Program-made: the position numbers and the translations under genes
Part shown: positions 1-64,000 of the stretch, one piece after another
How the letters are laid out: every line of letters begins with the position of its first letter
Position numbering within the stretch: position 1 is the first letter of the stretch
Notes under the pieces: model-generated
Told to the model about the DNA's origin: nothing
The model's input: only the letters and a program-made list of their open reading frames with translations
Databases searched by the model: none
Assembly (NCBI GenBank): GCA_949710005.1
Contig: OX453275.1
Span: 12,471,151 to 12,535,150, forward strand
Length of the DNA stretch: 64,000 nucleotides
Direction: 5' to 3'
DNA from: Ricordea florida
Taxonomy: Eukaryota > Cnidaria > Anthozoa > Corallimorpharia > Ricordeidae

Positions 1-742
1 CTTTAACAGTGTAGAGTAGTAATATTGTGTCTCAAAAAGACAATGAACTGAAAATTTCTTTTTCAGTCGTCAACGCAATTTCCCGCCAAAAATATGCGGG
101 CTACCAGAACAGCTTCCAAATAAATCACGTCACCTCGATGAGTTGACACATGTGCCCACAATATGGTCATGTGATGCTGGTCAGTGGCTATCCCGTTTTG
201 ACAGCTGTCAATTGACCATATTGTGAATGTCCAATACAAAAGATGTGGATTTGCCAAGACAAGCCTGAGATACCCCTCCCTTCCTTTTGATAGTCTCCCC
301 TACCCTACCCGTACAATCTGTAGACGCGTACGTACGTACGGACGTCGTACGTATGTACGTACGTACGTACGCTCGGTCAGTCACGTGATAACCAAACGAA
401 AAGAGGTTGACCATATTCCATGAGTATGGGGCTCTGCTCCACGCGCGCTTCGCGCGCGGGAGCCCCGCTATAAATGTAAGATGGGTAAGCCGTAACAACT
501 CACTGTGGCAACAACCGTTGATCGCTTCTAATAGATTACTGAACCTATATTTTCAAATAGTTCAATTCTATCGATTTTATCGGACATAATCGATCGTCAA
601 TATCGTCGACTGCCTTACCCGGAAGGATGGGATGTACCGTAATTGGCATTAGTTCAGTTTGTTGTTGAGATACTTTGGCATAATAAACGTATGCAGATTA
701 TACTCGGATAAGTTTTGTTCCCTATGCATTATACTAAGCAGG
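1..742. other. Non-coding flank with TACG microsatellite
   Basis: No gene is recognised here. A short alternating run of TACG/GTAC units lies at about 327-372. The rest is unique-looking AT-rich DNA. Confidence 0.5.
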
Positions 743-786
743 TCAGGAAAACACCAATAAAATTAAAAGTGCCAACAAAGACTTAC

Positions 787-1392
787 TTGCTAAAAAGTAC
801 ATAATGACGGAAAAGCAGTAAGCATCTTTGCAAAGCGTTAATGGCGTATCTCCCTTACTATCCTTCGCTTTCAAATCTCCCCCGCGACAGAGTAACAACT
901 TGAGACAACGAGCATGACCTTTCCACGCCGCTAAGTGAACTGGTGTTCTGTTGTCGACATGATCTACTACATTTGGATTCCCATCTGGCCAACCCAGCAT
1001 CAGCTTTAAACACTCGTAGTGTCCTCCAAATGCAGCGCAGTGCATCGGTGAATGCCCGGTTTGGGATTTAGAGGAGTTCAAATGAGATTGACCTGGTTCG
1101 TCTGCGTTCTCGGTTAACAGGAACTTTCTTAAAGCATAGTACTTGCCAGTGCAGGCCGCGTGATGAAGATCCCTAGAGTGATGGCGATTGTGTTGAAGAT
1201 GCTGAATAAAAGCTGTCTTGTTGAGAAGGCTCGTACACAAGAGACGCATTTTTGAGTTTCATTTGGAGTCTTGTGATTCGCGCTGTTCTTCAAATGTTGT
1301 AAAAAGCCCTCCTTCTCAACGAAAATCCGCTTGCATTTGAAACACTGGTAGTTTGATCTTGCACAAGGGAGATCCCTATCCTGGAACGGCAT
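787..1392 (-). pseudogene. C2H2 zinc finger plus ankyrin-repeat exon, frame-broken
   Basis: On the minus strand, one frame (from about 1392 to 1215) encodes a C2H2 finger with the CFKC pair and two spaced histidines, followed by the CVSC half of a second finger. The histidine half of that second finger (FIQHLQH) and the following ankyrin repeats (PMHCAAFGGHYECLKLML, TPVHLAAWKGHARCLKLLL) lie in another frame from about 1249 to 787. Joining them needs a one-base shift near 1205-1220, so this is either a pseudogene or a base error. A good donor, GTAAGT on the minus strand (plus 781-786), ends the exon at about 787. A possible acceptor lies at 1381-1383, but its upstream tract is purine-rich, so the 5' boundary is uncertain and the ATG at 1392 could be the start instead. 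The family pairs zinc fingers with ankyrin repeats for protein or nucleic-acid binding. No orthologue is named. Confidence 0.55.
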
Positions 1393-2737
1393 ACTTTTTC
1401 TTCTTCCACTTCACATTTTTATATCAAACGTCCGTCCTAACTCCTTTTATTGCCATTTCCTGGAACGCTAGAATTTTCTCTGATTTCCGGGAAAAAATTG
1501 GCTTCGTTGCCTTGTGGGTAACTGTCACCCAGGCTTTCATCAACCAGGAGGAGAGGAGAGGAGACTCGTACACGGCTTGCATTGATAACCTAGCTAGGGC
1601 CCGTTTCACGAAAGGCGCTGTACCTCACCACTCACCAGGCCAGAAAACTATTTTGTGATAGCGATATTCACAGCGGGAATCACAGTTTTGTTGTTTTTTA
1701 AGTTTTAGCCTGAAACGGGCCCCTGAGTATATCAAACCCAGCTGCGTTCGCGCCGTTAACTATAAATAAAATACAGCATCATGTTAGCCAAGCCTAAAAA
1801 CGGACTTCTCAATACAAGACAGCTCCAGTATTGCTGAAAGGTGATTCAGTCAATGCGAAACTAACTTTGGGTGATGGAATTATAAAAATTCCTTGGTTTT
1901 ATGATCTTTATTGTTGCTTACTGATTTCACGAAAATACCACGACGACTAACTGTTAGCGAAGTGAAAGAGACTTATATCAAAAATTTTTGTTGTCCTACT
2001 TGCCACCTCAACTTCAGAGAATATTTGTAAACTAAATTTACATTCCTCTTTGATAACTGGATATAACGTTTCTATCTGTTTAATTTTGTACAAAGTAAAA
2101 CGTTGTGAGGGAACAATTTGGAATGAATACGATTTCACGAAAATTTTCTCGACGGTTCAGCAGGCAAAGTTAGCAAAGAATTCACCAGGAGGGTTCAGTG
2201 TCGTTTTACATAACAATATACTTTGTAAATGAATGTAACGATTACAGATCACTTTGAGCTGCCGTATCGACCCATCCCATATATACTGTATCCCTACAAC
2301 GACAAATGCGTTTGGTATCGATCGAGGTCAATCATTCAAAGCTTTTAAAGATCACCGAAGTTCAATTGTCTTTATTTGAGTTGTTTTAATATCGAATTAC
2401 CGTTCCATTCTTCGGCTCAACAAGAGTATATTTTGTTTAAACATGGACCGCTAAAACACCATTCGTGTTTCATCCATTTTACATCAGCTTAGATACGGGG
2501 TGACTGGACGGTCGGACGCTACGTCATAACCAAAATTACCAAATATTCTTATCATGCATGGTGTTCCGCTACGAGCGCGGGAACTCCTCTATAATAAACT
2601 AGTCTAGGAAAGTCTGATACTCAAAGATGATAGGCGTGGATATTCCATGTGCTCAAGGTGATGAAATATCCGTCTGGGTTTATAGAACCGAGACAGTGTT
2701 ATCACTGGGCATGTACCGGGGTGTTTCGCACATGTTG
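1393..2737. other. Intergenic DNA, nothing recognised
   Basis: Only short unsupported open frames occur here. No domain, RNA gene or clear repeat structure was seen. Confidence 0.4.
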
Positions 2738-2746
2738 GCAAATTAT

Positions 2747-2960
2747 TAGCCTGCGAACAGGCTCCCTGTTGGTTTCAGAGCGAGCTAGCCGAGTGTAGTC
2801 TAGGGCGAGCAGGACGAGCCGAGAGCGTTCTGGTGACGAGGGCGTCCCACTCACTTCGCTCGCGGATTCACACTCCGACTCCCACTCGCTTCGCTAACGG
2901 AATCGCGCTTTCGCTCGCGGAATTTTTTTCCGCCCTCGCTGGGAGCCTGTTCACAGGCTA
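2747..2960. mobile_element. 214-bp MITE with 9-bp target duplication
   Basis: The termini are inverted copies: TAGCCTGCGAACAGGCTCCC on the left and its near-complement (one mismatch) on the right. The element is bracketed by the direct repeat GCAAATTAT at 2738-2746 and 2961-2969. A 9-bp duplication is typical of MULE-type transposases. The interior is GC-rich and carries no ORF. Confidence 0.8.
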
Positions 2961-2969
2961 GCAAATTAT

Positions 2970-4844
2970 ACAACACGACTCCCGCCAATCATGGAGTGGC
3001 CGGAAAAAATATGATAGAGGAGATAAGAGAGATATCCCTTGAAAATCAACGTGCTTATTGGAGTGTACTCATAAATCGCAGAAAATATCGTTTTTTAACG
3101 TGCTAGATTCGGGATAAAGCCCCACAGAATTGTATGTATTTTGTGGCATCAAGTTAACAAGTTTACGTTTTCCAGTCACAGTTTCGTTTTCCAGTTACGT
3201 TACAGTTCAATACTCTACTAACAATCACAGGAAGTATGATAGACTTGACAAGTACAGTATATTGAAAATTAAGGGACGATGTAGTAGAATCAGGGAAGAG
3301 AAAAGAGTCACAGGGAAAAATAAAACGACGGCAGCGCGTAACAGAACCATATAGTTTTCTAGTTAAACACTAGTCTTGTTAAGTAACATTTGAAATGCAG
3401 ACATCTACCTACATAATTAAGACAAACGGTAATCAGTATTACTTAGTCACACAACACACACACACACTACATACACACTAATACTTAGTCATGTACTACT
3501 TTGACTTGAAGTCAAAAAAAAATTCAAATGGCTTAGACGTTATATTTGCTTCAATAGTAGATACTGTTTGAATTTTCTTTTTTTTGGGGGGGGGGGGGGG
3601 GTGGGGGGCGGGAAGTAGAGAGAATAAGATCTCTGAAATCTTGCGGTAATTTTTCCCAAATTTAAATCACACTATTAAATATATTTTATGGTAACAGAGA
3701 TACTTTGGTAAAATGGTTCAAAGAAAAAAAAAAAAGGACTGCAGGAACTCGTGAGTAAGACGTTAATAGAACTCTAAGCACACTGGTTTCACGTGAAACA
3801 ACCTGCCGCTGATTTCAGAATAAATCAATAAATACGCCACGTCCCAAGCAACTCAACGAGCAGCCATGTCAAATCTACTGATGTCATCTTAACTGACTTA
3901 AGGCCGCTGTCTCGTTTTAATGACTTGCTACGTTGTCTTCAAAAGCCTGTAGTTAGACCAAAAAATCGTGTTGTGTTTATCTAATCCAACATAGCTTGAC
4001 GACTTTGTCCCATGATGCCAAAAAACAAGGTGGGTGTACGACTTGAAGGAAGTTTTCTATCTACGACAAGAATTTGGTTAAACGTGTTGACCAATTGGCT
4101 TGGTTAAACGAAAAAGCTTATAACATGGTTCATACAGACCCGAGACCTTTTTTTTCAAGGACAAATCACATTTTTTCAAGGACTTATTTTCCACCCAATT
4201 TGACTCCACGACACCGAAAAACTTACAAGACCGATTATTATTGTAGGGGGGTACAGGTTATTGCAATGCCTTATCCCTGGAAGGCACGGTCCCTAAGGTA
4301 CATCAAATAACAGCAATGAACTACACCAGACTTAAAACAGTTTCACGCGATGCTTCACGCACAAAATTGCGTCTTGCTGAGCTTTCAAAGTTTTCTGTGC
4401 GCAAGACAAGGTTGCGTTAATAAAGTTTTATTTATTCAAGGACCTTCCGATAAGATTCAAGGACTTCTGGAGAAAATTCAAGGACTTTTCAAGGACTTGA
4501 GCAAATTTTTCAATTTTCAAGGACTTTTCAAGGGGTTGATGCTTTTTCAAGGACTATTCAAGGCCCGTGCGAACCATGTATAAGTTACCTCTCCATAATG
4601 TCAATAAAGTAAAGCTCAGAATCTAATTTATTTTACTCAGTATCGATTTCACAAATCGTTTACATAGTAAAATAACTATACGATGCTATTGGCATGTTAG
4701 CCAACTTAGTTCTTTTTCTTTTTTTTGAGTAACTTTTCCCCACTGTTCTTTCAAACGCCGTAACTTTTCATTCAGAAACTATTAAAAAAAGTTTCAATAA
4801 GTTTCGGTTCGCCCCACTGATACAGTCTTCGTCACAGGAACAAA
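2970..4844. other. Non-coding DNA with poly-G tract and TTCAAGGACTT repeats
   Basis: A poly-G tract lies at about 3586-3608. At 4150-4190 and 4430-4565 the undecamer TTCAAGGACTT and close variants recur many times, which looks like a degenerate minisatellite or part of a dispersed repeat. No gene is recognised. Confidence 0.45.
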
Positions 4845-5837
<993 letters not shown>

Positions 5838-5945
5838 CGCTTCTTGCTCCACTTTTGTACGTACAGTTTATAACGCTTCTTGTTCCACTTTTGTACGTAC
5901 AGTTTATAACGCTTCTTGTTCCACTTTTGTACGTACAGTTTATAA
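5838..5945. repeat. Three-copy 36-bp tandem repeat
   Basis: Three consecutive, almost identical 36-bp units beginning CGCTTCTTGTTCCACTTTTG. Each carries the palindrome GTACGTAC. The first copy differs by one base. Confidence 0.9.
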
Positions 5946-6699
5946 CGGTTCAAGTCCACTTTTCTTCAAAAGAGTTTCTGATCCGTCCAAACTCAGTCAG
6001 GGGCCACACCTGTGGGTAAAAAGGTTAAACGTCAAATACACCATTCATACTGAATACAATTTTCAAGTTTCTATCCTTGTCAAGCACCGTATAATTATGT
6101 TCCAATGAAGAAACATGAGTGTTCACCACAGAGGTCAAAGAAATTTTTCTCTATCTTGTGCGGTTCTAGTCTATTCCCACTGTAAGGCCTGATGCTCAGT
6201 GAAAACTTCGGGAAGTAATTTGTAGCACTAAAATTTCCACGCAGGGTTAATTCTATGTTTCACCCTTCACCTGATGTGAACAGTACACATCTAAGGTTCA
6301 AATGAGCTCACCAAGATAATTAAATGATTTAGAAATCAATCTTTACGCGTTTCCAAGATCACAGAATGATTTGAAGAACTTTGAATGTAACAAACGCTGC
6401 AATCTGTTCAAGCGAATCAGTTGAATGAACTTCACATAGTTGTCTTTATTTTCTGTCTTCCATTTTACATGTATACTGTATATACGAAATCCCATATTTG
6501 TTCCTGTAATTTGGCAAAAAGACTACAAATTGCACTCGCTCTAGGGGCTCGTGGGCTTTCATTAGTCTTTGAAAAATTCAATTGCATTCGAAATTATGTC
6601 ATTATCTTTTGAACGCTGGTCAATTGAAGGCAAACATTTTGGTTAGCAGGCGGCTGGAGAAACTGGTCAATTTAGTCAGGAGATTCTCAACTATATAAA
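5946..6699. other. Non-coding DNA, nothing recognised
   Basis: No gene or repeat could be supported. Confidence 0.4.
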
Positions 6700-6746
6700 A
6701 TTGTGCATATCGACCAAGTCAGCCTGACTTGGTCGATATGCACAAT
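6700..6746. repeat. Near-perfect 47-bp palindrome
   Basis: Two 23-bp arms beginning ATTGTGCATATCGACCAAG are exact reverse complements around a single central base at 6723. It could be the fused ends of a fold-back element. No target duplication was found. Confidence 0.85.
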
Positions 6747-8194
6747 ATTTTCAGAGTAACTTTTTCCCTTGTGGAAAGTAGGAAATGGGCTCCCACAATC
6801 CTATAAATCGTGTTTGAATGTTACAGCAAATGCCATTTTCGTACATATGGGAAGAATAATAGAGCTATCAGACAAACATTGTCTGAAATAGAGGTGCCAC
6901 AAAGCACGATATAAATCATTTAGCTATTGAGGAGTTTGTTTAAATGCTACTGCTACTGCTACTACTACTTATTATTAATTCGCTTGATTCGGCCAATCTG
7001 ATTCGACACGTGGTGGAACCCACCCACCATCGTGGTTATATCCTTGATTTTATTATCACAAGAACAGATGAAGATCTACTCAGGGATGTTAACATGCTTC
7101 CGGATGTATTCTAGGATCACCGGGTATGTAAGATGGACTGCCCAACTGGATTCAGCGAATCTACACAGTGAAATTCCACACAGTATTTCTGGAAAATTGA
7201 CCCCTCTATTATTCCAATGTCTATAATTTAATCTGTAAATTAAACACTTCGCTAAAAGAAATCTATGCGGTTGCCCCTATTCAATTTTGTTGGGTAAGAC
7301 ATCGTTCTAAGAGAGGTCGCCCCACTCCCCATGATACAAGGATGACCTTGGAAGGGTTAAATGCGAAAAGCGAAGATTGCAACATAAATACAGAAATTCA
7401 AGACTTACGGTGGATAAGCAACTATTTGAGGGTAAAAGCTTTGAATACAACGATCTAATCGATTCATTCAAGAATATATGCATATATGCTAGTTTTAAGA
7501 ACATCAAATTTCCAAGGGGCAACTATCAGACCGATACTTCCGAGACATAAACACTCTGTTGTCTTTATTGTTCCCACTAAATTTTTTTTTCCGGGCGCCA
7601 GTTGAAAAACAGTCAAAACCCACTAAATGCAGATCAATAAAATATTTATTCATACGAACAGCCTGTCACAAATGTCACTAATTCGCAACGTACTCCCTCA
7701 TTGACAAGGGCAGTTACATCTTCTTCGCTGACCTCGGCGAAGCGAGTAGCCATAATTATTTAAAATTTCACGGACGAGTACTATCCATCCGGGTATTTTC
7801 CTCGGAAGGGCACTATGCGCTCATAGTGTCTGTCAGCGAACGAACACTATCGCGTCATGTGATCAATTTAAACCAATAAGAATAGGAGAAAATTTAGTGG
7901 AGAACTATAAGTACATGTGGCTGGTGGTCCGCTCTGATTGGTTCATTTCGATCCTGTTATAGTTCTTGTCGTGTCATCACAAATTCGAGTCGCTAAAGGC
8001 AGAGATTCAAGACCAGGAGCTTACATCCACAGAACGGGATCATGCAAGATACTGGAAGAGCCCTTTTTCGAAATGTCGCGTATGCGGCCCTTCCAAGAGA
8101 GATTCTAATTAATGTTGAGCCCAAGAGATTTACAGTGATTGGTTTGGTTTATTTGGACGCCATCAACATTAATGTATATTGCTTCAGTAGTCAT
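6747..8194. other. Non-coding DNA, nothing recognised
   Basis: Short open frames only. No motif was recognised. Confidence 0.4.
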
Positions 8195-8618
8195 TTAAAG
8201 ACTGTAATTCTTGCCTCGAACTAATAATAATTTAGCGACATTGAGGCTTAGCTTGTTAGCTTTAAGCCAAAGATCTATATGACTCAGTTCACTATTGGTC
8301 TGGTTCTCAAGGTCAGCTTTGCTAGGTGCAGAAACGGTAGCATTGGTGTCATCAGCATATATTCGAGGAGAGCCAATGTTCAAGCAATTTGGTAGGTCCT
8401 TTATGTAGAGGTACTCCACAGCTCAGTGGACCTGCGCTAGATAGGTGATTGTTTACATTGCGTCTTAGCACACGGTTAGTTACGTAAGACTGGAACCAAT
8501 TCAGGGCATTTTGGTCGAGCCCATAACTGTCAAGTTTTTGGAGAATCATTTTATGGTCAATGGTGTCAAAGGCCTTCTTCAGATCAACGAAAATAACGCC
8601 AATGAGAAGAACTGCCAC
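8195..8618 (-). pseudogene. LINE reverse-transcriptase fragment
   Basis: Two minus-strand frames together give the palm of a non-LTR reverse transcriptase. The first has FVDLKKAFDTIDH (catalytic Asp of motif A). The second has the catalytic YADDT box followed by NKLSLN. The stretch normally between them, around the GVPQGS motif, is deleted, and the two halves are in different frames near 8405-8420. Nothing of the endonuclease domain is present, so this is a dead, truncated copy. Confidence 0.85.
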
Positions 8619-8639
8619 GCAAGTAATGGCGTCTCTACC

Positions 8640-10167
8640 CAGGATGAGAGTGAAGGAGCCACTGCAAACATTTTGTCAAGTGGTGTTGACTTTGCTGGCC
8701 AAAGAAAATTTCAAAAGACGGTGCCGAAGACTTCAAGAGCCAGTTTAGCACTTTTAATACAACAATGACTAAGGGAATGGTTACCCAGGCTTAATTCGAG
8801 TAATAAATAACCTCGGCCTGAAAAGAACTTTCACTGAGATGCTCCAAGTGGCCAATGGCCGCTAGGTCGGTAACAAAAGTCCCTTCGGGTGATGATGGAT
8901 AAACACGAGTGGAACAGATCCCAGTCTTAAGGAACGTTCTAACAAGGGGCGTCTCTAAGCTGCCCATAAGAAATCGAACGAAAAATCCTCAACAAACGCT
9001 AAGCACAGCTGATTACAGAGTGACACTGGTAAGTACTTGGTGCAGGCTGCACTCACATAGTAAGGACACTAAAGTAAGCATGGGCTGGGGATGATTAAGA
9101 ACACTGAAGTACGGCTAAGGATGAGTACGGCTAGAGTACAGCTGAGGTAAAGCTTGGCCACTATATTTATAACGCAGACCATTCTTTTAATGGGTGAACC
9201 TCTCAAACCATAGCCTGCACCAAGTACTTACCGCGACACTATTATACTTTATAAGAAACTTACTGTCACTTCCTCAATCGAATAATATATCGATATGCCT
9301 TTCTTGAACGTATCGGCGATATTCGGCGATATTCGGCAATATTCCAACCAACACATGGAAAAGTATAGTGTTCTACGATTATTCACAGCAGTACTTTGGA
9401 GGATTTGCGACCGCAAGTCTTGTTAGGATGTTAGGCACTAACCAACCTTAAAGCAAGCCCTTCCTCGGATAAGTCCAGATGGTACGGGTCCGTAATCTCT
9501 AGAATCTCTTGAATCACTTGAATTGTCACCCAACAACCAAACATGTCCCTTTGGAATCTACCAAACAAAAATAACCCAATGAGATAACAAGCCCCAAAAT
9601 TCTTTACTTGTAACAATATATGTTTTGTTCTTATGAGATTTGAAGACATACGCCAACGAAAAGAAACATAACACACGAAAAGCAAGGGTATTACGTAATA
9701 CACCAAACACGAGATACAGTGTTTCATCACATATCAAACACAGAAAATTGAGTTGAAAATACGGAGCGTGGCGAAGTGTTTTTGGTGAAATTGCAAGTAT
9801 TAATATGTACTGAAACATATGTATGGAGCGTTTGATATAGCTTCTCGAGCAAACTGATTTAGAAGGAGAAATTATCGATGTCAAAACGAGCCGTGTTTAA
9901 TCAGATAATAATATACAAACACGTCACGGTTATTGATTTTCGATGTCTTTCACTTATGCATTGCTAATTAATTTGAGAAGTATTTATGGATACTTATCTG
10001 CTTCAACGCAGTACTTGTAGGAGAATACCGTAATGTACTAACTTTTTTTGATAAAGCGGTGAGCAGATGGTAACGTCAGACATATTACCTAGATTATCTA
10101 TAATTATGATTTAAATTATGTAAATGAATATATGAAAGATCATATATTTGAACTGCAGAGTAATATG
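8640..10167. other. Non-coding DNA with an inverted repeat and a dispersed repeat
   Basis: GTAAGTACTTGGTGCAGGCT at 9029-9048 recurs inverted at 9212-9231, outlining a roughly 200-bp fold-back unit. The stretch at about 9720-9960 is homologous to 52,630-52,865 (shared CATATCAAACAC, GATATAGCTTCTCGA and GTGTTTAATCAGAT), so it is a copy of a dispersed repeat family. Confidence 0.6.
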
Positions 10168-10299
10168 TAATGACATAAATTGATCATCGCAGTTATGTAC
10201 ACAACTTAAGCAGCTGTGAAAATAAAGCTTTTTTTCAGGCTTTATTTTCACAGCTGCTTAAGTTGTGTACATAACTGCGATGATCAATTAATGTCATTA
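10168..10299. mobile_element. Palindromic MITE, family copy 1
   Basis: Two arms of about 60 bp (left arm ends ACTTAAGCAGCTGTGAAAAT) are nearly exact reverse complements around a short loop. The same arm sequence occurs at 53,888-53,955 (half copy) and 57,880-58,040. The preceding 50 bp (TGAATATATGAAAG and onwards) are also shared with the third copy, so the true element is larger than the palindrome. Confidence 0.8.
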
Positions 10300-10537
10300 T
10301 ATGATTTAAATTACCGTGTAGCAAGTTAAAAGACTAGTTTTTTCCTCATGGGCAAACATGTTAGTTCGGTATTGTTACCTAATTCAGCCTATTCCTGAAT
10401 GACTTCGTTAAGTAATGTTTGTGAACGCTCACTTTATTTTCTTATTTGCAGATACAACATGCAGTATTTACTCAACTGCGGCAATTAGATGTAGTATTTA
10501 GGTAAAGTTTCATCTCCACATGCTGCAATCGGATAAA

Positions 10538-10661
10538 TATCAGTTTCTGGGCAACTGTGCACCTACCCCTCCCCTAATCCAACAAGTTATAATGAGTTAA
10601 AAAGTTAGCGCTAATGTTGGTTTAGGGGAGGGGTAGGTGCACGGTTGCCCAGAAACTGATA
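10538..10661. mobile_element. 124-bp MITE with 40-bp inverted repeats
   Basis: The left arm begins TATCAGTTTCTGGGCAACTG and continues through CCTACCCCTCCCCTAA. It is repeated inverted at 10,621-10,661 with one or two differences. No coding capacity. Confidence 0.85.
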
Positions 10662-13600
10662 TAGGTCCCTGCAATCTGTGTAATGATTACTTGTAGACCC
10701 TTTTTTGCATTGTTTATAGCTGTGGTGATCAGGCAAACTTCGACACTACCTTGATGCCATCTTGCCCATCTGGACCAGTTCTGATAAAATCTCCACTCTG
10801 CTAGCATAAAGAAACAGACTCTAAATGAGCCACAATGCCATCCACAGTAAGTGTCAAATATGGGAACGTTTGAAATCAGGATACAAAACACTGATAAATG
10901 TAATGTCACCGTAATTGTTGAAGAACTTGTGAACACTGTTTTATGTTGCAGGAAATGAGTGATTCACATAATATTTTAAGATGCACAATTCAGCATTAAT
11001 TTTGACTGCATAATGCGCTGTGATGAATGAATATAGAGTCCTTCTTTTAGAGTGAAAGACATGCAACCAAAAGACATCCTAACAAACTTGCTGTTACAAA
11101 ACTTGCAACAAAGACAGTATTTACACAAACCATACCATGGCAGCAATACGCTTGCATATCAGGTCATTTGGATCTGTAGGTGACCTAGCAACAACAACAT
11201 CCCCTCTGGATATATGAAACAAAAACACAATTTACAATCTCAGCTATACAAAAAACAACATTCAAACTAAAAAAAAAAGAAAAAAAAAAGAAAAGAAAAA
11301 AAAAAAACAAGTGAGAGCTCTTTGCATGAGATAAACTTTCCCCATTCAAATGGAAACAGTATCTTTTTTTGGGACAAGGCATAAATACAATGTAACACTC
11401 ATATAAAATTGATGTTAAAACTGCAGTCAACACAATCTTAAGGGATCACCCTTAGTGCAAGAAAAAGTGGTCACTTGATAGAGGTGGTTGCTTAATTAAT
11501 AGAAAAGTCAAGAAAATAAGCCAAAACCTTGGTGGATCCACTGATAATATTACTATACAGTACCTTATCAATTACAAAGCTCCTCACAGAAAAAATATAT
11601 TGAATTCTTATTTCATGGCTCAGCAAAAGACTGAAAATGCTGGTTTATTTCTTGTATGGAATAGGAATTCCCACTATACATTGCAACTATTGAATTTTTT
11701 TATTACAGTACAGTATTCTTTCAGTTTCTGTCAACACCACCACAAAAACTGAACTCTGTAACACCTGGGTAATGCACAGACTTCAGGCTTCGAAAGTGGT
11801 CACAAGTGGATAAGAAATTTAAGAGGTTGGTTAAGAGAGAGTTTTTGTAAGACTAAGAAACAAAACGGGTCTTTACAAGGTGGTTGCTTAAAAGAAATGG
11901 TTGATTAATAGAGTGGTCGTGAAGAGAGAGTTGACTGTAATCCAGTTTCATTTTCCTACTTGTTTGCTAAAAAGGAAATGGTGTAACAGTGCCCCTGTGT
12001 AGCTAGCATACATTGTTGGGCAGTGTTGCAAGATGGACAATTCAAGCCATACATCTGTACTTGGCATGTACATGTACCCAATGATCCTTCACTGGGCAAA
12101 CTTCCACTCTGATTGACCACTCAGAGGCAGTCTGTTGAATGATATATACGACTTGGTTGCAATTGCAAAAAATGAAATCACTGAAATCACTCACTGAATG
12201 AAATCACTCACTGAATAGATCATCCAGCAGGCTGGGCTGAAAATATCAAATGTCTTACTCCCATAATGACTAACAAATATTCAAAGCTGGCTAAGGGATT
12301 TGCCCTTTGGCAGCTACAGTATCAGCATAAAGAGACTTCAAGCTTGCTGCGTCATTGTTTCATAATTTATTTCTGAAGCTACTTGCACCTCCTATAATGC
12401 ATTATTTTATTAAACACTCCTCTAACCTCTTGAACTGCGAGCTTATGTGCTCTACTACAACCAAATCTCCATCACCTTTGGTGTTGAAAGCTGGGCGCAT
12501 AGAAGGTCCTGTCACCTACACCCAGGACAAATAAAAGAATAAACTACTTGAACTCAACATCAACATAAAAACAGTTGCCTCTTTTGATATTACTTAAGTC
12601 CCTTTTCAAAATTGCATAATCTGACTGAATGGTATAATTAACATTTCTAACAACGTACAGAAAGTAACAACTGAAAGGTGCATTCACTTCTGTGTAAAAA
12701 CCAAGAATATCATGATAATAATATATTGAGGGCATCACAATAGCATGCTGCTCAGCTACCAAATTTCTTTCATGAGTGGGCACAGCAGTGTTAATATGCT
12801 TCAACACGAGAAGAGAAATTTTGTATCTCCAAGCAGTGATGTAATGTTCTATTTATTACATAACACACCAATAAAATACCAAACCATTTCACTTTAACAT
12901 TTTAAGGCACAATTCATTGCTATCATAGCAACATGTTATCTTCATATGTGGAAATACCATGTTTTCTTGCGGAAGCTCGCCTGGTGTTTCACCATGGAGA
13001 TAATTATGAAGTTTCTCTGGTATCAGGAAAAATTGATTATAACCAAGTGCAATAAATATCACAGCTGAGCATTACCAACTGTTAACTTGCAAATTACAGT
13101 ACGAGAACAAATTTCGATAAAATTCCCAGCTTTGTCTTTTTATGGAAATGCATAACCTGCGGTATTATCATCTCTTAACAATCAGATGGTAGCTAGAGTG
13201 TAACTGATGTACTGCCTTGCCACAGTGGGTTGGTTTTAATTTACACTCAACTGACCACAAGCAAACAAAATTAACTCAAGGTCTAAAGATTGATTCTTTA
13301 TTTGAGATTAGTGGAGTGAGATTTTAAACCAGCTGACTACAGTAATGCAATATCACTAGCAAATGAAGGCATAGATTTTTAAAGTTTCTGAGAAGACAAT
13401 GTTTCCTGAACAATTCAATTTTTCTACATCCTTTTGAAACCCTTGTTTATACCCTTGCCAGAGTAGTTCAAGACTTCTGTTCAAATTTTTATATGACTAA
13501 CTTAAGACTTATGTTAACATTGTTGTAGGATTGGAGTAGCTTAAGACATTGACTTGTAGCACAATCTCTGTGTACATTCAGCATAACTGAACTTCGAAAT

Positions 13601-13946
13601 ATCATTTCTCCGAATGTATGGAACAGTTTTAATTCAAACTTTGTCATTTAATGTACGAAAGCTCAAAAAGCGAGAATACATAAAATTTTTCGGATGGGTA
13701 GGTCGATTTATAGATAAAAATGTCAAAAAGGATGCAAAATCGTTCAAGTTCTACGTGTAACGCGTAACAGCTCAAGTTACACATTAGCTTGTAAGCAAGT
13801 AAAAAAATTGATTTCTCTTCCTTATCAGCACATATTTGTTTCCATTTTATTGATCAAAACTGAGTATTGGTTGTTATAAAAAACATCAAAGTTACACAGC
13901 TCTTGGCGTTAAGTTATAAAAAGCCTAGCAAGTAAAAACGGATTTC
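10662..13946. other. AT-rich non-coding DNA
   Basis: An A-rich low-complexity run lies at about 11,268-11,310. Short direct repeats of TGAAATCACT occur near 12,172-12,215. No gene, domain or RNA was recognised. Confidence 0.4.
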
Positions 13947-14880
13947 ATGTCAGCAATTATGTCCTCCTGTAACGCTGCCATTTTTCAACACCTCGCTCAA
14001 TACAAAAAGTGGAGTAGCAATCTAAGGGACAAACGAAAAATCAAATATAACATGGTTGGGGTAAGTTCATTCATCCAGGAAGCCATGCCTGAAATAAAAA
14101 ACCTAAAAGGTTTCATTGCAAGCGAGAAATTAAAAATTTTCCAGGTCGCAAACAATATTGTCCTCCATTTTACATGGCAAAAAATGGTCACTACTCATCT
14201 GCAAGAAAGTCTGTATCTAGGCTCCTGGATGTTGTCATCAGCTTTTGCACCGCTAAACAACAGTTCATGATCCAATGTCTTCGTGACCGGATTTTTACGG
14301 CTGTACGATAAATGGAAACGAAGATATTTCCAAAAAGGTGAGTCGCAAATCAACTTTAGAAAAGAAAGGTGTTAAGTGAAGTGTAACGGAGGAGAAGAAG
14401 CGATGAAGAAGTCCGAAAAACAGCTCCAAAATCACGAGGAGACCTCACACAATCCACCATGGATTGCTTTGTTACACTTCGTATTTGTTGGGTCCCCAAT
14501 TGCTAATATGTAGAGACCCCCTATTGTGGAGATAAAGCACACGTTTGTAGTGCCGTCTTTTGTATTACATCATTTGCACGTGTGTTTTTCGTGGGACTTT
14601 AACAACTATAGCGCTTGTTATGGATGCAAAGAAGAAATCTATGAATAAATCTACTTCAAATGCTGATAAAATGAAAGAAAGGAGGCTCTGCAGTGTTAAA
14701 GGGGCATTTTTTTATCAGGGAGAACTTAATTGACATGACCTATAAGCTAAACAAGAAGAAATCAGCATATGTGCTTGCTGGCACGGTTCGCCATGTTTGT
14801 GGGGAACTTAAGCAAAAACGTAAAGGGATCTTTCAGGTCCCTTTGGAAGTAAATGAGGAAATAATAGCTTCTATGTAGAA
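13947..14880 (+). other. Unassigned open frames, probably non-coding
   Basis: A 107-codon frame (13,947-14,270) and a 61-codon frame (14,693-14,878) are open, the latter preceded in another frame by MDAKKKSMNKS at 14,619. Neither shows a recognisable domain or splice pattern. They could be remnants of a repeat ORF. Confidence 0.2.
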
Positions 14881-15899
14881 AATTATGCTTTTAAAACTGA
14901 ACAGTTAAGATCTTCCTTCTATTTTGTATGTCACTATGTACTTTTGTAAAAGTGCCACGCCCACAAGGGATTTTGGGTAATTTTTGATTTTTACCGAATA
15001 CATTAAAAAAGGACAGAAGTGAAACAAGAAATGATTTGTTAGTGATATGTAGCTGAAATATAAGCAAATTGTATAGTTTGGTTGCTTTCCTTCACATTTG
15101 GAAAATTTGCCTAGTGTTACACAAAAGTGCGCGGTGATTGTGCTACAAGTCATTGGTCTGGCCTCCCTCTGTAGGAATAGCTTGAGATCTTTGTAGGAGT
15201 AACATGAGAATCCTTTTTAAATAATTTATTTGTTGGAGTAACTCAACACTAAGTTCATATTTTTTTACAGAAATAACAACATGAGACTTTTGTTCATACT
15301 TTTGTAAGGGGAACATGAGACTTTTGTTCAGATCTTGGTAATTAATAGTACTGTGATTTGCAATTACTACTCTTGTTCATCTCTTGATAGGAGTACATTT
15401 TTAAAACACTAGACTTTTTTTGGAAAAGTAACTGGAAAGATACTGGTCCCTCTCTTTGTAAGGGTAATTTGAGACTATTGTTTATATCCATGTTAGGTCA
15501 CCTAAGGCTTTTGTTTACATGTATATCATACATGTAGTTTGCAAAAGTGACAAGAAACTTAAGGTTATCTCTGAAGGAGTACTGCTAACTGAGGCAATTC
15601 TCACTTTTTGTTGGTTATGTCATGCAACATCAGTTAATAGGGCTAAAAAAACAAGGCAAAGCAAAATTGCCACCAGGAAGAATTTATTTCAGCCAACTGC
15701 AAAAGATAAGCATTACTCTTGAAGCCTTATGTAAGACCAAAATGGCAGCATGGATTTATTCATTTAAGATTTTGCAGATCAAGACAAACTTTTAAATTAC
15801 ACAAACTAGCCCCAGGTCAATATTAATTTTATTATTACTTGACCTTTTTTTCATGTTACACTTTGGTGGTCACAAAAAAGGAAAAGAAAAAGAGAGATA
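14881..15899. other. Non-coding DNA with short TGAGACTTTTGTT repeats
   Basis: Variants of the words ACATGAGACTTTTGTTCA and TTTGTAGGAGTAAC recur at about 15,180-15,510, an old minisatellite-like stretch. No gene. Confidence 0.4.
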
Positions 15900-16081
15900 A
15901 TGAAAATACAAGATATTGGGATAATCAAATGAATTGATAAAGTAAGTTATATCACTGTAAGGTAAAAGGAAGGTGCTGACGTTTCAAGCGTTAGCCCTTC
16001 GTTGGCCCTCCCTTTTACCTTACGGTTGTATAACTTACTCTATCAATTTGTTTGATTATCCCAATTTCTTGTGTTTCAATT
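15900..16081. mobile_element. MITE with about 70-bp inverted repeats
   Basis: The left arm (containing TTGGGATAATCAAATGAATT and GTAAGGTAAAAGG) is matched by an inverted right arm ending at about 16,081, with scattered mismatches. Divergence of the arms suggests an older copy. Confidence 0.75.
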
Positions 16082-18074
16082 CCCCACTAACGCAGCACCA
16101 GTTTCTTTAGAAACTATCCTCATAATCAAAATACAGCTGCAACTTCTTGAAAGCTGCTACATGTATAAGCAACTCCTTTTTTTAGTAGTAATTACAACAC
16201 ATTCTCATACTCCAAGGAAATTAACACAGTCCTGTTAATTGAAATCAATGCACTAGTAATTAATCACCTCTACAGTCAAAAGCATAAAATAATTTGCATC
16301 TCCGAGATCCATGCTGAGAGTTTTGAATGCAATAATGTACATAACACAATGGTATTTCCTATATTGGAGCAGATAATACAAATTTGAAGTGACCCAGAAA
16401 GACTGCAAGTAAAAAGTAACTGTATATGAAGGCTGAAACGCCCCATCAGGAATGCTCCTATGATTTATGTAAGGAAGGTCACATGTAAATTGCTTCAACC
16501 AAGGTAAGTTCTACATGTTGAAATTTATGTACATCTGCCTTGTAGATTAACTGGCATGTTATGTTGCAGTTCAGTTTTATCCTTGGTTCAAATTTGGTTT
16601 TCTTATGTTTTGGTTATGGTAATTTCATGATAATGAGATTGAAACAAAGGAAAATGAAGTTTATTTGAACTGTGGAAAAAATTGAACCACAACATATATA
16701 CCACATTCACACTTAATCTTTTGAGCTAATGATCTAACCAATCCTGACATTGAACATTGCATAATTTAGTGTTGTACATTGTATGTCAACTGTAGAAATA
16801 TTCTTTTGCACATCATAGCACACAGCAGTGTAATTAAAACAAAATAATTATCTTTAAAAACCAAAAAATAAAAAAAATAAACTACATTGGTGAAACAGCA
16901 GAATGGAAATTTGTGTGCTATGATCTACACTCGCAAAGTTACACTGTACATGTCTGCATCTAGTCTAAATCTACATGGAACAGATTTCCGCAGCCGTGTT
17001 TATACTACACGAAATAACAGGTATAAAAACAGCCCGGAGGCCATAGTTCAAATTCCAAGTATAATGTTTCCTGTTCTTTTGTTTCAAGAGGTGGTAGTAA
17101 CGATAACAGGTAACGATTCAAGCAGAGTAGAAAGAAAACATTGCCAGTTCCTAGGGAAGCTGCTTGGAGGTTTACGTATTGTAAATTATCAGGAAAATGG
17201 ACGCGGTATGTTTAACTTGCCTTAATCACCATTACAGTCAGCTTTCGAGTATTTTTTGCTCTGACGGGTTGGGCCGTTCAGAAATCGACGGGTTTAGTCT
17301 AAGGAACAGTGTAATCAACCATGCCAGCCAGCAATTGTAGATTTTTAAAGTTTGAGAGCATTGTGTAGAGACCCCTGAAACAATTTCACTGAAGATACTG
17401 TATGAGCAGGCTCTCGCAAAAAGGTTTTGAATTCCAGTCTTGGTACACACACTGAACAGCTGTTTATATCTACAACATCTAGTGATCGAAGCACGTGGAC
17501 AAACAAGCGCATGTTCAGACGGCGAGATGGACATTACAAAGAATTTTAAAGAATCGATTCGAATTATCTTATTAGAGGCGACTACGTACACAAAAGGCCA
17601 ATAATATTTTGAAATTTCGCGACACGGACCAGATGCAAAACGTCACATGTCAGAGTCTGCACACTGTATGCCCTACGACTTTGCTCTTAAACCACGAGCA
17701 CCAACGAATATCACAAACATTCAAAAGACATGAAATGAAACGGAACAGTAAGCCTCTAACCTGGGTAACGAGATATGCATGCGTCTCAATGCTATGTACA
17801 GTGAAAATAATGACGCCTTATAAATTAAGCTTTGACATTGATATTGTACGCACCACTAGAAGTTCAGCCACATGGTCGAACAGGCAGTTCACAGCGCAGT
17901 AAACGATTACTGCTACGCCACTTCTATGCAATAGTTTGAGCGCAAACCCAGAAATCATTTCATTGTACACTCATCACGGGACAGAGGATCCACTCCCTCT
18001 CCTCGGCCATCTTTCTTTTTCAGCTGACCGCCTTCTTCAGAAGCTTGGACGCATGCGCATGGGGAGAGTCTAAG
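16082..18074. other. Non-coding DNA upstream of FUZ
   Basis: Contains an imperfect repeat at 16,560-16,690 related to the fold-back at 54,347-54,424 (shared CCTTGGTT and GAAACAAAGGAAA). The 120 bp before the FUZ start are more GC-rich and presumably hold its promoter and 5' UTR. No TATA box stands out. Confidence 0.4.
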
Positions 18075-18152
18075 ATGGCGGCGTATTTGGTTTGTTTGAC
18101 AACTGAAGGAGGTATTCCACTTTTTACTCGCACTAAAGGAAACCTACCTCAG
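18075..18152 (+). CDS. FUZ: FUZ exon 1
   Basis: Starts at an ATG in the context AAGATGGCG and encodes MAAYLVCLTTEGGIPLFTRT and six further residues. This matches the first beta strands of the N-terminal longin domain. Donor GTAGAT; phase 0. Confidence 0.85.
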
Positions 18153-21100
18153 GTAGATACTTGTAGATTGTATTTTATAAATTGTTAGATTTGCTTCACG
18201 TGTTATTTTCTTTATTCTTAAAAAAATTAAATCTTTTAAGTTTGAACGTAAAGTTACAGTACTTCTGTAACTTTTTGCATCTTATTTTCAGCTACCTTTC
18301 CCAGTCATTGGTTCGCTTAATGGTGTGTGTATGTTTGCCAGTAATCAAAATACTACCCTAAGAAACACAATAACAGATGATGCCAAGGTTGTGTGGAAGG
18401 TCTTCCATGAAAAGTAAGATTGATGACAGGTTTTAGAATAACAGTTAAATCACAGTACCATCAATAACTAACTATTAGATTATGAGCTCGAGATTTCTTT
18501 GGAAATTTCTATAGAAACTGAGAGCGAATAATCTAATTGTTTTAGTAAAAATAATGATAAATCAATCGTGCCTATGTAAAAATACATAAATACTAAAATA
18601 ATCTTCCCTCGAAACTTCACTTACTTAAGTGTGAAAATGTTGCCATTTTAAAACAATCTTCAACCTAGAAGCTCAGCCAGTTAGATTGTGGCATTTGCAT
18701 TAGTACACTAGTAGATTTTTACTACTTTGAGTTATCTTCCTACTCATGTTGGAAGATAATTTTACCTTAAAATTGCTTTACTCCATTGGATAATAATAAA
18801 AAAACCTGGATGGAAGGGGCTCTCATCTTTTTTACTTTGCCTTAGTGTGTTCAACTGTTTTAACTTTACATTTACTTTATTAATAGTAGTGTTCATGCTT
18901 TAACTTCCTGTTTTCTATAATACCTTCCTAACAGAATTACCCTGATCATTGTAACTGCTGATGACAATTCCAGTGACCTTCATCTTAACAGATTGTTGGA
19001 ATTTATCTTTAATGCAATGGTGGGTATGAAACACATGGCTGGCATAATAAGCATAAATGTTTTATTAGTCAAAGAATAACTAATAATTATTCTTTTATGT
19101 ACATGTATAATAACATGTACAATCATGTATGCCATCATGGTCTGGTGTGCAGCTACATGTTTATGCTGTATCCATATAATATTATATTTCTTTAATATGT
19201 CAAATTTGCCATTTTATATATACATGTTATATGTACTTGTAATTCATTGTTTCTTTCTGTTAAATTGTTTTTTCCTGTTGCCCATAAAAGTCTAATTGGG
19301 TAAAAGAGGGTAGGATGCGCTGTTCTCCTTACATGCATAATCAAACTTCCATAAGCAAGTATCTGTCAAAATATGATATGTTGATATGTTTTTTAGTTAT
19401 TTACAAAGTAGCATTTTGAACCAAGGTGAAGTTCAGATGTATGTGACTGTTATTTAGCAAAGTAAACAGCTGTTCTTAGGAGGAACAAAAATGACTTTAG
19501 CAGGCTGTACAGTGAAGTACGGCCAGTTAAATTGACCAGTCACAGCATGCATACTAACTGAGAGATAATATTGCAATAAAATATTGTTACAGTAAAAACT
19601 AGTCATGTATTTGGCCATGTTTACAGTATCTGACCATGTGTGTAATGTTATAATAGTGGAACAGTTTTCTTTTTTCAGGTTCTTTTATTAGGAATTGATG
19701 AGCTGACAACCATCAGGACTGTGGAGGTCCTTAAAAGAGAGCTACGGGTAAGACTACAGAACAGTGGGGGACACTCGGTCCTGGTACAAATTAATCAATT
19801 ACAATTTCTATTACAACTATTACACTATTACAGTTTCTGAGAAGAACCAATACATGTATTTGAGAAAGTGTTTTAAACAAAAATTTTCCAAATTTGAAAA
19901 ATCCACAGGTTTAAAGGGTAAGTTTGCTTTTGCAATGGTTAATGGAATCAATTGCGTGATTGATGGTTATTGATGAGGGCACTTATTATGATTGACTGAT
20001 GTAAATGTTTACTGGTGTCTAATTACAGCCAACTGTGCAGTTTCATTGTCCAATTTGTTACAAATCTATAGAATACAGTGTTATACATGCAACTGAGGAA
20101 AAAGCAGTTAATGAATTTGAAGAAATTGTAAAGATAATGATTAACAAGTCAACTGGACAGGTAAAAACGCATGGATGTACACTGTACTACACAAATAGAG
20201 AGTGATAAAAATACGGCTTTGGGACACAGAGATTTATTCAAGGATATTTTAGCTTGTAACCTAAATAAATTTAGCAAAGCTTAATCAGAGATTTAATCAG
20301 AAATATTTTTACTGATTAAGTTTTGCAAGATTGCTAATGTTAGTACACACTAGTAGAATACTAAGCAGTAATAAAAGAAAATTTCTAGGACACAGAATTT
20401 TAGGTAATATTTTATAAAGCAATATTTCTGGGACACATAAATTAATTCATTTTTAAAACTTGATTTAAAAAATAGAAAATATTCATAAAAGTAATTATGG
20501 ATCGATTAAATGAGCTGAGTACAAAACAATTAAGCTCTTTACTTTCATGGTATAGAATTCAAGACAGATCAAGAATGACTGTTAAAGAAGCTAAAATACA
20601 AGCATTGAATAATATACCAGAAATAATTAATAATGTAAATCAAATTGTTGATAATAGGTGGGAAATTTTTAGAGCTATGGATAATGCACCAAGGCGAAGA
20701 GCAAATAGACCTCAACCACCTCTTCCTATACCACAAATAAGACCAACAAACCGACCAAATTTACCGCCTTTAACTATTCCACAACCAATGCTGGGAACAC
20801 CGCCAGGATCACCTGATAGATATAGACCTGGAACGCCACCAGGTTTACCACCCCCAAACCAACCCAAAATAAATATTAATAAAACTAAAACAAAAAGACC
20901 TCCCCCACCTAAACCAACACGCCCACCGCCGCCTATTCCAACAAAAACTAAAAAACCACCAATAAAACAAGATTCTATTAAAAATACAAAACAAACTCCT
21001 TTTGTTGGAAATATATTAAATAAGTTTTGGAATTTTGTAAAACCATATATTCCTGAAAAAGTAAAAAATAAAAAAGAAGAACTAGCTAAAAAATTTATAG

Positions 21101-24100
21101 AAAGATATAAAACAGTAAATAAACCAAAACAAATAAAAGCTAAAAGAGATTATGTGAAGGAGGGTGCAAGACGTAAAACAAAAATAAAACCAAATATGTC
21201 TGATAGTAAGAAAGATGAATTTAATGAAGAAGAAGAAGAAGAAGAATTCATTATAAAAGAAAATGTAAAAAAATTCAAAAAGGGTTATTTGAAACAACAC
21301 ATTATAGATGGTAAAAAAGGATATTCTATTGATGAATTCTTGAAAAAAATAAAACCAAAAGTTATAGATATTATTAATAAACATAAGAAACCAATTAAGG
21401 TTAAGGCTATATTAACAGTTAAGTTTGTAAGAATAGATCCAAAAGAAAACGAAATTAGGTCTGTAAAAAAAATACTTTCAAAAGAAAACGGAATTATAGT
21501 AGAAATCGAAAAATACTTTCATGCTAAAATAATGATAATTACTGAAGCAAGAGATTTATCAATAGAATATAATAGTATGGTTAGTAATATACAGCAAGAG
21601 GTTTTTGATTTTGAAGAAAAATACATTAATATCGGTTTAGAATTCGATTCTGTGACACGTTTTGATGTTGGAATAACTCCCTACTCATTTATTTCTGGAA
21701 GTTCATATATTCCAACACCAAAAAGATTAGCAGCAAAAAAAGCTACTATTAATATACAGAATAAGTGTGAAGATTGTGGTAAACTTTCATTAACAGAGGC
21801 GGTTTTCCCAAGAAAAAACCATAGGGAGAGAGTAAATAATGAATTGTTGGAAAATTGTAAAAAATTAGACTTTTCTGGTATTGAAGGGCCAATGTTATTA
21901 AAAGATTTTTCCAAGTTTGAAAAACAAAACAAATATCCAGTTAATGTATTGAAATATGATGAAGAAGATGATAAAATATATCCTGCAAGATTAAGCGATA
22001 AATGTTATTGTAAGAAAGAAGAAAAATGTAAGAATTGCGGTTGTATAAAAAAAGATTGCAAGAAAAAACAGAAATGTAAGAACGAAGGATGTATAAAACA
22101 CGAATGTGAAGAATGTGGTTGTAATAAATGTGATTGTAATAATTATGAATGTAAGTTATGCGATTGTAAAGTTATAACATTAATTTTAATAAATAATGGT
22201 GAAAAAAGCCATTATATTTTAGTAAAAAATGTTAGCAGACTTTTATCATCAGAAATTGATAAAAATAAGAACAAAAAACATTTCTGCATTAGATGTTTCA
22301 ATTCATTTTATGATGAAAGGGTTTTGCTAGAACATAAGGAATACTGTGATTCACACGGGGAAGTTAAAATAAAAATGCCCGCGAATAAAGATGGGAGTCC
22401 AAAATTTATTTACTTTAAAAATTTTAAAAATAAAATGCGATTACCTTTTGTTATTTATGTAGATTTTGAAAGCTGCCTAATTCCAATACATTATTGTTCA
22501 CCAAATGAAATTAAAAGCTTTACTGAAAATTACCAATTGCATAAAGCATCAGGATTCTGCTATTATATCAAATGTTTTGATGAAAGTATATTGCCTGATG
22601 ATTTTAAAAAGTGTGTGAAGTATACCTCAAAATCTGATGATGAGGATGTAGCTCAGATATTTACAGAATATTTAGAAAGAGATGTTAAGAAAATTTTTAT
22701 GTTAATAGAAGAAAGAAAGAAGAAGTTTGAATTTTATAATAAGAAGAATATGTCAGAAATGGATAAAAAAGATTATGAAAATGCAACTAATTGCCATATA
22801 TGTGATCGAAAATTTAATGAAAATACAGAAGAAGATTTTAAAAAAGTAATAGATCATTGTCATCTTACTGGGAAATATAGAGGAGCAGCACATAATATGT
22901 GTAACTTAAAATATATGATTCCTAAATTTATTCCAGTAATAATTCACAATCTTTCAGGGTATGATTCACATCTATTTATTAAGAATCTTGGTAAAACAAA
23001 GGGTAAAATTAATTGTTTGGCTTGCACAGATGAAAAGTATATTAGTTTTTCAAAGAAAATTTTAATTAATTATGATTGTGAGGGTGAAGAGGATGATAAT
23101 GATGATGGTGGTGATGTAGATGAAGATGGAAATACAAAACCTATTACTAGAACAATAAGATTCATTGATTCTTATAAATTTATGCAAAGCTCTCTTAGTG
23201 GATTAGTTGACAACCTTACTAAATGTGGAAAATGTGAATCATGTAAACCAGGAAAATGTTTGAAAAGCTATATAAAAGATGGAAAGATTATTACTTTTAA
23301 AGGTGTTGGTAATTGCGATCAATGTAAGAATTGTAAGTTATTAGAAAGTATGTGTTTTTCACCAATAGATAAAAATATGAAAGAAACTAAAAAACATTTT
23401 GAAGGAGAAAAGTTAAAACTATTGTTGAGAAAGGGCGTGTTCCCTTATGATTATTTTGATCGTATTGATAAACTTAATGAAACAGAAATTCCAACAAAGA
23501 AAGAATTTAAATCAATTCTTAATAATCAAGATATTTCAGATGAAGATTATGAACATGCAAAAAATGTATGGAAAACATTTGATATGAAAACAATGAGAGA
23601 TTATCATGATTTATATCTAAAAACAGATGTATTACAGCTAGTCGATGTATTTGAGAACTTTAGAGATGTATGTATTAATAATTATAGTTTAGATCCGGCT
23701 CACTATTTTACATCACCAGGATTATCTTGGGATGCAATGTTAAAATTAACTAAAGTTAGTTTGGAATTGTTTAAAGATGTTAATATGCTACTTTTTATTG
23801 AGAAAGGAATTAGGGGAGGAACATCCCAAGTATCAAAAAGATATGCTAAAGCTAATAACCCCTATATGACAGATTTTGAAGTAGATAAACTTATAAGTTA
23901 TATTATTTATCTAGATGCTAATAATTTATATGGAGCCGGAATGAGCAAGAAATTGCCTAAACGAGGATTTAAATGGATTCCAAATGAAGAGCTTGAAAAT
24001 TGGAGAAATATACCTTGTATACTTGAAGTTGATTTGGAATACCCAAAAAATCTTCATGATAAACATAAAGATCTACCTTTAGCTCCAGAAAAACTTACTG

Positions 24101-27100
24101 TTAATAAAGTTAAGAAATTAATACCAAACCTATTAAATAAGCAAAGATATGTAGTTCACCATGAAACTCTAAAATTTTATGAAAGCCTAGGATTAAAAAT
24201 AACAAAGATTCATAAGGGAATTAAATTTCAAGAGTCTGAGTGGTTAAAACCCTACATTGATTTGAATACTAAATTAAGAGCACAAGCTAAAAACGACTTT
24301 GAAAAAGATTTCTTTAAACTTATGAATAACTCTGTATTTGGTAAAACAATGGAAAATATGAGAAAAAGGATAGATGTTAGATTAGTTAATAATATAGAAT
24401 CAGCCAAAAAATTAATAAGAAAACCAAACTTTAATCATTTTACTATCTTTTCTGAGGATCTAGCTGCTATAAATATGAAGAAAACAGAAATAAGATTTAA
24501 TAAACCAATTTATGTTGGGTTTTCAATTTTAGATCTAAGTAAACAAATAATGTATGATTTTCATTATAATTATATCAAAGAAAAATATGGTGGAAAAGCA
24601 GAATTACTTATGACTGATACTGATAGTCTTGTATATATTATAGAAACTGCAGATTTCTACAAAGATATAAACCCCGACGTTAAAGAAAAGTTTGACACTA
24701 GTAATTACTTTAAAGATCACCCATCTGGAATTGAGGTGGGTGTAAACAAAAAAGTAATTGGAATGTTCAAAGATGAATTTGGAGGAAGTATACCTACAGA
24801 ATTTGTGGGTTTGGGAGCTAAACAATATGCTATATTAATGGATAATGGTAAAGAGATAAAGAAGAATAAAGGAACAAAGAAATTAGTTGTTAAGAAAACA
24901 ATAAAATTTAATGACTTTAAAAACTGTTTGAATACAAAAGAACCACAAATGAGATTACAAAATTTAATTGGTTCAAAACTACATGATATTTACACAAAAA
25001 CAGTTAATAAAAAAGCACTATCTGCTTATGATGATAAGAGAATAATTTGTAAAGATGGGAAAAATACTCTTCCATATGGACATTATCTTACCAAAACAGA
25101 ATCTGGTGGTAACTCAGTGTCATAAGGAACAACCTGTAACTCCTCCCTTACAAATCCACGTCTAGGTCCATCAATTAAATAATATAAAACCGGCTGATTA
25201 GATGAAATCAAACTTTTTGAAATATTATAAATTTTTATACTCCAAATGGGGTCTGTAGCCCGTCTTTTTTCACCACCTTCAAGTTCACCAGGAGATAATA
25301 AATATCTAACTTTAACCTCTGGAGACAGTCTATCCTCATCAAGCCCTACCTCACGTTGGTAATTTTTAGGTTCAATATTCACTTCTTTCATTTTTATAGC
25401 CTTAACGGGTTCTTTACCAGTTATTCTAGTTGGTGTATTATTCAAAGTTTTTATAATATCAGGTAGTCGTTTCACCCATACTCTAGATCTTTCATCACTA
25501 ACCATTTCTTGTGCATATTGGTGACTAAATAATCTTTCACCTAATATTCTGTTTGCGTTTTCCACAAATGCTTGAGCTCTATGATTTCCAGCTTCACTTC
25601 TTTGTATAAGTTTTGTAACCTCACCCATAAATTCTTTTCCTGGATCAACCATTAATGTTTTAGGGTATTTTAATTTTCTGGAATATATTTTCTCAAAAGC
25701 TTTTGATATTTCTAGACTTTCTTTTGTGGTTAATGACTCTGCATCTTTGTATCTAGAGGCTACATCAACCACGACTAATACGTATTTATATGTTTTTCTT
25801 CCAACTCTATCATGCGGTAAAAATAATAAATCTGCTTGATGAATTTGATTAGGTTTATCCACAGTCCAGCGCGGTCTAGGTATATATTTTGGTGGAGGTA
25901 GATATATTTGCCATATTGCTTGTTTTTGCAACCATTGTTTTGCTGAATCTTGACTTACTTTTGCCTTCTCGGATAATTTATTAATCGCAGAATATCCTTT
26001 CCAATATCCCTCGGTTGAATAATATATCTTACTTAAATTTTTTGATAAGGTAGAACTCATTTAAAGATTAACCAAAGTATCTTATAAATTACAATGACGT
26101 CAGAAAAAATTAATCCAAATAGAATTCCAAAGGAGCCATTTGGTTTGAAAGCTGAATCAACGCTGAACCGAATTACTCTCAATCCATCATCAGCAAGCCC
26201 CGGAGAAACTCTATATATAAATATACCAAAACTTTCAGAGAATTTAGTGATTGTTCCAGGAAGCGTATATTTACTATTCAACTTAGATGTTGAAGGACAT
26301 GCTAATAATACTCTCGTGAATAATGTGGGTAGTAATCTTGTATCTAGACTTAGGGTTCTTTTTGGTGGTGAAACATTACAGGATACGCAAAGATATGATA
26401 TATTTCAAACCTATCATGATTTATTCTTAACAGAAGAAGATAGAGAGGATAGATTAAGACAAGGCATTTCTTCCGAAAACATGAGAAAACTTAGAACAAA
26501 TGCCGGAGATAAGAAAACCCAAGATGGAAAGGAAGTGGCTCTTGCAACAGTACATAACACCAAATATCATATCCCACTAAATCATCCTATTCTAAAAGAT
26601 CATGGTGTTTTCTACCCAAAAGCTCTGGAAAATCATCTAATATTTGAGATTACACTTGCTCCAATTAATGATATCGTTGTTTATTCCGACACAACTAAAA
26701 CACCATCATATTCAATCAAAAACTTAGAGTTGGAATATTCTTCAATTTCAAGCGAATACTTAGCTCGCGAGGCACAGGCAGCTTATCAGGTTGGTAAAGG
26801 ATTCTTTTATGAAAATGTAACTTTGTACAAAACTTTTACCTTTTCCATAGGCGGTGATAGTGTTATAAATCAACATATTAATTTACCTAGAAGATCAATG
26901 ACTGGGATATTATTTTTGTTTAAATTACCAAACGCTGCAGGAGCACGTAACTCTGAGAATTTTTACAATCCAGGGATAACCTCGATTAATATAGATGTTG
27001 ATGGAGTTCCAAATCGTTTATACTCAAAGGGGATGATACCATCAGATCTATGGGAGTCGGTAAAGAAAAGATTTGAAAAAGAGTTGGGTTCCTCTCGTTG

Positions 27101-30100
27101 GTCAATAAAGGAAAAAGCTTTTTATGATGATAAGTTTGCCTTGTGGGTTGATATGAGAACTCACCCCGATAATAACATTCATGGAGGTGGACTAGCCTTA
27201 AGCAATACACAAGATGGCGTAAAACTAGAAATTAAACGAAAACAAAGCGGATCTGGCACCATAACCTGTTATATGTTTGTTGTTGCTGATGCAATGATGG
27301 AAATAATGAATTCAAGTTTGAGATCAATTAAGTACTAAAAACATAATGTTATAATACAAAAATCATGGAAGATTTACGAGATAAAATTCCTTTTCATTGT
27401 ATTATAACAGGACCAACAAATTGTGGGAAAACAAAGTATCTAATTGAACAGCTTAGAGGACCATTCCTAAAAATTTTTGATTACATTGTTTTAATTTGCC
27501 CAACTTATTCTAAAAATAAAACATATCATAATTTTGCTAATAAAGATAAACATTTCTATGTATTATCACCTGATGCAAGTAATGTAGATGAGATTAATGA
27601 ATTGTTAAATGATTGTCAAACTTTATTCTCTGGAACAAATACATTAATAATTTTAGATGATTGTGCTGTATCTAATGATCTGAAGAAACGATCAAACAAG
27701 TTTATAGATTTAGCATTTTCTGGAAGACATCATGGTTTATCAGTTTGGGTTCTAACTCAACAATTAACGTCGATAGCAAAACCATTTAGGGAAAATGTTG
27801 CATGCGTTGTTACTTTCCATAACCCATCTCAGAAAGGCATGAAAATGTTTTTTGAAGATTATGGTGGTGATTTGGATTATGAATTAGGTAAAAAGTTTGT
27901 ACAACTCCTGAAAACTGAAAAATATTCTAGGTTATGTTTGAGTTTGCGTTACCCATTTAATTGTTATTTGGAAATTCCAAACGGAGCGTAGTGAAGTGAT
28001 TTCCTTCGGGTTGACAAACTCGATTTAAAAATAACCCATTTATTATCACAAAGATGACAAACGTTGAAGATTATATTAAAGAAAATACCGACCAACCGAA
28101 TGGAGAAACGGTAAAAGATGAGATAAAAGATAATGAAGTTGAAGTTAAACAAGAATCACTAGCCATTCTCGCAACCTTGGGAACAACAAAGGAATATTTA
28201 GGGATTGATATGAGTCTGGGTGATGTAAAAAAATTATCAGTTAAAGATGTTGAAAAATATTTTAATCGTTATCAAGCGGTAATGGGTAAGAAAATTAGTG
28301 GTGGAGTGGTAGATTCATCCCTTCAATTAATTTCTAAAATTATTTCTTACATGGTTCCTGTAGATGATATTGATTCGCTTTGCAAGGATTTGAAGAATGA
28401 TGATTTAGTTAATCGTGAACTAACAAACATTGTAGGGCTATTAGCATTGAAAGCAGGAAGACTGGCTGCACTTGCTAGCGGATTATTTCAAGTAGCTAAA
28501 CACGTTAAATTCAACAAAAATCAACAAGTTACAACTACAACTGAACAGACTACTGAGCAGGCTGATAGCGTGTATGATACTGTTCACTAAGCATGATTTA
28601 AAGATTTCTTAATGATATGTAAAATAATGTCTGAACAAAATGAACAAGTTGAACAAATTACAGCCGATCCCAAACCAGAAAATAAAGATACTAAAAAACG
28701 GGAAAAAGATCCTAAAAAAGTAGCAGCTGGTAAAAAATTAGCTGAATATAATAAAAAAGCAAAAGATGCATTAGCCAGGGAAATGAAACGTGAAGAGCAA
28801 ATTAAAAGGGAAGAAGAGGTCCTACGGGCTGCGGAGCAAAATGAAAATACAGAAAGTGTGTCTAATCAAGCAAAGCCTTGGCTTCCAGAGTTATCTTTTA
28901 CTACTGTTTTATCTGTTGTTGGTTTAGGGTTTACAGCATTTGATCTTTTTATGAGATATCGGGAAAAAGCTAGAGATGGATACACTGAATATAAAAATAG
29001 GATACCAGATTTATCACAAGTACCACAAATACCACGACCAACAAAGACACCATTGCCTATAACTCCAAAATCATTAGGAATGGAATAATTACTAAAGTAA
29101 TCTAAAGATTTCTTACTGATGTAGTAAAAAATCATGTCAAACGAAAACAAACTTGTGAAAACTGTTACTGATTCTGCAGTACTTATAGGATTAGGGGCTG
29201 GAGTTGGGTATGTGGCTAAAAAGGTAATGAAGGAATCATTTTTGAACGATCCATCTTCAAGTATTACAAATTATGCAAAATGGGTGGCTGTCCTGTCTGG
29301 TAGTATGTATCTAAAAACATATTTAGAGGAACAAAAGATTTTACCAAATTAAACATGGCGGCAATAGCAATGCTGGTTGGAGGAGCTATATTGAATGCAA
29401 CAACATTTGTTGGCGGATCATATCTTGCAAAACATCTATCAGGAGATAAAACCGATACGGAAAAAATACGACACGATAAAGCAATGGAAAAATATCAAAA
29501 AGATTACACCGAATATCAAGAAAAAAGGCAGAAACTAATTGATTGGAAAATGCAACAAAAAGATGAAAAATATCAAGCATCAAAAAATATTTCAAAAACA
29601 AATGAAGCTTTTGAATTATATAGCCAATTGCATGAACCAAAATTCTCAGATTATTATAAACCAAGCGATAATCAAAAGACGGGGGAAATGTTATATGTGG
29701 GTGGTGGTATGTTAGCTCTTGGTTACACAGTTAGTAAATTTTTATAGTTAGTTTTCTTACTTCAAGCATATTTAAAGATTTCTTACTGATGAGTAAAAAA
29801 TCATGACAGAAGATATACCATTAGAAGATTTATCTAGAGGATATGATGATAATGATAATGATGATGGTGATGGTACATTTTATCAAAACCCAAATACATC
29901 TACATCTATTGATAGAGATTATGCTGGTTATGATGAATATGACCAATCTAGGGGTCGGGCTGAATGGGATATACCATCTGAAAGAAGGAATCTAGGTGAT
30001 GTTTTAAGAGAAAGAGATGAGGAATATGATAGAAGGCGAGAAGCAGGCCAAGAACTAAAACGTTATTTACCAAATTACAATCCCGATGATGCAACATTTA

Positions 30101-33100
30101 ATGTAGAATTTGAGGAAGATGGAAGTATAACAGCAAAATTAAGTAATAATCCAAGAGCAGTAAAACATACAATAGTTGATAAAGATGAGAATCTTAAGCT
30201 TGAAGATTTACCAAAAACAATGATAAAAGCTCTAGGTGCTGATTATGAAAGCATGCTGGAAAAATATAATAATGCCGCATCAGAATTGAAAAAATCCAAT
30301 GAAAAAAATAAGGAATTAGATAATGCATTGCAAGGATTGAAAGCAACAGCAGAAGTATATCCGCAGGAGATTAGCCGATATGAAGAAAGAGAAAAAGAAC
30401 TACGGCAATTCATTGAGAGACAACAGGTAGAAAAAGCAAAAAATAAAAGTCTTTTCGATCAAACTGTTAAACAGAATATAGAATTAAAAATACAAGCAGA
30501 GAAACTTTTGGATGAAACAAAATTATACAAAGAGGAAATAGATAAATATAAGAAGGGTAAATCAAATTCAACAAAGTTAGAACAAAGCAATGAACGATTA
30601 AAATCTGAGGTTGATAAATTAAGAGAACAGATTAGAAATAAAACAATTTCAAACGAAGAACAATTATCAGTTATTGATGGGAGAAAAGATGAAATACTTA
30701 AAAATTTACCATTACGAGAGAGGTTAAAATACATCTTTAAAAAGTATGGTTTTACAGCATTTGCTGTTTTAAGTGCTGTAGGTGTCATCATTGGGGTTAT
30801 AGTTTCTAATCTTTCAAAGGGTTTATCAACATTAGGTCGAGGAGTTGGTAATGGTTTGAAAACTCTTGGTAAAAAACTGGGTGAAATATTGCCAGGAATG
30901 GTTGGAGCTATCGTGAGCTTTCTATTCAAAACAGCTGGGCAGGTTATTGGATTTTTAGGTGAAAATGCTTGGCTTTTGATAATGGCTGTTGTTCTATATT
31001 TTGTGGAACAAATGAAAGGTGGAAAGAAGAGAAAGTAACAAATTTCATCGTAGATGGGCAGCAAAGCCGGTCTAAAGATAACGCGTTGAGTAGTAAAATA
31101 TAATATGGATAACTACAATGGAATTTATCCTGGGCGGCCTAATAATCCAGATCCAAGTTCCTCCCTTCAGTCGGTTAATTTCAGATTGCAAAAATTAAGC
31201 GAAATACAACAAAATCTTAAGAGAGAAATTAAAAATTACGAAGATGTAAGAAAAAAATATAATAGAGATAGAGATAGAGGAATATTTAAAAAAATAAGTG
31301 TTTGTAGTGGTACTGTTTCAGTTATTCTATCAGCAAGTGGTTTAGGAACTTCTCTTACTGGTTTTGGCGCTGTTGTTGGTGTTCCTTTAGGGGTTGTTGG
31401 TGGAATTTTTGGAGGATTATCAGTTGGATTTGGATATGCATCAAAAAGACTTTCAAATAAAGTTAGTAAACACGAACAAATAACAGCAATAGCAAAATCA
31501 AAATTAAACACAATAAACGATTTGGTTTCAAAGGCTTTGAAAGATAATAAAATATCTGATCAAGAATTTTCTATAATTTTAGCAGAACTGGAAAAGTTTC
31601 AAAAACTAAAACGAGAAATTAGTATTTTGTTGAACAAATGAAAAATAGAAAGCAGGTTTAAAAACATCATTCCGTTCAGTAAAATACAATATGGATGACT
31701 ACAATAAAATTTATCCTCAACTACCTAATAATGCTGATCCAAGTTCCTCCCTTCAGTCAGTTAATTTCAGATTGCAAAAATCAAGCGAAGTATTACAAAA
31801 TCTTGAGAAAGAAATTAGACATTACGAAGAAGTAAGAAAAAAATATAATAGAGCTAGAGGAATATTTACAAAAATAAGTGTTTGTAGTGGTACTGTTTCG
31901 GTTATTCTATCAGCAAGTGGTTTAGGAACTTCTCTTACTGGTTTCGGCGCTGTTGTTGGTGTTCCTTTAGGGGTTGTTGGTGGGGTTTTTGGTGGATTAT
32001 CGGTTGGATTTGGTATTGCTGCTAAAAAACTTTCTGGTAAAGTTAGTAAACATGAACAAACAGCCGCAATTGCAAGATCAAAATTAAACACAATTAACGA
32101 TTTGGTTTCAAAAGCCTTGAAAGATAATATTATATCCGATCAAGAATTTTCTATAATTTTAGCGGAATTGGAAAAGTTTCAAAAACTAAAACAAGAAGTT
32201 AGACAAAAATTTAGGAAAGATACAGAAAAAAACTTCGACATGTCTATAATAAGGAAAAAAGTGCGAGAAGATCTATTAAAAGAATTAACCGCTCCAGGAC
32301 ATTAAAAATTTCATACGAGAAAACTGATGTTGGTTGTAATTGTTTTGCGGGAATTAGAAATACCAGCGAAGATGGAGCACCCTACGGGTGATATGAAATT
32401 AATTAGCTTTACATTTTATTCTAGATCTAAAGACCAGATTATCTGAAACACAAAGAATAAAATGTTATTACACGATTTCAAAACCCGATATCCAAACGCC
32501 AACCTAAATAAATTTACATTTGTGAATGATTCATATGGGGGATATATTAAATGGAAAGTTAATGGAACAACAGTTATGTCAAATGATGATCCTACTGGAA
32601 AAACATGGACCGATGATCTTTCCACTAATTTGAAAACATTATTATGGGGAGATTTAGGCTTAGAAAAGAAACCTAAAGTTGGTTCGTTTCCAAAGAGTTT
32701 ATCAATTACAAATCAATCTTATCCAATACCCGCTATTAAATTTGGCGACTTTACAACTGATGTAACAAAAACGTTAACCTCACTAGTTATATACGTTTCA
32801 GATAAAAAGAATTTCACAGCAAATATGAGAAACATATTTAAATCACAGGTTATAACATTTAATTCCGCAAAGGAGTGCAAAAAATGGTTGAATAAACCAG
32901 ATTTTAATCATTGGCCTCAACAACTTAACTTCGCGGTTTGGTGCGCAACATCTGGTTGCGGTATAAGTCTTTTTGAAAGCCTAAATTATCCCAAAATAGT
33001 TAGCAGTTTTATAAAATTTCATATATATTTCACAATAAGGCGAATATTGTATGAATTGAAACTTCCCTTACCAGATGAAAAACCTTTTTCAATAAAAAAT

Positions 33101-36100
33101 AATCCATATAATAAAGTTGCATATAATAAATTATGTGAAGAGTTTGGGATTAGTAATAATTCTGACTTTAGATGGAAAGGTGGAAGAAATCATGGTTTGG
33201 GAGATCAATTTATTTATTACAGCTCAGGAGGAAATGAAAATTTATATATTGTAAGAAATTATGATCATGATGCAAATACTTGGCCTGGGCAAAATAAATT
33301 TTCTGATGAGGGTTATAAAGATGGAGATGGAAATAAAATCTCTTTTATCAGAAATGATGTATTTAGCGATTTCAAATATGCTTGGTTTATTCCTATGGAG
33401 GGGCATGGTCTCACCAAAGCGGGGCTTGGAAGATTAAATCGATCCGCTGAAGCTTTTGTTTACTGTATATTGGGAGCGCAAGTTAATACTAGAAACCCAA
33501 TTTATGGTAAAGGTGGTGGTGCAATAGAAACACAACAAGAATTCAAAGCCTTATTTGAAAGTTCTGTTATAGAAAATGATATTTCTAAATCTATTCAAAA
33601 TTACCAACAATCTGTGCAGGAAACTAAATTACGGCTTGATTTGGCTGTTGCTCCGGGTGTTTGGTTGATGCCAAGTAATATGATCATAAACACGGAGAGC
33701 GTGGTTGGGTATAATAACAAACTCATGAAAGCCACTGAAGATATGAATTTTGGAGTAAATAATGCATTAAATGTTGAAACAAAAACAGTTGGAATAAGTC
33801 ACAGTTTAGGATCTTCAAAGGTTTCTTTACCTCATAAACCCGAAACAAAACCAAAACCTATAATTAAAAAAGATGAAACTCAAACAGATGTGATTAAACC
33901 AGAAAATAATGATACAACGCAACATCAAAATAATCTTATAGTGCTTATGGCTGTTGGTGGTGCAATAGCTTGGTTCCTATTTCGTTAATGTTTTGATTAT
34001 AGAAATTACGGCATAGCTGGTCCTGAGCGAAGCTCGATTTAAAGATGAATATGATGTAATCAAAACAAAATGCTAAGTATTACAATGTATGATTCTGAAA
34101 CGAGAGTTTATTTAGATCCTCCTCTGGAAAATCTTCAAGAGTTACAACTACTGGATTGTAATATAAAAACTAAAAAATCTTTTAGTTTCAAAGATGAACA
34201 AAGAATAACTGATGAAAGGGATCGACCGCTCGTAATAATACAACCTGGTACATATTCACTTCTTGATATTCAATCAATAATTACTAATAGTGAAAAGGGT
34301 TCAAATATATCAATAATTAGTGGTGATACTATTGACTATCTATTTTCTAATAAGGTATTTAACATTAAAATTACTAAAGATTTACAAGTTTCTTTAGGTT
34401 TACCTGGAATTTTAAATAGTGGTAAATTTTATCCTATAAATTCTAATATTAAGAAACCATTGAGGCTTATGTGTAGTATAGTGGATAATAGAATGTCATA
34501 TATGAATAATAAAAAATCAGAAATTTTAAAAATACAACCATCACAATTACTAGCAAACATACCATCAAAAGATTATCCAACAATTCCAGTTAAAAAATAT
34601 GATACACTAATAAACCACTTTGATTTAACCATTTTAAATGGAGAATGGAAAAAAATTGATGTGGGTGGAGCTCCTATAACTATAAGTTTAAGATTCAAAT
34701 AAATTTAGATCTTTTGTTATGTAACCATTTATTGAGTTATATAACATAATTAGATAATATTAATCTTCTTCACCCCATAGTTTTTTCAAATACCTTAACT
34801 CTTCAACATCAATACACCAATCTAAATATCTAGATGGATGCCATGCCACAGGCATTAAATCATCATTTAAAACTTTATATAATTTGCGTTTATGCGTTTC
34901 TTTCATTAAATCATAATGTAATTTTTCTTGAAAATACCATTTATGAATATCCTTATATTTATTACAAACAAAACAAAAACTAAATTTTCCAGTAAAAAAA
35001 TTATCATAATTATAACAAAATATATCACTTTCTAACATTTTAATAAATTTTTTATTAAATATATTTGTTATATTTATTACATCTTTAAAAAATTTAACAT
35101 CTAATATTTCATTAATCTCAAAATCTATATCAACGGGGAAACTAAAACAAATATTGTTATATTTATTATTATATTCAGCAATAAATTTAATACAATTTTT
35201 TTCATCAAAAATAACATTTCGAAATCTTTTTATAAATTTTTTTATATTTTTTAACAAGTCTTCTTTAATTTCCTCCATGAAATCACAAAAACTTAGTTTT
35301 TCTTTATTAAAATAATCAAAATCAAAATTAACTATTTCCATCTTTTATTTTATATTTTTTAAATCTTTAAATCATTTTATTCTACATTCTTTACAGGAAG
35401 CTTTTTGTTTACCATGCTCACATATTTGGGATCCTCCACATTCTTTACAAAAATTTTTTTGTTTTCCATGCTCACATATTTGAGATCCCCCACATTCTTT
35501 ACAAAATTTTTTTTGTTTTCCATGTATACATATTTGTACCCCTTTACATTGTTTACAATAATACTTAATTCTATCATGCTCACATATTTGAGATCCGACA
35601 CATTCTTTGCAAAAATATTTGCGTTTTTCATGTATACAAGTATAGGGGCAAGTAGTTGTGACTTTTTCAATTAAATTTATAATTTCCTCTTCTTTAAATT
35701 TTTTAAACTCATTAATAAAATCTTCTTTTATATTAAGTTTTGATCTACCTTTAATTTTTAAATATCCAGCAATTCTTTTCAAATTTGTTTTGCTCAGCTC
35801 ATTTAATCGATCCATAATTACTTTTATGAATATTTTCTATTTTTTAAATCAAGTTTTAAAAATGAATTAATTTATGTGTCCCAGAAATATTGCTTTATAA
35901 AATATTACCTAAAATTCTGTGTCCTAGAAATTTTCTTTTATTACTGCTTAGTATTCTACTAGTGTGTACTAACATTAGCAATCTTGCAAAACTTAATCAG
36001 TAAAAATATTTCTGATTAAATCTCTGATTAAGCTTTGCTAAATTTATTTAGGTTACAAGCTAAAATATCCTTGAATAAATCTCTGTGTCCCAAAGCCGTA

Positions 36101-39100
36101 TTTTTATCACTCTCTCAAATAGTTATTATTAGATGTTTAAAATAACTCATCTGTAAGAAAAGAACAGGGAAGGGACTTTTTAAGAAAAGCCGCAAATGAA
36201 GGTCACAAAACATGGTAAGAGGGCAATTGTTTTAATTATTTGAGGCCCTGAAACATAATTGCACTAACTGAGTAATTTTTATAAAGAAAAATAATTAATA
36301 ATGACTGAGGACTCAAAAATGTGGTCATTGGTCGTAATAATAGGTGTCAGGTTACTGGGGTTTCCAGAAAAGAAAACGTGTGGGCTTTTCTTTGGGCCGT
36401 AAATAAGTGGTCTTATTAACTGGGTGGTCATATGGTGCGGTTCCACTTTACGTGTATCTATAAAAAAGGGCAGTTTCATAACAATCTGCTGTATCAGCCA
36501 CAGTGGAACATGTACAGTATTTTCAATGGTATCATGCGAAATTTATTGTCATCATTTACTTGATGAAAGCATATACAAAACCTTTTGTTTTTTATCTTTT
36601 CAGTGATTTTATTTTTTCAATGTCTAACCTTTTAATGCCTAACTGAGGATTGTTCCCTGTAGTCAGTGATAAGTCAGTCGTACAGTTCAAGATTATTCAG
36701 GTGACCCTCCACGGGAAAACGTACACTAGCGCTTATCCGTTATAAAAACTAACGGATGGCTAACGGATCGCTAACGGATGGCTAACGGCCAATAAAGCTT
36801 TCTAACGGCTTACAGCTAACTGTTAACGGATAGCCGCTAACGGCTAACGGCTTACAACTAACGGCTAACGGCTTACAACCAACGGCTAACGGATGGTCCC
36901 TAATGGCTTACGGTTCAATGGATAACTGAGAGCAGGAAGGTTTATGAGACTCAGTGACTCAGTTTCGGTAGCGTCCATGAAGAAATTTTTGTGATATTAC
37001 TATGATGACTTCAGAACTTACGTTGGGCAGTCAAATGGTAAATCCAAGGATCTGACAGCAGGCTGTGATGAAGGGCTGTTACGGTTTACACTATCACACC
37101 ATCAATATAGAAGTCCAAGCAATAGCTCTGGGCTCGAAATTACGACAGATACATGTACATGTACGGTCGCCAATGTGACTAAAACTTCTTTCTTGGCGAG
37201 TAAAAATTCGGGTCTAGTCGCCACTTTGATAGTCTGCTACACAGCCGTTATTAGTGTCGTCACGCAACGCTCCTCCCCACTAACGGCTGCTGAAAGCCGA
37301 ACCACATTCCTTTCCTTTTGTGTTTGCGGTCTAACGAACAAACCAATCACGCATCTAGAAATTGACTGTGACGTCAGTTTTCGCGGGGAAAGCCAGTCGA
37401 TTCCGGGCGCGAGGATATGAACATGTTTTCCAGCAAGTCATGGACGGAACTCCTAAGAAAATTGTCGACAGTGATTCGAAATGCTTAACTTGCTCTTCGC
37501 CGTCAGCAAATGCAGAGAAAATTTATATTTTTGGTAAAAGTTCGGTCGACTTGCAAGGGATTATTAAATCGTCCCTTAATGTGGATGTTAGCTGTTTCGC
37601 GAACAGCGGCAAGATATTTGTTTGCAGGAGCGTTTGCTACAAACGATTGACGAAGTTTCAGCGATCTTCTGAAAAACTGAACGAAATTCGCCAAGAAATC
37701 GAAGAAGTCTTCAAAACAAGGGATGTACCGAGAACAAAGCGCCTTCAAAGGGCTTCAGAAGAATTACACGGCAACATTTCTGAAGGAAACCATCAGGACC
37801 AGGTCCGCGATCGACACAGGAGAGTTTAAATCGACAGAAAGTATCCAAATCGCTTCAGTTTGGCACAGGCGAAGCTACCACTTGCACTTCTTCTGCTAAT
37901 TCGAGTTATCAGGATTTTTCTTCATGGAAACGGCCTGTGCCTGCTTACCTTCCTGGTTTTTTATCCCCAATTCAAAGTCAGCTCAGTCATCTGTTGAGTG
38001 CTTTCCTAAATCAAAATATGGCAAGTCCTCGAAGTGCACATGCATTTCTTCCCGGAGTGACTTCAACTCCAAGATCATCCGGCGTCCAAGAACAGAGTGA
38101 AGTGCAACTAAAAATTCAGTATCCCACTAAAAATGTTAGCAAATCTCTAACTGTTCATATCAGTCCATTGGAAAAGCCTTAGCACATGGCGTTCCGTCTC
38201 AAATTGCGGGAGCTGTTATGAACTGCCATTCAGTGCGAAAGCATATTGTGGAAAAGGTGTTGAAGGTCGTCAACAAAGAAGTTGCCGAATTATGTTCAAG
38301 AAGAAAGCCATCAATTTTAAGGAAAATTGAAAAGGAAGATTTGGAGAAGTTTGACCTCTAGTTAGTTTGTGATGAGTGGCGTGAACGAGCTCCCGTTTTT
38401 TATTCATTCCTTCTCACTTCGGCTATCAACAAAAGAACGAAATCTTTCGGCTGGTTTGGAAGCTTGGCTATCGCAGGATCTATTCTGTTGAAACAGCGAA
38501 ACAAGGACATGAGCGCTGCTGCATCTGTGATAGGTATTCTCCTGAAAAGCAAGTCTGTCGAGGTGCGATTCGTTTTATTGATCTTGAGCTTATTTTACTT
38601 TAGTCTGCTACACAGCCGTTATTAGCGACGTCACGCAATTACTAATAACGGCTGTGTAGCAGACTAATTTTACTTTTGATACTTTTTATTTTGTGTCATA
38701 CGTATATGAAATTGTTCAAGCTAAATTACAGGACATTTATTATTTTAAGGTCAATCTGTATTTGATAAAACAATACACACAATAAAGTCATAAGACTGCT
38801 TTATTCTCTGAACGATAAGAATAATGGTGGTATTTACAAGAGAGAGAAAATCATGAATATTCCCACTGATCTGACCGTCAAAGGTTTAACATAATTTAAC
38901 GAGAGATGCTCGTACAAAAATAGCAAATTCAGTTAAAATTGGTCTCTAGCAGACACTCCCTATCTAATATGATATTTAATAACACATTAATATAGTTTCA
39001 ACGAGCAAGTTACATGCGAAAATCGAGAAAATACTTAAACGTATGTCTGATAACAGTGAACTTTGATCGCAGCAGAGAAACTATTGTTTAAGCTGACGGA

Positions 39101-41066
39101 GAATCTAGAAGGCTAACACTCAGACTTACCACTGCCTTAGGACATGAGCCTTATCAATTGTCACGGCGCAGAGCTTATTCGAATAGACATGGTTGTCTAA
39201 CATTCTTCGCCAGCGATCATTCATTAGCCATGCTTCAGGTGAGCCGAAGACGATAGAATATTTTCCCTTTTCAATCTTTGTAACGTCTAACTCCTCTTGT
39301 GAACTGATACTTATTGCAGACAATCCAAGATCTGTTAGAATTTTAACCTGATCGTCCATAAGGCTTACCAATGGCGACACAACTACAACAATGTGACCTG
39401 CACTCTTGTTTACATGGTCAAACGAACGTGAGAGCTTGATAAATTAGCGATTTTCCGAACCCTATCGGCAAGTTTACAAAGACATCCTTCTTATCGACCA
39501 CAATTGCTTGAATTGCCCGCTTCTGATGCGTATTTATTTCCAAAATCTTAAATAAGGAAGCCACTCGAATAAATGCTTCCTCTAGCGCGGCCATTTTGTT
39601 TTGCTTTCTCCACATTTGGGGTACCGATAAAAGCAAGGCTGTGATTGGATGAAACTTCTGGCGCGAACACCTTCCAGAAAATGGGAGCTGAATTCTAATT
39701 GGCTAACCGCGGGAAAGGAATGTAGTTCGGTTTTCAGCAGCCGTTAGTGGGGAGGAGCGTTGCGTGACGACACTAATAACGGCTGTGTAGCAGACTACCA
39801 CTTTGACGACTGTTTTCGTGTTTTAAATAAAAGACTCAAAGTAAGAAACAATTTCTTGAGTCTCGTTTTATCAAAGTCATGTTTACCTTCAAATGTTAGC
39901 TTTTAATCACCTTCAAATCACGACCGATCGCGAACTCGAGAGAACATTACTGCAGTTTCTTCACGGCGATCGCGAGCGCAATATTAATTTTGTTTGAAAG
40001 GGCGCTAGTTTTTCTACTAGTGTTGTTACAGTCTTATGTTTTAAGTCGTTGGCAAGTTGTTCTGTCTGGCCCGTCCAACAAGGTTATCGTTCGATAGATT
40101 TCTACTGATTTCTACTGTCTTGATTGTTTGACGAAATGCCTCTGACTGAGCGTTATTGTAATCTGCTAACAGGTCTGCTAAAGGCTCTCACGGCCTGCTG
40201 CTGACAACTAACTCATGTACAAACGACTCTAACACTGTCTTTACTGCTGTCTTCTAACGGTTCTACTAACGGCTCTAACGCTTTGCTGCTAACGTCTAAC
40301 GCTTGGGCTAACGGCTCTAATGCTTTGCTGCTAACGTCTAACGCTTGGCTAACGGCTCTAAGGCTTTGTTGTTATCTTCTAACGGTTCTACTAACGGCTC
40401 TAACGGTTTGCTGCTAGCGTGTAACGCTTGGGCTAACGGCTCTAACGCTTTAAAGAGATCTTATAACGGATGACTAACGGATGGCTAACGGATGACTAAC
40501 GCTACTGTCCGTTTAACGGATAAGCGTTAGTGTACGTTTTCCCCTGGAGGGTCACTTTTTATTATTTTTATTATTTTAATTTTATTTGTTATTTGTTTTT
40601 CTACTAGTGTTGTTACAGTCTTATTGACAATCTTTTGGAGGGGACAGACTTGACAGGAAGAATCACCCAAGCAGTTGACATTATTCTGTGTCCTGATGTT
40701 TCAGTTCTACAGGTACATGCAGTGAAGCAGGTTTCCCCTTATTCAGTACCACGTTTCCTATAAAATACGTTACTGGGGTAGCAGGGTTGGCGCAGTGGTG
40801 AGAGTGTTCGCCTTCCACCAATATGTCCCAGGTTCGATTTTCGGCCCCAAGGTCATAAATTATGTAGGCTGAGTTTGTTGGTTCTCTACTCTGCTCCGAG
40901 AGTTTTTCTCCGGGTACTCCGGTTTTCCCCTCTCCACAAAAACCAACATTTGATTCAATTTGATTTGGTTTGATTTAATATGATTTGATTCGATTTCATT
41001 TGTACTTTACAGTGTCCCCAATTAGTAAGTCAGTGCTAGATACAATCGACACTCAAATAAAGTTCA

Positions 41067-41101
<35 letters not shown>

Positions 41102-44100
41102 GTTGTTGTTGTTGTTGTTGTTATTATTATCAACCATTATCTGTCAATAAATGTAGATGAGAGCAGGATCTTTTTAATTACTATAACATAATGGTTATGG
41201 TTCTGTTCAGCTGGAGCAGTATCTAGTGCACCAGACTCGTTCCCAGTCCCTACTGATTTGTTCTTCAAAGGCGATGAAAGACTGGGGAGAAATGATGTCA
41301 AGGTCGCGGGGCAGGCTGGGAAGGGCGAAACCCGATTTTCGTGCGGCCTTCCCTTCATGCAATGCGTTCTAGTCAAAACCGCCTCAGGAGCGACTGGGAA
41401 CGAGTCTGCTAGTGCACAGCAAACCTGTGAAGATTGTCAATGGTCATGCTCATGATGTAGTCTGCACAAGTTGTCACTAAGGCTGACTACATTTACATGA
41501 CTATCAAGAAAACTTGCCCCTGAATTGAAAAGTATTACGGCAAAATTTGTAGCTCATTTTGTCTGTAATGCGAAATGGCACATGGTTTCTATCAATAGGA
41601 AACGCAACAAATTTCCCCTGCTTTTCTATTTTGGTTGGTTCAAAGACTGGGCAAAAGTTTTGCCCTGATGATGTAGTTAGTGGTTCCAGCAAGTGTGTAC
41701 AGTCAAGTAAATAATGGGGTTAGAGTGTCTTTTGCTACGTTTCTGATTCTAGGCCTTAAGATATTGAGCTTAGTTTTAATTATGTCCGATAGCAATGATA
41801 CCATGACCTTTTCAGTATCTGTCTCAAGCCCTCAACAGTGATTCATCGTAAGATATTGAGCCGTGCACTGAAGAAATGTTCAAGATTCAGTTAGGCAGCG
41901 GAAACATGAACTAGCCATCCATTTAGCATATAGAGCACTGAGCTGCACTAGTAGTATAAAGTGTATTTTGACTAGTTTTCGTATGCAGTCATGAATTCAG
42001 TTTAAAGAAGCTTTAGACTCATCGTAAGGCCTTTTTTTTTAATTACTTGGTTTACGGGACCGCCGACGTTGAATTTCCCGATTTCAGAAAAAAAAATAAA
42101 ATTGAAAATTTTGTATTATTTTTTCCCGCCGATCGTATACTTCAAATGTGCTTTTTTATTTTCAAAAGCGGAGAAAATAAAACCTCATTTTGTCATATTT
42201 TTGCAAATAAAACTATTCAAATGGCCAAGGTGTGTTTTATTTTCATTCATTTTCGTGAGATGTAATAGTCTACCAACACAACCTCGCACCCAGTGCCGAG
42301 TTACACCCAGGACTGTAATGTATTATTATTATTGTATTAGAGCACCAAACTGAGCCCTAGGTACGAGGTTTGTGTTGCATTGGCTACGAAACATCTTATT
42401 TTTCCCTCCGATATAAAATTGTACACGTTGCCTGAAAAAAAAGGTTGAATACTCTATTTTATTTTTATTTTTATTCCCCCCTCCGACATTAGTTTTTTCC
42501 AGAAATGTCCCGTAAACCAAGTCATTAAAAAAAAAGGCCTAAGTTGAAAACCTTCAATTGCAGAGCATTTCTTGCATGCAGTGAACAATTATCCTGTGAA
42601 ATGGCTTATTATACTATGTAAAGGAGGATAAATTTTATGGTCTATATTGCTCTGGAAAGGATTACTGTACAAGACTGAACAGTGTTGAGATGGCTTTTTT
42701 TGTAGGAATTTTTGGATGCATTTGTTGGTGCAGTAAGCAGTGAGTTCGGGTGTTTGGTTGTTATGGGAAAAGTTGCAGTTGCTACAGAGAGATGGTAAGT
42801 TCCAAAAGATGAAACAGACAATACATTTACTTGAGCAGGATTTTCATTTGGCTCAGTAACGCCAGGTACCACACTATACATAACTGCAGCTGCATTTATT
42901 TGGTTAATGTACCAGTCAGATCAAAGCTTCAAAATCCCTCCGGGGCATACCCCGGGCATTTGGCTCGTGTAGCAGCTGTCGTAAGATCCTAAGCCAATTA
43001 GTTTGCAACCCAAACCCCCAAACTATGCTAAAACAATAGTGATGGTTGAAATCTATTGTTCTAAGTATCCAATGAGACTAGACCTAAGGAACAGCTGCTA
43101 ACGTACTGGGGCATTTGATGGCTTGGCCTTGCCGGGCGGTAGGGAATTTGGCAATCTCAGCTTCCTAGGAGTTGGGAATTTCACCTCCAAACATCCCGGG
43201 TGGGGGGTTTGGCCACGTAGCCGCTATTCCGTGTTTACGTGTTTATCCTCTCCACGAGGCGAAAACAACAGCAGGAGCCGTCACAGTACACGATTTCAAA
43301 GGAAAAGGCTGCGCTTTCGTTTCAGCCTGGCTGACAAAGAACGGGTTACAAACGCTTTGCTCTGTATTTGAAGGTATTTTGAAAACAAATAGAGCCATCC
43401 CATGTATTGAAAATTGTCTGAAGAGTTTGATTTATTTCAAGCTCAGTAGTAAAGTAGGATGAGTTCCTGTTTCATTCCCCGGAATTTGGGGCATTTGATC
43501 TCCTGAAACGGTTGTAGGTCGATTTGTCCCCAAGTCGATTAGCCCCTAGTAAGTCGATTACCCCCAAACTAAGAGTCGATTAGACGTCAAATAACTTATT
43601 TATTATCAAACAAACCCGCGATCTAACTTAACTACATCGGCATTCTAACAAACCTGCGATGGTTCACGAATCAAACTTTTTAATGTTGATGAAATAGTAT
43701 TCTATTACGGTCGAGACAAATCCGTTGATCTGATCGATTAGATCGGTATCGTGTAAATTTGTGGCTTCCTTTAGGCGCCATCAAATCTTCAAAAGTCAAT
43801 GGTCAACTTGAGCTTATTATTTTAAAAACATAAAGAGTAAAGGAAGGGAACCCGGTCACCCTCAACGAACGAACGAACAAACGAACAATTTTAAACTTAG
43901 AGACTTCAATTCCATGTATGAGTAAAGCAAAGAGAAACCTGTAGCAAAAGAGTAATCTACTAAGTGGAAAACAGATCTCTGTTTGGGGCTAATCGACGTC
44001 TAGTTTGGGGTTCCAAACAAAGAATTACAGTGTGTTACCGTTGACAGGTTATTGTTTCACTCTTTATTGTGTTATTCACATCCAACCGTCTCTCTCTTTA

Positions 44101-47100
44101 TAGGTGGGAATTGACAGGCATTGAAACTGTTCTGCTGTCACTTCTTGTTCGCTCTTTGCCATTGTGTTCATCACGAGATATTCCCATATACCTGCCGTAT
44201 GGTAGCCCTAAGGTACGTTTTGTGTGGCTTACATGAAGTGTGTAGCCAGATTATAGCACAATCGGATTTATTTTTTGTTTGTCCACCAGAATCGTGCGCC
44301 TGTCACATGGTCTAGTAAGCCACACATGTGCGCATTGCGGGCCTAGTTTTTCAGAATGCATTGAGCTTTTAAACCGTTATTTTGGTTTAAAATGAAACAA
44401 AACTTGATATTTGTAATGAATAGCAATTCTGCGTACAATCCAAAATAGATTGAAAAGTTTGTCTGCATTGGAATGAGTGGCATTATGAATCACGTTTATG
44501 AGGTAAAGTATACCACTGCAAGATGTTAGAGAACGTTATTTAATAAATGAAAGATCCTCGCAGTTATATAAGTACTGTAGTCAGTTGCCAAGATAAGACT
44601 TTAAAAAAATTCAGGCTTAATCGGGATTCGAACCCATGACCTTGCAATAGACGAGGGTTGCCAGTCGCTTCGTTTCTAGTCGTTTCGTACCCAGCTGAGA
44701 CGTTTCGTACTCAGTCTGTTTGATCGTTTCGTACCTAAGCTGGTAGATAAATTAGGTTTAAAACGAAGTCCAAGTTCACTTTCCACCGACCAAATAAAAT
44801 GTATATTTAGTTTTTGTGTTGAGTGAGTGGGTGCGTGTAACAATAGAATACGAATCTCCTCTCTTGGCCCACAACGAACTCTGCCGATTTTTATCCGATA
44901 TTCGCCGATCTTAGCTTTTGTTGGTTTCGGAACATCTTTGGTCGTCCATCGATTGTGGACGATTTCTTCGAACTGTCTCGAATGTTACTCAGAATTAGAA
45001 CTTGATCACACGAGAACTTGTAAATTGACCATGTGCTCTCAACTCGTGTGACGCCGTCGACTGCAAGGTGAGTTCAGTTTTTGCAATGAGTTTGAACTAT
45101 TTTGGTTTTATAATCAAGCAACGCTGTCTACGCATTTATGGAGAACCTGTTAGCAAAAAATTCAGTGCTTTTCACAATATGTGGTGATTATATGTCGATA
45201 GAAATTGTATGATTCCATCGAAGCACCATCGAGTGCTTTGCGCAGCTGAGCATCTTTGCCGTATCCTGACGATCTCAAACCTTTATCAGAAGTCATTCCT
45301 TCGTCGGGAAGCAAATAATCTCATTTACGATAGAGCCAAACTTCCCTTTGGGGAGCGAATAACCTCCTTCGAGAGAGCCAAAATTCCCTTCGACGAGCCA
45401 AGTAATTACTGAGAACATGCAAGTTTCCTCTTTGAGACAGCTTTTTATAACTCAAGTTTTTGTGTGCCATTTTTTTTTTTTTCACAGTGTATCCTCAATT
45501 GCTTTAGACACTGAACCCTCAATGTTTACATGCAACAGGTGTACTCTTGTTACTTAAATGAACCTACGTGCTATTGATATAATATGATGGGAGTTTTTTG
45601 AACATTAATTACGTATGATAGGTGCTACTTTGGTGTTCGTCTGACAATGCTTTCGCTGTTGGTGGGTTTTGAGATCTCTATGACAGTACTGGTTGAGGTG
45701 ATGTACTGCGTTACTGTAGTACCTCGGCCACTATCAGTGCTGTCATACTGGGTGGTAACCAGGAAGCTGATATTGTCGTAGCGCGGAACATGGTAGTTCG
45801 TACCGCTAGTTTTGGTAAGAAAATTGATGTTGTTTGGTAGCCTTATATCTGCAGATTTTCTTATCTTGATATGTTGGGCTTTCTTCATCGCTCACCTCTT
45901 TTCATGCTTGTAGCAGTCCAAAGGTTTCCTTTGAAAACTAATTGTCTTATGGCACTGCTCAAGGTTCTTTTCTTCTTCCTTTCTTGTCTTGATTTCGTTT
46001 AAAGTATTTCTCGACTTTTCTCAATTTGTTCTTTGAATGGTCCATACAAATGGGCAACCGGTTTACCCTACTCGACTTGTACTGTAGGGACTCCATGGCC
46101 CTAAAACACCCTGTACAGCCTTATAGAAGCCTGGATTGATTTTGAGTCGTGAATCCTTACACCATCATACACAAGACATGTCTTTGCTGTACATTGCGAG
46201 AATCAAGACTTTATTTTCGTTTTTGCATTTTCCCTAAACTCATATCTATGGGTTGTGATTGTGCGTGAAAAATAGAACAGAATTCAACCTTACTGCGACA
46301 TACTATCCTGACTTGATCAAATTCAGCCTGGTTTCGCGTTCAACTTACATCCAACTTTTCTTCAACTTTGGATTTTCTTTGGGTTAATATCCAGTACGCA
46401 AACTGTGCATGCTGGTCAGTGAACAAAACGCCATACCAATGAAACCCTTGAATGCAAAACAAAAATTCAAAGAAGGATGCAGTGTGGTATGCTGAAATAC
46501 AGCTCATGTTACTGAAGTGTCTTTTCTTGTTTCTTTAGGTTCCTCACCGACTTCAAACTTTTCAGGTAAGCCATTTTTTGCGGTTTAGTTTTCTACTTAT
46601 ATTTCCTGTTTGTGATTCTGTCTGAGAGCTGTTTTTAAAAAGGTGAGAGGCAAAGCAGCAAGTAAGTATTTTTATAAGGTAGTGTAAATGATAGCTGTTC
46701 ATCCGCCAGTGTTAGCAGTATGGCCATATTAGTGATGTTGATTATTGCTTACGTCAAAGTCAAGCTTACACTTGCACCGCCAACATCAACATTCATTTTC
46801 TCCTCACTGTTCTCATATATTTGTTATGGTATTAGTGAGGAGAATTTGTTTAAATATCAATACAACTCTTTTTGGTGATCATTTTCGTTATTCTCATAAC
46901 AAGAATGGTTGATGACCAGTGAATATTGTAATGAGAAAATGGATGCTGGTCACTACTGGGACTGAAAGGGTTGACGGATAACAAGTATGAGTACAAGGAC
47001 GCCGACACGTGTAATAGCATGGTCGTCACACGCATGCTCTAGTGTGGAAGTGCATTTCTGCCTGCACATAAACGAGGCATTCAGTGTGAACTATTTTATG

Positions 47101-50100
47101 TAGGTTGAGCCAGTCAGTCATCTCGAGCATTTCTAAAATAACCTAGGAGAATACATAAAACTGCTATGATAGACACATAGGAACATGTGTCGGCTTCCTC
47201 GGTTAAAAGCCCATGGTTTACTGAAACGGTTAGCCCTTCCCACAATCTCACAACAAAACACGACTGTTAATCTTTAAAATGAATAATTTAATAGAGAATT
47301 GTGCGCAAATTGTAAAAGGTTAAGTTATATAAATTCAAGCGATTATGCTAACACATAATAAGTTAATTATAGACCCACTATATAATTCAGTTATCCGTTA
47401 TTCGAATTCGTTGCTCTTCAACTCTGCCTTCCTACGCAAACTCTTCCTCAGAAATAACGTGCGTCTCCTACTTTTACCAAAATTATTCACTCCGAGCCTC
47501 CTTTCCCATGGTTCACCCTGTTTCTCATTTCTGCTGTGATGTTTATCTTGTTTCCATTTTTTCTGCTGTTTCTCTTTTCTGCTGCTGCTTCTCTACTTGT
47601 TGGTTCGTGCCTATACCTGTTTGCTTGTAGTTTTCCTTTATTAATATTGATGCTCGAGTCGTTCGTGTCGGTACAATTACAAAATTTCAGATTTCGATTA
47701 ATTTAGTGATATTGGGGCGTGGGTAAGTTGACTAGTAATGTTTGATGAAGTGGCTTCACTCGCATTATTTCTTTCGATGGTAGCTTATCGAAGGTGTGGA
47801 GGTGTGTGCTATATGCGGTCCAAAGCCGTCGCTACAAGACGTAGAAACTAAGGTAATTATTACCAATGTGTAGTGTAGGTGGGACATTCAAGAGGATGTG
47901 CTGTGAGAGATTCTACCTAGTGTATAGCAAGACTGGAAAAAGTCTTCCTTAGTTAATATGTCTGAGAGGTTCAAATGGGCTAACGACAGCAAAACGTGAG
48001 AGCGCGCTAGCAAAATAAAAAGGAAGAATAAGAAGAGGTTGAGTGTGGAGACGATCTGCCCTAGCTTTTTAGCGCCATGCTATTTACCATGTTGAACTTC
48101 TAGACCAAGCTAAGACATGCTCTGCGAACGGGACTGGGAGCCTTGATGTTCGAGTAAACGTAAAGGTTTGGTTAGGCGAAATGTGGAGCATGCGGGAATA
48201 TGTCTCAGTTCAGTATTAATTTTCCACGTTCTAGGGGTGAACATTTAAAGGATAGTCCAGGAAGACTGTTTTCAGCTCACTGTTTCCTCGTACTATTATT
48301 TAACCACGTAACGCAAAGAAAGCTGGATGCCAGCGCAAATCCCCAATTCCTGAATAGAATGATGCAGATATATAGTGTGCAGCCCGTCACTCTGTTTGTC
48401 GTAAGAGCAAGTCTGTTACGGTTACAATGAAATTTGGTGCTTTGACCGTGATTGCATTTGCCTGGAACCGAATAGTTAAATGTCAGTAGGTGTGGATTCG
48501 TGTGTAGCATGATATTTGTGTCCGTCATGAACATCGTTGGCCAATAGTAGGTGCTGTTATATACCATAACAGTCTATGCGCTGAACTAGAACATCTCTTG
48601 CTATTGGCTATATCGTTATATGACGGTGTGCGGTCACAGCTATCACGGGGGTCGCACCCATTTCGTTGCATTTTTTGGAGGCGCGCCAGAGTCAGATATT
48701 ATAAAGTTTTTCTTTCCGTTTCGTTTTTTTTTTTTTTTGAAACAATCATGACATAGTCAAGAAATAGTCATGACCGACTTCACGTTGATATTCTATCCGC
48801 AGAATTCTAGGTAACAAGGTACTCTAAATAGTTAATTTAACAAGTAATGTGATTTTTTCTTTTAGTTGATAGGTCCATATTGGAGAATTGCAGTTGAAAC
48901 ACTCAAGGTTAGCCTGAGGTCCCACCCAAGGAACCTACCTGGGGACATGGCTTTTGATAGTGGTATTTTAGGGTACGTCGTCCGCGACTTAATCGTGATA
49001 AACGTTTAGCAAAACGGGCAAAGATACGGAAATGCCGTTTTATACTAATACAAGAGGGATCTACCACTAGCCCAGTGGTTATGTTGTATTCGGTATTCAC
49101 TAAGTTATTGATCGGCACTATCCCTTAAATCTGTTAGCTGGGAATTTTCGCCAGATCATTTCTTTGTAAACTACGTCCTTTTTTGACAGACGTTTTAAAG
49201 TGGCAATTGAAATCGGTTTACACTTCCAAAGTAAAGCTTAAGTGCAAATCTGGCAACCCCGACCCCTCCCCCCTCAAACCTCCGCACTCAACGATTTCTG
49301 ATTAACAATTATATAATGATCTCGAGATTTCTATGGGATGATAGTTGATGAGGCCGAAAGCTGAATCATTTATCATCTCATAGAAATCGAGGACGAATAA
49401 TCTAATTGCTTAAGTAAAAATAATAGTAAACGATTCATGTGTCGGTGAAAAAAAAATACCAAAATACTAAATCTTCCTGCGAAACTTCGCTAAAGCGCGA
49501 AGACGTCGACATTTTGAAAACGATCTTCAACCAATTATTGCACTCTAATGGCTGATAGTGTGCAGTGTCTCAGCCAATCAGATTGCGGCATTTGGATTAG
49601 TCTACTAGTAGATTTTTACTAATTTCATTTAGTAAAAATTTCAGCTTGGCCTTTAGAGTCCCGCGAAAATCCCAGATGCCGAGAGACTTCTACGACACAC
49701 CCTAACGTTTTAGAATTTTCGTTGTCATGCCCAACTTTTATCTAGTGTATGTGATATGGTTATTTATGACTGACAACGAGTGGTTTTTGTTGTTTAAGAT
49801 TTATTCTGGTAAACACAGATGAGAGGAAGTGTTTGTCCAGCGTGTATCCTTCTGGAGTGATGACTGGTGTTGAGCAAGGCAACGTTCCAGGTAACTACAG
49901 AATTTGTTTAGTGCCAAGGTAGAGGCCTCCAACGTTTCACTGTCCAAGAAAACGATTAATAGTTATATCCTTGCTGCAGGACTAGAGAATTAAGAAATCC
50001 AACCTCTGGCAGTGGAAAGATCTTTATAAAACTATTTTGTTTGTCTTGGAGATAGTCAAAGGAGTTACAGCTACTACGGTGGTGAAAGTTTAAGAATTGA

Positions 50101-53100
50101 TTGATTTGGTTAAGTGAAATCAATTACAGGTTTTAAGGGAGGTAAAATGTCTGCCGGCTTGATAAAACACGTACTTAATATCTTAGGCTCTTACAGCGTT
50201 ATCTGTTAAGGTATCAGTAAGGGGAAAATTTGCCATTTTACAAACTTTTACTTTTTTAAACGGCTGGATAAATCTTGAGGTTATCTTGAAAACTAAAAAA
50301 TCTCCACGAAAAAATATTATATCTGTCGCTAGTTATTGCGCGATAAAGATTTTTTGCACACTAATTACTTAATTGAGAGTTGACAAGTTCTGTCAAATGA
50401 ATATCAATTGTCGAGGCAAGGTGTCACGTGACACTAATAACGTGCTGAGTTTGACACGCGATTTCGCGCGCCATAATCAGTGCACGGATGTCTTCGAGGA
50501 ACAACAAGCGATCTTGCCCTTTTTCATCGACTAAAGGAAGGCCAAAGAAGGCAGAAAACACTTTTGACAAAAAGTGGGCCGCTAAATTAGCGGTAAGCGA
50601 CAAAGGATCTTATTACAAGCAAGAAAAATTGCTGGATGAGCTCGATCGCGATCACGAAGCCAGCGAGCAAGCCGAAAGAAGCGCAAGTCGCCGTAAAATA
50701 CGATTGCAATAAACTGTCGAAGCAGAGGAAATTGAAGAAGAGAAGTTTACGTTTACGACGTCCGCTCCAGCGTTTCCCTTAGTGCGCTTGCATTTTCTCT
50801 GGGATCTATGGGCCTTTGGCATCGTTACTGACTTGGCCATAGTTTTGAAGATTAGTCAAGATACATAAAATTTCATCACCAAACATCAAAAGATGATTTT
50901 GTGTTTACTTACCTTGGAATTCTGACTTCACACATGAAAAAGCGGTTTATTCACAGGAAAATAATTTAATGCGTGCCGTCGAGGGTAGTTTGTACCTGTT
51001 CCATGTTAACTGTCACACTCCTATTGTTATATAGAAAGTTGATTCCTCTGCGGTTTCTCCATTGGTGTGATAATCTCATTACACTTGGATGCCGCCGAAT
51101 TTTAGTTTTTCTCTGTTTCTCGAAAGTAAAAAATAGGCGAGTTGTACGTGCATTTCGAGTTCCAAGTCGTCAGCCCCTGGACCAAATTGGCTGAAATTTG
51201 GAGACCAGGTTGTCAGAACGTTCGCCGACAAAACCGTGTCTGCGAATTCAGATTTTTTTCTCATTAAAAAGTTATGTCTTTTTTTCGGGGGCAGTTCAAT
51301 TTTTTTCCCTATTCAAACTTTATCCTCTTGTAAAAAAAATAACAAACGCATTTGCCAAAAATCTGAGACACGGTTTTTGAGGTCAATGTGTGAAGAAACG
51401 GATGCCATGTTAATCGTTTTCTCCGACCTAATTTTAGCGGGCGTAGAACTTGATTTATGGGTTCGTAAAGCTTTGTTAACATATTCACATTTTCGAAAAC
51501 CAGTAGATTTTTTACTGTTTAAACAGATCGGGTTATAATCTGTAGTTATTAAGCTTTCAAAAAATATACGGTTTATATGGGTTTTGTTAAAACCAAGAGC
51601 GCTAGAGCGGACCGCGCGCGAATGGTCAAATGGGTTATACTGATACCTTAAGTGTCTGTCTCACTAAAACACCTTATGCTCTTAAATGGTAGGTCACGAT
51701 TTTCTTTTAAGAGCATTGCATGACTTGTTTGCGTGTTCTTTGAGACAGGAACACGAAACAAACAAGTTTTAAAGACGTTACATGTTGTGCTCACCGGCAA
51801 AATGAAATCAACAAGATAATCACGTTATTACCAGGCAGCGATAGAAAAACGTTGAATGTTGATTGCTTGCAGGGGATGGGATGTCGCCAGCGAGGAGAAA
51901 GTCTATTTTGGTGTCATTCTACAAGTCCATAGTTGGGACATTATTTCCTCCCCAGGAGTCTCCCACCTTGGCTAAAGGTATAGACACGGGCATGGACCTG
52001 TCCACATTATGCCGGCATAATTTTGTGCATAATAGAGAGGCATGAGCACTGAGCTTTATGCCAGCATAATAGAAAGAAAATTCCTTTATGGAGGAGTAGA
52101 CTAATACTGAGATGACTAAATTAACATAATCAATATATAGTATTAATGTATTGCAAACATTAACAAACATATGAGTGATCCGGAGAAGAAAATTTGAGCA
52201 TAATATTGTGACGTTTTGATCATGTTGGTGAGATTTTTTGAGCTTAAAGAATTAGCATAATAGTGAAAATTTTGAGCATAGTGTGGACAGGCCTACATGG
52301 TACGTTATGATTATCGCATGACGACTTCTTCTTTCCGCCGTTCTGATTTCCACGATAAACTCATTATATTATCCACTCTTGGGCGATCGGTGGTAGACAT
52401 AACTCTCATGGGAGTGAACAGTGACCACCACAAATTTAGTTAAGAAGCATTATATCAAACACGAGAAACAGTGTTTCATCACATATCAAACACGAGATAC
52501 AGTGTCTTATCACATATCAAACACGAGATACAGTGTTTCATCTAATATCAAACACGAGATACAGTGTTTCATCACATATCAAACACGAGATACAGTGTTT
52601 CATCACATATCAAACATGAGATACAGTGTTTCATCACATATCAAACACCGAGAAGAGAGTTGAAAATGCGACGCGCGGTGGATTATTTTTGACAAAATTC
52701 GAGGTGTTTGTTATGTGATGAAACATGTATCGAGTGTCTGATATAGCTTCTCGAACAAAGTCATTAATAAGGAGAAATTGACGATGCAAAAAAGAGCCAT
52801 GTTTAATCAGATGTCCAGACACGTCACTAAGCTTGATTTCCTTTGTCTTTCCATTATGCATTATTGATGAGGTTGAGAAGAATAGATCGCATACCACCGA
52901 AAGCTTAATAAACTCATTTTACTTGTGATCTAAATCAACAGCTCATGTGTGTCGGTTAGTGTAGACTGAAATTGATTCAGCTCATGTTAAAAGGCCTCAG
53001 AAGAGCGCTACCTATAAGTTGTACAGTCCCGCCTGCGTTCTCTGCTGTCATTACAGCGCTCAGTAACCAGTTTTAAACTGTTTTCCTTTTTCTGCTCCCT

Positions 53101-53255: not shown

Positions 53256-53537
53256 GTAGGCACTTTCCAATCCAGGAATAGCCTGTTCCAGGCTCTCGAC
53301 ATGTGGTGGCAAACAAAAATAGCAGAATCGCGTGCCGAGGCAACGAAAGTGGAGAACTGGGACCCCCTCTCCCAGTTCCTGTCATTTTCTGAGGCTCGCT
53401 TCTTGCCAGCTGAGGGCCTGGAACAGGGTAATCTGGGAACACCGTATTATTCTTGTTACTGCGTACTGGTTGAAGAAAGCTGCCATCTGTAATTGATAAA
53501 AGATTAGTGAAATTACGCGGTGTTTTCTAACATAATT

Positions 53538-54140
53538 AACTTCTTAATAACCGAGAGTCAGGTCTTTACGAGAACATAACAAACTGAGGCCTTGCTGTAT
53601 TTACCAAGCAGTAACGAGGTCAATTCAAAATGGCCGAGGTTTGAGATGCTCCTGTAAAGACCGAACGTTGCAGGTTAATAAGTTGTTTGTTGTATGGCTT
53701 TGTTTGGGCAAAGATGGTTCAAGCAAGAGTGACCATATTTAATCCACATCCGGCTATGCACGGGACTAATTCGTCTGGCATCAATGAATATTCTCAGTCT
53801 AGTTTACAGTCGTAAATTTGTAAGTGTTTCTCGTGTGTTTGTCCAAAACGTTTTTATCTCGTTGAGACTTAATCATAACCGAAATAGGAAATGACAATAA
53901 TTGATCATCGCAGTTATGCACACAACTTAAGCAGCTGTGAAATTAAAGCCTGAAATAGGTGGTAAACTTGAGCCAAAACATAGCAAACAACTTATTAACC
54001 TCGAACGTTCGATCTTTACGGGAACATTCAAAACCTCCGCCGTTTTGTATTGACTTCGCTATCGCTCGGTTAATACATCTCAGTTTGAGACGTTCCGGTA
54101 AGGACCTCAGTCTCGGTTATCAAGTAGTTAGTAATACCCT
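53538..54140. mobile_element. 600-bp inverted-repeat element with internal MITE half-copy
   Basis: The left part (TTCTTAATAACCGAGAGTCA and onwards) and the right part (ending ATCAAGTAGTT) are inverted relatives, as are ATAAGTTGTTTG near 53,685 and CAACTTATTAACC near 53,990. Between them, 53,888-53,955 matches one arm of the palindromic MITE at 10,168-10,299. Confidence 0.6.
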
Positions 54141-54346
54141 GGTTGTAGTGAGCCTGCGCAGCGATCTCAACTAAGGTCTTATTATAATGACCAGTGATTG
54201 GAGAAAAGAGTATAGAGGCTTGGAACATAGTTTGTATTTAGAACATAGTCAGAGACTACCAACTATGCTTGGAATACCTTGAACTTTTCTGCCTTCAATT
54301 AACTGTTATCGCCATGCTATGTGTTTGTTGTGGTTCACTTTTTTTC

Positions 54347-54424
54347 CTTGGTTTAAATTTTATTTTCCTTTGTTTTTGTAAGATAATGAGTTTGAAACAA
54401 AGGAAAGTAGAATTTAAACCAAGG
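54347..54424. repeat. Fold-back repeat (78 bp)
   Basis: CCTTGGTTTAAATTTTATTT with TCCTTTGTTT, inverted as AAACAAAGGAAAGTAGAATT and TAAACCAAGG. A diverged relative lies at 16,580-16,675. Confidence 0.75.
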
Positions 54425-55920
54425 TGACTTCACTTCGGCCACGGTACAAGCTATTGCGATAGCAATAATTCTGCTGTTCTGCTTTATCTCAGATCACTGG
54501 CGAGTAGCACGATGACCCTGCTAACACAGGGCAAACTGTTATGACACAAGTGGGAATCTATCCACCTGTAGTAATTAATCTGTTGGGATGAGGTTGAAAC
54601 TGTAAGTAACATATCTTCTTGCACATTGTGTTGTTAGCAGTCGTTTCCAAAGTTCCTTTGGGGGTGCCGCAGAGGGCAAATATCATTCAAAAGTTCACCT
54701 TTTTCTTTATGACACATTTCCACCGATCTGAAGGAATTAGCTTCATTTCTGCTAAACTGAATTTTCTACTAATGTTCTTTTCCGACCATTTGGCGACCTT
54801 TTTTTAATAATCTCGGAATTTGGGTCACGTGGTGTGATAACGGCCTACGTGTGTGGCTTCGAAGATGCCTGACTGCGGGCCACAGTAAGAGCTCAAGTTT
54901 GTGGCTCAATTATTCGGGCGTTGAAGTTACAGAATTTTGTTACAGGGTATCTCGGTTTTGTTTGCGGGAACTTTCAATGAAATAGTAAGCTCTTATGTTT
55001 TCCTGGATATTTTGGGAGACAGAGCGAAAATAGCTGTTCTACATATGACTGCAGAAACAAATTGTAGCAGGGCAGTAAGTGTTTTTCCTTATTTCTAAGG
55101 ACCAATGAGTTAAATCAAAGCTAAAGGAATTACACTAAAGCATTTGTAGGTACATGCTCCTAAAGTAACGTTCGAGGGGAGAATGCTTAACTTAGAAAGT
55201 GGGTTCAACAGAAACCCTGTTTTGGTAGTCTTGCTGAACTGTTTCGAACAATATATCGTGAAATCGAACGAAAGCGGTCTTTCCCACCTTGATCTATGTT
55301 AGTACATAGTTAGTAGAGGGGTCCACTCTACTAACTATGGTTAGTATTCCCCCATGAGATGCCATTAAAAACAATAATATTTAATTTATCACATTGTCGT
55401 CGTTGGTTAGTAATATAGTAACCCAATAAATGACCTTTTTTTTTGCACCATCTTTAAATATGTCATTGCCTGCAAATTTGAACGAGTTTAAAAAATGTTC
55501 CGACTTTGGTCGATCCTTATAGAGAATAACTTTCTATTGTTCGATTCTAGAACTTTCTTTGTTATCGGACAAGGCAAATCGGATGTTGTAAGTGTCCTAT
55601 GTTCAGATTAGCAGCAAAAAATGACTTTCGAAAATAATGAATTTGGATTTAAGCATTATTAATTTTATTTTTTCTTTTGTGGTTAATTAATTTGAGCAAT
55701 GCATTAGCCTATTTTTCTTTTATCCCGCCGTTGTCGACTTCGAAACAGGGTGTTCAAAAACAAGGTGTTTTCATAGTGCGGCAACTGCCGCCTTGTTGGG
55801 GCGTAACACGAGGTTTACTCCCACGTTTACGTCAGTAGATCGTGTGTCGGTCTCCTCATCGGACAACTTCAAAGGTCGAAAGCGAAGAAATTAACAACAA
55901 CATGATAAAGAATTATTGAG
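54425..55920. other. Non-coding DNA, nothing recognised
   Basis: No gene or repeat could be supported. CTAACTATG-type words around 55,300-55,340 form a weak inverted repeat. Confidence 0.35.
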
Positions 55921-56316
55921 GTGGCCATAAATGGTGTTGTTAGCCATACCCACAGGTATAAATATCTGTGTGTATGTTTGCATTCTATAGAAACTGGTTT
56001 CTTGCCCCTGGATAACAACGAAACTTTGTACCGAAGAAGTTCCTTCAGAGAGGAAATGGACGCCAGTACCCAAAACCATCAAAACGATCAACAGTTAACT
56101 TCCCTGAAAAGCAAAGAACAGCAGAAAAAGTCTCTCAGGAGAAGTCACTCAACCCCGATACGTACCGAGAAATCAGCGACTTCAGCTCCCCTTCGAAGCA
56201 GTGAAGAAATATACATTCTTATAAGTCAGAATGTAATATCTGGAAAGGCCGTCCATGGATCTGTGGACTGCTTGAAAAGTGTTTCCTTAGAGATGGAGGC
56301 TCAAACAGTTCAATGA
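55921..56316 (+). other. Open frame of 131 codons, possible terminal exon
   Basis: A hydrophilic Ser/Arg/Gln-rich frame (for example SLRRSHSTPIRTEKSATSAP) ends in CLKSVSLEMEAQTVQ and a stop. It is followed by AATAAA signals at 56,530-56,550. It could hold the last exon of FUZ or of another transcript, but no acceptor gives the phase 2 entry that FUZ exon 13 needs. Confidence 0.3.
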
Positions 56317-56526
56317 TGGAAAACAAGCAGGTTGGTTTACTGCTAAACCGACTGAGACAAAACAGTGACTGCCGTGTAATCGTTACCTAGTACATTCAGT
56401 CATTTTTTTTTTCAGTAGTTATTGTGCTATATTCCGGAACCTATGTATCATTCCTGTTAAGTAAAACTTGTTGACTTCATTTGCTATGCTTAGGTGCACC
56501 TTATGATGCATCGCATTGTTCAGCCA

Positions 56527-56553
56527 ACCAAATAAACTGTGTAATAAATAAAT
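56527..56553 (+). terminator. Polyadenylation signals (AATAAA)
   Basis: Two AATAAA hexamers within 27 bp, downstream of the FUZ exons and of the 131-codon frame. A plausible transcript end for FUZ. Confidence 0.4.
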
Positions 56554-56559
56554 TAGTTT

Positions 56560-57864
56560 GGTCACAAATGAGTTAGTTGTCGTTATTTCACGGTTATTTC
56601 GAATGAAAACGTTTGTGCCGGGTTGTTAGAAGCAGGGTTAAGGTAACCCAGGGTTAGTGCGAAATTCAAATGCAGATACGAGAGCTTAAGAAACACATTC
56701 AGTATAATTCTTTTTGAATACAATTTGATGATTGTATGCTCTGAATAAAATAGAGAAAGTTAGAGGGGAAAACGCTTTTTAACAAGAAGAAAAGAAACTC
56801 ATGTTAAAATTAAACCCTGGGTTAGCGCTTATCAGCCGTCGAACAACCGGCCCCTGTAGTACAAGTCCGTAGTGTAATACTAGACCAGCATTTATTAAAT
56901 CTTTTCACGACGGCTTTCCTTTATAAAGATAAACATTTTCTCCTGTTGTATGTGACAGTGCACATGCAAGCCTTTTAAGTGTTTCTACATAGGATCCAAG
57001 GTCAAGAAGATAAGTGGACTAAGTTAACACACGTATTTTCACACCTGAAATGTTTACACCTGGGCAGTACGTTACTACTTTTTCTGTTAAAATGAAAACA
57101 ATTACTGTAAAGCGCGGCCAGTCACAACAGAATCTAATGTGGAGTAAGTAAAGAGTGTCATATTTGTGTGAAAAGCACAGTTGCGCATTTTAAGAAACAA
57201 TTGGGAGTTTCGAAAAAAGAAACTTGCCTTAAGGAGAGTACGGAGGCGCGAATAAGGAAAGGAAGACACGCACGTTGATTGGATTACAAGGCAAATGGAA
57301 TGTTTGATAGCGTCGTCCATCATTTTTAGCTCGTGGAGCTTCTGCTTAAGAGCTATTGTGGTGGATGCTGGGAAATCACGAAGTCAGGCGTAAACAATAG
57401 AATATTCGGAACTCCCGTGATCTTTGCGGGTTCGGTTCGGTTCGGGTTCGTGACACGTAGCCATTTTTAGCTCGTGGAGAGCTATCGGGATGGTCAGGGA
57501 ATCAGGATGTCAAGCGTAAACAATAGAAAATGTTCTATCGATTCTCGATCGTCTCAAGTTCAAGGTAACAAAATGGAACAAAGAAATGAAATCGTAATTC
57601 AGTAAAGTGTAGTGCACGGAATTTGAAACCACTTTACACGCTTGATAATTCGCAAAATAAGATCCTTGACCCAACATCGTACTCCACGAGCGCATCACAA
57701 GATGCCTTTGATTATAATTACTCGATAGCTCATCTCTTGGTAATAAATTTGTATGTGATAACACAATTCTTTCTGCAAATGTTATGTTTTCCAGTTGGTA
57801 TTAGCTTGTGAATAAGTCACAACAGCTCCACTTATTTCGATCACATATCTCCTTAAGATAAAAC
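56560..57864. other. Non-coding DNA, nothing recognised
   Basis: TTTTTAGCTCGTGGAG occurs at 57,324 and 57,463, followed each time by related sequence, so a 140-bp segment is imperfectly duplicated. No gene. Confidence 0.35.
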
Positions 57865-58060
57865 TACTCTGATGCAAATGAATATATGAAAGGCCATATA
57901 TTTGAACTGCGGAGTAATATGTAATGACATTAAATGATCATCCCAGTTATGTACACAACTTAAGCAGCTGTGAAATTTAAGCCTGAAAAAAAAACTCAGG
58001 CCTGAGTTTTTTCTTAACTGGGATGATCATGTCATTAATGTCAATTACATAAAAATGTCA
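57865..58060. mobile_element. Palindromic MITE, family copy 3
   Basis: Shares TGAATATATGAAAG, GAACTGCGGAGTAATATGTA and ACAACTTAAGCAGCTGTGAA with 10,110-10,230. A centre (CTCAGGCCTGAG) and a shortened right arm (AACTGGGATGATCATGTCAT) follow. Confidence 0.75.
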
Positions 58061-58529
58061 TTACAAAAAAAAAATGTCATTTCATAAAACTACTCTTCCA
58101 TGTGCATGATCGAGCCATCGTCCAGGAGTGCTTTTGTCAAAAGTCAAGAGCCGACAACGTTTCCACCCGGTTTGATGCTCTTGGAAGGAAATCTTTCCCT
58201 AGACAATGACATCACAGCAGTGTAGGGTATCGTGTCTTACTTCCATATAGCTTTATCTTCTCCACAAAGATAGTGTTGAAATGTCCTATTATTCCAGGAG
58301 CTCCTGATAATTTTTGTGTGGGCTACCTGTGGTAGCTCCACACTTATGCTAGCGAAATGGTGTGTCCTTCCGTAAACATCACGTGATCTCCCTTAGGCCA
58401 ATAAGAATCGAGATGATCCATGTGCTCCCAACCATCGTCATTTTCGCTGGTGGATTTTAGATTCGCTCGTGTTCTTCGTGATTTGGCTGGTCGTTTTCTT
58501 CGTTTTTCTTCACAGTTGGTGAGAAAGAT

Positions 58530-58840
58530 TTGCCGGCTTTTCACAATGATTTAGGGCAGAATTGCTTTCTCCACTTATCACAGTGTTCAGAGCGTGAATG
58601 TCGGTCGGATAAAAGGAAGCAGTTTTTATTTCGCAGCAGGTTTTGGTCGCTTTCTGCAAAGTGGACCGAAAATGGCGAACAGATTTCCTGTTTTCACAGT
58701 GATTTCGACTTACAGTATTCAGAGCATGAATCTTTCCCGAATACAAGAAAGGGGTGTTTATTTTGCAGCAACTTTAAGTCGTTTCATGCAACGTGGAGGG
58801 AGCCATAAACGGGCTAAAATCGCGAACCAGATGCTGTCAG
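58530..58840. repeat. Imperfect duplication of about 140 bp
   Basis: TTCACAATGATTTAGGGCAG with CAGTGTTCAGAGCGTGAATG is repeated in diverged form from about 58,693 (TTCACAGTGATTTCGACTTA, CAGTATTCAGAGCATGAATC). Function unknown. Confidence 0.5.
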
Positions 58841-58869
58841 GTTAATTGTCAGGTCACGAACAAAACAAG

Positions 58870-58996
58870 CTTCTTCGGAGGATTATTGAGCCTCTTTGGA
58901 GGATGATTGAGCCTCTTTGGAGGATGATTGAGCCTCTTTGGAGGATGATTGAGCCTCTTCGGAGGATAAATGAGTCCGTTTACGGGATAAATGAGC
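58870..58996 (+). repeat. 21-bp tandem repeat (about six units)
   Basis: Units GCCTCTTTGGAGGATGATTG plus A, exact in the centre and diverging at both ends. Being 21 bp it keeps an open frame of seven-residue repeats (EPLWRMI). Confidence 0.9.
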
Positions 58997-59144
58997 TCAT
59001 ATCATATGTGTATGATGGGATAAATGCACTCGTTCGTGAAGCAAGTTTGGACCGTGTCATGCCACGTGCTCTCGCACACGAAGCACCTCCAAAAACTGTG
59101 GTAATTCCTAAAGAAAGCAATTCTGCCTTTGTTTTTATCGTTAA

Positions 59145-59486
59145 TCTTATGAATTCATACCAGATGAATACATTAACACCACTGTAGTGGGCGAAATAAT
59201 AGCCATTGAACGTGTTGACCACTATCTGTCTTGCTGCAAATGTCAAAAAAAGATTGAACTTAGCCAAGGAACCCTTATGGCAGAATGCAAAAATTGTCAC
59301 ATAGTCCCGAAGGCATCTGCATGCAAACAAAATTGGTTTGCACAAGTTCTATTTCAAACCTGCAGCAGTGAAAGAAAGAAGTTAACACTCTTCCAAGAAA
59401 TGATTGACATCATCAAGGAAAAAACTAGAAATGAATCAACAATGGATAAAGCATCAATCCATGCTTTGCTTTTGTACCTTCCGTAA
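59145..59486 (+). pseudogene. RPA-like / zinc-ribbon ORF fragment
   Basis: Open to 59,486 with EFIPDEYINTTVVGEIIAIE before the ATG at 59,187. Then come YLSCCKCQKKIEL, MAECKNCHIVPK and NWFAQVLFQT. The paired CxxC inside a beta-rich context resembles the zinc-ribbon OB domain of replication protein A homologues, which are also carried by some transposons such as Helitrons. No helicase or Rep domain lies nearby, so it is called a fragment. Confidence 0.4.
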
Positions 59487-59489
59487 CAA

Positions 59490-61036
59490 CTAAAGGTGAC
59501 CTGTCGTAAGAAATCAAGAGTTATAACAGATATAATATTGCCATAGGTCATTGTTGCCAAATGCACAAGACCATAAAAGCTATGAACATATTGCCGTAAA
59601 GGCAACTACATGGACTGTTTTGTTATAAATTACTGTTGATATTAATTATTAAATTTTGTGACTAGTATTTTATGCGAACCTGCCAGATGTTGACAAAAAT
59701 ATGTTTACTAATGAAGTGCTCAATATCAACTTGAAATTGTTGTTTTACAGTGTCAATACGTTTTTCATATTTAGCAATTGTTCTATTAAAATCTTAAGTT
59801 CGAGTTAAAAATAGGTTACAGACACGTTCCTGTTTATCCATGAACTGTTTCAGACAGCATGTTTTGTTGTACAAGTGTCGTTTGAGTCTCAAGTCATTTC
59901 TTATTAAAGGTTGAGTTAAACAAAATAATTTACTCATTATTTTTGTATTGTATTTTAAACAAGGATAAAATATCAAGGAGGTTTCTTAACAACGCTAAAC
60001 AATGCGCTGTACTGAACGCATAGTGCAAAGTCATTATCTTTCTTGTTGTCACTCTTGCAAGTTTTATGCCTTTAACCAGTTTAATATTGTGACTCTCCAA
60101 AACCTCATTGCTAGCTAATGGGACTGTTGTCTCACTTTACCCTAATAGACCAGTACTTACTCTGGCCAATCACATAGGTCGCAAAGCAATCCATTGTCCA
60201 ATCAACATTCAAAACAATAACACGAAACACAGGAAAACTTGCGCAAGCAAGTCACGATTGGTTTTGGTTTTTCTTCTGATTGGTTGAGAAAGTGGCGCAA
60301 AGTTTTTAAGGCAAACGCTCAGCATGGCAATGCAAAACCAAAGTCAACGCAAATTACTCTCGACACTCAAGTGAAAATGGCCCTAAGCAGTAGGCAAGCA
60401 TAGTCTAACCAACCTCAAATAAGCTGTCACTAGGTGTCCAATGCAGAGAAATACAATTACTTATACTGCAACGTTTAAGCAGGACACAATGTTATGCTGA
60501 CTTGATGCAACCTTACTGCCCTGCAACACTGTTAACCTAACGAGAAACTTTTTCAATAAAATGCAAAACAGAGAGAAGTGGCAATCACAAAGTTTACTTA
60601 CTTCACTGCAGTGTAAAAGTTGTTAGCTAAGTTCAAGTGCAAATTGATAACCTGTCTTGTTCCGACATGTACATTTGTCTTCCACATCTGTAGCCCACAC
60701 ATGTACCCTATGGGTACCTATTTTTATTATTATACATTGAACTCACTATCTCTTTTCTGATTGGCCGAAAGAGTACAGTGAATTTTCGAAATCAGCACCT
60801 GTGACGTCATAACTGCAGATTATACAATAATCATGTTAAGGACACTCAAGGTCACGGGTAATCATGTCATGTATGACCGCGGTGCATGATTTCTAAGGGT
60901 AATCATGTCAAGTTTGTGTGCTTTGTGATGCTTGCCATCAGTGAAGAAACAGAAACATGACATCTAGGTTTGCTTCGTTAAGAAATAAATTACCAGTTCT
61001 ACTCACTGTCGTGACCATTTTTTGTTTCGTTCAATG
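59490..61036. other. Non-coding DNA, nothing recognised
   Basis: AATCATGTCA recurs at 60,862 and 60,900 in a short repeat. No gene is supported. Confidence 0.35.
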
Positions 61037-61200
61037 TATAATAAAACAATTATTAGATTCAGTTTTTTGTGATATCCGGAATAACCAAGGTCTCGGTAAG
61101 GATTAGCAGCCTCGCCCTTCGGCTTCGGCTGATAACCCGTATCTCGACCTGGATTATTCTGGATATCACAAAAATCTCATCCAATAATTGTTTATAATAC
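61037..61200. mobile_element. MITE with 47-bp inverted repeats
   Basis: The left arm ends TTTTTTGTGATATCCGGAAT. The right arm is its inverse (ATTCTGGATATCACAAAAA) and continues through CCAATAATTG. The centre is GC-rich (CCTTCGGCTTCGGC). Flanks on both sides are TATA-like, so a short target duplication may exist. Confidence 0.8.
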
Positions 61201-61504
61201 ATTTAACAGGTGATTTTTCATTGCCTAGTCGGAAGTGATGGCCTCTTTGAATAGTATTCCATGGAAGCTAGCAAATACGGCCTGTTATAGTCGCTGGGGA
61301 AATCTGGTACCGTGAATGTGGTACCGGGGGTTTTTTGCATCATTTTTGTCGCTGCCGTTACGGTCAAGATAAAACAAGGCTTGCCCTATGACGCTAACGT
61401 AAGTATGTCAGTTATTTCAGGTGCTGGGACCCTTTAGTTATTTTACTTATATTTAATTGTTTTTGTAATTTAGTTTATCAAATCTCAGGGTACAATAAAC
61501 ATCT

Positions 61505-62132
61505 TTGTCTTTGTCTATTACAAGCTGTATCATGTGCCTATGGTCGGCTTCGGAAAAGAATTTTCGACTCACGAGATCTCACTGTACCAACCAAGATCGC
61601 TGTTTACAATCAATGTCTAATGCCTCTCTTATTGTACGGTTGCGAGACTTGGACTTCCTATCAGCATGAGGTTAGGGAGCTTCGTAATCTGCAACAACGC
61701 CATCTGCGTCTCATTCTCAAAATCAAGTGGGATGACTCTATTAGCAACGAGGAAGTCCTCCAACGCGCAAATGTTGATGGCATCGAAATCAAGTTAGTTA
61801 GGAGTCGTCTCCGTTGGCTTGGTCACCTCTGCCGCATGGATGATGACAGAGTTCCAAAACAGCTATTTTTTTCTGAACTAGCAAGTGGATCGCGCCTTGT
61901 TGGCCGTCCCAAACTTAGGTTAAGGACATCGCTAAAAGAGACCTAAAAAGTGGAAGCGTTCTTGGTACGTGGAGCAACTCTGTATGTAACAGAAAGGAAT
62001 GGAGAGCGATCACAAAAACCATCTGTATGTCGTACGACGATAGAAGATCTGAAACGTATCTCAAGCATAGGGAAGCACGCCGCAGAAGGGAGAAGAAACG
62101 ATGCACTGTGTAATACCCGTTCGCGGGTGTAG
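61505..62132 (+). pseudogene. LINE 3' end (non-LTR retrotransposon C-terminus)
   Basis: The frame at 61,620-61,946 has LLYGCETWT, LRNLQQRHLRLILKIKWDD and RLRWLGHLCRMDDDRVPKQL, followed by a frameshift. The remainder (KRDLKSGSVLGTW, EWRAI) runs to a stop near 62,119. These are the conserved C-terminal segments after the reverse transcriptase in many non-LTR elements. The catalytic region is missing, which is normal for 5'-truncated insertions. Confidence 0.85.
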
Positions 62133-62569
62133 GCGTATATATATTTAAGATCGATTAAATACCAATTTTGCTTTTGCGCGAAAGCATGATATTTTCAAAG
62201 GTGACAAATTTCCTCTTGCATTGCCTCAAACCATATATTCTACTCCGCAAAAAAAAAAAAAAAACTCTTGCTGTGGTTCCGTACATCCACTTCAAAGTTG
62301 CCCTAGAATCTTTCTTGATGTTGAGCCATATCTCCACCAAACCTAGGGATTCCACATCGAAGGAGCAGAAAAGTGACTTCCATCCCTTGAACTTTTCATC
62401 GTGCCATTGCTTAAGTAAAAAGACTTTTCATCTATTTTGATGAAACGCTTGTTCCGTAGCAATCGCTCTCCTAAACTGTACATAGGTAGATCCGTAGGGC
62501 AATGTGCAGATTTTCTCTTTCGTTTCATAGCATCTTTTTGTAAAAGACCGGCAGGTTCCGTAGGTCTAG

Positions 62570-63390
62570 CAACCTTACGTCGATGAGTCTCTGTCCATAC
62601 GTATCCGTTTTCGTTTGAAAACGCAACTTTTTTCTCCGTTTTCAAAAAAAATTGGCGTTCATAAGTAGCGTTTTCGCGTCGTTTTTATTCGTCCGAAAGT
62701 ATACGATGAATCGATTTGGAAACGAAAACTCTTAAAAGATGACCTGACTGCGCATGCTTGACGCATGAGTATTCGCTATTATGATATCGGAAAGAAATAT
62801 ATTGGTGCATTCTTTGGTGTGGGTTTATAATGTGCTGACGTTCATCAAAGTCGCAGAAGCCGTCTAGGTCTTGGTGGGCAACCACCAAGGCATTTCAACC
62901 TTCCGCCTCTTGACACCGGTAGTGAAAGTAACCTAATAATATTCTACCGCCTTCTGCAATAGGCAGCTTGAAGAAATAGCAAAGCTAAATTTGCTTAAAA
63001 GAAGGCAGTTAGGTTTGAAATAAACCCAAGTAGTAAGGACAAGAAAGTGAAGAAACAACAAGAAAGAACAAGAAAGTTGCCTGTCCGGCATCTTGAATGA
63101 GTTTTTAATATTGCGCGGAGAGGACTGCAACTGATAGTGTGACGTCAGCATTTTCAAAAAGAGTTCCGTTTTCGTGCGTCCACACGCACACGAGAGAAAG
63201 GCGTTTTCGAAAAGTTTACTCTGGAGAGCGTTTTTAAAAAGTTCCGTTGTCAGTGATTCAGCGTTGTCAGTGATTCATCGTTGTTAGTTTTCATCGGATA
63301 CGTGTGGACGGAAGTCTTACCGGTCAGAATAAGTTGCGTTTTCAAATAAGAACGGATACGTGTGAACGGGGTCTGAGTGGATCATACAAG
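62570..63390. mobile_element. Non-autonomous element with inverted ends
   Basis: ATACGTATCCGTTTTCGTTT with GAAAACGCAACTT near 62,597-62,630 is matched inverted by AAGTTGCGTTTTCAAATAAG with AACGGATACGTGTGAACG near 63,330-63,370. Internal GTTTTCAAAAA and GTTTTTAAAAAG words add shorter inverted pairs. No ORF of note. Confidence 0.6.
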
Positions 63391-64000
63391 AACGCGATTC
63401 CGAGTGACAAAACGTACTATACAGCCACAATATTGCGTGCGAACAATTTGATATGTCATCGGTGTATCGATTTTTAATTGTTTCGATTTGACTTATCTTC
63501 TGGTTTGAGATTTATCATTTCAGAAACGAAAAACTTCTACAACTCTACCACAGGCAGCCCAAGCTTCCGATATGAAAAAGTTTCAGATGACAAGTGCAAC
63601 GGTTTTGTTATTAAGTCGAAGAAAATCAAACCTTTTTCTGTCACGTCAACCTTGCTCCTGTGTAGTATTATTTGATGTCCGTTCGATTCTCGAGCCATTT
63701 GGGAGTAATTTCTCTGAGTTTATGCATCAATATTGTCATGTCTTGGAAAAGCGCTTCGCCTATGATTAAGTTTAGGGATGAAATGTTCTCACCACCTCGG
63801 TCTACTAACTATGTAAAAGAATCCTGACTATCTACATGTTCACTTACGATTACAAACAATTTGATCGCAAATCCTGCGGGATCCCTTACTAAAAACACGG
63901 TATGTGAAATAGCGCCCTCTTTGTGCAAACGTTTTAATCATTTTATCCTTGTTGCTGGATACAGTTTCTACATACTGGAAGCGCGTTTAACAAAGACGAC
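63391..64000. other. Non-coding flank, nothing recognised
   Basis: Two overlapping short open frames at about 63,478-63,769 have no recognisable domain. Confidence 0.35.

What the first reader, a model, noticed from the sequence alone, without database searches (positions are those of the whole stretch)
20197..36115. Complete, apparently intact Polinton/adintovirus-like element in a host intron
Seen: 323-bp terminal repeats without a visible mismatch, AG/CT termini, CAAAT flanks and no broken gene among fourteen. Known: PolB, rve integrase, packaging ATPase and jelly-roll capsid genes define this virus/transposon class, and most genomic copies are eroded. Inferred: a recent insertion that may still be mobile or able to make particles. 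This is the main object of the window.
Basis: partly seen in the sequence, partly recalled or inferred. Interest (0 to 1): 0.9.

Follow-up and report, generated by a model that had tools for sequence, protein, structure and literature searches.

The report
Young virus-like transposon with damaged integrase
A recently inserted 15.9-kb virus-like transposon (Polinton/Maverick kind) that belongs to a family with thousands of mostly young, mixed-and-matched copies in one animal genome, but whose own integrase gene is damaged, so this copy is probably not able to move by itself.

Summary
The element is real: perfect 323-bp terminal inverted repeats, AG...CT ends, a 5-bp target duplication and 14 open frames, with an rve integrase, a capsid protein, an A32-type ATPase and (by motifs read by eye) a protein-primed-type PolB. 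"No broken gene" is wrong: the integrase lacks seven codons between its second Asp and catalytic Glu, which all 37 compared sequences (34 other copies) keep. "Host intron" was not shown. The larger result is the family. In this 538-Mb genome, ATPase, PolB and integrase motifs occur 3255, 2992 and 1971 times, each with 0 control matches; 3255 of 3542 ATPase sites within two mismatches are perfect. Of 21 copies whose ends I sought, 16 could be read: all 16 have target duplications, 11 have identical repeats. Yet copies differ by median dS 0.39-0.66 under purifying selection and are mosaics: 12 of 12 gene-tree swaps are rejected. This fits recent insertion from a diverse, recombining, virus-like pool. 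Maverick abundance in corals is in print (PMC11370458, passages); eight searches showed no report of this intactness and mosaicism.

The parts
20192..20196 (.). left copy of the 5-bp target-site duplication CAAAT
20197..20519 (+). left terminal inverted repeat, 323 bp, identical to the right one; reaches 23 nt into the PolB frame
20497..25125 (+). 1542-aa family-B DNA polymerase of the protein-primed type (exonuclease motifs and polymerase motifs A, B and C read by eye); endonuclease VII/HNH-like insert near aa 750-805
   Evidence: translation; Pfam Endonuclease_7 2.3e-6 on the aa 640-1000 fragment; PHROG endonuclease VII; no Pfam polymerase match, so the polymerase name rests on motif definitions recalled and read directly
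25083..26060 (-). rve-type integrase, 325 aa; catalytic D, D, E present, but 7 codons missing between the second D and E relative to 37 of 37 other sequences (34 copies); overlaps the PolB end by 43 bp tail to tail
   Evidence: Pfam rve 8.8e-8, 32.8 bits over 3-85 against 41.4 and 36.7 bits over 3-101 in two other copies
26094..27338 (+). major capsid protein, 414 aa
   Evidence: Pfam Capsid_N 1.8e-5, 24.8 bits against a cut-off of 24
27365..27991 (+). A32/FtsK-type genome-packaging ATPase, 208 aa
   Evidence: Pfam Pox_A32 7e-12
28054..28590 (+). conserved 178-aa protein, unknown; dN/dS 0.27 among copies
28612..29088 (+). 158-aa protein with one membrane-like segment
29355..29747 (+). 130-aa protein with one membrane-like segment
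29803..31038 (+). 411-aa coiled-coil-like protein with two membrane-like segments
   Evidence: weak SMC-type matches
31105..31641 (+). 178-aa protein, first of a tandem paralogue pair, one membrane-like segment
31691..32305 (+). 204-aa protein, second of the tandem paralogue pair, one membrane-like segment
32462..33988 (+). 508-aa protein of unknown family; stop-free in 82 of 85 scored genome matches
34070..34702 (+). 210-aa protein of unknown family, penton candidate only by elimination; stop-free in 149 of 150 scored genome matches, 66-100% identical
34760..35341 (-). 193-aa accessory protein, variable between copies
35372..35815 (-). 147-aa protein with repeated Cys/His units; starts inside the right repeat with the same 7 residues as PolB
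35793..36115 (-). right terminal inverted repeat, 323 bp
36116..36120 (.). right copy of the 5-bp target-site duplication CAAAT

Best explanation
This is one recently inserted provirus-like copy of a Polinton/Maverick-class element (sensu lato) of an anthozoan-like animal. Shown: repeats, 5-bp duplication, core gene set (PolB by motif reading), thousands of related motif sites genome-wide, youth of the examined insertions, purifying selection among copies, and mosaic ancestry. Inferred: linear DNA copies are made by the element's protein-primed PolB from the inverted repeats, packaged by the ATPase into shells of the capsid protein, and joined to host DNA by the rve integrase with a 5-bp staggered cut. 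Copies diversify and recombine while they replicate, before integration. Each insertion then decays like ordinary host DNA. The present copy inserted recently but has lost part of its integrase catalytic core, either after insertion or before it with integrase supplied by another copy; it is therefore probably not self-mobile. The confidence given is for the recent, mosaic, Polinton-class insertion with a damaged integrase; for an infectious particle stage alone I would say about 0.4.
For: Anatomy. Duplications in 16 of 16 copies whose two ends could be read (15 exactly 5 bp, one 7), and 11 of 16 with no internal repeat mismatch; pooled divergence 9 of 4723 sites. Repeats of these 16 elements are 84-98% identical to one another, median 91%. 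dN/dS (pairs with dS under 1) is 0.08-0.39 with median dS 0.39-0.66 for nine genes, 12-21 copies each. Mosaicism: of 19 elements paired by repeats, 16 are absent from the 101 scored MCP matches; 14 of these 16 have MCPs 79-89% identical to the window's, one is 98-100% identical but split over two frames, one was not seen. 3rd-position divergence is heterogeneous in 13 of 20 comparisons with the window and 86 of 197 pairs at p<1e-6; 12 of 12 foreign gene trees rejected by the AU test. Youth genome-wide: 3255 of 3542 ATPase motif sites perfect. In copies chosen without regard to similarity, 12 of 12 have open INT and MCP frames as far as fetched. Integrase loss.
Against: No particle, transcript or free DNA was seen. 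No protease or penton could be recognised. PolB has no Pfam polymerase match. Five further copies whose ends were fetched did not show repeats of this type at both expected places. Lesions are not rare at element level: of 20 central stretches of 7-10 kb, 7 show a lesion: in-frame stops in INT of L047, ATPase of L029, the 130-aa gene of L044, the 411-aa gene of L036 and L042 and the PolB part of L031, an MCP match split over two frames in L030, and in L044 also a loss of the ATPase end and two genes. L007 has lost most of INT. The repeat-dated set was chosen by similarity of repeats or MCP, not at random.
Confidence: 0.77

Rival explanations
1. A purely intragenomic transposon: the copies move inside the germ line without leaving the cell, many parallel lineages stay active, and old copies are quickly deleted; mosaicism arises by recombination of co-replicating copies in one nucleus. 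(Shares the recent, mosaic insertion with the best explanation; differs on the particle stage.)
For: Motif sites number in the thousands; no close relative was found in IMG/VR with MCP or PolB (records near this genome may be left out); some copies have lost integrase or structural genes, and the window copy inserted recently although its integrase is damaged, which could reflect help in trans.
Against: MCP and ATPase are among the most constrained of the nine genes tested (dN/dS 0.13 and 0.08), which an element that never packages would not need; between-copy dS of about 0.5 with few near-miss ATPase motifs.
Confidence: 0.35
2. Mosaicism is gene conversion between resident chromosomal copies rather than recombination before integration.
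For: Many resident copies give ample opportunity; MCP shows local stretches of about 99% identity on divergent backbones (those eight copies were chosen for MCP similarity).
Against: The two repeats of one element differ at 0-3 sites over the compared length in 16 of 16 copies, although repeats of different elements differ by a median 9%; for three of the 16 the comparison stopped at an apparent indel near position 200-255, so a tract beyond it is not excluded. Target duplications are intact in 16 of 16.
Confidence: 0.2
3. The seven-codon gap in the window integrase is an assembly error, and the copy is intact.
For: One assembly only; no reads available.
Against: The gap is exactly in frame (21 columns) and the rest of the gene is open.
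Confidence: 0.07
4. The window element is an assembly join or contaminating free virus.
For: None found.
Against: The 5-bp duplication flanks the element; the joined flank matches only the two flanks of this site in the assembly; the same architecture with its own duplication is seen at 15 other places.
Confidence: 0.02

Closest known systems
Polintons/Mavericks (class Polintoviricetes)
   Same: PolB of the protein-primed type (by motifs), rve integrase, capsid protein, A32/FtsK ATPase, long inverted repeats with AG...CT ends, 15-20 kb size
   Different: 5-bp rather than the 6-bp target duplication of vertebrate Mavericks (PMC8097293, passages); no recognisable cysteine protease or penton; gene order differs from vertebrate Mavericks (PolB and INT tail to tail, ten frames from MCP to the 210-aa protein on one strand)
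Cnidarian Mavericks and the Stylophora coral adintovirus/polinton (PMC10120064 and PMC11071308, passages)
   Same: cnidarian-type host (inferred here); cnidarian capsid proteins are reported as the only metazoan ones outside the main Maverick-Polinton cluster
   Different: no sequence of theirs was on hand, so relationship was not tested; in the Stylophora element the terminal protein is a separate gene (passage), whereas here PolB is one 1542-aa frame
Mavericks in the corals Siderastrea, Dendrogyra and Colpophyllia (5.20, 6.74 and 1.41% of the genome; PMC11370458, passages)
   Same: very high Maverick load in an anthozoan genome
   Different: the passages seen give repeat-masker fractions only, not per-copy intactness, dating or mosaicism
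Adintoviruses (definition in PMC11071296, passages)
   Same: animal host, PolB plus rve integrase plus hexon-type capsid
   Different: no chromodomain found in the integrase; OTU domain not demonstrated; hexon similarity not testable here

Membership tests
Polinton/Maverick sensu lato | long terminal inverted repeats and target-site duplication | tested here: met
   323 bp perfect; CAAAT; 16 of 16 copies with both ends readable, of 21 tried
Polinton/Maverick sensu lato | rve-family integrase | tested here: met
   PF00665 8.8e-8; this copy has lost 7 core codons
[quoted passage not shown]
   motifs read by eye (definitions recalled); no Pfam, NCBIfam or PDB polymerase match
Polinton/Maverick sensu lato | double jelly-roll-type major capsid protein | tested here: met
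   PF16903 Capsid_N just above its cut-off; fold itself not predicted (tool off)
Polinton/Maverick sensu lato | A32/FtsK packaging ATPase | tested here: met
   PF04665 7e-12
Polinton/Maverick sensu lato | Ulp1/adenain-type cysteine protease (reported in 74% of Polintons, PMC4028283, passages) | tested here: not met
   no protease match in 17 frames given to Pfam; not decisive, since the feature is not universal
Polinton/Maverick sensu lato | penton/minor capsid protein | tested here: inconclusive
   210-aa and 508-aa proteins without a convincing profile match; structure prediction unavailable
Vertebrate-type Maverick | 6-bp target-site duplication | tested here: not met
   5 bp in 15 of 16 copies, 7 bp in one
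Adintovirus | integrase with C-terminal chromodomain | tested here: not met
   only rve found at E up to 10, within HMMER's filters
Adintovirus | PolB with N-terminal OTU-like domain | not tested
   only a reading of the sequence; no profile named it
Adintovirus | hexon recognisable by BLASTp with adintovirus hexons | not testable with these tools
   no adintovirus set held; no relative in the IMG/VR scan or phage records

The most novel reading that the evidence does not exclude
A living polintovirus population of an animal: thousands of proviruses, perhaps up to a tenth of the genome, are recent landings from an infectious, recombining pool in which a capsid-core allele spreads across different replication and integration backbones, while the host genome acts as its archive.
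Probability: 0.4. Interest if true: 0.9.

Novelty: new variant of a known kind. Interest (0 to 1): 0.7.

Why it matters
Whether Mavericks/Polintons are still viruses is an open question: particles had not been observed (PMC8097293, passages), and 96% of vertebrate copies are defective, with at most 38 intact ones in a genome. Here one animal genome holds thousands of motif sites that look young, with strongly constrained capsid and packaging genes and demonstrable recombination between lineages. That turns the question into a simple observational test on a living animal (are there nuclease-protected genomes?) and offers a rare view of gene flow in an animal polintovirus population.

Tried and rejected
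Rejected: (1) an intact, self-mobile copy (integrase gap); (2) host intron as shown fact (no spanning gene shown); (3) a burst of one master transposon (copies differ by median dS 0.39-0.66); (4) nine integrase 'stops' of 123 as nine broken genes: in at least one (C16:12.40M, L008) the frame from the start codon is open, so the stop appears to lie outside it.

Led nowhere: IMG/VR scans with MCP and PolB, phage records, PDB searches by sequence or profile, NCBIfam for the unknown proteins, Rfam and tRNA scans. No empty site was found in this assembly: the joined flank matches only its own two halves. The first identity plot mixed strands and was redone. Starrett 2021 is not held and is known to me only by recall and citation. 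Host species was not identified; anthozoan is an inference from 61 GFP-family matches, with 0 of 14 control genomes.
Full report
OBSERVATION. The inverted repeats at 20197-20519 and 35793-36115 are identical over 323 bp, the termini are AGAGAGTG...CACTCTCT and CAAAT sits directly outside both. Between them are 14 main open frames. Pfam finds rve in the integrase, Capsid_N in the 414-aa protein and Pox_A32 in the 208-aa protein. The 1542-aa frame shows the exonuclease and polymerase motifs of a protein-primed family-B polymerase on reading (motif definitions recalled; translation). An endonuclease VII-like domain lies inside it. No profile named it a polymerase. GC is 0.30 in the element against 0.37 and 0.40 in the flanks.

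THE INTEGRASE IS DAMAGED. Aligned with 37 other integrase sequences of this genome, the window copy lacks seven residues between the second Asp and the catalytic Glu. All 37 have them, six of the seven columns are 97-100% conserved, and D, D and E themselves are present in all 38 (a first pass gave 19 of 19). By coordinates the 37 come from 34 copies, three having been fetched twice. L007 was left out because most of its integrase is deleted, and L041 because no integrase lay in the piece. The rve profile match shrinks from 41.4 and 36.7 bits over positions 3-101 in two other copies to 32.8 bits over 3-85 here. No comparable window-specific loss was seen in eight other genes compared with 11-20 copies each; the PolB, 508-, 210-, 193- and 147-aa genes were not tested in this way. 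That the gap abolishes activity is an inference.

THE FAMILY. The window lies in a 538-Mb, 48-contig genome. Patterns for conserved peptides of integrase, ATPase and PolB match exactly at 1971, 3255 and 2992 places, with 0 matches of the reversed control each. On the first 10.9 Mb of contig 1, 58 of 60 integrase motifs have an ATPase motif 1.8-3.6 kb away in element orientation. Of 100 ATPase motifs there, 39 have both integrase and PolB motifs in place, 26 PolB only, 19 integrase only and 16 neither; 23 of 88 PolB motifs have no ATPase partner, so other lineages or fragments exist. If each of 3255 sites were a 16-kb element, they would fill about 52 Mb, near 10% of the genome; this is an upper-end extrapolation. 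A GFP-family search gives 61 exon-like matches and none in 14 control genomes, so I infer an anthozoan host (GFP as an anthozoan marker is recalled).

YOUTH. In a capped repeat search, 19 elements have a similar repeat at both ends, 15-23 kb apart. I fetched the ends of 20 copies besides the window: the ten best capsid matches after it and ten of the repeat-paired ones; six further paired elements could not be fetched. Five of the ten capsid-chosen copies showed no repeat of this type at both expected places and were dropped. The 16 that could be read all have matching duplications (15 of 5 bp, one of 7). Eleven of 16 have no mismatch within the repeat up to position 316 (278 in one shorter repeat); the other five have 1-3, and in three of these the comparison ended at an apparent indel near position 200-255. 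Mismatches beyond those limits were dropped as the repeat boundary. The pooled value is 9 of 4723 sites. With assumed rates of 1e-9 to 5e-9 per site and year this is about 0.2-1 million years on average. A genome-wide check does not depend on that choice: allowing two mismatches raises the ATPase count only from 3255 to 3542, so 92% are perfect at the residue level, which under neutral decay means about 0.4-0.8% divergence at most. Strongly decayed copies would be missed. Twelve copies taken at every eighth row of the integrase-motif list on contig 1 (the 65th row left out), without regard to similarity but holding the intact motif, all have open integrase and capsid frames; the capsid frame is cut by the end of the fetched stretch in 6 of 12. 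Scored-match lists are stop-free in 100 of 101 (capsid), 114 of 123 (integrase), 82 of 85 (508-aa) and 149 of 150 (210-aa); these lists are capped and favour intact copies.

LESIONS EXIST. Of 20 central stretches, 7 show a lesion: six have one gene copy with an in-frame stop (INT, ATPase, the 130-aa gene, the 411-aa gene twice, and the PolB part of one), one has its capsid match split over two frames, and one of the six also has a multi-gene deletion. So a fair share of complete elements probably carries at least one lesion, as expected for young but decaying insertions.

DIVERSITY, SELECTION, MOSAICISM. Between copies, median dS is 0.39-0.66 and dN/dS (pairs with dS under 1) 0.08 (ATPase), 0.13 (capsid, integrase) to 0.39 (411-aa). 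Like for like, repeats differ by a median 9% between elements and 0.19% within them. Genes tell different histories. Of the 19 repeat-paired elements, 16 are absent from the 101 scored capsid matches: 14 of these have capsid proteins 79-89% identical to the window's, one is 98-100% identical but split over two frames, one was not seen. Conversely, of the ten best capsid matches five have repeats about 75-92% identical to the window's by aligned piece and five show none at both ends. For one element the 3rd-position divergence from the window is 0.02 in one gene and 0.35 in the capsid gene (heterogeneity over genes p=3.8e-38). At p<1e-6, 13 of 20 comparisons with the window and 86 of 197 pairs are heterogeneous; 7 of 20 and 111 of 197 are not. 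For 18 elements and four genes, all 12 of 12 foreign tree topologies are rejected (AU p at most 3e-4). That the two repeats of one element stay nearly identical argues for recombination before integration.

MECHANISM. The best reading is a virus-like cycle: protein-primed copying from the repeats, packaging, integration with a 5-bp stagger. Five of the 14 proteins have membrane-like segments, which may point to an internal membrane in the particle; this is speculation. Both terminal genes start inside the repeats and share their first seven residues; a GGGACACA-like word (up to one mismatch) stands at repeat position 25 in 16 of 16 and again near 209-234 in 15 of 16, possibly a binding site.

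COMPARISON WITH PRINT. Mavericks are 1.4-6.7% of three coral genomes (PMC11370458, passages). Vertebrate Mavericks are 96% defective, with at most 38 intact copies per genome and 6-bp duplications (PMC8097293, passages). Cnidarian capsid genes fall outside the main metazoan cluster, and thousands of capsid genes per genome are known in some protists (PMC10120064, passages). A Stylophora coral element is known (PMC11071308, passages). PMC11071296, PMC11244446, PMC4028283 and PMC10586311 were also seen as passages. I did not find intactness, dating or mosaicism of coral Mavericks in print (searches; listings of an open-licence library, so subscription papers are missing).

Noticed in passing
L021, L014 (ends of other copies): The accessory genes near the right end vary: two tandem, strongly diverged (about 30%) relatives of the 193-aa gene in L021 and an expanded Cys/His repeat gene in L014. 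Looks like a fast-changing accessory region.
   Followed up: partly
L007 (C2:5.25M): A copy with intact capsid and ATPase frames in which the PolB frame breaks off early and only the first 38 residues of integrase remain.
   Followed up: partly
window 20221-20228 and 20430-20437 (and mirror): A GGGACACA-like word recurs in the terminal repeats at similar spacing in 15-16 of 16 elements.
   Followed up: partly
window 20497-20650 and 35660-35815: PolB and the 147-aa Cys/His-repeat protein share their first 7 residues through the repeat and about 36% identity over 52 residues (a PolB start of another copy against the 147-aa protein); perhaps a common DNA-binding N-terminal domain.
   Followed up: no
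G000 contig C11, about 9.0-19.7 Mb: Large clustered family of GFP-like exons, many with stops in the matched stretch.
   Followed up: no
window 39126-39702 and 8352-8675: Fragments of a DEAD-type helicase and of a reverse transcriptase in the flanks.
   Followed up: no
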